Below are positions 1 to 64,000 of a stretch of 64,000 nucleotides of DNA, piece by piece. A program made the position numbers and the translations under genes. The notes beneath the pieces were generated by a model. The model did no database searches. It was not told where the DNA came from and worked only from the letters and a program-made list of their open reading frames with translations. Numbering within the stretch: the stretch's first letter is position 1; each line of letters starts with the position of its first letter. The DNA is from Hysterangium stoloniferum (Eukaryota > Basidiomycota > Agaricomycetes > Hysterangiales > Hysterangiaceae), in contig WHVD01000020.1 in the NCBI GenBank assembly GCA_015178975.1, positions 186,001-250,000 on the forward strand, given 5' to 3'.

Positions 1-3000
1 AGGGAGAAACTTAGATAATGAAATTATATCGGTTTTTCTTTAAAACAAACAAATCATAGCGTGAAAACATAAGGCATAGTTGGAAAAAGGTCGGGTACCG
101 CGTGATAGACTTATAAAGAATTGAGAGGACCGGGTTTGTTCGGATAAGCTTGGTGAAACCCTAAAACGATTTCCGAGGCATTACCGAGCTCTGTAGCTAG
201 GATCCATGAAGTTTCTTCATCTGTACCTTCATAGCCAGCCCATTTGACCAAATAAAGTAATTTGCATGAGTGTCGGCGATTGTCGATTTTTGAGTCTAGG
301 ATCTCTGATATCTCGAATTCGGGTTCCCCATCAATAATCACGGGTGGAGGTGGTGGTTGTATGCGATCGGGTATACTGTTAGGAACACAAGGTTCTAACA
401 TAGATACATGAAATACCGGGTGCACTGCACGCATGTTGTCGGGGAGCCGAAGCGTCCATGAAAGCGTGCCGGCTTGTGCTATAACTTCAAACGGACCTAA
501 ATATTTTTCAGAGAGCTTCTTAGAAGGTCTAGTAGTTCGGAAGAACTCGGCTTTAACGAATACTCGATCTCCGATCTTGAAATCAGGAGGCGGAAGTCGG
601 TTTTTATCCGCAGACCGTTGGTATCGTTCTTGGGCCATTGCGATAGTTTTACGAAGTTCTTGATGTAGCTCGTCAAGGTTGGTAACGAAGTCTTGAGCAC
701 GGGCGGATGCGAGATCGCCTTCCGGGTGGATTGCGATGTTGGGGTTGTAGCCTTTATTTGCGAAGAAAGGTGAAATGCCGGTAGTGGCATTTGGTGCATT
801 GTTATATGCGAATTCAGCTAGCGGTAGTAGTGATTTCCAATTGTCTTGTTGATAGTTGCAATAGACACGGATGTATTGTTCCAAGGTTTGATTCATGCGT
901 TCGGTTTGTCCATCGCCTTCTGGGTGATAGCCTGAAGTGAAATGTAGCTTCATGTCTAGTGCTTTTCCGAGTGACCTAAAGAAGTGAGAAACAAACTCGG
1001 ATCCGCGATCAGATGTGACATGCGACGGAACGCCATGCTTGGAGAATACGTGGGTGACAAATAATTCAGCTAACTGTACAGATGTTATCGTGTCATATGT
1101 TGGAATGAAAATACTTTGCTTTGAGAGCCGATCCACAATAACTAGGATTGCTGTGTGACCTTCGGATGCCGGTAGGTGCTCGATAAAATCCATAGAAATT
1201 GAGTTCCAAGGTTTTTCCAGTATTGGTAATTGTTTGAGTAGGCCATATGGTTTGTGTCACTGTGATTTAGAGCGTAAACACGTAGTACAGGATTTACAAT
1301 AGTGCTTAACAAAATCTCGGATGCCGGGCCATGTATATTCTCTTCTAATGAGTGAGAGGGTCTTATTGAGGCCGAAATGTCCCGAGATTGGGTGGTCGTG
1401 CTTATGTTGTAGGATTCGCAGCCGAAGGGTGTCGGAATCCGGTACATAAATGCGATTGTCAAGTCTAATGAAACCTTGTGAGTCTAATGACCATCAGGGT
1501 TGATCGGGGTCAGACGGGTTATCGAGGTGTGCTTTGGTGACTGGGTCTAATGGAATTGCCGATAGTATATCTTGATGTAACTTTTCGGTATCCATAAGGA
1601 TAACACTTCGCAAGACTGGATGAATGATGTAAGTGGCTCAGATAGATGCGGACAGTTGTTCCGATGAAAACATAGGCTTGAAATTATGCGGGTTAACTGT
1701 GGCGTAGTCGCTACTCCCCTCTTTAGGATAGACGTCCCATCGTCTAGTCATAGCGTCGGGTTTTCCACCAAGGCGGCCGGGGCGGAAACGAATTACCATG
1801 TTGAAAGCAGAGAGGTATTCGGACCATCGAGCTTGTCGATGGGTGAGAAGTTTTGTGGTTGAAAAGTAAACTAAATTTTTGTGGTCTGTAATAACATCTA
1901 CCGGGTGGGCCGAGCCTTCCAAATAGTGTCGCCATGTCTTGAAAGCTTCAAATATTGCAAGTAATTCCTTATCGTGAACATCATAGTTGAGTTCAGGTGC
2001 CAAAAATGTGCGAGACAGAAAAGCTACTGGGTGTACTTCACCATCGGTGTCCAGAATGGACAATATCGCGGCAAGCGCATAGTCCGAAGCATCAGTTTCC
2101 ACGATGAGTTGAACGTCGGGCTTCCAGTGTGACAAAATAGGGGCGGATGTAAACGCACTTTTCAATTCCTGGAATGCCGATCGGCATTCTTCGGAGAAAT
2201 TCCACTGGGTGTCTTTACGAGTAAGATGGGTGAGTGGGACGGTAATTTTTGAGTAGTTGTGAATGAAATGACGATAAAAATTGGCGAAGCCTAGAAAGGA
2301 TTGAATATCCTTAACCTTCCGGGGTTCCGGCCAATCTTGAATGACTTGAATTTTAGAGTCATCCATGCGGAGACCGTCAGGTCCCATCATAAACCCTAAA
2401 TATTCAACTGTGTCGACATCAAAAGAACATTTTTTACCATTTGCAAAAAGACCATGTTTTCAGAGTCTTCGGAGAACTTCACGAATGTGTCCGTCATGAA
2501 GTGTAGGATCTTCGGAGAATATGAGGATGTCGTCTAAATACACAATGACAAAGACGTCGAGGAGGTCGGAAAAGATGTCATTGATAAAACGTTGAAAGAC
2601 CGACGGAGCATTGGTGAGGCCGAAAGGCATTACTAACCATTCAAAGGAGCCATAGCGAGTGCGAAAAGCCGTTTTCCATTCGTCGCCTTCGGCGATCCGA
2701 ACCAAATGATAGGCATGCTTGAGATCTATCTTTGTATAGATTTGGGCCTTCCGAGGGGCATCGAGTAAATCAGAGATTAATGGTAATGGGTACTTGTCTT
2801 TTCGAGTGATCGCATTTAGTCCTCGAAAATCAACGCAAAGTCGAAGGGAACCGTCTTTTTCCGAATGAATAGGACGGGGGCTCCATAAGGAGACTTTGAG
2901 GGTTGGATAAAACCTATAGCCAAATGTTCGTCCAAGAAATCTCGGATAGCCGATAATTCGGACTGCGAGAGAGGATAAACCGGGCCTAGGGGTGGATGTG

Positions 3001-5118
3001 AACCATCTTCAATATCAATTTTCAAATCGTAAGGCCTGTGAGGGGCGAGTCAATCAGCTTTTTGTTGACTGAAGACATCTGCAAATTCATGGTATTTTTC
3101 GGGAACACCTTCTAAATCTGCGATTGGTTCGGTCACCGGGGATGCAAAGCGACCGGTGACTTCGTCAACTTTAAGATTGACTGTAAATGCTCGGGAGCCG
3201 TCCAACTTGATGGCTCTCATAAAAGCTGTGGCATTTATTAGAGAGACGGGCGGCGGAGAGCTCGGATTTGCCACGGGGGCTGGAGGTGCTGTAGAGGCCA
3301 TATTTGCCGAGACAGGTGGAAACGGACCAGTCGTAACGGGCGCTGACGGGGTTCGGAAATGGATACTGCCCAATACCCAATCAATCAACAGATTGTAGCG
3401 GGTGAGCCAGTTATGTCCTAGAACCACGGAGCAGCTCGGGTCCAACTGTGTTACAAAAAACGTAACTGTCTGAAAGGTTCCACACAGGAACCGAAGTTGG
3501 AGTTCACAGGCTTGCGAGATTACGGAGTTTGAGGTACCATCAAAGAGTTGGAGCGGAATCGGATCTATTGCGTAGGTTTTTAACTGATTTTTTCTGGAAA
3601 AACTTGTATCTATAAAACAATGGGTTGAACCTGAATCTATGAGAGCTCGAAATGTGAGGGTCCCGAGAGGTTCCGAGGTAAGATTTATGAACAAGGAATT
3701 AGGATCATACAAGGCGGATGCGTTAAGGTGACAATTTTCCAGTGTGCGAGGAGATTCAACGCAACTCTCCAAATGCACGGAATCCAGAGAGTTGCTTAAT
3801 CTTTTTTCGACTCGACAGCCGGCTTGGCCGGTTGTGAGGTCGTGGCCGTATTAGCTGATCGGGCTTTTGTGGCTTTTGGGCAAGCAGCGACTCGGTGTCT
3901 GGGATCTGCGCACAACAAACAAAGGTTGTTGTCCATTCGGCGTTGCTTTTCCTGTGGTAGGAGCTTGCCATCGGAGCCGAGTTTGCCAGTTAAGTCGGGT
4001 TTGTCTTTGTCTTGAGACTTATTCGACTGTTTTCCCTTGCCTTTTTTGTCGTTAGCCCCTTTGTTTTCGGACTTCTTATCGGAGGTTGAGTTGCCATTGT
4101 TGTTGGTGTTTTGATTACCAGACTTGTTGGCGTTCTTATTGTCTGATGATTTTTTGTCCGAGGGGTTTTCGCGACTAATTTCCGAACGTCATTCCCAGTA
4201 TCGGGCGTCTGCGTTTTGGGCTTTCAGACGCATGAGAGAAAGGGTCTTCGGCTTGCCAGTCTCTCCTTTGGAGACTTCATCTTTGAGGCGAGACGGAAGG
4301 CCGGAGTAAAACTGGTAACGGAGGGCCGAATCGCCCCAGTCACAACACGCGGTGAGGTTGTTGAACTGGACGATGTAATCGGTGATGCGCTGAGTGTCTT
4401 TCATTTTGAGATTAGAAAGCGCGGTTTCGGCATCGCCGGTTTGGTCGTAGGGACCGAAGTTAGTTTCGAGTTCCTCGACAAAGGCATCCCAATCGTGAAG
4501 CCAATCGGGGTCTTCAGAGGTGAGGCCAGAGAATGTGGGTTCAAACCAGGCTGCTGCGGAATCCTTAAGGTATGAAAGTGCGAAGTTTACCTTTCGGTCA
4601 TCCATTGCGAATGCAGCCGGGCGGTCCCAAAAGTTGAATTGACATTGCATAAGAAATGTCGGCAATTTCTTCGGGTTTGAGCCAGTGAATGGCTCGGGTT
4701 TGTTGACTCGGGTTTGCCCAGGTTCCTTTTCCTTGATATTGCTTTTAAGGAATTCGTTAAGGGATCCTAGAGTACCTGAAAACAATTCCCATGTTTGTTC
4801 AGGGTCGAGAGCCGGTTTCTTTTTTGCGGACTTCTTGGAGCCACTAGCCTGAGGTTGGTCGCCATCCTCGGGTTCGTGTTCCGAAACTGGTTGATTGTTA
4901 ATCTCCTCAGTTGCTTCGGGATCGGTTGCTTCAGTTACTTCTTCAGCATCGCCGGTAATCTCCACAAAGCGAGATTCTTCGGAGGTTTCTGGTAGCGGAG
5001 TTCTCTGAGTAGCTCGGGCTGTATACAGAAAAGGAGACTTGAGAGTGGAAGATTCTGCTTCGCCGCTAGGCTTGGCATTTCTTCTCGGAGGCATGATTAA
5101 TGGAAAATGTGAGTGTGA

Positions 5119-5129
5119 AATCAGAATAT
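5119..5129 (-). promoter_or_regulatory. Predicted self-primer binding site, family A
   Basis: Two bases inside the 5' LTR lies AATCAGAATAT on the plus strand. It is an 11-base exact reverse complement of LTR positions 5424-5434. No TGG start typical of a tRNA 3'-end primer site is present. In the Tf1/sushi group the first 11 bases of the transcript fold back to this position as primer, and the arrangement here fits that model. The transcript start itself is inferred. Confidence 0.7.
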
Positions 5130-5131
5130 AC

Positions 5132-5853
5132 TGTTAAGAACTGAAAACTGACTAATGTCGGTGGCCGACAGGGACCGATCGGAAGGACTTGGCTTCAGCT
5201 TATGTGCTGCGCCCTCGCAAATATCTGTAGGATGTCCTTAAATTTCGGGCAGGCGAAGACTAATCCTAATGAGTACCTTTCGGCGTGATACCGATCGGAA
5301 TCAAAGGACAAGTCGAGCGTCGGGCCAAGGGGTCGGGGCTGGGAGTGGGGGAGCGCACGCGAAGGCGGATGGGGGGATTCTTAGTATGAGACTGATACAG
5401 GCGTATGAGGGTATTCTGAGTCAATATTCTGATTGCCTAGTGACTACAACTACAGCAGGTTCATATACAAGTAACAGGCGTCTGGAAAATACTAATGGGG
5501 AGAAGGGCGGAACACGGTATTAACAATAAGCTTGACTAGGAACGGGAAGTTTATGATTAGTTCGGAGGCCGATGATAACCGAGAGCGGGATTACGATAAA
5601 AGGAAATAGTTCAAGGACTACAAATATAGATAGACATATGCGAAACATAAGATTGGATGGATCAACATAATAAAGGGGACGTATCAAAGTTTGACCAGAC
5701 AATACAAGTTATTTTGACGTGGGCGTAAACGGAGTTTGATCTTCACGAAAACATTCGTCAGCTTCGGGGCCGATGGTTTCCGAGAGGATGACTTGAAACG
5801 TTGACAAGTGGCAATAACCTCAGGACCGATAGGGTTGCGACACGGTCGTAACA
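5132..5853 (-). repeat. 5' LTR of family A copy 1
   Basis: This 722-bp LTR starts TGTTAAGAACTG and ends ACGGTCGTAACA on the plus strand. The same ends are found in solo copies at 13318-13930 and 50523-51266 and, inverted, at 46167-46899 and 59809-61182. In element orientation it opens TGTTACGACC and closes TTCTTAACA. It holds ATATTCTGATT at 5424-5434, the complement of the predicted primer site just inside the element at 5119-5129. Confidence 0.93.
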
Positions 5854-6301
5854 CTATTCCATCCTAACCCTTGTTTTGAGTATGGTCAACCCTGCCTTGT
5901 TTCTTGTTCACCTGCTTTGTCTTTTTATCTCACCAGATTAGTAGTGGAATAATCTTTTGTACTATATGGTCAAGTATTTGTATTTACAATCTGATTAGAA
6001 AATCAACTTAGCACCCATCTAGTATTCTATCTACATATTTGTCCTAGTAAACTTTACATGAGTGTATTCCCATAACCCATGGGTCCTCTGACCAAAATAC
6101 AGTGAACTCTTGGAGCCCCAGGTTCCCCATCCCTACCTCTTTGCATAATTCCAGACCCCACATGTCTCCCCTGTTATCCTGTCTGAAATTGGACACAACA
6201 ATTCTGCAAGGGCAACACATAAGATAAAGCCAAGTCCCACCTGTCCCAGAACATCTATGAGTTTTCCCCTGGATGCCCACCTGTAAGCCCTGAGCTTAAT
6301 A
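5854..6301 (+). repeat. Family B 5' LTR, left end missing
   Basis: It matches the family B solo LTR at 51348-51832 from the shared AGTATGGTCAACCCTGC segment onward and ends CTTAATA just before the gag leader. The left end is replaced by the family A LTR. It holds GATTAGAAAAT at 5993-6003; the predicted primer site is 6304-6314. Confidence 0.75.
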
Positions 6302-7071
6302 GTATTTTCTGATCCAATCCCACAGATTGTTTTTCAGTCATGCCATGCCCCCAAGAAAGAAAGCACCTGAACATTTGAATCAACCTGGACCTTCTACTCT
6401 CCAATCTCCACTTGTTCTGTACACCACTCAGACACCCCAAAACCAGCATAATATCATGGATGAATCCCATGTTGAAGAAACCCAGAGGGTTTGGAAAATG
6501 GAGACAAGTCCACAGGCTCTGACAGTGGCAAGAATGCCCCTGATCTAGCCACTATACCATGACCATGCTTCATGGACCCCACTTAGCAAGGACCTTGGCT
6601 AAATTTGAAGATGCAATGATTGAAGAAAGAAAGAATAAAAACCAAGAACCTGCATGATCCAAAGTCAATGCACTGGAACCTTTCACTGGCTTGAATCTCA
6701 ATAAACTGTCAATCTTCCTTATGCAGTGTCATTTTATTTCTGCAACAGACCAGCTGTATTTACCATGGAGGCCTGAAAAGTCAACTATGCACTCTCTTAG
6801 CTCTTGGGATCTGTCTTGGAATGGTTTGATCTGGTATTCAGTGGACTCACCCTGAAGGAGCCAAATTGGCTTCATGACTGGGATGCCTTCATTGAGGAAT
6901 TGGAGATGAATTTTGGTCTGTACAACCCAACCAGAGAAGCTGAGCAGAGCCTCACTAATCTTCATATGAATGTCAATCCAAGTCTAAAAAAGAGTAAGCA
7001 ATCCTCCAGACTCTGTGCAGACTAAGGGTTGCATTACCTCTCCATGCATTCAAGAGTCTGCCCATCTGTCA

Positions 7072-7700
7072 TGAACATACAAGATCAAATTCTTATAATA
7101 TTTACTTGACATTCCTTTGACTTCCAACTCAATTTCCAACTCAACGACCTTTAAACACAAATTCAACATGATATTTGACTACTCTTTGACTTGTCTCAGT
7201 TTGACATCATTGATGATTTTATTCTGATATCATATTATCACCATAGATAGATGATAAATAGCATAAAAGGGGACTGATAGGAATGAGGGAAGTTGCTCAG
7301 AAAACCTGTACCATAATCTGTATCATTACTATTGTATTATCAATTCAACTTCTATTCATAATCTTTTCAACATAATTATTTGTGAGCTTCTGTGTCACAC
7401 TTTATTGATGGGACAAATTCATACTTCATCAAATGAGGCATCTGTACTTGATTTAGTAGAGTATCCCTCAATTGGTATTTGTAAGCCTGGTGGGTTATGA
7501 CATACCAATTACATTATCACAGATGTGCATAGTATCATTTTTAGTTAATCATTTTTTACTTACCATCATCATCATGTATCATACTCACCATTCTCGAGGA
7601 ATACAGTTTGGTCCTATCAATGTCTGGACTGATGCCAATGTAAGGCTGCATTAGACAGCAGCCTTTCAGTATTTGACTTGATCAAGTGAAATCTGATTCA
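7072..7700. repeat. Solo-LTR-type insertion (629 bp) inside family B
   Basis: The insert begins TGAACATAC, ends CTGATTCA and is flanked by TGTCA at 7067-7071 and 7701-7705. Outside the insert the family B sequence rejoins in the order seen in family C (…TCTCAATGCATCTGC). TG...CA ends plus a five-base duplication fit an LTR of an unidentified family. No coding capacity was seen. Confidence 0.75.
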
Positions 7701-8032
7701 TGTCACCATCTCAATGCATCTGCTCTTTCAAACTCTGACTCATTATTTGTACAACTCACTTCTGTTATAATTAAGGACTTAGTCTTGTGTGCCCTTGTAG
7801 ATTCCAGCTTAACCCATTGTTTTGTAGATACAAATTTGGTCATAAAAAAATTCTTGAAGACTTACCTGGTAAATCCAATCTCACTTCAACTCTGTGATTG
7901 TACAAGAAATTCAGTTATCATCCAACCTTGTGACCTAACTATCTGGTTTCTGTGAAGAGCCCTTCAGATATGTTTTTATATGACACAGTTGAACTTAAGT
8001 TGCTCAGTCATCCTAGGACACAACTGGCTCAC

Positions 8033-8501
8033 TGTTAGGATCTACACCTTTTCAGGCCCCTGCAGCTTGTTTTCACCCTGATGACCCCCCAGCAACCTGA
8101 TATCAGTACCCCTGACTATGGCATCACCACTCCCAGCATCCTGTTACTTGGTTTACTATATGTAGATTACCCTTTTAATCATTCCATTCTCCCTCTATCC
8201 CATCACTTGCTTCTTTTGATTCATTTGTCTTCTTACCTCTGTGATTGGCCTTCTGATGACCTGTCTCATTTTAGGATATAACTCTCATCTTGTATGATAT
8301 AGTTCTTTAGTTTGAATATCAACTTAAGTTCCAAGCTAAGTGTGGACTTTTAGTCTATTATGTACTACTTCCTTGTTTTGAAATACTGGAGCACCCCAAC
8401 AGTTTGTGTGAGGGTGAAGCTCCACTTGTCCTGTAGAACTTTCTAACCCTATGGACCTTCAGAGCCCATCTTCTTTATCTCTAGAAACTTAGACTTTGAC
8501 A
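8033..8501. repeat. Solo-LTR-type insertion (469 bp) inside family B protease
   Basis: The insert begins TGTTAGGATC, ends CTTTGACA and is flanked by CTCAC at 8028-8032 and 8502-8506. It splits the protease segment between GHNW and TDWVLG. A five-base duplication and TG...CA ends indicate an LTR of an unidentified family. Confidence 0.8.
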
Positions 8502-8580
8502 CTCACCCAATACATGTGTTGACTGACTGGGTGTTGGGCAGTTTACCTTCTGGACTCCCATGGCACCTGACACAACTATA

Positions 8581-9590
8581 TCAAAAATCAAGTTGAAATA
8601 TTGTCGAAAATATTGTCGGAACTGATCTTGCATGATAATGACAGCAGGGCACAGTAGATAATAAATTACTACATACATCACAATGAACATAACATTTTCA
8701 GATAAACCACTGTACAATATCTTTGGCAAGCATCGCAAAAATCCCCCACTTTTGTAGCACCATTCAATTCCAAAGGTATAACACCAAGCCCTAGAACATG
8801 TGCTGGGTCACCTTCCAGTAGAAAATCACTCCATATTTATGCATTTTCCTGTAGCAAGAGTGGCCAGCTGGTGACCTTTTCGACCAAACGAACCTGGCAT
8901 GCCAGACAACCAATGGCGAGTCTTCGGGAAGTTGTTATTTGGCACCCTCGTCTCAATCGTCGTAAGTCCCACCTTTATTAAAATATTACTATCAAATTCT
9001 AATATGTATGTGATTCAACATGTGGTTGTTGCACATCTATACTCAAATAGAGAGAACAAACAAGTGTTTCACCTAATGTGGCATGCAGCAACTTTGCTCC
9101 ACAGTCTTCATATTGATATCTAACATCTGTAAAAATTCGGGTCCGACCACACCACCCACACACCTTCTGGGTTACGGTAGCGTCTCCTAGTTGGAGGAAG
9201 GTGAGAAATAGAGGGTACAGAGACAATGTGCCTGAACTGAACATGGACTGTTGATAACGCTTTGGCCAAGCAGCCAATCCTTCCAACGACTGCAAGAAGC
9301 ATACATTCGTGACTTCATTGGAAAAAGAGGTGAGTTTTGGGAAGCTCACAACCAAACATTCCAATATGAATCCAGCACGGTCAAAAGAGACTATAGACTC
9401 CATCAATCTAATCCACATCAGGAAAATTTTTTCTGTCCTTATATACCTTGAATGCACTTGAAAAATGTTTAAGTAGGTTTAAGGGGAAATTTTGGTAAGG
9501 TTGACCTGGCTTGTGGCAAGGGCTTTGGATCTTAAAACTACCTTGAAAAGCCCTGGAATGCCACTTACCCCAAGGAAATAGACGTGCATG
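8581..9590. other. No recognisable gene
   Basis: A short open stretch starting ATGGCGAGTC near 8912 meets a GTAAGT donor-like site after 16 codons, but no matching downstream exon was found. A 152-codon minus-strand frame at 8999-9457 has no recognisable domain and no good start context. I assign no gene here. Confidence 0.5.
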
Positions 9591-9599
9591 TAAGGAGTG

Positions 9600-9722
9600 T
9601 AAGGAAAATACCTTACAACTGAGGGGAGTATAAGGAAGATACCTTATTGCCAAGGATAGAATAAGGGAGGTACCTTACCCCCAAGGGAGCATAAGGAAGA
9701 TACCTTCCGGTCAAAAGGTGAA
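9600..9722. repeat. 31-bp tandem array with palindromic core, 4 units
   Basis: TAAGG...ACCTT(A) cores start at 9600, 9631, 9662 and 9692, giving spacings of 31, 31 and 30 bases. Each core reads TAAGG-A-A/G-N-TACCTTA and is close to self-complementary. The linkers between units are less conserved. It could be a protein-binding array or the remains of an LTR enhancer; function is unknown. Confidence 0.8.
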
Positions 9723-9984
9723 TAACAGTGCTTGTATATTAGTGATGTTTAATAATTTATTTTTCATTCACATAACACTACAACCATGCCCAATATAAAT
9801 ATGACTTCAGAGGTGGCTGCCAGTGATACCCAACCTGAATAACCATTGTACTACTAGGTAACTGCACCAATACCAATAGTGATGCCACCAGTGGTAATGG
9901 TGCTAGGTCTTTTTGGATTAACAGAAAATTTCATAATGTAGTGCATGCGTTTTTCATAGACCTACTATGTGTCAAATATGGTGA

Positions 9985-10720
9985 AATCAGCTGTGATCAA
10001 TTGTCAGCTGGATTCCAATCCCATTAAGAGACATCCCACCTCGTTCTGAAAGCTTGACCAGTGCCAATAGTCCATTGTGCTGAAAGGAGTCATCAGTGTC
10101 CTTCAAAAGTATGACAATGTCGGAAATGGCAATGGCGGTTTGAAATTTGTCCCGAACCCAAGTCAGCACACTTACCAAACACATGGAGAGTAATGACCAC
10201 CTGTGCAACTCAGAGAGCCAATTTCCCTTCACGCACTCTAAGGGTTGAAGCTGGGTAAGGATTTGTCCCAGTGATGCTAAAGTGTAGTGATCCCAGGAAT
10301 AATATACACAATTGCAGTTCAAAAGTCAGCCATGGTCAAAAGGGCAGGCCAAAACTCAACTGTGGTCAGATGTCACTTGGATCCCATCCCATTATGTGGC
10401 ACTGTACCTAGTTCAGAAAGCTTGACCAGTGGTAATTCACTATTTGATTGAACAGTTGCATTGGAGTCTCTCAAAAGCATGACAATGTTGGGCACAATGG
10501 CAGGTCGAAATTTGGCTGTGATCAAATGTCAGCCAGATTTCCAAACCATTATGATGTACTGCACCTTGTTTTGAGAGCTTGGTCAGGGCTGATACTCCAT
10601 CTGAGCCAATGAGGTAGGAAGTGTACTTGAAAAGTGCAACTAGTCTGGAATGCAGAAAAAATTCGCCTGTGGTCAAATGTCAGCTGGGTTCCAATCCCAT
10701 TCACTGCCACTCCATTTACT
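9985..10720. repeat. Degenerate ~160-bp tandem repeats
   Basis: A segment beginning CTGTG(A/G)TCAAATGTCAGC starts at 9991, 10360, 10516 and 10677. Each of the first three is followed by the same order of words (CCAATCCCATTA..., GAAAGCTTGACCAG..., AAAGTATGACAATG). The spacing is about 160 bases except for a double-length gap after the first unit. Divergence between units is high. No reading frame runs through them. Confidence 0.65.
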
Positions 10721-11860
10721 CAAATTTACTCAATCATTTCATGCTCCATCCTTCACCAGTGCAGTTTACTGATGCATGCAGATCATCATGGTCTTTGAAC
10801 AAGACCCAATTGGCATAGCAATATTTCAACAACCTGCAAGCCAAAAATGAGGTACAATAATACTGATATCCCAAATCACATACCAATAAATCATAACAAA
10901 ATCAGTTTCTTTTACAACAACTTCATAAACCTTCCTCTCTCCCGACACTGTGTTAGAATTTTCCATGAATGATGATGTGAGCATCGTATGGAAGTAGTAA
11001 GATCGACGGATGAGTATGTCAGAATGTGCATATATATGTCACTTGTGCACTTTTGGCTGCATGGTGAAACTAAATCCGGAGGTTTCTGAAGAGGAGCAAT
11101 GGCTATTAGGACTAGTGGGTACCAAAGGAGATGGTGGGGTAGAGGCAGATGGAGATCTCTTTTCAAAACAGATAGGGATGACAAACAGACTTAAAAACAA
11201 AAGGGTTCATGATGAGTATATCATATTATACCCATTTGAATGGTGTTTATTGCCATTGTTTGACTGTGATGATGGTGATGAAGTGGGACTTGGTAGAGAA
11301 GGATAATTATTTAAAGTGGAGATTACTTACCATGTAGCGGAGCTTTAATTATAACAAAAATTCAACCATAAGTTGACCAATCTCATTCCAATCGAATGAC
11401 CGGGGAGCTATCTGAACGTTATTAGGTCATGTTTGGTGAGTGTCACTCTCAGCAGCCTGCCCAGGGCCTCCTACCCACCTCTGAAACTCTTCTGCTATGC
11501 ATTACAGCTCCCTAAGACTCTAATAGTCAAAAGCATTTCCTTTGGCAGAGATTTCCTATCCCTCCAGCTCACAATACACCTGTTGGGCCACCATCCTTAG
11601 GCTTGACAACTCTGGAACATATCTTCGGCACCTCCGTCAGCCAAGTCATCGCAGTGTTATTCGGAGCATATTCTTATGTGCAAGGGATTACATCAAACGA
11701 CACATGAGGTGAGGACAATTGACAGCGTGCAATTTAAAAACTGCTGATCTTATGCAGCTTCACGCAGTGGCATCACATGGTGATTCTGACAAAACACTGT
11801 CCAGCCAGGGTAACTGGTGGCTCTCTGGGATGTGCTCGCATTAAGACTCCACCACCTTTA
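10721..11860. other. No recognisable gene
   Basis: Open frames here (for example 11010-11306 plus and 10912-11184 minus) are short, overlap each other on opposite strands and show no domain. No repeat relation to the rest of the window was noticed. Confidence 0.45.
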
Positions 11861-11962
11861 TGGGCAGGGTCCATAACCTGTTGAATGTGAGGAGTCATCG
11901 TGTTAATATATTCCCTACTCACGTAGTTCTTCACAGCTCACCACATGGATCAAAAAAAAAAG

Positions 11963-12185
11963 GTGAGTATCTTTTGAGTCAACCATTCATTCCTTTCACT
12001 TATTGTTCAAAACTACAGGGAAACCAACTAACAAGGAACAAAAATGAAGTGAGTATCGTTTAAGTTGACCCTTCATTCCTTTCACTTATTATTCAAAACT
12101 ACAGGAGCAGTCAATGATCATGAATGAAGGGTAAGCATCCTTTGTCTTTACCATCCCTTCCTTTTCTTATAATACATCTTCTCAG
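11963..12185 (+). other. Three consecutive intron-like units (two tandemly duplicated)
   Basis: Three GT...AG intervals occur at 11963-12018, 12049-12104 and 12131-12185, of 56, 56 and 55 bases. The first two open GTGAGTATC, close AACTACAG and are near-identical throughout, so one 86-base exon-intron unit was duplicated. The intervening exon-like pieces are 30 and 26 bases long. The flanking coding sequence was not recognised, so this may be a gene remnant rather than a live gene. Confidence 0.5.
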
Positions 12186-12319
12186 ACATGTCAGGTGCAT
12201 ATCAAACAAGACAGGGGTGCGACAGCTAAGTGGCATATGTCATCAATCCTGGTCTCGCATTATGCTGACCACTTGTTCAGGTAGTGGGTTAAAATCCCAC
12301 AAAGCCACCAGGGAGTTTT

Positions 12320-12823
12320 AGTGTGTATTGTGCTTGGCGTGGAGCCCCACAGTATCCACATTGGGTCTGTGTCACTGCATTTCTTCCTGGCCACGTCCAC
12401 ACTGGGCCATCTTGGGCCATGGCTTCTTTGGAGCCTACTACCAATGTTTCCTCCCTGACCTCCCCACCTCCTGCCCCTGCAGCACAGAAGACATCCAGTC
12501 CCACCTCCACATCCTTTCCGAGTGCCACCTTCACGAGGAACACTGCCACACCCTCCGCACTGCCTCTCAAGACATCACTCCCCATTATCCTCGGCACCCA
12601 CAAGGGCCTTGAAGCCCTAGCTGAGTTCATTGTCGCCTCCGATGCTTTCCAGAAAGCATAACCGGCCACCATCCCTGCCCTCCCCTTCCCTACATTTGAC
12701 CCTCTTGCCCATACCAATCAGCTATATACATACATATCCTGCCGCCCCCACCTACCATTAGGGTACTTTATGTATCTTAGTTATACAATGTGGTATATAA
12801 ATGTATTTGAAAAAAAAAAAAAA
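12320..12823 (+). mobile_element. LINE (non-LTR) 3' end with poly(A)
   Basis: The stretch encodes, in two overlapping frames, the C-terminal zinc-binding tail typical of fungal LINE polymerases: a Cys/His segment near 12470-12540 (CPCSTEDIQSHLHILSEC) and the following ILGTHKGLEALAEFI near 12585-12640. A stop, about 150 bases of 3' sequence and a run of 14 A (12810-12823) follow. The 5' part is missing, as in most LINE copies, and the coding tail carries at least one frameshift. No clear target duplication was found. An alternative, a host gene with a Cys-rich tail, is unlikely given the poly(A). Confidence 0.65.
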
Positions 12824-13317
12824 GATGGAGGCACGTGATATATGTCTTTGAGTGATATATGTCTTTGACAATGCTCAGTCTTTGACTGTGTGTGTCTGTA
12901 GATGTTTTGATTGGTCTGGTTTTCACGGTCTAGACCTGGGTGAACATCCTTCGTACTTTTTTGTACTTACATACCTTATGCATGCTGATGAGTCCTGAAC
13001 TTCTACCTTAGACCTGTACTTGAGCGCTCTTACATATCAAATATACATTATTTGCCATTTTCTTCTTACTCCGGCTTGGAGCCCTTGAAATCAGTATGTT
13101 GCCTTAAATTACACGAATTGTACTTGCAGTAAAAATTTTCAAGGGCATTTCAAGTGCGAAATGCTGGCTTATTCACCTTACCTTAAATATGATTAAGTGC
13201 AATAAGGGAGATCAAGTACCGAAAACATTTTCCTGATTAGCCTCTCTTATGAGAAAGTCAGTCCCATCTTAATCTATATGACTCGCAAGGCACCAATTAT
13301 CTAGAACTGTTAAGAAC
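12824..13317. other. No recognisable gene
   Basis: The sequence between the LINE tail and the solo LTR has a short direct repeat (GTGATATATGTCTTTGA twice, 12834-12868) and no supported coding region. Confidence 0.5.
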
Positions 13318-13930
13318 TGGAAACTGACTAATGTCGGTGGCCGACAGGGACCAATCGGAAGGACTTGGCTTCAGCTTATGTGCTGCGCCCTCGCAAATAT
13401 CCGTAGGATGTCCTTAAATTTCGGGCGGGCGAAGACTAATCCTAGTGAGTACCTTTCGGCGTGATACCGATCAGAATCGAAGGACAAGTCGAGCGTCAGG
13501 CCAAGGGGTCGGGGCCAGGAGTGGGCGAGCGCATGCGAAGGCGGATGGGGGATTCTTAGTATGAGACTGATACAGGCGTATGAGGGTATTCTGAGTCGAT
13601 ATTCTGATTGCCTAGTAACTACAACTATAGCGGGTTCATATACAAGTAACAGGCGTCTGGAAAATACTAATGGGGAGAAGGGCGGAACACAGTATTAACA
13701 ATAAGCTTGACTAGGAACGGGAAGTTTATGATTAGTTCGATCAACATAATAAAGGGGACGTATCAAAGTTTGACCAGACAATACGAGTTGTTTTGATGTG
13801 GGCGTAAACGGAGTTTGATCTTCGCGAAAACATTCGTCAGCTTCGGGGCCGATGGTTTCCGAGAGGGTGACTTGTCGTTGACAAGTGGCGATAACCTCGG
13901 GACCGATAGGGTTGCGACACGGTCGTAACA
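13318..13930 (-). repeat. Solo LTR, family A, with 5-bp target duplication
   Basis: It has the same ends as the LTR at 5132-5853 and is flanked by AGAAC at 13313-13317 and 13931-13935. It is 613 bp because it lacks about 95 internal bases present in the other copy. The perfect duplication and high similarity suggest a fairly recent insertion followed by LTR-LTR recombination. Confidence 0.95.
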
Positions 13931-13979
13931 AGAACTATATGTGTTAGGACATTATTATCGTTGACCAAGCCAGATCGCC

Positions 13980-14129
13980 TGTACGCTGCATATCCGCCTA
14001 AAATTGGGTGGGTGGAGACTGCTCAGTTGTTCTGCAAGGTCACGGTTCTGCCGTGTTCAGTCATTTTATTTCAAATCATTTTTATTTACAGTATTACACT
14101 AGTACTGGTATGGTAATGTTACACGTAGG
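13980..14129 (-). other. 3' flank of the HNH gene, shared with the pseudogene
   Basis: The bases downstream of the stop (GGTCACGGTTCTGCC..., TATTACACTAGTACTGG) recur at 25615-25700 behind the dead copy. The duplicated unit therefore includes the 3' untranslated region. Confidence 0.7.
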
Positions 14130-15509
14130 TCAAAACGTAGGCACACCTTCCCTCCACTGCTCCATACGCTGAGAGTTCTCTTGTACCTTCTTGTCATGGC
14201 GTTCTCTCACAGCCTGTGAATTTCCCCAAAAGAACAACACCACGTCGTCCTCATCCCACTTTGCCTGGCCCTCCGAATCCACCCAATCTCCTTCTCCAGT
14301 CGCAGCTCCAGCAGTGGCATTCCGAGCACCAGATCTACCAGCAGCCCGGCCTGCATCACGCTTGTTAATTGCAGTCATTCTATCGTAAGTAGTCCTCGAC
14401 GATGCCGATGGTGCTGGGACAGGCACGGGTGGGCGAGGAGGCTGGGCGAGCTTTCGAAGGGTCTCTGTGCCATTGCCCCACCATTTGACGGCTGCAGCAC
14501 CATAATTGTAGTGTAGCAACAAGTCAGATGGCTTTAGTTTCTTGGTACCTTTCATGAAAGCGGCATCTCTATTGTCTGGGAGTAATTCTTGTGTGGCCGG
14601 GTCCGGGTTTAGCCATTGCAGTGTATATCGGCTATTTGTCGGATATGTGATACTTGTCGTCATATTGGGTCGTTTGTTGCGAGGGGGGATGTCTGAGGTG
14701 CTAAGATAGCGGTTGGGAGTCTTGATTATATCGGGGAGGTTGAGATGAAACAATGACAAAGAGATTGACAAATATGACGAACCTTCACGATGGCTATGCG
14801 GCGTGAATCAAATACGTAGTGTGCCGTGGGAGTTGCGAACACGCCATTGCGAATATCATTAATGTCGTCGAGATCTCCCACATCCTCGCTGTAGTTTGGT
14901 CGATTGCCTACAATAAGCTGGAACCACTGAAATAGCCGAAGGGAGATGGTCAGATGTTTCCCAAGCACAAGATTGTAGAACTTACTTTGGAACCTCGACT
15001 AAAGGGAATGATATGTAAACCGGCTCCAATGTCTGGAGCACCTCCTGTCCACACACAAAAACCATCACGCTCCAACAAATTATTGCGAAATTCATTGCGA
15101 CTCTGCGTGGGTTCTGAAGGCATGCTTGTCCTCATCTTGATGACCTCGAGGTCAACAGCCTGGTAGGAATCTTTGTTGGATAGAGTACAAGTGTTATGTG
15201 TGCACGCATGACAGTAACAGCATCCGTAAAAAACGTACTTGTATCCGTGATATAATAGTAGATCCCCCCACTGTCCAGATCTCCATCAGTACTAATGCTA
15301 TCACCGTCAGATTCGAGTGCCAGACTGCCTTCAACACCGAGGATAGACCATGCAAGGTAGCAAAGATACTTCCGGGGTTTCAAACATAAAGATTCAATCG
15401 TGTCTAACGGTATTTGGAGATAAAAGGGTGAGTCTTCATCATCTAGAAGAACCAACCCAACAAAGTGATCAGGAATAGAAAGGGTGTTGGATCCAGCAGA
15501 CGAAGACAT
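14130..15509 (-). CDS. HNH-nuclease-domain protein (four exons, 396 aa, looks whole)
   Basis: Exons on the minus strand are 15239-15509, 14986-15170, 14783-14926 and 14130-14720. The introns (68, 59 and 62 bp) are all GT...AG, and phases agree at every junction. The ATG at 15509 is the only start upstream of the conserved region. Residues 125-200 form the HNH_2-type fold seen in many agaric proteins: RDGFCVWTGG, then His143 (LHIIPFS), Asn179 (IRNG) and His188 (AHYVFD), the H-N-H metal and catalytic set. The N-terminal 100 residues resemble the family's leader domain (IPLDTIESLCLKPRKYLCYLAW). The C-terminal 190 residues are low-complexity, rich in Ala, Gly and Pro. The family is common in basidiomycetes; its substrate is not established, so nuclease activity is inferred from motifs. 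A dead paralogue lies at 25610-28866. Confidence 0.88.
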
Positions 15510-16155
15510 CTACGTAGAAAGTTGTTGACGATGCCGCGAACAAACAAAATTGTAATGTTTGTATGTCACGTGACACCGGGCAGCGTAGAAACGGCACAGT
15601 TTTAACCCATACCTCCATATACCCAACGGTGGGATTTTCATATTGAAGAATTGTACAATACTATCAACAGGCCCGCTTAGGGCCTTATAAGCACGGGGAG
15701 ACACGCTGAAATGTAGCAATGGGTGGCCTTATTTCCCCCATACAAATGCATAGCCGATCAATTCCAGTGATTGCCATTACAATGAAATTTACTGGACAGC
15801 TGATCTGATCAATATAAGATAAGATTAATCAAAGGTTCATATTTCTTGCACTAATACATGGAATAAATTTGAAAAACTCAAATAAAATATATTAACTTTG
15901 TTGTTTTGCATGATCTGGCCTATTCAACAATGTGTTCTGTTGGAGATGCAAAAGTGCTTCTGCCACACTCAATGACCTTGTAAGGTTTGAATGGGAAATA
16001 TGTTTTAGTTGTTCTGTGTTGGAATTTACATCATGGATAACAGATTCTGAAGATCAGATCTATTTTTACGACAACAAAGGAGTTATGTCACTCACCCTTT
16101 CCTTTGTTCTACTGCTTATTGTTCTCAGTGTTTTATTGTTCTACCAAAGATATAT
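15510..16155. other. HNH promoter region and unassigned sequence
   Basis: The first ~130 bases upstream of the HNH start are homologous to 28870-28970 upstream of the dead copy and probably hold the promoter; no TATA box was convincing. The segment 15763-15835 recurs at about 51275-51347. No further gene is supported; a 76-codon plus-strand frame near 15932 starts only at GTG. Confidence 0.5.
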
Positions 16156-16157
16156 AC

Positions 16158-17060
16158 AGTAGGCAACAAAACCATTCAGATGTTTCTTTGTTTTGAAAAG
16201 ATCCTTTAGCATTAGCCCAAAATAAATTCTAAAAATTCTGAATAAATTATGATAGATGCTCTAATATCATTAAATGTTGATTACATAACCATGATGTCAT
16301 ATGTCCATTTATGGCCATGCAATAATACCATGAATACAGCCTGTACACCCATCACCCCTCTAACTGAGCCCCATTCCCATTTTAGCTTATGACCTGTCAC
16401 AATTCAGACTCTGCTCCCACTCCATTCCCATTATGGTTTCATGACCTGTCACAATTCAGACTCTGCTCTGTTCCATCCCATTCCTAACAACAAATTTGGT
16501 GTTTACTATTCTCATTTTATGTTTTGCTAGTTTCGTTTCATTATTACTGGATTTGGTATGTTATTCATTCCACGGCCTATATTCTGGCAGATGTTGTACA
16601 TACAATCCAGTCAGAAAATCAGCTTAGATTCCCCCCCAGTAATCTAGTACATTTTCCACTCTAAACCCATTTTTGAATTACACCACTCTCACTAGTGGGA
16701 GCCCACGGGCTCCGACACATCTATCTCTCTTATTTATCCCAACTCCCCAACCTTTCGACCCATGACCTCTGACCTATGACCCCTCGACCCACGAACTCTG
16801 CCTGGTCTTCCCAGGTTTCCCGTCCCCCTATTTGAAATTGGACAACACGATCTCGCAAGGGTGCAGCCTATAAGCTGAAGCCAAGCTCTACTGGCTTTCC
16901 TGCAGGTTTCTCCGGAAACCCACCATGTATGTACCCTAACAAGTGGAATGGGAGAAGAAACCAAAGGAGGTGTGTCAGAACTTGATAGAAAGTATGCCTA
17001 GAAGAGTAGAAGCTGTAATTAAGGCCAAGGGTATACCAAGTATATTGGGTTTATAAAATA
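16158..17060 (+). mobile_element. Tc1/mariner remnant interrupted by a family C LTR piece
   Basis: The left end at TA|CAGTAGGCAACAAAACC (16158) looks like a Tc1-type terminus. The C-terminal end of a Tc1 transposase is readable at about 16942-17055 (LIESMPRRVEAVIKAKG). A truncated family C LTR (about 16330-16941) separates the two pieces, and most of the transposase is gone. Confidence 0.65.
16330..16941 (+). repeat. Truncated family C LTR
   Basis: It is homologous to 17690-18283 (…CTAACTGAGCCCC... to ...TACCCTAACA). Its 5' portion is missing. It sits inside Tc1 sequence. Confidence 0.75.
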
Positions 17061-17265
17061 CAGGCAGCAAAACTATTTGGATGTTAAGGAGTGCACGAGG
17101 AGCTTATCAGAGGGTTTCTGGAGAAACCTGTGGGAAAGCCAGTAGGACTTGGCTTCAGCTTTTAGGCTGTGCCCTTGCGAGATCGTGTTGTCCAATTTCA
17201 GATGGGCAGACAGGAATCCCGGGGAGTCCAGGGTGTTGGTTGGTTGAGAGGTGTGATGTATTAGC
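17061..17265. repeat. Second Tc1-like terminus followed by an inverted family C LTR piece
   Basis: At 17061 a second CAGGCAGCAAAACTATTTGG terminus appears in the same orientation as the one at 16158. From about 17100 to 17260 a piece of family C LTR runs in the opposite orientation to the LTR at 17437 (GGACTTGGCTTCAGC... CAATTTCAGA). Confidence 0.6.
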
Positions 17266-17436
17266 CTTATTTTAATACTATCTTCTGAAAAAGGAGTCCA
17301 ATGCTCTATCAAAATGTGCAAATACTCAATTCACTGCAAGGTAAAATAATTTAAGTATTTGATATTAATCAGTGGCAGCCTGAATAGACTTAGAACCCCT
17401 GAAGTCAAGAGTTTACTTGAATATATGCACCCAACT

Positions 17437-18283
17437 TGTTACGACCAGAACTCCCGCTGGACTCCGGGCACCAACCTACATATATGCACCCACACTCTAG
17501 TTATGTCACTTTCAGTCAACTGGAATACCCACTGGGACCCAGACATCAATCCTGTCCACACCGACCTTTGTTGTCTTATGAACCAGTCACTGGAATACCT
17601 GCCGGAACCTGCACACATCATCTCCTGTCTATCTCCAACCCTCTCCCACACATCAGTCACCAGACCTCGCTCAGAATACCCATCAGCTGTCTAACTGAGC
17701 CCCGTTCCTGTTATGGACATATGACCTGTCACAATTTGGACTCCACTCCCACCCCGTTCCCGTTTACGGTCTAATGACCTGTCACATTTCGGACTCCGCT
17801 CCACTCCATTCCGTTCCTAACACCAAATCTGGTGTTTACTTATCTCGTTTTATGTTTGCTAGTTTATATTTCATTATTACTGGATTTGGTAATGCATACA
17901 CTCAGCAGTCTATATAAAATAGCTAATGTTGTACATACAATCCAGTCAGAAAATTAGATTAGATTTCCCACTCTAAACTCCTCTCTGAGAAATCCGCTTC
18001 ACTCTCATCGGAGCCCATGGGCTCTGACTCTCCTACCGCTTGACCTCTGACTTTATTGTCACTCGACCTCTGACTCTTCACCTCTTGACCTCCGTGGCTT
18101 TCCCACCATCAGTCTCACCAACTCCCGACCTACTATCTGTCTCCCTGGACTCCCCAGGTTCCCCGTCCACCTGTCTGAAATTGGACGACACGATCTCATG
18201 AGGGTGCAGCCTATAACCTGAAGCCAAGTCCTACTGACGTTCCCGTGGGTTCCCGGAACCCTCCGTGTATGCACCACTTAACA
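17437..18283 (+). repeat. Family C 5' LTR
   Basis: It begins TGTTACGACCAG and ends CACTTAACA, 847 bp. It contains AGTCAGAAAAT at 17944-17954, exactly complementary to ATTTTCTGACT at 18286-18296 just after the LTR (predicted self-primer site). Other family C LTRs are at 27696-28660 and 40928-41732 (inverted), with pieces at 16330-16941 and 17100-17260. Confidence 0.9.
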
Positions 18284-18285
18284 GT

Positions 18286-18296
18286 ATTTTCTGACT
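18286..18296 (+). promoter_or_regulatory. Predicted self-primer binding site, family C
   Basis: ATTTTCTGACT follows the LTR after a two-base GT spacer and is an 11-base reverse complement of LTR positions 17944-17954. The layout equals that of families A, B and G with a different sequence. Confidence 0.7.
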
Positions 18297-20739
18297 AAGA
18301 CTCACAGATTGTCAACATGCCACCAAAAAGAAAAGTACCTACATATACACATTACTCTGCATTCCCCGCTTACTTTGTACACCAGTCAGGCACTCACAAA
18401 CCAGTGGGATGCCATGGATGAAGCCTGCATCGAAGAAATCCCAAAAAGCCCGGATACTTCCGACCATGAGGACAAGTCCACAGCCCCTGACAAGGGCAAG
18501 GGTGTCGAACAAAACACAGCTTCAGATCAACTGCACATGGGGGATCCTACTTCTGAATTTTTAGCAGGCACTATAGATAAATTTATGAAGTACCTGCTTG
18601 ATGAATGAAAGAAGAGAGAACAAGAACTCCACAGTCAAAAGTCAATGCTCCGGAACCCTTCACGGGTTCCAACCCCAACAAACCTTCCACCTTCCTCATG
18701 CAATGTCACTTCAATTTCTGTGATCGATCCGCCGCATTTTCCACGGACTCCCGAAAAGTCAACTACGCACTTTCATACCTCTTGGGATCCGCATTGAAAT
18801 GGTTCAAACTGGCTTTTAGCGGACTTTCTGAGGATGAGCCACTCTGGCTTGAAGATTGGGATGCATTTGTTGAGGAGCTAGAAACCAACTTCGGCCCATA
18901 TGACCCTACCGGAGAAGCCAAGAATAGTCTGACCAATCTTCATATGAAGGACAACCAGTGCATCATGGATTACATTGTCCAATTCAATAATCTCGCCACG
19001 CATTGTCAGTGGGGCGATCCCGCTCTCCACCACCAATTCTATGCTGGTCTGCCCTCCCACCTTAAAGGATGAAGTCTCTAAAGGAGAAGATGGCAAGCCA
19101 AAAACACTGTCCCGTATGTGCCTCAAGGCTCAAAATGCAGATGCACACTATTGGGAACGTCGCGCAGAAGTTGCCTGTGAGACTTCCACAGACAAGGTCA
19201 AGTCCATGGCCAATAAAAACAACAACAACACTCCATCCACCAGCAACCAAAATTCCATGCAATCTGACAAGAAGAATGATAAAAAGTCTCCTAACAACAA
19301 CAACAACAATAACAAAGGTCAACAGTCCGGCAAGCAAACTAGAAAACCCGACCTTACTGGCAAGCTTGGAGCTGATGGCAAATTGACCCCACAGGAAAGA
19401 CAATGTTGTATGGACAACAACCTCTGTTTCTTGTGCAGAAAACCTGGTTATCAAGTTCTGGAATGTCCGTTGGTGAAAGCAAACTCTGCAAAAGGTCGAA
19501 CAGCCAAAGCATCCTCCATGGAAGCTCTGTCGAAGGACAAACCGGCTTCTGACTAAAAAAAAGAGTAAGCAACCCCACGGACTCCACATGGGTTGGGGGT
19601 TGAATTACCTCTCTGCGCATTCATGAGTCTACTTGTCTCAATGCATCCACTCATTTGAACTCTGACTCGTTTTTTATTAAACTTATGTCTAATATGATCC
19701 CAAAATTTGTTTTCTCAGCACTTATAGATTCCGGTTCAACCCACTGTTTTTTAGATACAAAATTCATGCAAAATAATCTGTTGCCAACTTATCCAATCAA
19801 TCCAGTCGGACTCTGGCTCTTTGATGGCACAAGCAATTTGGTTATCACCCAAGCTTGCAATTTATCCATCAAGTTCCCCTGTGGAACATCTCAATTGGTC
19901 ACTTTCTATGTGACCCAGTTAGACTCAAGTTGCTCGGTTGTCCTAGGACATAACTGGCTTACCTGCTACAATCCATTGATTCACTGGGTAGCTAACAGTA
20001 TAATTTTCCAGACACCCACAGTGCCCAAGTTAACTGCGTGTGACACGGCCTCCATGGCACCTGCAGCTTCGGTAGCTCCTGTGATCCCCACGGCCATCTC
20101 ATCACCTCTGGCCATTTTGGCACCCACAGCCTTCCCAGCACCTGCAGCTTCAGTAGCCCCTGTGATCCCTATGGCACCCATAGCTTCCCTGGACCCCATG
20201 GCACCTCCATCTATTTCTCTCATTAATGCTGCAGCATTTATTAGGGCTACAAAAATGAATGGATCCCAGGCATTCACTATCAATTTGAAAATTAATGAAG
20301 CAACCAGTCATTTTTCAATTCCTGTATCCACATATGAGCAAACAGCTGATCTAGAAGGTGTCCTGGAGAAATATCATGACTTTTGTGGATGTTTTTAGTA
20401 AGTGAAAAGCTGACCAGCTTCCGCCCCACAGAGATTACAACCTAAAAATCGACCTCGAAGATGGCACCCAGCCACCCCTTGGACATATTTACCTGCTTTC
20501 CTCCATGGAACTTTCCACAATTTGTGATTTCCTGGATGAACATTTGTCCATAGGTTTTATCAGACCCTCAAAATATCCTTTTGGAGCACCTGTTCTGTTT
20601 GTCAAGAAAAAGGATGGATCTCTTAGACTTTGTGTTGATTTCAGAGGACTCAATGCTGTTACAAAAAAGGATAAGTATCCACTTCCACTCATTTCTGACT
20701 TGCTTGATGCTCCACAGAATGCCCGGATTTATGTATATC

Positions 20740-21090
20740 TTCAAAACAGTGGAGTATTATGGGATGGACAGGGAAAGGTTTGTCTTCCAGCAGGACAATG
20801 ACCCTAAACACACTTGCAAGTTGGCCAAGGATTGGTTCAAGGACCATCAGGTGGAGGTTTTAGACTGGCCTGCACAGTCTCCAGACCTGAATCCAATAGA
20901 ACACTTATGGTGGGAGTTGAAGAGAAGGCTTGGAACATACCCTGAGGCACCCAAGAGCATATTGGAGCTCTGGGAGAGAGTGGAGGTGGAATGGGAGGTA
21001 TTCCAAGGGAGAAATGCCTTGAATTGATCAAGAGCATGCCTAGAAGGGTTGCTGCAGTACTAAAGGCCAAGGGGTACAATAAATACTGAA
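20740..21090 (+). pseudogene. Tc1-type DDE transposase, C-terminal fragment
   Basis: The readable protein piece [18 protein letters not shown], then WPAQSPDLNPIEHLWWELKR, is the second catalytic Asp region and the following DDE/D block of Tc1/mariner transposases (DDE_3 superfamily), which cut and rejoin TIR ends. The tail LIKSMPRRVAAVLKAKG continues in another frame to about 21090. The N-terminal DNA-binding half and first catalytic Asp are missing; the piece begins directly at the break in the family C reverse transcriptase. It is not active. Confidence 0.85.
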
Positions 21091-21107
21091 ACTGGTAAGA
21101 ACTAGTA

Positions 21108-21326
21108 ATTAATTACAAGAGCAAAAAAAGTGTCTGGATGCACCATGTCCATTATTAATTTCCTACCTTCCTGATAAGGAAAGCTATGATGTCATGCTTA
21201 TGTCATCATGTAGGTCAAATGTATACCTCTTACCTCTGATTTATTCAGAATTTTATCTATTTTATTTCTGGAGCTGTAAACCCATCTTTCCAATTTCACC
21301 AAACATCTGGATGCTTTTTTGGGTCA
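21108..21326. repeat. Tc1-like inverted termini ending at a TA site
   Basis: The left segment (CAAGAGCAAAAAAAGTGTCTGGATG) and the right segment ending TTTTTTGGGTCACTG|TA (21326) are imperfect inverted repeats. The right end lands in a TA inside the next Gypsy fragment. This may be the true right terminus of the truncated Tc1 element. Confidence 0.5.
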
Positions 21327-22065
21327 CTGTACATGGACCAGTGCATCTGTCGGTGGGACATCTCCTTCTGTAACTGGAAGTATTCCAGTGTGTGGTGGTC
21401 TGTGTAAACTTCAAAATAGCACCCTAAGAGACTGGTACACCACTTCTTGATAGCCTTGATGATTGCTAACAGTTCCTTCTTGTGGACTGGATAGTTGCGT
21501 TTAGCCTGGTTCAACTGGCATGAGTGGTAAGCAACAGGTTGGGCAGTGGCCCAATCCTTGCCAAAACTAAGCACAGCACTGGTGTGTCAATTGCTGGCAT
21601 CAGTGGTTAAGAATATTTTGCCTGTTGGGTCGATTGCTGGCATCAGTGGTTAAGAATATCTTGCCTGTTGGGTCATCATAGTCGATGACTGTGAGACAGT
21701 CTGTACCAGTGACCAATAGCTTGATGGCATTGAAGGCCTGCCAGTGTTCCGGAGTCCACATTGGGAATTGATGGTCACACTCTTTCATTGTTAGGGGGGT
21801 GAGGACACTGGTGTGTTTGGCCAAGGCAGGGAGAAATGCCAAAATATAACGTGTGAGTCCCAGGAGGCCCTGGACATTTGTGGCTGTGGTCGGCTGGGGC
21901 CAGTTGGTGATGCATTCTGTTTTCTGGGCATCTGGGCAGATACCCTCTGAGGAGATGTGGTGTCCGAGGAAGGAGAGCTCTGTAGCAAAAAGGACAGATT
22001 TGTCTGGGTTGCAATATAACTTGGCCACATGCAGTGCCTGTAGTACTTCTTTCATGCTGTTTTCA
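21327..22065 (-). mobile_element. Ty3/Gypsy fragment of a different lineage (RT end and RNase H)
   Basis: On the minus strand the piece encodes the end of reverse transcriptase (SFLGHHISSEGICPDAQKTE) and RNase H (NYPVHKKELLAIIKAIKKW, EVYTDHHTLEYF). The wording differs from families A, B, C and G, so this is another Gypsy lineage. It is only a fragment, with a few breaks, and its right terminus is a Tc1 insertion point. Confidence 0.85.
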
Positions 22066-22375
22066 AAGTTCATTGGATTCAAACCCGTCAATCACAATGT
22101 TAAATCCTTTACCGATTTTAACTCGGTTCTGGACCTTTTAAGGATCCAGAAGTTCATTGGATTCTAAACCCACCAGTCACATGGATCCTTAACTGACCTT
22201 AACTCGGTTGAGGATCCGATGAGCGATTGGTGGAGTTTATATATAAAATAAGCCTATACTGAGTATCCTAAAAAGTTTTGGAGCTAGGGCTTTCCCTGTG
22301 ATTGTCTCTCCACCATTATCATTTGACCGTGAAGAGGGGTGACAATGGGTCTTGTGGAGGGGAAGGCTGTTAGAT
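22066..22375. repeat. Repeat family E, copy 1 (inverted-repeat element)
   Basis: It is made of alternating AAGGATCC/AACTCGGTT words and ends TTTTGGAGCTAGGGCTTTCCC like the other E copies (29575-29885, 30709-31322, 47034-48616). About 80 bases beyond the apparent end are shared with 30625-30708, so the mobile or duplicated unit may be larger than the palindrome. Confidence 0.6.
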
Positions 22376-22562
22376 ATGGTAGATGTGGACAAAGAATGTA
22401 TTTGTGATTACTATGCAACTATACAGTAACACAAAATTTTGTACTTAGTTGGGAAATATAGAAACTAAAGAAAGTGAGATTATTTCATGGAACATACTGT
22501 ATTCTAACAAAGGCCCCCATTCAACATGTGCAAAATAGAATCCGCGGGATAATTTACATCGC

Positions 22563-24140
22563 TGACGTGCTCAATCAAGGCACTTCCAATACTGCGTACC
22601 GCCGCTCGGAAGGTAGTGATCACAAGATTCCATTTTGTATCGGTCGCCCCAAATGGTGAATTTAGTTCTCGCAGATCGAGAAAGAAGCGGCAAATATGAA
22701 GGACAGATATGCTGCGGTTAACATTAAAAGAATTCAGTGAAATGCTGGCGATAAATACTTTCCAATTCTGCAAGTTTGTGCCGAGGTTTATAAATGCAGT
22801 CTACATTGGATTTGAGATGATTGCATGGGGGAGAAAAAGATGATAAAAGATATTCACTGACGCGAGCATGGAAAGAATCAGTGAACGGTGGAAAGCAGTA
22901 GTAATTTTAAACGTTTTTCACAATTGGAACCTCTAAACTCCATATAAAAACTATATAAATAATCAAAATGACATTTCCACGCTAATGCTGATTTAGCACT
23001 GGCGCAAATCGGAGAACACCTGCAAATAATACGACCCACATAGACATAAATGGATTTACCTTGATGCACAAACAGATAGGTTATGGATAGTGTTGTCAAT
23101 TCTTTAATTTATCTTTGTAGCCTAATGATGCCGATGGTGTAGAATAATGTAGTGAACAATATGAGCGCATCGAACGTCATGCTAATGGCGTATGTTGCTG
23201 TGTCTATAACGATCATGTCAGTTCCAGTTCTTGAGGCATACACAATTTACTTCTGTATGCCTGTTTATTGCAGTCTATATATGCGTAGCTCATAAAATGA
23301 GACGTACAATTTGAAAAGGGGCCCTGAAGTGGTGGAAGCACGATCTTCATAGACTGTGAGAAGCTATTACGCTCCTGTGAGTCTCCAGATGCGCAACGAC
23401 TAGGATAGCCCTCTTCACATATTGAGGAAAAAGCTGCAGCGTACTTACCTGCATCAGCGCAAATGTTTTCCCCCACAATCATAGTTTCATCATGGCGCAT
23501 CATCCATGCGTACAACAGTCTCGGTGTGCCTCCACTGACCACGCGATTCTTATTTACGGATGACAGCTGTATGCCTTGTCCCTGAACGAACGATCGCTCT
23601 CCGTCGCATCATTCAACCGCATTACATGTCCTACCCGCTTCAAACGTAGCTTGGGGTTACGTCTAACCTCCCTCTGAATCTTGTGAAACGTTTGTATAGT
23701 GGCACTTTCGGAATTGTTGTGTTTCAAGCCGGATAACATTGGAAAGCGGCCCTCCAATGCTGTGTCAAGCTTTCAAAGGGAGAGAACTAGTCTAAGGAAT
23801 TCGCCCAACACTGTGCAAAGACCCTCATTCTATTACAAAATACTGCCCATAAGATCGTGGGTCCTGTCGATTGAACATAAGCTTGAAGATAAGATGAGCC
23901 TGAACGAGACATGGATCGGAATGGTGACGGGGGAGCCCTTTTTCACACCAATGATATTTGATTTACAATGAGTGTCGTTCATGAGTTGGATGTTAGTCAA
24001 ACCACGGCTCGTGCCCCCGAATGTATTCAACGCATGCCTGTGCACAAGCTACAGAGCTCGCGGCGATGGTAAAAGTCACTATATGCGCTCTCACATTGGC
24101 TTAAAGTATATAGCTTTGTACAATTTACAAATCCGGCTGC
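22563..24140 (-). pseudogene. Degenerate multi-pass membrane protein gene, copy 1
   Basis: Read on the minus strand, hydrophobic stretches such as ISMTFDALILFTTLFYTIG (near 23160) and IASISLNSFNVNRSISVLHI (near 22730) resemble the seven-helix fungal membrane proteins annotated with DUF6533-like domains, which end in a LICRFFL-type helix. A GTAAAT...TTGCAG intron fits near 23010-23055 after YLFVHQ. The frame is interrupted repeatedly. The whole 1.6-kb block recurs at 31769-33330 and in part, inverted, at 49925-50522. The family assignment rests on hydrophobic pattern and a few words, so it is tentative. Confidence 0.5.
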
Positions 24141-24148
24141 AATTTGAG

Positions 24149-25600
24149 TTAAATAAACGGCGACGCTATTGAGCTCCTCCTGGTTTGGTTGAGATATGTC
24201 GGCATTATCGAACAGAAATAAATAGGAACTGTGTCCAATTGATGGTACAAGACCTTTGTCAGGGAAGCCATGTTCTCCAAATGCTGATATGGAGTTCTAA
24301 TTATACCCTGCCGACACACGAGTGGAAGGTGTGGCGACGACGCAAAGGAAAGAACGCGCGGTGAAATCTCAACTTTCAAGGCGGTAACTGAATAATTGGT
24401 CATTGGTCGAGTGTGAAAATGTGGAAGGAGAGAAACGAGAATGGGGATGGTCTTGAGGCTGCGCACTGTGGTACACGCGGATTCGGGCTCGGAAGATCCA
24501 GTTATCAGCTTCAGAGTAACCTCCACTCCTTCCATAGGGAGTGGCTGGCCCGACCCGATGTTAACTCTTGTAGGACTCCACCGCCGCATCACGCGATGTT
24601 GGAAAATAAAAGGAGTCCCTAAAATCAAGTTGTATGAATCTAGGTTGGCTACATCAAAACGACGTGAGAAATTGATGTTCTGGTACGCAAATTGAGCAGT
24701 CGCTGAATAATTGATTTTGGACCTCGAACCGTGAACAGCCAACTGGACGGTGAGTGGTGTTACTAGTGGATCCTTAACGACTTCTAGCTGATCAACTAAC
24801 GTTGTGGACATAAAATCAGCGAGTGACCCACTATCAATTAGGGCTTTCACCGGTCGTCCGTTAATGAACGCCTCGATGACGACTGGTTTAGGCAGCCAAC
24901 GAGTAAAATCCTTGGGTTGCATCGACGTATGCTCGACCATTTCGACACCTCCGTTTTTCAATTAACTCTTTTTAGGTCCCAACGTTTTTCTCTTGGGCGT
25001 ATGGGCAGCATTTACAAAAACAACGGGTTCCGATGAATCCTCCATGGGTATCTTCCGTCTTAGTATCTGGGGAACAGTCCATTCATCGTGTTGCAGATGG
25101 TCGGTTGTTACTGTGTAAGTTATGACTAATTCCCGATCATGAATCTCGTATAACCCTGCAGTAACAGAAATTCAGAATCGCTGTCTCTCCATTCCATTTG
25201 CATCTCTAAAGGTACTCATCTTACAATAGACTCGAAAACTGAGGTTAGAAGCTTGCACATCGCCTCCTGACAGTACCTTTGAAAAGCAGGCATATCTTCA
25301 GAGAAACCAGGTATGTCTTCCTCATAAACAGCTTGTATTGTATCGTCCATGTCCTCGTCAAGCCTGAACACAGACCAGGGCATAAACAGAGGTAAGTGAG
25401 TACTGGTTTCATCCCATATCCGCAGCCCGGACTCTTCGGTATGTACTCTAAACCGAGCTTCGGGGGAAATCCCTTCCTGCAACGCTTTCTCTAGTGTGAA
25501 ATACTCCTTCAATGCCGCTAGAAGATGCTGCGTTCGAGTATTCCCGTCTGATCTCGGTGGGTTCCCATCCTCTATCGGCTCCTCTTGGTCAGTCCCACCA
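24149..25600 (-). mobile_element. Ty3/Gypsy fragment, family H (gag-like region and protease)
   Basis: The minus strand holds a retroviral-type aspartic protease (about 24500-24960; VKALIDSGSLADF, then NLILGTPFIF). Upstream is a 100-residue segment (ALKEYFTLEKALQEGISPEARF, about 25216-25600) of the kind found in front of protease in agaric Gypsy elements. Polymerase and LTRs are not present. It is bounded on the right by the HNH pseudogene. The protease stretch is open for about 270 codons; the element as a whole is a fragment. Confidence 0.7.
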
Positions 25601-26018
25601 GTGGTGATTCGGCAAGGTCACGATTCCGCCCTGTTCAATCGTTTTACTTCAAATCATTTTTATTTCTAGTATTACACTAGTACTGGTAAAAATACAGCAT
25701 AGTAACGTTACACGTAGATCAAATCATAGCTACGCCTTCCCTCCACTACTGCATACGCTGAAGGGTTATCTTGTACCTTCCTGTCATGGCGTTCTCTCGC
25801 AGCCTGTGAACTTCCCCAAAAGAACAGCACCACGTCCTCCTCATCCCACATTGCCTGGCCGTCCGAATCCACCAATTCTCCTTCTCCAGTTCCAGCTCCA
25901 GCAGTGGCATTCCGAGCACCAGATCTACCGGCTGCCCCGCCTGCGTCACGCTTGTTAATTGCCGTCTTTCCATCCTGAGTAGTCCTCGACGCTCCCGATG
26001 GTGCCGTAACAGGCACGG

Positions 26019-26272
26019 TGTAATCCCGTCGTCAATTGGGATCACTGGCGGTCACACGAGTTGACAGGACCACGTTGTATTGTCTAGAACTGAGACGAGA
26101 TACAGGATGTTACAGCGTACGGTAAGGTAAGAGAAGGAAAACTACCTAGGCTTTATATGCTATGATCACGTGGTAGCACAAAGGGAGTGGAACAAGGGAG
26201 TGGAACAAAAGGACAATGAGAACAAAGGAGTGGAACAAAAGGAATGAGTAAGACTGGGGCGCCAGGCTTACA
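26019..26272. repeat. Family D solo-LTR-type insertion, copy 1 (254 bp)
   Basis: It begins TGTAATCCCG, ends GGCTTACA and is flanked by CACGG at 26014-26018 and 26273-26277. The uninterrupted site is visible in the intact HNH gene (GGCACGGGTGGGCG near 14425). A second copy with its own duplication is at 31075-31310. Confidence 0.9.
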
Positions 26273-26840
26273 CACGGGTGGGCGAGGAGGCTTGGCGTGC
26301 TGTTGAAGGGTCTCTTTGCCATTGCCCCACCATTTGACGACTACAGCAGCATAATTGTAGTGCACCAACAAGTCAGATGGTTTTGCTTTCTTGGTACCTT
26401 TCTTGAAAGCGGCATCTCTATTGTCTGGGAGCATTGCTTTGGTGGCCAGTTCCGGTTTTAGCCATTGCAGCGTATATCGGCTATTTTTCGGATGTGACAC
26501 TTGTCGCCCTATGGGGGCATTTGGTGCGGGAGGGGATGCCTGTCGTTTTAAGATAGCAATTGGGAGTCTTCAGAAGATCAGTGAGGTTGAGATGAAACAA
26601 CGACAAAGAGGTACGAAACAATAACAGAGGTCGACAAATATGACAAACCTTCAGGATGGCTATGCGGCGTGGATCAAATATGTTATGAATCATGTGAGAA
26701 CACGCCATTGCGAATGTCATTAATGTCGTCGAGATCTCCCGCATCTTCGCTGTAGTTTGGTCTATTGCCTACGAGGAGCTGAAACCACTGAAATAGTCGA
26801 AAGGAGAGAGAGGGTCAGATGTCTTCCAAGCACAAGATTG

Positions 26841-27100
26841 TGTTGGAAAGGTAACTCTATATGTAGTCTCGTATTAGCGTATAACGGACTAACTGGTATG
26901 TACCTATATGTATCTGATACATACAATTAATATAAAGGTAAAAGAAATACTACGCAGAGTAACACTCACCTCAGTCTCGTATTAGCGTATAACGGACTGA
27001 GGTGTAAATGTTGTAACTACGCAGTTTAAATACCACACGGGGAATGATGACCGTGTATGTGCCTTACATGATGATAATGTTTTTACGGTGTTATCCAACA
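26841..27100. repeat. Solo-LTR-type insertion (260 bp) in the HNH pseudogene
   Basis: It begins TGTTGGAAAGG, ends TTATCCAACA and is flanked by GATTG at 26836-26840 and 27101-27105. The empty site (AAGATTGTAGAAC) is present in the intact gene. It contains CGTATTAGCGTATAACGGAC twice. TGTTGGA...TCCAACA ends are typical of Copia LTRs. Confidence 0.9.
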
Positions 27101-27193
27101 GATTGTAGAACTTACTTTGGAACCCCACTCAACGGGAATGATATGTTAAACCAGCTCCAATGTCCGGAGCAGCTCCTGTCCACACACAAAAAC

Positions 27194-27454
27194 TGTTAGA
27201 GTATGATACTACAGCTCTAATATAGTCTATTATGTTACCTATATTTCTCTCTATATTTTTCTCATATGTGTAGTGTTTTTCCCAGCACTGTAGGTGCAGT
27301 ATTTAGTGAGTTACTTAGTTTGGTAACCCCTATGTGCTTAGATAAGCACCCAGTAGAATACTCCACTGTGGGTGTGGGAAAGTCTCCTTAGTGTTTACTT
27401 TCCAATCACACACTCACAGGGTGTTCTGCAAAGCATTATTCAACTGTTTCAATA
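27194..27454. repeat. Probable solo LTR in the HNH pseudogene, right end uncertain
   Basis: The insert begins TGTTAGAGTATGATACTAC directly after CAAAAAC of the host sequence. It ends near TTTCAATA before a second AAAAC (27455-27459). The intact gene lacks it. The right boundary is uncertain because it does not end in CA at the duplication. Confidence 0.65.
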
Positions 27455-27695
27455 AAAACATCATGGTCCAACAAATTGTTGGAAAATTCATTGTGACTAC
27501 TCTGTGTGGTTTCTAAAGGCACATTTGTCCTCATTTTGATAACCTCAAGGCCAACAGCCTGGGAGGAATCTTTGTTGGATAGAGTACAAGTGTTCTGCAT
27601 CCAGCATCAGCATCAGTAAAGACATACTTGTATCCATAATATAATAGTAGATCCCCCCATTGTCCAGATCTCCATTAGTACCAATGCTGTCACCA

Positions 27696-28660
27696 TGTTA
27701 GGGTACATACACGGGGGGGTTTCCGGAGAAACCCGTGGGATATCCGGTAGGACTTGGCTTCAGCTTATAGGCTGCACCCTCGTGAGATCGTGTTGTCCAA
27801 TTTCAGACAGGTGGACGGGATTCCCGGGGAGTCTGGGCGGGGTTCGTGGGTTGAGGGGTCGTGGGTCGGAGGTCGTGGGTCGAGAGGTCATGAGTTGAGA
27901 TAGATAAGAGAGATAGATGTGCCGGAGCCCATGGGCTCTGACTAGCATCAGTGGTGTGATTCAAGTAGGAGTTTAGAGCGGAAAATGTATTAGATTACTG
28001 GGGGGAATCTAAGCCAATTTTCTGACTGGATTGTATGTACAACATCTGCCAGACTATATAGATCGTGGAATGAATGACATACCAAATACAGTAATAATGA
28101 AACGAAACTAGCAAAACATAAAACGGGAATAGTAAACATAAAACGGGAATAGTAAACATAAAACGGGAATAGTAAACATAAAACGGGAATAGTAAACATA
28201 AAACGGGAATAGTAAACATAAAACGGGAATAGTAAACATAAAACGGGAATAGTAAACATAAAACGGGAATAGTAAACACCAGATTTGGTGTTAGGAATGG
28301 GATGGAACGGAGCGGAGTCCAAATCGTGACAAATCATAAACCATAACAGGAAATGGAGCGGGAGCGGAGTCTGAATCATGACAGGTCATTTGACTAAAAC
28401 GGGAAGGGGGCTCTGTTAGAGGGATGATGGGTTTTCTGAGCAAGGTCCAGTGACTGATGTGTGGGATGGGGTCAGACATAGACAGGGACAGAGTCCAGTA
28501 GGTATTCCAGTGACTGAAACACAATGTAACCAAGTTGAATGTAGACAAGTCTGACATACGGGGTCCAGTGGGTATTCCAGTAAACTGACAATGGGTGTGT
28601 ATAGGGCACAAGTGCATATAAGTTAGTGCCCAGAGTCCAGCGGGAAATCCGGTCATAACA
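27696..28660 (-). repeat. Solo LTR, family C, with expanded 20-bp tandem repeat
   Basis: It is flanked by CACCA at 27691-27695 and 28661-28665, and has the same ends as the LTR at 17437-18283 in the opposite orientation (TGTTAGGGTACA...GGTCATAACA). It contains eight head-to-tail 20-base units at 28121-28280, where other family C LTRs have one. Confidence 0.95.
28121..28280. repeat. 20-bp tandem repeat, 8 units
   Basis: The unit AAACGGGAATAGTAAACATA repeats eight times with no change except the last four bases of the final unit. The related LTR at 40928-41732 has a single unit (near 41346). There are no spacers, so this is slippage expansion, not a CRISPR array. Confidence 0.97.
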
Positions 28661-28866
28661 CACCACCAGATTCAAGTGCCAGACACCCTTCAACACCAAG
28701 GATAGACCATCCAAGGTAGTGAAGATACTTCTGGGGTTCAAACACAAAGACTCAATGATGGCTAACAGTATTTGCAAATAAAAGGGCAATTCTTCATCTT
28801 CTAGAAGAACCAATTTGACACAGTAATCAGGAACAGAAATGGCATTGGATCCAGGAGACAGAGACA

Positions 28867-29574
28867 TTTACATAGTAAGTTGTTGACAATGCTATGAAAG
28901 AACAACATTGTCATGCTCATAACTATTGTGACACCTGGTTGGTAATGGTGACATCAAAATGGCACACAGTTAGGGTTGACTTGTTCATAATGCATAACAT
29001 CATAATGTATAGGATTTGAGTGGGATCCATGTTGGGCACTTGGGGGCCTGTATAGAGTATGAGGGTAACCTGTGAAGGCAAGCCCCCATACACCCCCAGC
29101 TTTACACTGTATCAACAATTTAATTTAATTTAAAATCATTTGAATGTATTAAAAATGGTGCAAAATTATTTAGAAACACATAAAAAAAACTTATTAACAT
29201 TTAAAATCATTTACAATCATATAACAAACTTTGGAAACATATATAAAAAGACTTAAAAGCATTTGACATCTAAAGGCATTTTATTGCAGAGATTGTTTCT
29301 TGGTCACTACAAAGTACAAAATTTTACTAAGGTCCAGAGGTATTGAGTAGCATAATATTTATATGTGAAGAAACAATATAGAAATGGAAACTTGAAGTGG
29401 TGATGAATCATTATAGAACAAAGAAATAGAACAAAAGCAGCCATCTGAAAAATAGCTGTAAAGCATGATTGAGGGTTGCCTTGTGTTTTCAGAGATATTC
29501 TGGTCCTGCCACATCCACCTTTAAGCATGCATAAGCCATACACCGGGAAAGCATGCCAATCACTCATCAGATCC
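28867..29574. other. Dead HNH promoter, then AT-rich sequence with a shared repeat
   Basis: 28870-28970 is the counterpart of the HNH upstream region. 29055-29115 (GTGAAGGCAAGCCCCC..., TTTACACTGTATCAACAATT) recurs at 57355-57420. The remainder to 29574 is AT-rich with no supported gene. Confidence 0.6.
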
Positions 29575-29885
29575 TTACACCGGGAAAGGCCTTAGCTCCA
29601 AAAAACATTAGGATCCTAAGTAGAGGCTTAACCGAGTTAAAGTTGGTTAAGGATCTAACCTGTAATTGGCAGGTATAGAATCCAGTGAACTTTGGCATCC
29701 TTAAAGATCCATAACCAACTTAAAATTGGTTAAGGATCTAACATGTGATAGCAGGGTTTAGAATTCAATGAACTTTCGGATCCTCAAAAGATCCCTTCCC
29801 ACTTTTGACTCTCATAACGATTCAATGGATGATTGTTGGAGTTTATATAAAATAAGGCTCTACTAAGAATCCTAAAAATATTCCC
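29575..29885. repeat. Repeat family E, copy 2
   Basis: The left arm CACCGGGAAAGGCCTTAGCTCC and the right arm ...GGAGTTTATATAAAATAAGGC, with TACTAAGAATCCTAAAAATATT, are partly inverted copies of each other as in the other E elements. The extreme right end is missing. Confidence 0.65.
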
Positions 29886-30054
29886 CACTTGCCCACCTAA
29901 TTGCCATTCTGCTTGTCACAACACAGGACAAGGTTAATTGTGAAGCTTGTCTCCTATCATTTGTACTCTTGTTTAATGGAACATGGTAATATAATTAATC
30001 ACTGAATTAACTCACATTCAGATTTCCACTCATCATGGTCCTTCCTCCGCGAGT

Positions 30055-30412
30055 TCAACCGCATATGACACCATTCTGACAGCAGCTCTTCGTGGTGCCG
30101 GGAAGATTCATACAATGCATGCTAAAAAGAAGATCACAAAATATACAATAAAAAGCAACAAAGTAATCATACCCATCATCACAATAGGAACCATCTATCT
30201 CGGGGAATTAATCATTTAAAATATACGCATAGCAAAACGTCCTTACTAATGCAACATTGGGAACCGAGAGGTATACATTTGCCATGGCATACCACCGGGT
30301 CGCATTCCCACCGTTCAATGGGGTGGTCAGAGTATGTTCTGGGCAGAGAAGAAACAAGGCAAGCAAGTGGAAGGAGGAGAAGGCAGCTGACAGTAAAGCG
30401 GCACGCAGCCAT
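30055..30412 (-). CDS. Small secreted cysteine-rich protein (three exons, 84 aa)
   Basis: Exons on the minus strand are 30247-30412, 30173-30194 (only 22 bases) and 30055-30121. The introns are 52 bp (GTAAGG...GATAG) and 51 bp (GTATGA...TTTTTAG), and phases agree (1, then 2). The protein starts at an ATG with a typical signal peptide (residues 1-24, hydrophobic core TVSCLLLLPLACLV, cleavage likely after SSLP). The mature 60 residues hold ten cysteines in the pattern C-x5-C-x3-C-x6-CC-x4-C-x4-C-x8-CC-x5-C, with CHGKCIPLGSQCC and SCCQNGVICG. Small secreted proteins with CC and NG-x-C motifs are widespread in agarics. Roles in surface binding or host interaction are known only for some, so no function is claimed. 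It lies alone between two E repeats. Confidence 0.72.
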
Positions 30413-30624
30413 GACTGGTCAATGAAGTTGTTTCTGAAATCAAAGAGCATGAAATTATATATAAGAAAACAAAGAGTGGATACTTGTGGATCGTTGAAAC
30501 ATGATGCGGAAAAAGGATGCCTTTGTTCATGGTCTATGTATTGATGCTCACATACTGTGTTCAGGTACAGTCCCTGGATCCCACTTTTTCTTTAAATTAT
30601 CTGGCAGATTCTATTTTGGGAGCA

Positions 30625-31322
30625 CATGTTGAACAGGGCCTTCCCCTCCACTAGGTCCATTTCCTTTGTTACCCCTCTAGGGTCATATGATACTGGCGGA
30701 GAGACAATCACCGGGAAAAGCCCTAGCTCCACAACCTTTTAGGATCCTCAGTAAAGGCTTATTTTATATAAACTTCCCCAATCATTCATCGGATCCCCAA
30801 CCGAGTTAAAGTCGGTTAAGGATCCAACAGGTGATTGGCGGGTCTAGAATCGAACGAACTTCTAGATCCTTGAAAGATCCAGAACCCAGTTAAAATCGGT
30901 AAAGGAATTAACATGCGATTGCCGGGTTTTGAATCCACTGAACTTGAACTTTTGGATCCTCAGAAGATCCTTAACCAATTTTAACTGTTATAAGGATTCA
31001 ATGGATGATTGTTGGAGTTTCTATGAAATAAGGCTCTACTGAGGATATTAAATGTTTTTGGAGAGGGGGGTTATTGTAATCCCGTTGTCAATTGGGATCA
31101 CTGGCGGTCACACAAGTTGACAGGACCACGGTGTATTGTCCAGAGCAGAACAAGATACAGGCAAGTGCAGCGTACGGTAAGATCTAAGGTCCTGAAAACT
31201 TCCCGGCTACTAATACGGTGCAACACGGTGATTATGTAATCACGTGTTGATTGAAACGAGAATGTAAAACTAAAGGGTCCGTGCGTGAGACTGGGGGCAC
31301 CAGGATTACAGTTATCCCGGTG
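30625..31322. repeat. Repeat family E, copy 3, split by a family D insertion
   Basis: The palindromic unit runs from CACCGGGAAAAGCCCTAGCT at 30709 to ATCCCGGTG at 31322. 30625-30708 is shared, inverted, with the flank of copy 1 (22296-22375). A family D LTR-type insertion (31075-31310) sits near the right end. Without it the palindromic unit is about 373 bp. Confidence 0.75.
31075..31310. repeat. Family D solo-LTR-type insertion, copy 2 (236 bp)
   Basis: It begins TGTAATCCCG, ends AGGATTACA and is flanked by GTTAT at 31070-31074 and 31311-31315. It is similar to 26019-26272 at both ends and diverged in the middle. Confidence 0.92.
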
Positions 31323-31768
31323 TGTGTGGAAGCCATGTGAAATGATATATACATACATACTTCGGAACATGACCCGATAATCCATTAGATATATAAAATT
31401 TATCAACGTTCTCAAAAGACTTATAGATTCCATGAATTCAAATGGGAGGTGGCATCAGTAAAATAGTTTTAAGCGCTAGTCCGGCTCCAGGATCAAATGT
31501 CACTTTACTGATATCTATGTCTACTTAACCGTGATATCTGGCAAGAAAAACTAATTTTTTTTGCGATATCAGCGCTCTGTTGTTCACCCCAACAAGGAAG
31601 AGGGCGTGCCCACGCCGGCGCAAGCGGAAATACACGAAGATGGTAGAGCGGTAGGGTGGGTGAGACAAATAAAGCATCGAAGCTTTAAAAGCTATTGACT
31701 CTATGTGAGATGAGAGGGACGCGAGGGGAAGGAAAAGGGAAAAGGGGAGTATGAATAATAAAATAGGA

Positions 31769-33330
31769 CACGTGCTCAATCTAGGCACTTCCAATATTGC
31801 GTACCGCCTCTCGGACGGTAGTGACCACCGGATTGATTGCCAGATTGATTGCCTTAAATGGTGAATTTAGCTCCAGATCAAGAAAGAAGCCGCAACTAAG
31901 AAGGACAGATGTGCTGCGGTTAACATTAAAAGAATTAAGTGAAATGCTCGCGATAAATACTTTCCAATTCTGCAAGTTTGTGCCGAGGTTTATAAATGCA
32001 GTCTACATTGGATTTGAGATGATTGCATGGGGAAAAAAAGATGATAAAAGATATTCACTGACACGAGCTTGGAAAGAATCAGTGAACGGTGGAAAGCAGT
32101 AGTAATTTCAAACCTTGTTCACAATTAGAACCTCTAAACTCCATTTAGAAACTACACTAAATAATCAAAATGACATTTCCACACTGATGCTGATTTAGTA
32201 CTGACGCAAATCGGAGGAGAACACCTGCAATTAATGCGACCCACATAGACATAAATGGAATTACCTTGATGCACAAACAGATAGGTCATAGATGGTTTCC
32301 TCAATTCTTTAATATAATGGTGCCGAGGGTGTAGAATAATGTAGTGAACAATATGAGCGCATCGAACGTCATGCTAATGGCGTATGTTGCTGTGTCTATA
32401 ACGATCATGTCAGTTCCAGTTCTTGAGGCATACACAATTTACTTCTGTATGCCTGTTTATTGCAGTCTATATATGCGTAGCTCATAAAATGAGACGTACG
32501 ATTTGAAAAGGGGCCCTGAAGTGGTGGAAGCACAATCTTCATAGACTGTGAGAAGCTATTACGCTCCTGTGAGTCTCCAGATGCGCAACGACTAGGATAG
32601 CCCTCTTCACATATTGAGGACAAAGCTGCAGCGTACTTACCTGCATCAGCGCGAACCCTATCGCCCACAATCAGAGTCTCATGATGGCGCATCATCCATG
32701 CGGACAACAGTCTCGGTGTGCCTCCACTGACCACGCGATTCTTATTTGCGGATGACAGCTGTATGCCTTGTCCCTGAACGAACGATCGCTCTCCGTCGCA
32801 TCATTCAACCGCATTACATGTCCTACCCGCTTCAAACGTAACTTGGGGTTACGTCTAACCTCCCTCTGAATCTTGTGAAACGTTGGTGTGGTGGCACTTT
32901 CGGAATTGTCATGTTTCAAGCCGGATAACATTGGAAAGCGGCCCTCCAATGCTGTGTCAAGCTTTCAAAGGGAGAGAACTAGTCTAAGGAATTCGCCCAA
33001 CACTGTGCAAAAAGCCCTCATTCTATTACAAAATATTGCCTATAAGATCATGGATCCTGTCGATTGAACATTCGCTTGAAGATAATATGGGCCTGAACGA
33101 GACTTGGATCGGAATGGCGACGGGGGGGCCCTTTTTCACACCTCTAATGATATTTGATTTACAATGAGTGTCGTTCATGATGTTAGTCAAACCACGGCTC
33201 GTGCCCCCGAATGTATTCAACGCATGCATGTGCACAATTACAGAGCTCGCAGCGATGGGGAAAAGTGACTATATGCGCTCTCGCATTGGTTTAAAGTATA
33301 TAGCTCTGTACAATTTACAAATCCGGCTGC
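31769..33330 (-). pseudogene. Degenerate multi-pass membrane protein gene, copy 2
   Basis: It is nearly identical to 22563-24140 over about 1.57 kb, from GTGCTCAATC to CAAATCCGGCTGC, with small indels. Beyond both ends the sequences are unrelated, so this is a segmental duplication. The coding frame is interrupted in the same places as copy 1 where compared (for example after LELT), so the gene was probably already dead before duplication. Confidence 0.6.
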
Positions 33331-33711
33331 GATCTACGCAAGGCCGCGAACAAGGAAGCGATCATGCAATACTGGTAGATAACGGACGATATGTATGATA
33401 AATGTTGATGCAACCTCATCAAAGTTGGGGTACAGCCGTGACTTGACTAAAACGTTGTAAAGTGATGACGTAATCGCAGTTGAAGTATTTCTTGTATCTG
33501 ACCAATGAACGCCGGGACACCACCTGAAGGTCCAAGCCAAAGTTGTCATAGCATGGTAGGCAGTGTATCCTTTTGTTCCTTTGTTCTATAATGTAACGTG
33601 AAGTCACCGGGAACAACCGCAAAACCGACCACGCTCGTTTCTGAATTTGAAGCGGGTATGTGGGTCTGCGACCCAGACATGAGTATTTCGAGTTTCAAGA
33701 TTGACGCTGAG

Positions 33712-34413
33712 TCATCCCCACCTCGTTAAATCAACACTCTCTTGAACCAGTGTTCTCAGTCTTGGAAGCGTCATATGCTTGTGTAGAAACTTGCCAATGG
33801 CCCTGTCGTCTCGATACAATCGACGGGTGATTTCCCCGTATATTGTCAGCTTTGCGATCAGCAAAGCTATCTTGGCACTGTAAAGGACTTTCATGCCAAC
33901 CCTTTCCAAACCGACTCCACAGTAATACCCGGGGCTGATTTCGCTATTTGAGGATGTCTCAATAGACTGCGAGTCCATTCCCCAATCCTCGGCATGACTG
34001 CGATATGGACTGAGGTTAGATGTCGTGTTGGTGGATATCCCTGCCATCTTAACAACAGACGGTGGGTCATGGTAGCTCGTTTCTCCTTGACACTGAAATG
34101 TGCAGCATGCAACACAGATCACATGGAAATAGCGTTATACTTTACTCACCAACTCGTCAACCCAAGCCTCTACATGGTTTGCAGACAGTTGTATGTGCTG
34201 TTCGTCATTGGGAACCCGATAACATAAATAATGGCCGGGTTCGTTGCAGCTCCATTGGTCTTGAAGCTTTGATCGGAATCTTTCCCTCATTCCCATCTCA
34301 ATGATCTGCTCCCGTTCCTCTGAGCTCAATATACCAGGGGAAATCAAGAGCGGTAGCTCCTCAGTCGGTGCCATATCGTGCTTGCTGAGAGTCGTCTCAT
34401 CGGAAGTAGACAT
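33712..34413 (-). CDS. Hypothetical protein (two exons, about 214 aa)
   Basis: The ATG at 34413 opens 88 codons (34150-34413, MSTSDETTLSKHDMAPTEEL...) ending at a GTGAGT donor. A 57-bp intron ends ATTTCAG, and 34092 continues in phase to a stop at 33712. The first exon is acidic and polar (GILSSEEREQIIEMGMRERF). The second has no recognisable domain. Fragments of the gene recur at 35205-35318 and 51835-51900, so it is multi-copy. An alternative frame in exon 2 is also open for 74 codons, and the 3' end could contain a further intron, so the C-terminus is uncertain. I do not recognise the family. Confidence 0.4.
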
Positions 34414-35204
34414 TAGTCGGTAGCAGCCGTATTACACCAGAACGGGGTGCCGCACTTTTATGGCGGAGTCAGTTCCACCAAGGTACGGCCTTGTACTTGT
34501 CCTTACACAGGATTCATTGCAGTTCATCCCTGCCTTTGTACACGAGGTTCCCTCACCTTCCCTGAACCACATATGCACCAGTGTAGCTAAGTTACCTTAC
34601 TACTTTCTTCCACCTTCTACTGGAGGCTCACACATAATCTAATAATTCAATCGGTTGTGACCCCATAGTATATTATTTCTGGCATTCGTAAGAGTCGGAG
34701 TTGAAAGCAATACGGCTTTTCTGATATTCGAGAAGTGATATTACCATGAATAATATAAATGCAGTCCAGAGCGATGCTCGTTGGTTGCCTCCTTCAAGCT
34801 CGCGTTGTTAACCTATCCGGCGAGATTGCACGCTTCTGTTTAATTTTGTCAAAACTTTCCATGAGGAGAAACCTAGGTCAAATGATAGTCCAGTCATGTT
34901 GATGGTAAGTGATGTCGTTTCCTCCTGCACCCTTGGCATATCAAATGACTTGAACTTTGTAGAACTTCTGAGCAAGACAAAGAGTGAGGGAAGACCAGTA
35001 TTAACACAAATATGATTTCCTTGACACTTGTTGAAGTATAATTGAATTGAATCTCATCAACTGTGTCAAATATGAATGCTTCTTTCAACAAAGCATTAAT
35101 TTGTCCTGAAAATAAAGTGTGAAGCTAAAATGGGAAACAAGGGGCTTATGATCTCTATGAGATCATGAAAGGTGTTGACAATAGATAAGATATAGTAACA
35201 ATAA
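34414..35204. other. No recognisable gene
   Basis: Presumed promoter side of the hypothetical gene and about 600 further bases with only short conflicting frames. I see no repeat relation. Confidence 0.45.
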
Positions 35205-35318
35205 AGCCAGTATATTGTCAGCTTTGCAATCAGCAAAGCTGTCTTGGTGCTGTAAAGGACTTTCATGCCAACCCTTTTTAAACCAACTCCTCAGTAATAC
35301 CCAGGGTTGATTTTGTTC
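35205..35318. repeat. Fragment of the hypothetical gene next to the Helitron remnant
   Basis: About 110 bases (TATATTGTCAGCTTTG..., CTGTAAAGGACTTTCATGCC) match 33838-33945 in the second exon of the gene at 33712-34413. The match stops exactly where Helitron coding sequence begins. Confidence 0.75.
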
Positions 35319-35945
35319 TGCAGAGTTTCCAGATCAAGAGGAGCAACCAAAGCTTTACAAGTTGGTATCTGAGCTCATGACTCATGTATGTGGTGAAAAA
35401 TGTATCAAAGATAACAAATGTACAAAGCATTTTCCCAAGCCCTTTTGTGAATCTACAAGTATAAATGAAGATGGCTATTCAAAGTACTGCCGTAGAAATG
35501 ATGGCAGAAAACATAAAGTCAGAGGTCATGAGTTAGACAATTGACATGTTGTCCCTTACTGTGCTGCCCTTCTTCTCATTCTGGAATGTCATATCAATGT
35601 TGAGATGACTTTTAATGTTCACTCTATTAAATATATTCACAAGTATATATACAAAGGACATGATCGTACAACAATGGAGTTTGGAAAGAACAAGGATGAA
35701 ATTCAACAATATATTGATGCCCGCTATGTCAGTGCACATAAAGCATTTTGGAGACTTTTGGAAAATGAGATACATACTCAAATTCCTGCTGTCATAGCCC
35801 TCCCTGTGCATTTAGAGAATCACCAGTCAGTTATCTTTGATGGCATGGAGGGTCCAGAAGAAGCTTTGGATGCTGCCCATTGTTCCAAGACTAAGTTGAT
35901 GGCTCAAACTTCTGTGCACTCTCACCGCAAAGAGGGTTCTGAAAG
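35319..35945 (+). pseudogene. Helitron Rep/helicase fragment
   Basis: The plus strand encodes AEFPDQEEQPKLYKLVSELM, then a Cys pair segment (CGEKCIKDNKCTKHFPKPF), DGYSKYCRRNDGRKH, and IKYIHKYIYKGHDRTTMEF. Together these are the Helitron helicase-like/Rep N-terminal region that precedes the rolling-circle nuclease and helicase. It is interrupted by a stop near 35544 and ends before the catalytic HUH and helicase parts. Helitrons move by rolling-circle replication and often carry gene pieces; the adjacent gene fragment at 35205-35318 fits that habit. Confidence 0.85.
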
Positions 35946-36179
35946 GTGAGAAGGCTCAGAAAACTATTGACGCGGAAAATTCAGGAACGACCAAAATTGC
36001 AGAAACTGAAGTGCCAAATACAGATAGTATGGGCATTGAGCTCCTCAAGGACACCATCGACACATTGGTTTTTATCGGAATGGAACTTATGAAAATGCAG
36101 GATGCACTGGAGCACCATAATGATATCCAAGAAAAGGGTTTCTGTTCGTTGACCCGGAATTTCCGGAGCTGTGTGGTAA
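35946..36179. other. Unassigned sequence between Helitron and family G
   Basis: A plus-strand frame (ENSGTTKIAETEVPNTDSMG..., 35960-36140) reads like low-complexity coding sequence but has no start and no known family. It may be part of the unit the Helitron carried. Confidence 0.35.
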
Positions 36180-39100
36180 GTCAGTAACAATTTCTATGGC
36201 ATGTCCAAGTTCCGTGGCCAATATCCATGAAGTTTCCTTGTCAGTACCTTCATAACCTGCCCATTTGACTAAATAGAGCAATTTACAAGTATGTCGGCAA
36301 TTGTCAATTTTAGAATCCAACATTTCAGAAACTTCAAATTCGGGTTCTCTGTCAATGATGACCGGAGGGGGCAGAGGTTGAATACCTTCCAGGATTTTGT
36401 TAGGAACACAAGGTTCTAACATGGAAACGTGAAAAATGGGGTGGACTGCTCACATACGTACTATCGGGAAGTCAGAGAGTCCATGAGAGTGAACTGGCTT
36501 GTGCTATAATTTCGAAAGGGCCTAAGAATTTCTCAGCGAGTTTTTTAGAAGGTCAGGTGGTATGGAAGAATTGAGCTTTTACGAAAACCTGATCACCAAT
36601 TTTAAATTAGGAGGCAGGATCCTGTTTTTGTCTGGGGAATGTTGGTAATATTCCTGGGTGGAAGAAATAACTTTCTGAAGTTCTTGATGTAATTCGTTGA
36701 GGTCGGTAATAAATTCTTGAGCACGGACAGAAGCCAAATCTCATTTGGAATGTACTGTGAGATTTGGATTATAGCCCTTGTTGGCAAAAAAGGGGGAGAT
36801 GCCGGTAGTTGTGTTCAGAGAGTTATTGTAGGCGAATTCCACAATCGGAAGAAGGGATTTCCAATTGTCCTGTTGATAGTTGCAATAGATGTGGAAATAT
36901 TGTTCCAATGTTTGATTAACACGTTCTGTTTGTCCATCACCTTCTGGATGATATCCCAAGGTGAAGTGTAGTTTCATGTTGAGGGCTTTTCCAAGGGCCT
37001 GGAAGAAATGGGAGATGAACTTGGAGCCTCAATTGGAAGTTATGTGAGATGGAACACCATGTTTGGAAAATACGTGAATAATGAAAAGTTCCACTAATTG
37101 TAAGGACATGATTGTATTGTGAGTGGGTATGAAAATTCCTTGTTTCAAGAATCAATCCACAACAACTAGAATGGATGTAAAGCCTTCAGAAGTCAGAAGT
37201 TGCTCGATAAAATCCATGGAAATTGAGTTCCAGGGTTTTTCCAGTATTGGGAGTTGAGAACTGGGTTATGAAATCTCGGAGGTTGGGCCAAGTATATTCT
37301 CTACGGATTAGACCAAGAGTATTGTTAATGCTGTAATGTCTGGAGATTGGATGATCGTGTTTGTACTGGTGCGCAGAGTCGGAGATTGTTGGAATCTGGA
37401 ACGTAGATACATCCATCGAGACGGATAAAACCTTGAGAGTCTTGTGACCATTGGGGTTGGTCAGGATTATCAGGAACTTCTAGGTGTGGCTTGAGAGCCA
37501 GGTCAGAAGTGAGTGCGGAAAGGATATCTTGATGTAATTGCTCAATGTCCATAATTGTAACACTACGCATAAATTCGGACCAGCGGGCTTGCTGGTGGGT
37601 CAAAAGTTTAGTGGTAGAAAAATATTCGAGATTTTTGTGATCAGTAACAACGTCAATGGGAGTTGCGGAACCTTTGAGATAATGACACCAATGTTTGAAA
37701 GCTTCAAAAATAGCCAAAAGTTCCTTATCATGAACATTGTAGTCGAGTTCAGACACTGAAAGTGTCCAAGCAAGGAATGCAACCAGATGTGTTTCACTGT
37801 TGGAATATTGAATGGAAAGAATCGTGGCAATTGCATAATCGGAAGCATCAGTTTCCACAATAATCGGAATGTCAGGTTTCCAATGAGAAAGAATCGGGGT
37901 GGAAGTGAAAGCATTTTTCGAAGTCTGGAAAGCAGAGCGGCATTTGTCATCAAAGACCCATGGTTGAGTTTTATGGGTAAGATGAGTAAGTGGTATTGTA
38001 ATATCCAAGTAATTCCCAATAGAACGACAGTAAAAGTTGGCGAAACCTAAAAATGACTGAATGTCTTTGAATTTCCGGGGTTTGGGCCAATCACAGACAA
38101 CTTGAACCTTGGTTTCATCCATATGGAGACCCTCTGGTCCGATAATGAAACCCAAGTATTCAATAGAATCCATGTCGAAGTAGCATTTTTTACCATTGGC
38201 GAAAAGACCGTTTTTTGGAGTCTTCAGAAGACTTCATGGACTTGTTCATCGTGAAGAGTGGGATCCTCAGAAAATACCAAAATGTCATCCAAATAGACTA
38301 TAACACATACGTCAAGCACATCGGAAAATATATAATGTTGAAAAGCAGAAGGGGCATTGGTAAGGCCAAACGGTATAACCAACCATTCAAAGGATCCATA
38401 GCGAGTCCAAAAAGCAGTTTTCCATTCATCGCCCTCAGCAATTCAGACCAAATGATAGGCATGTTTGAGGTCTATTTTGGTGTAGATCCAAGCTTTCCGT
38501 GGGGCATCGAGTAAGTCAGTAACGAGTGGAAGTGGATACTTATCTTTCCGTGTGATGATGGAATTTAATCCTCTGAAATTGACACAGAGTTGAAGGGAGC
38601 CATCCTTCTTTCTGACAAAAAGGATGGGTGCTCCATACAGAGACTTTGAGGGACAGATAAAACCTATCAACAGATGTTCATCCAGGAACTCCCGAATAGA
38701 CGAACGTTCCAATTGGGATAATGGGTAAATAGGTCCTAACAGAGGGTTTGAACCGGGCTCAATATCAATTTTTAAGTCATAGGGCCTATGTGGTGCAAGC
38801 CAGTCAGCTTTTTGCTTACTGAAAATATCCATGAAATAATGGTATTTTTTGGGAACTCCTTCCAGGTTGGCTTTTAGCTCGGATAGTTCTGGAGTCACAA
38901 AACATCCAGATGCTTCATCAACTTTTAAGCTGATCGAAAAACACTGTGATCCATCCAGTTTACTCGTCCTAAAAAATGCCGAAGCATTGATGAGAGAGAT
39001 TTTTGGATGCTCGGAGGTTTTGGTAGAAGCTGGAGGTGCCGTTGAGGCCAAAAAGGCTCTGGCCAGAAAAGATGCTGCAGGAGGAACAGAAGTGTCAGGA

Positions 39101-40795
39101 ATCCAGAAATGAATACTGCCCAATACCCAGTCAATCAACGGATTATATCAGGTGAGCCAGTTGTATCCAAGAACTACCAAACAGCTAGAGTCCAACTGTG
39201 TTATGAAAAAAGTAACCGTCTGGGATGTTCCACATGGGAACCGGATAGACATGTCACAGGCTTGGGTAATTGCCATATTGCTAGTGCCGTCAAACAGATG
39301 CAAAGAAATTGTGGGAACAGAATGGAGTTTCAGATTATGTTTCATGGCAAAGGTGGTATCTACAAAACAGTGTGTGGAGCCGGAATCTATCAGAGCTCGG
39401 AACACTAAATTTCCAAGAAGGTCAGAGACAAGTTTTACAAATAATGAGTCAGGATTAGAAAGAGCAGATGTGTTGAGACAGATAATCTCGGAAACACAGA
39501 GAGAGTCAATGCAACCCTCTGTCCATGCAGATTCCAGAGGGCTGCTTACTCTTTTTTTGACTCTGTGGCGGGTTTTTCCTTAGACATCATAGTCATAGTG
39601 GAAGTTGCCATGTGGGCCTTGGAAGAGTTAGATTTAACAGTACAGTCGGAAACCTTGTGTCCGCCTTTCCCCCAAAAAAGGCAGAGGTCATTGTCCATAT
39701 GTCATTGTTTCTCCTTCAGGGTGAGTTTACCATCCATGCCCAACAAATGGGAAATGTTGGGTTTGTTGGAAGTTGACTGTTTATCCTTATTGGATTTCTT
39801 GTCTTTTTTTCGATCGGAGTTTGATTTGCCAGTATTAGTGCCAGAGTTGCCAGTGTTATTGCCAGAGTTGTTGCTGGAAGACTTGCTAGTCGATGCCTTG
39901 TTGTTCTGAGAATGTTCTGTCGGATTCTCTCAGGAGACCTTGGCTTTTTGTTCCCAATAATGGGCATCAGATGTCTGAGCTTTAATCTGCATGAGTTGGA
40001 GAGTTTTCGGCTTTCCATCTTTGCAGATCTCATCTTTAAGGCGTGATGGAAGTCCCATATAGAAATGGTGTTTGAGGGCAGAATCATCCCATCCACATCA
40101 TGCAGTGAGGGTATTGAACTTGATGACATAATCAGAGACTCGTTGATTGTCCTTCATCTTAAGCGTCATTAATTCATTTTCTGCTTTGCTGGATTGATTG
40201 TAAGGTCCGAAATTAGTTTCCAGTTCTTCCACAAATGCATCCCAGTCGTCGAGCCATATGGGTGTCTCGTCGGATATTCCAGATAGTCTGGGTTTGAACC
40301 AATCCTGAGGGTATCCTTGAGATAAGAGAGCACGAAATTGACTATTTGACTGTCAGTTTTAAATGCAGTGGGTCGATCATGGAAACTGAAATGGCATTGG
40401 AGAAGGAAATTCTTCAATTTTTTCAGATCCTTGCCAGTAAATGGTTCGGGTTCTTTGACTCTGGTGCGGAATGATTCTTTGCTTTCCTCAGTGGATTTCA
40501 AATAGTCAGTGAATTTCACAATGGAGTTGATAAACAACATTTCAGTCGGCTCATCGGAAGATTTCTTTTTCGATGTCACCAGCTGATCTTCTGCTTCGTT
40601 GTCAGAAGTGTTGGGATTGTTGGGATCCTTCGCTACTTCAGTAACTTCCTCGGTAACTTCTTCGATGGAAGCTGATGTTGTCGGCTGATTTGGGGTTTCG
40701 GGTTGGGTGGTATAAAGTTGCAATGGGGATTGAAGTTGAGATGGTCCTTTGGCAGCTTTGTGTTTGGGACCCATGATGAGCAAGTTGCAGAATTG

Positions 40796-40806
40796 AGATC
40801 TGATAT
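40796..40806 (-). promoter_or_regulatory. Predicted self-primer binding site, family G
   Basis: AGATCTGATAT (plus strand) lies two bases inside the G LTR and is the exact reverse complement of LTR positions 41859-41869, again 11 bases. Confidence 0.7.
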
Positions 40807-40808
40807 AC

Positions 40809-42160
40809 TGTTAAGTGCCATGTTGGGAACTTATTCCGGAACTATCAGAAAGTCACTGGGAAGTCGGGAACTATCGGATAGGGTCAGGATGTTGGCTTCA
40901 GCTTATGTGCTGCACCTCTACGCAAACTGTTAGGGTACGTACATGGCGGGTCTCTGAAGAAACCCACAGAATATCCGGTAGGACTTGGCTTCAGCTTATA
41001 GGTTGCACCCTCACTAGATCGTGTTGTCCAATTTCAGACAGGCGGATGGGAATCCTGGGGATTCCGGGCAGGGGTTGTGGGTCCAGGGGTCGTAGGTCAG
41101 AGGTTGTGGGTTGTGAGTCGAGATAGGTAAGAGAGATAGATGTGCTGGAGCCCATGGGCTCCGACTAGTGTGAGTGGTGTAATTCAAGTAGGAGTTTAGA
41201 GTGGAAAATGTATTAGATTACTGGGGGGAATCTAAGCCAATTTTCTGACTGGATTGTATGTACAACATCTGCCAGTTTAAATAGACCGTGGAGTGAATGT
41301 CATACTGAATCCAGTAATGATGAAACAAAATGAGCAAAACATAAAACGGGAATAGTAAACACCAATTTGGTGTTAGGAATGGGATGGAGTCCAAATAGTG
41401 ACAAATCATAAACCATAATGGGAAATGGAGTGGGAGCGGAGTCCAAATCGTGACAGGTCATTTGACTAAAATGGGAATGGGGCTCTGTTAGAGGGGTGAC
41501 GGGTTTTCTGGGCGGGGTCTGGTGACTGATGCATGGGATGAGGTTGGATATAAACAGAGATGGAGTCCAGTGAGTATTCTGGTGACTGAAACACAACGTA
41601 ATGAAGACGAACGTAAACGAGTCTGATGTACAGAGTCTGGTGGGAATTCTGGTAAACTGATAATGGGTGCGTATAGGGCACGGGTGCATATAAGTTAGTG
41701 CCCAGAGTCTGGCGGGATTTCCAGTCATAACACAAACGCTCAAAGTCCTTAATTTCAAAGGTGAGACTTATGATGGAAGATATGGATATTCAGAGTTCCG
41801 AAGAGTTCCGAATATCGAGCATACAGAAAGACAGAAGAGGGAATAAGAAACTAAGTCAATATCAGATCTAAAGTAAAGTACAAATTCGCAGAAACTAATA
41901 TAAGTCTTCGCGTTATTGTACTACAAACTAAGACCATAATAAGATGGAAATGGAGTATTCTACAATAGGAATACAATAAGACATATCAGGGAAACAATAT
42001 TCTGAAATAGGAATATAATAGACGAACGAGTGAATACTTGTCAACGGACAAATTACCAAATGCAGAACAAGGGAAGAATGCAGAAGATACGGTAACTATG
42101 ATGTTCCGTAGTCGGAGGTCGGGAGTTGGATATTGAAACATCCGGGAACAGGTCGTAACA
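40809..42160 (-). repeat. Family G 5' LTR, split by a family C solo LTR
   Basis: It starts TGTTAAGTGCC and ends CAGGTCGTAACA. The middle (40928-41732) is a family C LTR with its own target duplication. Without that, the G LTR is about 540 bp, like the solo copy at 47634-48196. It holds ATATCAGATCT at 41859-41869, complementary to the predicted primer site at 40796-40806. Confidence 0.92.
40928..41732 (-). repeat. Solo LTR, family C, inside the family G LTR
   Basis: It begins TGTTAGGGTACG, ends CAGTCATAACA and is flanked by CAAAC at 40923-40927 and 41733-41737. The G LTR sequence rejoins as in the solo copy (CTACGCAAACGCTCAA at 47745). It carries one 20-base unit where the copy at 27696 has eight. 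Confidence 0.95.
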
Positions 42161-45049
42161 GTTTTATCCGACCCTCAAAGTCTCCTTATGGAGCCCCTGT
42201 CCTATTCATTCAGAAAAAAGACAGTTCCCTTTGGCTTTGCGTTGACTTTCAAGGACTAAATGTGATCACTCGAAAAGATAAGTACCCATTACCACTAATC
42301 TCCGATTTACTCGATACCCCTCGGAAAGCCCAAATCTATACAAAGATAGATCTCAAAACACGCCTATCATTTGGTTTGGATCACCGAAGGTGACAAATGG
42401 AAAACGGCTTTTCACACTCGCTATGGCTCCTTCGAATGGTTAGTGATGCCTTTCGGTCTCACCAACACTCCATCAGTTTTTCAACATTTTATCAACGATG
42501 TCTTTGTCATTGTGTACTTAGATGACATCCTCATATTCTCCGAAGATCCTACACTTCATGATGAACACATTTGTGAAGTCCTCCGAAGACTCCGAAAACA
42601 TGGTCTTTTTGTGAATGGTAAAAAATGTTCTTTTGATGTGAACACAGTTGAATATTTAGGTTTCATGATGGGACCTGACGGTCTCCGCATGGACGACTCT
42701 AAAATTCAAGTCATTCAAGATTGGCCAGAACCCCAAAAGGTTGAGGATATTCAGTCCTTTTTAGGCTTTGCCAATTTTTATTGTCATTTCATTCACAACT
42801 ACTCAAAAATTACTGTTCCACTCACTCATCTTACTCATAAAGACACCCCGTGGAATTTCTCCAAAGAATGCCAAACAGCATTCCAAGAATTGAAAAGTGC
42901 ATTTACATGTGTCCCTATTTTGTCGCACTGGAAGCCTGATGTTCAACTCATTGTGGAAACTGATGCCTCAGATTATGCGCTTGCTGCGATATTGTCCATT
43001 TTGGACACCAATGGTGAAGTACACCCAGTAGCCTGTTTGTCTCACACATTTTCGGCACCCAAACTCAACTACGATGTTCACGATAAAGAACTACTTGCGA
43101 TATTTGAAGCTTTCAAAACATGGTGACATTATTTGGAAGGGTTGGCTCATCCAATAGATGTTATTACCGACCACAAAAATTTGGTTTACTTTTCAACCAC
43201 AAAACTCCTCACCCGTCGGCAAGCCCGATGGTCTGAATTCCTCTCTGCTTTCAATATGGTAATCCACTTCTGTCCTGGCCACCTTGGTGGAAAACCTGAC
43301 ACTATGACTAGACAATGGGATGTCTATCCTAAAGAGAGGAGTAGCGACTACGCCACAGTTAATCCACATAATTTCAAGCCTATGTTTTCATCGGAACAAC
43401 TGTCCACATCTATCCAAGCCACTTACCTCATTCATCCAGTCTTGTGAAGTGTTATCCTTATGGATACTGAAAAGTTACATCAAGATATACTATCAGCAAT
43501 TCCATTAGACCCAGTCACCAAAGTACACCTTGATAACTTGTCCGACCCCGATCAACCCCAATGGTCACTAGACTCACAGGGTTTCATTAGACTTGACAAC
43601 CGCATCTATGTACCGGATTCCAATACCCTTTGGCTGTGAATCCTACAACATAAGCATGACCACCCGATCTCGGGACATTTCGGCCTCAATAAGACTCTTT
43701 CACTTATTAGAAGAGAATATACATGGCCCAGCATCCGAGATTTCGTTAAGCACTATTGCAAATCTTGTAAAACATGTTTATGCTCTAAATCACAGCAACA
43801 CAAACCATATGGCCTACTCAAACAATTACCGATACCGGAAAAACCCTGGAACTCAATTTCTATGGATTTCATCGAGCACCTACTGGCATCCGAAGGTCAT
43901 ACAGCAATCCTAGTTGTTGTGGATTGGCTCACAAAGCAAAGTATTTTGATTCCAACATATGACATGATAACATCTGTACAGTTAGCCGAATTATTTGTCA
44001 CCCATGTATTTTCCAAGCATGGCATTCCATCACATGTCACATCCGATTGTGGATCCGAGTTTGTCTCTCATTTTTTTAGGTCACTCAGAAAAGCACTAGA
44101 CATGAAATTACACTTCACTTCAGGCTATCACCTGGAAGGTGACGGCCAAACCAAATGCATGAATCAAACTTTGGAACAGTATATTCGTGTCTATTGTAAC
44201 TATCAACAAGACAATTGGAAATCACTACTACTGCTAGCTGAATTCGCATATAACAACACACCGAACGCCACTACTGGCATTTCGCCTTTCTTCACAAACA
44301 AAGGCTACAATCCCAATATTGCAATCCACCCGGAACGTGATCTCACATCCACCTGCACTCAAGACTTCGTTACAAACCTTGACAAGCTACATCAAGAACT
44401 TCGTAAAACTATTGCAATGGCCCAAGAATGATACCAACGGTCTGTGGATAGAATCGACTTCCGCCTCCTGATTTCTAGATCGGAGACCGAGTATTCGTTA
44501 AAACTGAGTTTTTCCAAACTACTAGACCCTCTAAGAAGCTCTCTGAAAAATATTTAGTTCCTTTTGAAGTTATAGCACAAGCCGGCACACTTTCATGGAC
44601 ACTTCGGCTTCCCAACAACATGCGTGCAGTGCACCCAGTATTTCACGTATCTATGTTAGAACCATGTGTTACTAACAATATACTGGATCACATACAACCA
44701 CCACCTCCACCCGTGATCATTGACGTAGACTCAAAAATTGACAATCGCTGATGCTCATGCAAATTACTTTATTTGGGTAAATGGGCTGGCTATGAAGGTA
44801 CAGATGGAGAAACTTCATGGATCATGCCTCAGAGATTGTTTTAGGGTTTCATCAAGCTTATCCAAATAAATCTGGTCCTCTAAATTCTCTATAAGTTGTC
44901 TCATGCGGTATCTGACCTTTTCCCAACTATGCCTTATGTTTTCACGCCATGTTTGTTTGTTTTTGAACCATTATATTTTTACTACCTAAAGGTTTCCTCT
45001 ACAACCTCCCCTTCTTCTCCGGCTTCTGAACCTTCCCCCTCACCAATGG

Positions 45050-45992
45050 CCACTGATGTTTCCTCTCCGACCTTTTCCGATACACCAACCCTGCCCAACT
45101 CCATCGCAACTCGATACCTCTAAATACTGCTCAAGTTGCTCCCCAAGGGACTCTATGGTGCTGGTTTGTTTCTCCAGCCTGACACCCAAATGTCGCAACT
45201 GCTCGGTCATTAGACCTTGTTGTCACAGTGTCTCAAATCAGAACTGTGTCATCTCCAAGAAGTAGGTGCACATAAGGGTGGTTCTGCTCTTCCAGATCAT
45301 CAGCCTGCCATTCTTGATAGGACCCGACCCCATCAGTATCCAGGAATACACACCCAAGTTTTTGGTTGGTGCACTCTTGACAGGTGCAGCCCCGACCACT
45401 TGGCTGAGGATGGCAAGTCTGACCCCATTTAGTGCACCGGTTGCACTTGGGGTTATTTTCGGGCCCCACCTTGGGGGCCTGTTTTTGTTTCTATAATCAA
45501 AAAAAAAACTAAGAAATTTAGAAATTAGGAACCTGAACCCACCTTGGGGCTTGATGGCCCCAGAACATCCTCCTCATCCTCCTCATCCTCCTCTTCCTCT
45601 TCGTCATCGGACTCTGAAGGCGTCGCGGCCTTGCACTGAAAAAAAAAAAAAAAGTCAGCAAAGTTCGTGAAAGAAATGGGAACCCACTTGCCTTTTCGCT
45701 CTTGCTTCTTCTTCACCACTTCCTCTCATGCCCAATCGGCCTCCTGCTGCTTCTTCTTTGCAAGCACCATGTCCCAGTGCTTGCACACAGCCTCTTCCAC
45801 TGCCAGCTTCTTTTCCTCTGCCTCTATGGCCACCAGCTCATCCTTCTCCTTCCACACCTCCTCCTTCCACACCTTCCTTTTCTCCTTGAGAAGTTGTTGA
45901 CGTTCTTGCACACTAGATGGCCCACCTGGGGCCAATATGGGAGTGACCGTCAACTGAACCGGGAAAGGCTTCGACCCCGAGCCAATGGTCAT
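45050..45992 (-). pseudogene. Antisense zinc-cluster (Zn2Cys6-like) gene carried in the 3' region of family A
   Basis: On the strand opposite to the element an ATG at 45992 opens a Lys/Glu-rich coiled-coil-like segment (KEKRKVWKEEVWKEKDELVA). An acidic segment near 45530-45640 (SDDEEEEEDEEDEEDVL) follows, then a cysteine cluster at about 45370-45450 with the spacing C-x2-C-x6-C-x10-C-x2-C-x6-C, which is the GAL4-type binuclear zinc pattern. Pyrimidine-rich AG acceptor-like tracts (near 45642 and 45500) separate the segments and suggest introns. The gene lies wholly between chromodomain and 3' LTR. It shows at least one break in this copy. Known GAL4-type clusters bind DNA; that role is inferred only from spacing. 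Confidence 0.6.
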
Positions 45993-46166
45993 GGTGGTTG
46001 AGGGAAGAGAAGTGAAAAAATCAAGCGCCAGTACCCCTTGAATTTTGATATGTAAATTTTTACCGAGTCACATGATGTTTTGACACACCAACCATACCTG
46101 ACAAGTTTTTACGTACGGAATCTAGATTTTCGGCCTCCTTGGGATTTTGGCCAAATGGGGGGATAC

Positions 46167-46899
46167 TGTTATGACCATGTCGCAACCTGACGGTCCCCGA
46201 GGTTATCACTGCCTATCGATGTTTTCAAGTTAGTGTTCAAGTCACCACATCGGAAACTGTCGGGCCCCTGATGCTGACGTATGCTTTCACAGTGATCAAA
46301 CTCCATTTACACCCCATCAAAATATACTCATATTATCCTGATACGTCCCTTTTTATTATAATGATCCATTCTATTCTATGTCTCACATATGTCTATATAT
46401 ACTTGTAACACTTGGACTATTTCCTTTTTCCATAATTCCACTCTCGGTTATTTCACGGCCTCCGAACTACTCATAACCTTCCCATTCCTAGTCAAGCTTA
46501 TTTGTCAAATACCATTTTCTGCTCTTCTCCTAGTTAGTATTTCCTAGGTGCTGAATATTTGTATATGAACCTGCTGTAGTTGTAGTTACAAGGCAATCAG
46601 AATATCGACTGAGAATACCCTCTTACACCTCTAGAAGTCTCATACTAAGTATCCCACTATCCACCTTCGCGTGCGCTCACCCACTCTTGGTTCCCGACCC
46701 TTTGGCCCAACACTCAACTTATCCTTCAGTTCCGATCAGTAGTTTGCTGAGAAGTACTCATTAGGACTAGTCTTCACCCATCTGAAATTTAAGGACATTC
46801 AACAGATATTTGCAAGGGTGCAGCACATAAGCTGAAGCCAAGTCCTTCCAACCGGTCCCCATCGGCCTACCAACACTAGTCAGTTTTCAGTTCTTAACA
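46167..46899 (+). repeat. 3' LTR of family A copy 2
   Basis: It starts TGTTATGACC and ends TTCTTAACA, 733 bp, the inverse orientation of the LTR at 5132-5853. It has fewer CG dinucleotides than that copy. Confidence 0.92.
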
Positions 46900-47033
46900 G
46901 TATGCATTCATATGGGGGAAATAAGACCACTGGTGAGGTTGGATCCATTGCCTGGCTATTTACACTGCTGTGAACCATGATCCTAAAGTACCACAGTCTG
47001 ATATATGTACAAAGCATACCAGACTCAAGTAAA
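46900..47033. other. Unassigned flank
   Basis: This short unique stretch between the family A LTR and repeat E copy 4 shows no gene. Confidence 0.5.
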
Positions 47034-47190
47034 CACCACTTAGCTCCAAAAGAATTTTGGATCCTCAGTAGAGGCTTATTTTATATAAACTCTGCCAATC
47101 ACCCATCAGATCCAACCATGTGATTGGTGGGTTTAGAATCCAATGAACTTTTGGATCCTTAAAGATCCATGACCAAGTTAAAATCAGTTA

Positions 47191-48444
47191 CAGCTGTTCT
47201 GAGTACCTAAGGCAGAGTTCAAAGTTTAAACAAAAAATTCCACTTTTGACCCACAGACAAACTGTGCTGTATCTCAGGAAAGGGACCCAATTAAGACAAA
47301 ATATTTTGGAGTGTGTACTATATAGTATAGATCTATATATTTATGTATATAGTTGGCCTTATGAGATGCTATTTAATATTTAGTGAAATATGAGTGCAAT
47401 GGCTCCCCTTCATTCAATTCTTCCTTGATTTGCATATAAGCTGGTAGGACTAATACTATATATTGTATATGAATATACCCTAAGCTGTGAGGCTTAATAC
47501 CACCCTTTGAATAAGTTGTGCCACTTACTGTATGCATACTTGATAGTGAGTAATATAACTTGTTCAAAAGGTAGTATTAGGCCTTACAACTCAGGTGATG
47601 TTTAGATACAATACATAGTATTCATTCCACCAGTGTTAAGTGCCGTGTTGGGAACTTATTCCGGAACTATCGGGAAGTCACCGGGAAGTCGGAAACTCGT
47701 GGATAGGGTCAGGACGTCGGCTTCAGCTTATGTGCTGCGCCTCTACGCAAACGCTCAATGTCCTTAATTTCGGAAGTGAACTAACGACGGAAGATATGGA
47801 TATTCAGAGTTCCGAAGAGTTCCGAATATCGAGCGTACAGAAAGACGGGAGGAGGAATAAGAAACTAAGTCGATATCAGATCTAAAGTAAAGTACAAATT
47901 CGCGGAAACTAATATAAGTCTACTCGTTATTGTACTACAAACTGAGACCATAATAAGACGGAAACGGAAGTATTCTTAAAACGGAAATACAATAAGACAT
48001 ATTAGGAAAACAATATTCCAAGACGGGAATACAACAACAAACGAGTGAATACTTGTCAACGGACAAATTACCAAATGCGGAACAAACGAAGAACGCGGAT
48101 GATACGGTAACTATGATGTTCCGTAGTCGGATATCGGATATTGAAAGTGGGAGATCGGAAGTCGGATATTGAAACATCCGGGAACGGGTCGTAACAACCA
48201 GCTTATATGCAAATATAGAGAGAATTGAATGAAAGGGAACCATTGCAATGATAATTTCACTGAATATTAAATAGTCTGTCATAAGGGCAAATATATACAT
48301 AGATACATAGATCCATACAATATCATACACAAAGAATGCTATTATGCCTTAATTGCCACTCATTCTGGAGATATGGCACAATTTGTCTGTGGCGGGATTT
48401 TTTTGAAATTCTGAACTCCACCTGAGGTACTCGGAACAGCTGTA
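47191..48444. mobile_element. Fold-back DNA transposon (near-complete 686-bp palindrome), TA target duplication
   Basis: The element begins CAGCTGTTCTGAGTACCT and ends with the inverse AGGTACTCGGAACAGCTG, flanked by TA at 47189-47190 and 48445-48446. Excluding a solo G LTR (47634-48196 plus duplication) it is about 686 bp. The left half folds onto the right half along its entire length, with the centre near 47534, so each arm is about 343 bp at roughly 75-80 percent identity by eye. It has no coding capacity and depends on a transposase elsewhere; TA duplication and CAG ends suggest a Tc1/mariner-type enzyme. Confidence 0.85.
47634..48196 (-). repeat. Solo LTR, family G, inside the fold-back element
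   Basis: It starts TGTTAAGTGCCG, ends GGGTCGTAACA and is flanked by ACCAG at 47629-47633 and 48197-48201. It is 563 bp and still rich in CG, so it is younger than the G element at 36180-42160. Confidence 0.95.
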
Positions 48445-48616
48445 AGGATCTAACATGTGATTGCTAGGTTTAGAATTCAACGAACGTTTGGATCCTCAAA
48501 TGATCCCTTACCAATTGTAACTCTTATAACTATTCAATGTATGGTTGTTAGAGTTTATATAAAATAAGGCTTTACTAAGGATCCTAAATCTTTTTGGAAA
48601 GGGGGTTATCCCAGTG

Positions 48617-49924
48617 ACTAGAATTACAGTGGACATGTGATAGAACTGGCAAGCTCAGCTCTCATCAGTTCAGATAAGTGCAAATCCATCCAACCTACAC
48701 AGCAAGCATGCAGATCAGGGCATCAATACATCTTTGGCAGTGCACAAGAAGGGTTAGAAATTCACAAGAGAACCGGACCATGACAATATCCCTAGCATCA
48801 TCATCATTGGGATACAGATTCAACATTATGCTTGCCATGACCTGGGTATGCCACCAATGGTTATGCAATACCCTATCCAAAATATTCCAACATATTGATG
48901 ATAGAAGATGGATCTAATTACATATGAATATTGGATAGCATTCATTCACTATATATATACAGGTACTTTCTGGCACCCAAATTGAGTGAGTGCTCATATC
49001 TGGCTTGTCTTCCAGGCTTGAATGAGCTCTACACCCTGGCACTGAAATGGTCTATCTGACAATTGTGAACCTAGTTCAGTTGATTCCCACTATGCACTTA
49101 TGTACATGCAATCATACTACTTGTACTGTACCAAGTAGGTGGTTAATTTGAGTCTCTAAACAGTGTGAGCACTAGTACTTTCCAAATATCTCACATGGCA
49201 TCCATGGCAGATATTCAAAGAGCAATTATTGAAGAAACTACATAAGAGGTACCTACCCTTGGCCATGGATTCATAGATAGGTTGACTGTCATTGCATGGC
49301 TCCAGTATACTTGATTTGTCCACTGATTTGGCAACCCTAGGTCTGTCTATACATACTCACAATCATTTACCATAATTATAGACTGCCATGTTAGGTTTGA
49401 TTAGTTATGATACATACAGTTTTGACCATCCCATCGGAAATCCAGCTCATATGAAAGAGCAGGATCAGACTTGCATCTGGGCTGTACATTGTTGCCCAAT
49501 ATTCATTTCTCCTTCAAATAATATATACCATTAGAGGTGCATAATAGGATGTCCTTGATTTCTGGAAAGGTCCCGGTGCAACTGATAATCCATAGTATGT
49601 GATATCTTTTAAACTCTCAGGATAGTTATTTTCTGACTAGTCCCCTTCCTTCTAGGACTTATAGTACAGCATTACACACCTTTTATGCACTGCAAACTGT
49701 AATGGTGCTCAGCATACATGGTGATTGATATATCTGACATTTATTTTCTCAAATGTACATATATCTTAACTACATGGATATTAGGGATATTACTGGCAAG
49801 GGTCTATGTGCTAATCAGAGATCAGAAATATGTTTTAGCAGTGATATTATTAACATATATGGGACTAAATTGCTGCTTTGTGGTATGTTTACACATTGGC
49901 ATTGTGTTTGGATTGGCAGACTCA
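48617..49924. other. No recognisable gene
   Basis: Sequence with few CG dinucleotides and only short frames (none above 80 codons). No similarity to other parts of the window was noticed. Confidence 0.5.
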
Positions 49925-50522
49925 GCATAATAGCTTCTCACAGTCTATGAAGATTGTGCTTCTACTACTTCATTCCTTTTCAAACTGTATGTCTCATTTT
50001 ATGAGAGCTACACATATATAAACTGCAATAAACAGGCATACAGAACTAAATTGTGTATGCCTCAAGAGCTGGAGCTGACATGATCATTATGGACACAGCA
50101 ACATACACTTTTAGTGTAACATTCTATGTGCTCATACTATTCACTACATTATTCTACACCATTGGCATCATTGGTCTACAAAGAGATATTAAAATTTTGA
50201 GAAAATGATCTATGTATAACCTATCTGTTTGTGCATCAAGGTAATTACATTTATGTCTATATGGGGTCATGAGTTTGTGCATCAAGGTAATTACATTTAT
50301 GTCTATATGGGGTCATGACTTCATCGTATTAATTGCAGGTGTTCTCTGATTTGTGTCAGTGCTAAATCAGCATCAGCATGCTTTCAATGAATGAAATGTT
50401 ATTTTGATTATTTAGTGTAGTTTTTATATGGAGTTTAGAGGTTCTAATTGTGAACAAGGTTTGAAATTGCTACTGCTTTCCACCATTCACTGATTCTTTC
50501 CAAGCTTGTTTCAGTGAATATC
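49925..50522 (+). pseudogene. Degenerate membrane protein gene, copy 3 (partial)
   Basis: It is homologous to the middle of copies 1 and 2 but on the plus strand, beginning AATAGCTTCTCACAGTCTATG. The intron donor and acceptor are visible (CATCAAG|GTAATTAC ... ATTGCAG). A 46-base stretch containing the donor is duplicated in tandem (50227-50318). It is cut off by a family A LTR at 50523. CG is strongly depleted compared with copies 1 and 2. Confidence 0.65.
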
Positions 50523-51266
50523 TGTTAAGAACTGAAAACTGACTAGTGTCAGTAGGCCGACGGGGACTGATCAGAAGGACTTGGCTTCAGCTTATGTGCT
50601 GCGCCCTCACAAATATCCATCGGGTGTCCTTAAATTTCAGACGGGTGAAGACTAGTCCTAATGAGTACTTCTTGGCGAACTACTGATCAGAACCGAAGAA
50701 TAAGTCGAGTGTCGGGCCAAGGGGTCGGGAACCAAGAGTGGGCAAGCACACGTGAAGGCAGATAGCGGGATACTTAGTATGAGACTTCTAGAGGTGTAAG
50801 AGGGTATTCTGAGTCGATATTCTGATTGCCTTGTAACTACAACTACAGCGGGTTCATATACAAATATTCGGCATCTAGGAAATACTAACTAGGAGAAGAG
50901 TGGAAAACGGTATTTGACAAATAAGCTTGACTAGGAATGGGAAAGTTATGATTAGTTCAGAGGCCGTGAAATAACCGAGAGCAGAATTATGGAAAAAGGA
51001 AATAGTCCAAGGGTTACAAGTATATATAGATATATATGAGACATAAAAAAGAACGGATCATTGTAATAAAAAGGGACGTATCAGAGTTTAACCAGATAAT
51101 ATGAGTATATTTTGATGGGGGCGTAAATGGAGTTTGATCACCATGAAAGCATACATCAGCGTCGGGGGTCCGACGGTTTCCAATGTGGTGACTTGAACAC
51201 TAACTTGAAAATGTTGATAGGCAGCGATAACCTCAGGGACCGTTGGGTTGCGACACAGTTGTAACA
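50523..51266 (-). repeat. Family A LTR, solo, without matching target duplication
   Basis: It starts TGTTAAGAACTG and ends CAGTTGTAACA, 744 bp. The flanking five bases differ (ATATC and CATAC) and the two flanks come from different repeats, so it may mark a recombination join rather than a simple solo LTR. Confidence 0.9.
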
Positions 51267-51274
51267 CATACCTG

Positions 51275-52014
51275 AACCATTTCAGTGATTGCCTCTACAA
51301 TGAAATTCACCAGACTGATCAATATAAGATTAAATAATCAAAGGTTCTGTCCCTGAGTCTGTTTAATATGCATTCATTCATTTATGTTTTTATGTCCCCT
51401 GTACTTGTTCCTATTCTGTCTTGATCCTTATCCTTAGTATGGTCAACCCTGCATCATCTTGTTTTCCCATTTCATCTTCTTGTCTTGCTGCATTAGTAGT
51501 CCAATATCCATTAGTTCTATATAATCTTGGATCTGTTTGTACTTCAATCTGATCAGAAAATCAACTTAGTATCCACCTAGTTCCTTACCTTATTTACTAA
51601 GCTTGATAAGTACTTGTTTGTCTCAACTTGCACCAGGGTATTCTCAGAGCCCTCAGGTTTCCCAGCTCTTCACTGTGTATTCCTGGACCCCACAGCTTTC
51701 CTGTACTTACCTGTTTGAAGTTGGACCTGACTCATGTGAGGGTGCAGCCCATATGTTGAAGCCAAGTCCTACCTGTCCCTACAACATCCTTGGGTTTCCC
51801 CAGATATCTGCCCATAAGTCCTGAGCTTAACAAGACAGTTGAATATGCTGTTTGTCATTGGGGACCCAATAACATGAATCATGGCTGGATTCATTACAGC
51901 TCCATCATGGGTTATCTGTGTGTTGGCAATCTACACCAGTCATTTGAGTTTGAGTTTGAGTCTAAGTTTGGTCACTCCTGGTGACTTTTGTGCCTCTCTA
52001 TCATCCATTCTAAC
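51275..52014. repeat. Mosaic of repeat fragments with a family B solo LTR
   Basis: In order: 51275-51347 matches 15763-15835; 51348-51832 is a family B LTR (ends GAGCTTAACA, contains GATCAGAAAAT at 51551-51561); 51835-51900 matches 34185-34250 of the hypothetical gene; 51905-52014 matches the LTR of the Copia-type element at 57815-59346, in element orientation. The target duplication of the B LTR is not evident. Confidence 0.75.
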
Positions 52015-53195
52015 ATGACTTAGTGAACTCTGTCAATAATTGAAAAGAACACTGGCAGATATTTTTGTCACTACAGTGTGGTGAACAACATCTTGTTATG
52101 GTCTGAAGTGGAGCTGGCTGCAACCACAAATGAGGGACAATCACTCATGGCAGCAGGCACAAGACTGCTACAAGAGACTGCTAAATACATCAATGTATCA
52201 ATGTAAGGAAAAATGCAAAGGGGATGGTGGGGAGAAGAAAAAAATTGCAGTTGTGAATACTACAAGCACACTGTGAGATAATGTGAAGGACAGAGACAAG
52301 GGAGGAAGAGAGTGCTTGTGCGAAGAAACATCATATGGCAGTGAACGGAGACTTCCGTTCCCAAAGGAGCACGGACAAAGGCATTTTGTCCGAACGAAAT
52401 AGAATGATATAGCGGATTGTAACCATTGCTCAGGAGGATTTCCCGAGGAGAGGTGTGTATGGAGAGCTGGTTTTTGGTGATTATATAGTACATGATTACA
52501 GGGAAGGAGGGTTATCCAGACCCTTATTGTAACGAGGGACGCAAGTTTCACAAATTTCAATATTTGAGCCTTATGCTAAGGGAAGAAAAGTGTGTAAATT
52601 ACGTATAGTTGGATATAATCGGTGGTCAAAAGCCCACGCGAAGACGCCGATAAACAAGTAAACATGCCTTCGGACTAGGCATGCATGAGGTCTGAACCCG
52701 GACAATTTGGCCTGAGTCATGCTTCATGCAGGGTGTTAGGATCCGTGCCTACGTGGTCTATGAGGTCTAGGTAATCTTTCTGGTGGGTCTGTACAAAAAT
52801 TCTTTTTCTCACATAACTGATGAAGTGGCTTATATTCAGACGGGCCGCAGCTTAAAATATTAGCAAGCCAAGTTTCCGTGAGATTTTTTCTCTGAATTCC
52901 CCCCAACTTGCCTTCTATGTCATCATCTTTGCCGGTCAACGTTAAAAATGCCAGTTGAGGGCACCGATTCTTATTTTATTCACGCGGTTTTCCAAGTAGG
53001 CATGGAGCCTCCGATGGATTAATCGTCAAGTAATTTTAATGGACTAAATGGAAACGTATAGGCCGAGGTCATTTGAGGCATGGCGTACAATCTTACTACG
53101 GATATTGACTGACTATTCTGAAAAAGATACCTTGTCTGCTGTGGTTATTGTGGGAAAACGAAAAGTGGATAAACCAATGGCATCGTGTCCGCCCA
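52015..53195. other. No confident gene
   Basis: CG content rises again after about 52300. Frames at 52198-52560 and 52736-52939 (minus) show no recognisable domain. This may be unique host sequence downstream of the F-box pseudogene. Confidence 0.4.
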
Positions 53196-53199
53196 TCAC

Positions 53200-54420
53200 C
53201 ATCTAATTGACGGTATATTGTCTCGCTTTTGCTTCCTGGATTTAAACGTATCGAGCTTCCGTTGCAACGCCCTCGACCTGTCACTCTCCGCCGCCCTCGA
53301 GGCAACTAAGAAAGGGAGATCATTTTCAACCGCCGTCCAAACCAGCTGATAATCCGCTATCCGACTCAATCGCTCCGGGAATTGACACACTGTTGACAAG
53401 CCAGGAGATCCCCGGCCGCCGCAGCAGCCAGCACAGAGGTCGTAATCCAATACTGAGGGAGGAATAAAGCCTCTAATCGTCTCAAACTACGCAACATGTC
53501 TAATAATGGAATTTGTGTATGTGCGATTGAGAACGAGGCACATATCAATAACCAAGTAAACTGAGGTAGCCTGAACGAACATTCGTATAGAAATGCGCCG
53601 GCTTCTTTGAATGCGTGCGCATCCATCGAAGCTCCATCGATAGAAACCTCCAAGTTCGACAATTCAGAGTGCATGAATAGCGTCGCATAGCCAAAGTGGA
53701 TGCTGTACCATGCCAGATGTTGCAAGTGGGGAAGTAGAATGAGTTTAGGTCGTGCTCGAGCTATCTCAACAAAGACGGATACGTCAATATTGGCCTTTGA
53801 TTCACTGCTACCATCGTCTTTATAGTGAAGACATCTTATCCGACGCGCATAATAGTCGAATCTTGTCCAGGCACAGGGTAGGATACCAGGAGCAGAGTAC
53901 CTCCACTACAGTCCACCAAAATAATTCAAAAGAAATCGAAAGTCACAAGGTCAGTTCAGTTTGAGAGCATAGAATAAAGCATAACACAGATAGTATAAAC
54001 AGAGTCTTGCCTCGTCATATGCATTGGACCGAGCAATTTAAACAAATTAGCTGGTTGGTTAATATACCTCCACATGTTGAAATAGGCTCTTGCACTCTAA
54101 TCCTATGTCAAGTCTATGTCAAGCTTACATGGACATACCAGGACATGTTGTCCCTGACATGTATACTAACAGTTGAAGCTTATATTAGCGACAACCTATT
54201 TAACTGCTAGAGTTGCTATCCCATACCTCAGTTGAACCATTATGTTTATCAACTGAGGTATGTAACTACTGTTACTTTCATGATGTGTTATTTAACTAAC
54301 TCCAGCCATGCCTTGCATACTAGTGCGTGATTCAGAGACGTTTCTACATTAATGCAGTTGAAAATAATGGAGATAATATCAGGTATGTTATGTACTCTGT
54401 GAGGTATCGTCAATGGCATT
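53200..54420 (-). pseudogene. F-box/LRR-type gene, dead paralogue
   Basis: It matches the gene at 55234-56993 in three blocks: the C-terminal block (53250-53400, DLPFLVASRAAESDRSRAL), the first LRR-like block (53440-53800, LLDMLRSLRRLEALFLPQYW) and the F-box exon (54020-54070 and 54300-54415). About two thirds of the LRR-like middle is missing between the first two blocks, and a 225-base insertion (54073-54300) splits the F-box exon. Stops are present in the exon 1 remnant. Confidence 0.8.
54073..54300. repeat. Insertion in the F-box pseudogene with a perfect 14-bp hairpin
   Basis: This segment is absent from the paralogue. It begins TGTTGAAATAGG and contains CATACCTCAGTTGA at 54222-54235 and its exact inverse at 54249-54262, separated by 13 bases. 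It could be a small LTR or MITE; no clean target duplication was seen. Confidence 0.55.
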
Positions 54421-55233
54421 GTGAACTGCGCAAACTCCGCCAGACGCCAAGAACACGCCGAGAATTAGTATAGAGCACTCACGACAAATATCTGTTTGAT
54501 AATTTTCAGATTCTACTCTGTCAAGGTATTGAACAATAAGCCTATCGGGAGCCTCCATATATAAAATAAGACGCGGAATAAATAAAAATATGGTAAAATA
54601 TAGTCGCCAACAAGTGAATAGCGTACAGGTGAAAAAATGTGGTCGGATTGGCGCTGCCACCCCCAGTGGTCAAGTGGCACATGACTGTGGATATATACGC
54701 CCATTGTTATACTCATTTAGATAGAACAATGGACGTAGATTAGTATTAAGTAAATAGATATTACGATAGTAAAAAACAACAGAGTTAGTCTACTCGCACT
54801 CAGGAGTTTCCTGAGTGGCACTGCGTCTACAAGTTGCGACCTTTTACAATATCGGTGTCTTCAACTTTAGGCCAGAAAATTTGCAAAGTATTAGAGGCGA
54901 CAGACGACCATTTTAAAGTCTTCGAAGCCAGACCTCGTTGATACTTTCCACTGATTTACCTCAACCAATCTTGCATCTCTCCAAAGTTTTTTGTTGATAA
55001 TATGAACTCTTTCTTAGTGATTGTTAGTTGGGGCCATATCCGTAGTGAGCTCGTCGCATCCGATCAAATTTACAAAAATCGATTAATCACTAAAGGACGT
55101 TGACTAGCCAATGGTAAAACGACTACCTCCATGGTTGAAACGACTATCCCGACGGTAAACGTTTACCGGCCCCAAAGGCCCCGTTTAGTGCGATCAGGGT
55201 CGTGGGACTAATAACCACCAACCTATGTTCCAT
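54421..55233. other. Intergenic region between the two F-box copies
   Basis: No supported gene; 55090-55190 has moderately CG-rich sequence. It includes the 3' flank of the F-box gene. Confidence 0.5.
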
Positions 55234-56993
55234 TTACTTCTCAACTCCCAATAGCTCCAACTCCTTTTCCAGCGCCCTCGACCATTCACTTTCCTCCGTC
55301 CTCGATGCAACTAAGAAGGGCAAATCCTCCTGGACCATCTGCCAAACTTCGCAGTAACCATTTAACCGAGTCCGTCTATCGTCGGGAATTGATTCCTCAA
55401 AGATATCATCCCAGTAATGGCCGGAATCAACCTGAAGCCTGAGCTCAAGTTGCCCTGGTGAGCTGGTATACAGCGATGATGCACTGCATAGACGGCTAAG
55501 GAAGAATGCTGTGTGTTTGGCGATTCCCTGTGATATGGGGGAGGTGCCAAAGTCGATGTTAGCGATATTGGGGAGACGGGGCATGAGAGTGCTTGACCAG
55601 GAGAGTGGGTGGATGCTCGGAGCAGCGGGGTCGAGGTAAAGGGCTATATGCGTGAGTTCAGGGCAGCCTGCAGCTAAAGACACAAGAGCAGAGATTGTTA
55701 GCCGAGGAGGCGAATCGATGTACGGGTCACAGGCCAAGACGAGCTTTGTTAAATTTGGCCATCGCTGTGCAATTTCTTCCAAATCACTATCTGTAAGACA
55801 AAGCTGTTCTGGGTGCACTAGAGTGAATTCTTTGATGATTGGACGGGTTAGCAGAGGCCTCAGGGTGTCTAAAGTGATAAAAGAGGAGGATATAGGATGG
55901 GGTTCGTTCGGGAAAAGGTCGAGATCAACACTGGTGAGTGCGGGATAGCCTGTGGCACAGAGCTGCAAAAAGTTGTGCAGTGCACTGGGTACAATCAAGT
56001 ATATGGCTTTGATTCTGAGAGAGGTCAGTCGGGCGGGAAGTATCGCATTTTCGACGAGTTTTGTTACACAAGTAAAACCGGTTTCGAGACTGATGTGACG
56101 TAACGCAGGGAACGATCCGTCCTGCGCAGCAAAATCGACAATCTCGACATCTTTCACACATCCTTTCCAATCATTGTCCCAGTCTAGCAACATCAAGCGT
56201 GGTAAGTCCGCAACAGTGGTTAGTATAGAAGTCGTAATCCAGTATCGTGGAAGTAACAGAATGGTTAATTGCCTTAAACCACGGAGCATGTCCAGTAATT
56301 GAGTTTGTATATTTGCGACTGAGAATGAGGCACGTAGATCTAACCAGACGAGGTTAGGCAGTCTTGGCACACATTCGCATAGAAATATGGCCACTACTTC
56401 GAACGATCGGGCGTCCTCGGAAAATCGATTCATAGATACCGTTAATTTTGGCATCTGAGGATGCACGAACAACATCACGTAGCCAAGGAGGATGCTGTGC
56501 CATTGAAGATGCTGTAAGCGTGGGAGAAGAATGAATTTGGGACGAGTTCGAGCTATTTCAACAAAGACAGATTCGTCAATCATCGCCCGCAATTCACTGG
56601 TACCGTCTTCGCTGTATTCAAAGCCTCTTATCCGACGCGCGTAATAGTCGAATCGGATCCAAGTGGAGGGTAGGATGGCTGCAGCGTACTTCCACTAAGA
56701 TACACCACAAGAAATCCAAAAGAATCGAGAATCATCAAGTCAGGACAATTTAAAAATGAAACCTAAGCACGGACACTATACACTGAGTCCTGATTCGTCA
56801 CATGCATTGGGCCAAGCAATTTGAACAATGCAACTGGCTTGTCAATAACCCTCCACAGTTCATCGAGAGCAGGCTCCAGCCACGCTTTGCACACAAGTGC
56901 ACTGGCAAGGCACGTGCTTTCACCAACGCAATTGAAAATTTTAGAAATGATATCGGGTCTGCAATGTAATCTGTGAGGTGTAGTCGATGTCAT
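55234..56993 (-). CDS. F-box protein with LRR-like region (two exons, 556 aa)
   Basis: Exon 1 (56784-56993) starts at ATG 56993 (MTSTTPHRLHC) and encodes an F-box-like helix bundle: DIISKIFNCVGESTCLASAL, then VCKAWLEPALDELWRVI. An 89-bp intron (GTGTAT...TCTTAG) joins in phase 0 to exon 2 (55234-56694; WKYAAAILPSTWIRFDYYAR...). Exon 2 is one open frame of 486 codons with repeated LRR-like words (LPRLMLLDWDND, LTSVDLDLFP, NLTKLVLACDP, LTHIALYLDP). F-box proteins of this agaric type are thought to act as substrate receptors of SCF ubiquitin ligases; the partner is unknown. An in-frame TTG 13 codons upstream is a less likely start. The paralogue at 53200-54420 supports the exon boundaries. Confidence 0.88.
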
Positions 56994-57814
56994 TGTGGAT
57001 ATCACGAAGAGTGTGACCGAGTTTGAAAACAAAAGAGAGTTATACTTTAAGGTTCTCGAGGCGCAAGTGCGCTTATGGTGGAACCAAACCTTGCATGAAA
57101 CCTATCGTTTATTTTGGTTCTTGGAACCATGGAATATTTCTTCTGCGATGAGGTATCCCGCCGCTGGGGGACTAGCGGCGGTCAAAATTCCCCGCATCTC
57201 CAGTGCAGAACCCATCCGTCTGAGTACTTAGTTTAAAAGAAAGGACTTCCACGGAAAGACTACAGTGTTGGCGGGGTGTTGAAAATATACTGATGACTAG
57301 GCCACTGTAAAGTACTACCTAACCGATTGTCCATTAAATAAATCGAATACAAGGCTGTGACCTGTGAGGGGCAAGCCCCCCACCCCACCACCCCACAACT
57401 TTACTCTGTATCAACAATTCTAAGTATCTATTAAGGCATGTGATTTAACCTAGAGAAACTTATTTTAAAGTGATGAAAGCTTACTAATTATTGACAATTA
57501 TATACTTTTTTGTATTTACTAAACCTAAAAAACTATAAATCAGTCTCCTTTTTCAACTTTGTGGAATACTTACTTATGGGTCAATAATAACATCCTTAAA
57601 CACTATATTCCAGTCTTATCAGTGTTATGGAGTAAGATTTTCACTCTTGTCCAATTTGTCTCTTGAAACACCAACATAAAACTGTCAATGTGAATTCAGA
57701 AGCCACTGAGCAAATGCAACTCTCTTGATCAGTTGGATCTACATGCATATTCTCAGTCTGACATTTTTCCATGGTGGGAGATCATGACAGACAATGTCTA
57801 TTGAAAGTCACCAC
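56994..57814. other. F-box promoter side and a shared repeat
   Basis: 57355-57420 (CTGTGAGGGGCAAGCCCCCC..., TTTACTCTGTATCAACAATT) matches 29055-29115. The rest is AT-rich without a supported gene. Confidence 0.55.
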
Positions 57815-57976
57815 TGTTGGAATAGTAGATAGAAGGACACAGAAGTCACCAGAAGTGACCAAACTCAGACTCAGACTCAAACTCGAATGACCGGTGGTGG
57901 TAGATTGCCAACACGCAGATAGCGCTACGGTAAGTACATGTGGGTACATATGGGTCCAAACCACACACAACGAACA
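57815..57976 (-). repeat. 3' LTR of the Copia-type element
   Basis: TGTTGGAATAG...CAACGAACA on the plus strand. In element orientation it is preceded by purine-rich GGTGGGAG, which is repeated three more times within the next 130 bases. Confidence 0.93.
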
Positions 57977-59172
57977 CTCCCACCTGGTGAGGATCCAAGA
58001 ATATGTAAAACTCCCACCGAATCAAAGAAATATGAGAAAGATAAAAGGAAGCTCCCACCAAATATAAACAGTGAACAAAAAGAAAATAGCTTGGAAGCTC
58101 CCACCAAATGTAAAAACTAAGTGCGAAGCACAACAAAGGGATGTGAATCATTCTCAGGAGAAGGGGCTCGAGATAATCTAGGGGAAGAGTGTGAAGAATG
58201 AACCAGACCAGAGTAAGCACCACCTGAAAAATGAACTTGGGTGGAATTGGCATGATCAGGAGGACGAGATGATCCTGACATGATGTAATCCTTGATGTGA
58301 GAAGGCATATCATAAATGCAGGTGACTGAATGATGATTGGGTTTCCACAACGATGACAGTGACCTTCATTGGCAGGATTGCACCAATGATACCCTTTATC
58401 ATCCTCTAAAGAATGATTGGGAATAGCTCCATATTCTGATTTCTGACCTGAAGAATGTAAATCACCTCTGGTAGTTCGTCCACCCCGGGCTAAAAATGAA
58501 GTCTCGATTGGCTCAGTTTTGATATCGATAACTGAAGTGGAGGAACCAATGAGAATGTCAATGATATCAGAAAGTGAGGGTTCAGTCTTGGCAGTAAGAA
58601 TGCTAGTGCGAACAGTATGATAGGATGGATGGAGACCAACAAGAATGATGTCACCAATGAAAACATCACTGAATGGAACTCCAAGACCTTCTAGCACTTG
58701 ACGAGACTTCTGAATCGATTGGATATACACCTCAATAGGTTTGGAAGGATCCTGTTTAGTTGCCATAAAGGCTTCTACAGCTTTGACCCTATGACCCATG
58801 GTAGACTTCTGAAAATAGGCATGAACAGCCTTCCAGGATGCCAATCCAGAGCTGATGTCATACACCTTTGACTGGAGTTGAAAAGAAATGCGAGAATAGA
58901 TAAAGAAGGCTGCCTGTCCATCCTCTGTGACCTTATCTGTAGGGACAACAGCATTGGGATCATCAGTGATCCAGGTGAAGGCAGCACCCAGGAAACACAT
59001 CTTCATTGCTCTCTTCCACTCATAGTAGTTGTCCTCAACAAGGAGAGGAGCACTAGAGAAGATGGAGGTAAGACCAGAGGACATGATGTTGGATGGAAGG
59101 ATTCAGGAGGTGTCGGAATAGGAGTACTGATAAGGGAATTATGTGAAATTGATGGAGATTTAGTGGAAGCCG

Positions 59173-59184
59173 GGGCCCATAACC
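59173..59184 (-). promoter_or_regulatory. Copia-like primer binding site
   Basis: GGTTATGGGCCC in element orientation directly follows the 5' LTR. The complement GGGCCCATAACC contains the CAT anticodon and stem of initiator tRNA-Met, the internal primer region used by Drosophila copia. Confidence 0.7.
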
Positions 59185-59346
59185 TGTTGGAATAGTAGAT
59201 AGAAGGACACAGAAGTCACCAGAAGTGACCAAACTCAGACTCAGACTCAAACTCGAATGACCGGCAGTGGTAGATTGCCAACATGCAGATAGCGCTACGG
59301 TAAGTACATGTGGGTACATATGGGTCCAAACCACACACAACGAACA
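59185..59346 (-). repeat. 5' LTR of the Copia-type element
   Basis: It is the same length as the other LTR with three differences. A partial relic of the same LTR lies at 51905-52014. Confidence 0.93.
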
Positions 59347-59808
59347 ACCACCCCATGCCACTGTAATGCCTCCAAAAGGGACATTCTTATTATATATCTG
59401 AAGGAAGCCCCAATCTACTGCCTCATGAAGTAAGTTTGCATGGAACCTGATCCCAATTTTCCACTTTGGATGGCTTTTGTTAAAATGTGTACCTAGAATG
59501 TTACTGGACCTGCACCCAATATCAGAAATCATACTTCTATTGACCCTTGCCATTTATCAAAGTTATAATCATGCATGTTATCCCCAATCCTACTGATTCC
59601 AGAGTCGTCCTACACATTGACACTTAGTCAATATACCCATCAGGACAACCTTGCATTCTGTGATTGTATCCTTCAGGTAATCCACTTATTGTTCTCCCTA
59701 TCTTATCCTGACTTGTATACATTCAGTTGTTTATTGTTTCACTCTGTATTAAGTCCCACTTTGGACATTCCAAATATTACTCCACCTCATATTCACACAG
59801 CATCCTGA
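59347..59808. other. No recognisable gene
   Basis: A short stretch between two LTR insertions. A 77-codon plus-strand frame at 59575 has no family likeness. Confidence 0.5.
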
Positions 59809-61182
59809 TGTTATGACCATGTCGCAACCCGACAGTCCCCGAGGTTATCACCACTTATCAATGTTTCAAGTTAGCATTCAAGTCACCGCATCAGAAACTG
59901 TCAGACCCCCGATGCTGATGTATGCTTTCGTGGTGATCAAACTCCATTTATGCCCCATCAAAATATACTCGTACTATCTGGTTAAACTCTGATATGTCCC
60001 TTTTTATTATGATGATCTGCTCTATTCTGTTTCACATATGTCTATATATACTTGTAACCCTTGGACTATTTCCTTTTCTCGTAATACTGCTCTCAGTTAT
60101 TTCACGGCCTCCAAACTAATTGTAACCTTCCCGTTCCTAATCAAGCTTATTTGTCAATACCATTTTCCGCTCTTCTCCTAGTTAGCATTTTCTAGATGCC
60201 AAATATTTGTATATGAACCCACTGTAGTTGTAGTTACAAGGCAATCAGAATATCGACTCAGAATACCCTCTTACACCTCTAGAAGTGTGAGAGGTATGGC
60301 GAAATACACTCAGGAAATATAGTCAGATGTGCTCTTACTATATTTCCTTTATTATTTCTATTTTCTCTCTTTCATTATACCTATAATTAGTTCGACGACC
60401 TATGTATGTGGTACATCGACTCTTGTGGGCGCACACACACCAGACTTATGTATTCTAGCACTGGTAGTTTAGAACTCAGACACTTTTTACACCGCAACCA
60501 CGACTTACCCAGACACCCGTTAGTGTCCTGTAAGTTGTGATTGGTGTATCGTCTCGACCGTCACAGATGGGCTTTAGCTACTCATTCAAACTGAGTTTCG
60601 AACTGTATCAGTTGAAACTCAATCCCTATCTCAACTCGCGTGGACTACATCCACGCTACTCTATCATTCGACTCTCTAACTACTCAACTTGCACTCGAGC
60701 AGTTATCCAGAATCGCACTTAACCAGTTGATTCTGCTTATTTGTTCTAGCTATCTACCTTACTTTAGATAGCTATTTCTCTCTACCGTATTGAACTAAAT
60801 AGTCAATACGTGTTCGGTCCGTATTAGACTTAGACAGTCAATACATCGTGGTATCGTACTTCAACGGTCGATATTCTTTGTATATAGAACGGTTAGAACT
60901 TCTACCACTCTTCACAAGAAGTCTCATACTAAGTATCCCGCTATCTGCCTTCGCGTATGCTCGCCCACTCTCAGTTTCCAACCCCTTGGCCCAACACTTG
61001 ACTTATCCTTCAGTTCCGATCAGTAGTTCACCGAGAGGAACTCATTAGGACTAGTCTTCACCCATCTGAAATCTAAGGACACCCAATGGATATTGTGAGA
61101 GCACAGCACATAAGCTGATGCCAAGTCCTTCCGATCAGTCCCCATCAGCCTACTGACACTAGTCAGTTTTCAGTTCTTAACA
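59809..61182 (+). repeat. Solo LTR, family A, with 5-bp target duplication, split by another LTR
   Basis: It starts TGTTATGACC, ends TTCTTAACA and is flanked by CCTGA at 59804-59808 and 61183-61187. The insert at 60286-60916 accounts for its extra length. Confidence 0.95.
60286..60916. repeat. Solo LTR (631 bp, unidentified family) inside the family A LTR
   Basis: It begins TGTGAGAGGTATGG, ends ACCACTCTTCACA and is flanked by AGAAG at 60281-60285 and 60917-60921. Its ends form a short imperfect inverted repeat. It keeps many CG dinucleotides while the host LTR is depleted, so it is the younger insertion. Confidence 0.95.
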
Positions 61183-62686
61183 CCTGACATCCATCTCTCT
61201 GATTATGGCATTCTTTGCAGTGGTGTCCCTGATATCTATCAGTTACCATTTACATATATTACTTTCTACTTTGGTCTGACCTTTTGTCAATCAGATATTC
61301 CATTCCATATTGGGTCTTTCCTTCTCTCCATGTGACTCTGTTGATTCTTCCCCATCATATTGAGAACTCCTGCACATTATAGACCCCCATTTTCTTCAAG
61401 ACCGTGAGCATCCTCAATAGCTTGCAACATACCATTGAATCCCAACACCAGGGAGGTGAGGGGTAGAAGGAGAGGGGTGAGCTGCCCTTAGAGAGGTGGA
61501 TGTTTTATCACCATTTCCAACAAATCCTATCAAGTGAATTTGAATACCAAGTTTTGAGTTGCCGGCACCTGATTAGCTTGGGTAGACGGAATGTATTGGT
61601 GTGTTCCGCTTGGGGTAGGGGTGCGGTGTTTTGAATGCAGCTGTTTCTATTTGATCTTCAAGAAGCTTGAGCAGTCAAGGTCAGGAAAAGCTAGGTCCAG
61701 CTCAGCTGTTCACACTGCAAGTAGCTGAGCTAGAGACAGTTGAATACTTTGTTTGTGTTTGTGTTTGTTTACATTATAATATCGTGACGTGACCTAATGA
61801 GCTTCAAATATCCCGCGTTAGCATTCGCTCAGCACGTCAGCCTTCGGCATTGTACAAAAAATTGAGTATTTTGAGGTTCACATCACCGGAAAAACACGTC
61901 ATTGCTTCTCGATGCATAACCTACATCTTGGAAGGTCGGAACCACACCACACCGCATCAACAAACATGCAACAAACACGCCATACACACCTCACCATGCA
62001 GCACACACTGCTCGCCGTCTTGAAGAGTGACCATCCCCAAACTTATTTGTTATCCTTCATTCCTTGATTAATCCCCCCCGCCCTTTTGCAAGCCCTGTGA
62101 ACAGTCTCACTAAATCCTTGAAAATGCATACTGTGGACCATGCTCAGTGAGGCTGATGCATGATTTTACCCCATGTCTACCTAAAATATCACCAAACCCA
62201 TCGTGTCAGAAGGTGACTCACTAACTGACACATTGATTGATACAAGTACTTCATTACCAGTATATTAAACCCTTGTAGATTGTGTATTTACAATAAGCCA
62301 ACTCATACCATTTTTAACAGGATTTACACAAAACTCTGAAGAATAGCCATATCCTCAATAGATACAGATAATATCTAGGTACAAGTCAAGTTCTCAGGTC
62401 ACATTGCCAGATTGGGATCGTCTTCTCACTTCCCGGCCTCATTGTCGGCTCCCGTTCCTTCTAATATTCCGCTATAACTCCTGACTGCCTTCTATCTTCG
62501 ATTAGATCTTCTTATCCTCCATAATTACACACCGCTTCTTGGAAGGTCTAAATGGAGGTCATAATACCCGTAAACCCACATCCCTAACTGAAGTACGAAA
62601 AAAATAAAACGACATCCACAAACAGCGTGCCTGGGGTATCTCCTACGAAGTAGACCTCACCCTCAAGATAAGCCAGTTGGCCCATA
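61183..62686. other. No recognisable gene
   Basis: About 1.5 kb with only short frames. 61900-62030 has a run of ACAC-containing words. The last part is the 3' flank of the membrane protein gene. Confidence 0.5.
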
Positions 62687-64000
62687 TTACTCGTCCGAAC
62701 CGATATTTGAGTCGGAGTCAAAGATATTGTGGCTCGAAGCCTCTATACGTGGTAATTGTATGGTACCTGGCGTGGCCGACCGGTGTGATAATGAACGTGT
62801 GGGGAAAAGAGTCTCAGGCGACGAAAGAAAAACGTTCGGTGAGGACCGAGTCCGATTGTGGGTGAGTTGCGACATAATGGAAGATGAGTTGGTTGATCGA
62901 ATATTAGTGTAGGAGACGGACTGAAACGGGTCAAGGCTGTTTGTCTGGAATGAGGCTATCTGGTGCGGTGAGCTCATATGTGATCCACCTGGGCCGCGGC
63001 CAACTGTTAAACGGCTCGCGCTCTCATCGAGGTCTAATAGACTGGGTCTATTTTGTGATTGAATGCCCGCGACGGAGACGGCTGCCCCGCCGAGGGAAGG
63101 CCTAGCCGCCGAGGCATCTGTGATGCCTAACGGCGTTGAGATCGATTTTTCATTTAGTACTCCTAGTGAGAGAGAGAGAGAGAGAAATATAAATTAATAT
63201 ATTTGGATACAAGAGCGATGATGAGGAAATACTTGAGGGATTTGTTTGTTGTCTGCGCCACCACATATATGCGAGAACAAGAGCAAAGAAGATGACGACG
63301 GCTCCGACGACACCGCCGACTATAGCACCGACTGGTATATGCTGGTTTTGTGGGGAATTATTTACTACTTCGGTGACTGTGACCTCTCTACAAGAATAAC
63401 AACAGACTATGAGTCTTCATAACCCTGCTGGCCATAAATAATAGGAAAATGACTCACGCTGCCCTCGTTGTCGTACTTGTACTTGCAGCTATAGAGGAAA
63501 CACTGCCACAACTCGTTGTCGAGTTCGCATCCGGCACATTGACCGGACATCACATAATCAATCTCATCCAGCTGAAAGTCTGCAGTGGTTCCCTCATTTG
63601 TTATCACAAGTGTGTGCAGTCCATCCCTGACGATTCCTGAGTCCCAAAAAACCTGACTGAACACTGCTGTTGGCGCACATTCAAAGGTTACACTGGTGGA
63701 TGCACCATCATCTAGCTGGTATGAGGAAATAGTGCTTCCATTTCCGACAGGGACTGTTCCAATTACGGTCACTTGGGTGCCTGCACAACGAAGCCAAAAA
63801 AAAATACTAAAAATTCCATATCTAAAATACATCCACACCTCGCCAACTTAGAGTAGCCGTTGAACCGACAGATGGGGCACCATGGACCGTTTGCATCCAC
63901 TGGCGTGACGAGCCAATAAGTGCTTGCCAATCCCCGGCATAACTTATGGCAGTTGAAGTGTCATCGACATGCATGACATCGCCGATAGATTCCATTGGGG
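62687..64000 (-). CDS. Single-pass membrane protein with extracellular beta-sandwich-like domain (3' part, runs off right edge)
   Basis: Minus-strand exons: to 63839 (from beyond the edge), 63780 to about 63480, 63233-63387 and 62687-63162. Introns are 58 bp (63781-63838), about 90-95 bp (donor GTACAAG or GTACGAC, both in phase) and 70 bp. The extracellular part has the agaric words ISYAGDWQALIGSSRQW, SVGSTATLSWRG, TQVTVIGTVPVG and DGLHTLVITNEG. A transmembrane helix (VGAIVGGVVGAVVIFFALVL, then AYMWWRRQQ) follows in the third exon. The 160-residue Ser/Thr-rich cytoplasmic tail ends IFDSDSNIGSDE. Proteins of this layout are numerous in agarics; ligand and role are not known. The signal peptide would lie outside the window. 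Confidence 0.82.

Follow-up and report, generated by a model that had tools for sequence, protein, structure and literature searches.

The window analysed here is a 64,000-nucleotide stretch of the Hysterangium stoloniferum genome (contig WHVD01000020.1, positions 186,001 to 250,000). It carries members of four Ty3/Gypsy retrotransposon families, A, B, C and G, in which an 11-nt primer-binding site (PBS) beside the 5′ LTR pairs with an 11-nt stretch of LTR sequence. The features are as follows.

111-1256, minus strand: family A integrase core, SH3_Tf2-1 and chromodomain (PF00665, 3.9e-11; PF24626, 1.3e-19; PF00385, 1.6e-05)
1638-3008, minus strand: reverse transcriptase and RNase H pieces of family A, in two open frames (PF00078, 2.3e-30; PF17917, 2.5e-34)
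3050-3850, minus strand: family A protease piece (PF08284, 4.7e-08)
4192-5133, minus strand: family A gag open frame (PF03732, 9e-13)
5119-5129, minus strand: family A PBS, 11 nt, with GT (5130-5131) between it and the 5′ LTR end; exact reverse complement of 5424-5434
5132-5853, minus strand: family A 5′ LTR, TG..CA; differs from the 3′ LTR at 19 positions over 726 aligned nt
5424-5434, minus strand: family A self-primer site, putative 5′-terminal 11 nt of the RNA; pairs with the PBS; TATA and a CA start in copies of the same type
5464-5467, minus strand: family A TATA, about 33 nt before the putative start; position derived from the offset in sister copies
5993-6003, plus strand: primer site within the family B LTR, with one mismatch against the B PBS
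6304-6314, plus strand: family B PBS, after ..TTAATA and GT
51551-51561, plus strand: primer site of B type in a further LTR, pairing exactly with the B PBS (the B LTR is similar to 51411-51581 and 51634-51830)
17944-17954, plus strand: family C primer site, exact pair with the C PBS
18286-18296, plus strand: family C PBS, exact pair with the C primer site
40796-40806, minus strand: family G PBS, exact pair with the G primer site
41859-41869, minus strand: family G primer site, exact pair with the G PBS
40928-41734 (ends approximate), no strand assigned: another LTR nested within the G LTR, from LTR comparison

All nine 11-mers of these pairs had been listed in an earlier note on this DNA and were confirmed at these positions; the reverse complement is exact in A, C and G, and family B has, as the note had said, one mismatch between 6304-6314 and 5993-6003 and an exact partner at 51551-51561. 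The note had also placed the PBS two bases (GT) inside the 5′ LTR. The two-base offset holds, but the site lies just past the LTR, on its internal side (..TTAACA, then GT, then the PBS), which is the normal place of a PBS. Families A and G lie on the minus strand, so that their PBSs are 5119-5129 and 40796-40806, respectively. The two G sites are 1063 nt apart because the other LTR sits inside the G LTR; the site order is uninterrupted in a second G-type LTR (47634-48196), and the spacing is 242-257 nt in 16 of 18 G-type PBS copies genome-wide.

The pieces of family A keep the gene order gag-PR-RT-RH-IN, and the same order is found in the pieces of G. The 3′ LTR of family A lies outside the window (aligned stretch, L047 7573-8298) and carries the same self-primer 11-mer as 5424-5434; a 5-nt target duplication, AATAG, was judged by eye. 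The combination of a Tf2-1-type SH3 domain with a C-terminal chromodomain, which marks the Tf1/sushi chromoviruses, was found in family A only, where the chromodomain match is barely over threshold (PF00385, 25.2 bits; cut-off, 25.1). In sequence comparison, homology to A was seen for B, C and G alike, with G matching residues 9-364 of the A integrase piece at 67%; no integrase match was found for B and C in this comparison. On domains and homology, the four families look like Tf1/sushi elements.

To what extent the pairing exceeds chance is seen in surveys of LTR junctions, which were selected by the LTR end only and not by pairing; junctions with less than 350 nt upstream, too little downstream DNA or a repeated flank were left out. 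Exact 11/11 pairing was found in 24 of 100 junctions outside the window, and in none of 400 control 11-mers; with the window included, the counts were 26/105 and 0/420. By arithmetic assuming equal base use, a given 11-mer would find an exact match somewhere in about 790 nt with a probability of about 2 in 10,000. Among junctions with the motif, 51/80 were exact and 14/80 paired at 10/11 (exact in controls, 0/240), and the exact pairs of the genome survey fall into nine types. In the remaining 15/80, the best match within the upstream stretch examined at first was no higher than 9/11. A longer upstream search gave an exact partner for two of these 15 (L032, at 1212 nt, and the G element of the window, at 1061 nt); for the other 13 no partner was found within the roughly 800 nt of available upstream DNA. 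The PBS-like sequences AGATTAAAACT, seen in 2 copies, and ATTTTCAAACT, seen in a single copy, gave no partner either. Placing the LTR site by an alignment in which the 11-mer itself was masked succeeded for 58 copies; 40 of these were exact, 12 had one mismatch, 1 had two and 5 had only 3-6 matches. The masked alignment left 22 of the 80 junctions unplaced, of which 10 were 11/11 and 2 were 10/11 by direct search. Chance pairing is rejected on the strength of the control 11-mers. A repeated 9/11 match between TTGTAYRAGGG-like sites and CCTTCATATAA-like partners, which has no pyrimidine-purine start, was set aside, as 9/11 occurred in 47/420 controls.

Priming by tRNA is the commonest mode among LTR elements generally, and the 11-mer match could then be accidental or a side effect of an inverted repeat. 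In the 20 nt that follow the LTR, TGG, the partner of the tRNA CCA end, occurs in 1 of 80 junctions; it is absent from the first 8 nt in 80/80, and tRNA priming was set aside on this measure. The PBS instead matches 11 nt of the LTR, in reverse complement, where the RNA is presumed to begin and, as judged by the absence of TGG, does not match a tRNA end. Moreover, accidental matching is at odds with the contrast between the 24 exact junctions outside the window and their exact-free controls, and a single tRNA does not explain nine types each matching its own LTR. We regard tRNA priming as extremely improbable here.

The geometry of the duplex is narrowly defined. An exact partner was found at offset 2 in 51/161 junctions and at any other offset from 0 to 13 in at most 3/161. 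Pairing continues beyond base 1 in 3 of the 51 exact copies and beyond base 11 in none; this end at base 11 (51/51) is consistent with an RNase H cut there. In the 64 copies with at least 10/11 pairing and enough upstream DNA, TATA lies 29-36 bases ahead of the LTR site in 60 (background windows, 177/5576), and a pyrimidine-purine start is present in all 64. This context is supporting evidence that favours a transcript start at the LTR 11-mer. The central duplex was predicted in 14 of 18 folded copies, with probabilities of 0.51-0.98; the predicted fold disfavours it in three family C copies (0.01, 0.15 and 0.30) and in one ATTTTTGAACT copy (0.00). Shared flanking duplexes of the "pretzel" type were not found in the 18 copies folded. 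RNA structures of 5′ leaders have several known roles, and this, with the duplex predicted as likely in most of the folded copies, would suit a pairing that is real but serves packaging, dimerisation or a long-range fold, with another primer in use. We consider this quite unlikely, given that the duplex begins at the first base predicted from TATA, is exactly 11 nt long and has its partner in the place of the PBS at one offset, as in Tf1.

The earlier note had held that independent variation of the two sites across copies would speak against it, and the genome-wide comparison turned out in its favour. At pair 9, 245 junctions comprise 43 A:T, 202 T:A (by subtraction) and no crossed pairs. The covariation score, for which the 5/58 placements with only 3-6 matches were retained, was 0.477 as against 0.219 ± 0.027 in shuffles, none of 500 being as high; of the five measures of covariation used, two did not stand out (36/500 and 134/500 shuffles as high). 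Pairing beyond chance together with covariation supports, at the sequence level, the proposal that all four families used self-priming.

Taken as a whole, the explanation that A, B, C and G are self-priming chromodomain Ty3/Gypsy elements of the Tf1/sushi type is very probably correct. The first base of the LTR 11-mer, about 33 nt downstream of the TATA box, would be the start of transcription, and the 5′-terminal 11 nt of the RNA would fold back onto the PBS, two bases beyond the 5′ LTR, and pair with it. By analogy with Tf1, the RNase H of the element would cut after base 11, and the freed 11-mer would prime minus-strand DNA. With less confidence, we suppose that the primer is not removed and serves as the template for the new PBS, which would keep both sites matched automatically.

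The Tf1 self-primer pairs with its PBS over 11 nt and is cut between bases 11 and 12 (PMC7175516), the PBS of Tf1 lies downstream of the 5′ LTR, a chromodomain is present, and self-priming is a common feature of the Tf1/sushi group of chromoviruses in Fungi and Vertebrates (PMC10085805). Self-priming has been proposed for Tj1 (PMC4600332) and Tcn1 (PMC7175516), and is predicted for most plant Tcn1-clade elements (PMC6317226). A spikemoss Tcn1-type element was reported with evidence for neither tRNA priming nor self-priming (PMC2864245), so that clade membership alone is no proof of mechanism. The families described here are like Tf1 of Schizosaccharomyces pombe in the 11-nt pairing and, for family A, in matching the Tf2-1-type SH3 model and a chromodomain; they differ in sequence and in the presence, side by side in a single genome, of nine exact versions of the primer/PBS pair. 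With the wider group (e.g., Tj1, Tosmo1-3, Tcry1 and Tcn1) they would share self-priming, the likeness being one of domains and homology rather than of a tree. The plant copia TAR lineage and Houba/Osr-1, for which self-priming is predicted or proposed (PMC6317226), would have this in common with them but differ as Ty1/copia elements.

The mechanism itself is thus already known for the Tf1/sushi clade (PMC10085805). What is new is the scale in one genome; a further hint is that the pairs perhaps stay matched through rewriting of the PBS from the primer. Among the titles and abstract openings of the literature searched, none described a survey of multiple self-primer types in one genome. Hundreds of copies with nine exact matched primer/PBS words amount to a large natural experiment on self-priming, in which the transcript start is indicated from sequence alone. 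The survey also suggests that tools seeking only a tRNA-type PBS would miss such elements.

The earlier note had spoken of compensating changes. Matched changes are indeed seen; step-by-step selection is not required for them, as primer copying could suffice. That self-priming is true but the sites are kept in step by selection for compensating mutations is a plausible, if doubtful, alternative. Pairing is required under either reading, and in the B-spacing class 6 of 24 copies are mismatched at base 1; among those sampled, L097 and L146, both mismatched, are mutual nearest neighbours (9.9% apart), and the nearest neighbour of L117 is L110, at 29.7%, with the mismatch in both. These base-1 mismatches, however, look like CpG decay on sequence context, the preceding base being C in 5/6 mismatched and T in 13/14 matched copies (CpG observed/expected in the window, 0.62); CpG decay also fits better than a base copied from the cap or a start displaced by one, both of which were rejected. 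Also against compensating selection, for each of the 10 A, C and G copies with a mismatch the closest relative among the copies is an exactly paired one (that of L076 is 23% away), and several pair types are one step apart yet matched at both sites. The A, C and G mismatches fit primer copying better than inherited half-steps; B is less clear. Counts of inherited mismatches make selection and copying testable as the matching mechanism. We therefore put forward tentatively, at somewhat less than an even chance, that primer and PBS form a self-copying word, in which the RNA 5′ end primes and is then copied into the new PBS. If this is true, an LTR mutation or a shift of the start site would need only one step to rewrite the PBS of the same element, and primer types would newly arise by single steps without compensating mutations, the genome recording at least nine such words.

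The elements of the four related Gypsy families of the window, A, B, C and G, combine an 11-nt sequence in the long terminal repeat with its reverse complement just beyond that repeat. All nine 11-mers on which the earlier note had based its proposal of Tf1-like self-primer pairs were found where it had placed them. Its layout held as regards the two bases (GT) between site and LTR end, and was wrong in setting the site inside the 5' LTR; the site lies just outside, the order in element orientation being LTR ..TTAACA (TTAATA in B), GT and then the 11-nt site. This position just past the 5' LTR is where a primer-binding site (PBS) belongs. In 60 of 64 copies the partner, the putative primer site, starts 188-399 nt upstream of the LTR end. 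The larger primer-PBS spacing of the window's G element results from a further LTR, about 807 nt long, inserted within its own; in a second G-type LTR (window 47634-48196) the order is uninterrupted.

Tf1 is described as self-priming with the first 11 bases of its transcript (PMC7175516), and the Tf1/sushi group is said to have self-priming as a common feature (PMC10085805). It has also been predicted for the majority of Tcn1-clade elements in plants and, among copia elements, for the TAR lineage (PMC6317226); one spikemoss Tcn1-type element is reported without evidence of it (PMC2864245). The mechanism itself is already known, and the present elements are probably a further case of it; their value is in how many matched pair types a single genome holds and in the test that these make possible.

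When the 111-Mb genome was searched for CTTAACAGT alone, leaving the next 11 bases unconstrained, 2656 places were found versus 1068 for the reversed pattern. The sample comprised 100 of the 2656 places, all on contig C1. Among 100 distinct junctions (LTR end plus following bases) outside the window, 24 had an exact partner (11/11) within about 790 nt upstream and 8 had one with 10/11, versus 0 and 6, respectively, for 400 control 11-mers taken 11-44 nt further on. Inclusion of the window's five junctions, among them the two reported for A and C, brought the exact count to 26/105 versus 0/420. Judged by eye, many of the remaining junctions resemble either LTR ends that run into host DNA or unrelated repeats. 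At nine loci (L003, L015, L028, L039, L040, L070, L080, L085 and L104) a repeat ending in ..GAAATACCAGAGCACCTTAACAGT or similar is followed by TTGTAYRAGGG-like sequence; no partner of at least 10/11 was found for it, and it looks like an unrelated repeat that shares the word CTTAACAGT. A degenerate PBS motif occurred at 943 places (13 for the control pattern), and 40 more loci were fetched from 100 listed of these. The 80 motif junctions in all comprised 51 exact, 14 with 10/11 and 15 lower, their controls giving 0/240 exact and 1/240 with 10/11. The 51 exact junctions fall into nine primer/PBS types.

Exact primer/PBS pair types, named by PBS, with number of copies
ATATTCTGATT, 19 copies
ATATCAGATCT, 15 copies
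ATTTTCTGACT, 8 copies
ATTTTCTGATC, 2 copies
ATTTTCTGACC, 2 copies
ATATTTGAACT, 2 copies
ATATTAGAACT, 1 copy
AGATTGAAACT, 1 copy
ATTTTTGAACT, 1 copy

PBS-like sites at L124 and L147 (AGATTAAAACT) and at L094 (ATTTTCAAACT), with no LTR partner found within the 800 nt examined, are possibly further pair types with longer LTRs.

To keep complementarity out of the choice of partner, the partner was located by LTR alignment with the 11-mer masked. This placed 58 of the 80 junctions: pairing was exact in 40, 12 had a single mismatch, 1 had two mismatches, and in 5 no more than 3-6 bases matched. Some of these 5 are probably junctions beside another family's LTR, or alignments that had shifted. In the 22 distinct rows, misplacements kept in, 87.6% of cells were paired. 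The two sites vary in step, as had been claimed: over these rows the covariation score was 0.477 versus 0.219 in shuffles (0/500 as high), and sliding gave no more than 0.105. Less striking measures were the pairs changed on both sides (8; 36/500 shuffles as high) and the further pair types (16; 134/500). Genome-wide, 245 junctions fitted the general pattern with A-like spacing; at pair 9, 43 of these were A:T and none crossed, hence 202 T:A, all counted as copies and not as independent events.

The duplex has sharp ends. Pairing extended beyond primer base 11 in 0 of the 51 exact copies and beyond base 1 in 3, and among 161 junctions an exact partner lay at offset 2 in 51, every other offset between 0 and 13 giving 3 at most. 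In 60/64 copies a TATA starts 29-36 nt ahead of the LTR site's first base (177/5576 background windows). All 64/64 have a pyrimidine-purine step at -1/+1; neither signal played a role in copy selection. They suggest that the transcript likely starts at the first primer base, in line with the earlier note. Single-strand RNA folding of the stretch running from the primer beyond the PBS, done on 18 of the 51 exact copies, predicted the duplex with probability 0.51-0.98 in 14 and low probability in 4 (0.01, 0.15 and 0.30 in three family C copies, 0.00 in one ATTTTTGAACT copy); it adds little, since a perfect 11-nt match by itself lifts such probabilities.

Ten copies are mismatched in A (3), G (5) and C (2); for every one of them the nearest neighbour is a copy with an exact pair, that of L076 being 23% distant. 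The two AGATCTAATAT copies, L119 and L131, are not each other's nearest neighbours, so this change probably happened twice. The history is less clear in B. Of 24 places with B spacing, 14 are matched, with G as primer base 1 and C as PBS base 11, 6 have A and C (mismatched), and the remaining 4 start with A and, by exclusion, end in T. The preceding base is C in 5/6 mismatched and T in 13/14 matched copies, and this CA or TG pattern would be expected if an ancestral CG at the start had decayed; the window is CpG-poor (0.62). Among eight sampled B copies, L097 and L146 share the A/C mismatch and are mutually nearest (9.9% apart), which may be an inherited half-step. The nearest copy to L110 is an exact one (16%), and for L117, L142 and the window's B the distance to the closest copy is 30-39%. 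On balance, pairs look perfect at insertion and decaying later, a picture consistent with the primer being copied into the PBS. The title of a 2006 Tf1 paper reportedly says that the self primer is not removed. Three A-type LTR/PBS copies (L018, L069 and L132) are 0.4-0.9% apart, most other A copies having their nearest at 3-14%, and this closeness suggests recent activity of family A.

Family A matches gag, protease, RT, RNase H, integrase, SH3_Tf2-1 and chromo in three frames. Over 726 aligned positions its two LTRs show 19 differences, with the primer site retained in both, and a 5-nt target duplication, AATAG, was read by eye from the printed flanks. In B, translated pieces of A matched gag and protease (49-58% identity); in C they matched these two and a portion of RT (49-81%), and in G most of the element (40-81%). 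The four families therefore belong together. A is probably inserted in the 5' LTR of B (window 5132-5853 in A, 5854-6301 in B, and L047, the stretch with A's 3' LTR), and would therefore be younger than B. The start of B's LTR similarity coincides with A's end, and beyond A's other end a short stretch is similar to DNA upstream of the same B-type LTR, albeit with a gap. Beside this nesting, the primer/PBS pair has one mismatch in B and none in A.

Another A-like internal region (window 42159-44891, + strand), in several frames and 74-90% identical to A proteins where matched, adjoins element G, which is on the opposite strand. A DDE_3 transposase match (20554-21027, + strand; 3.4e-10), overlapping or following the RT piece of C (20496-20735), suggests a DNA transposon nested in C. 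Window 57814-59553 holds a copia-type gag (PF14223, 2.5e-12) and a 163-nt direct repeat (57814-57976 and 59184-59346, 98%).
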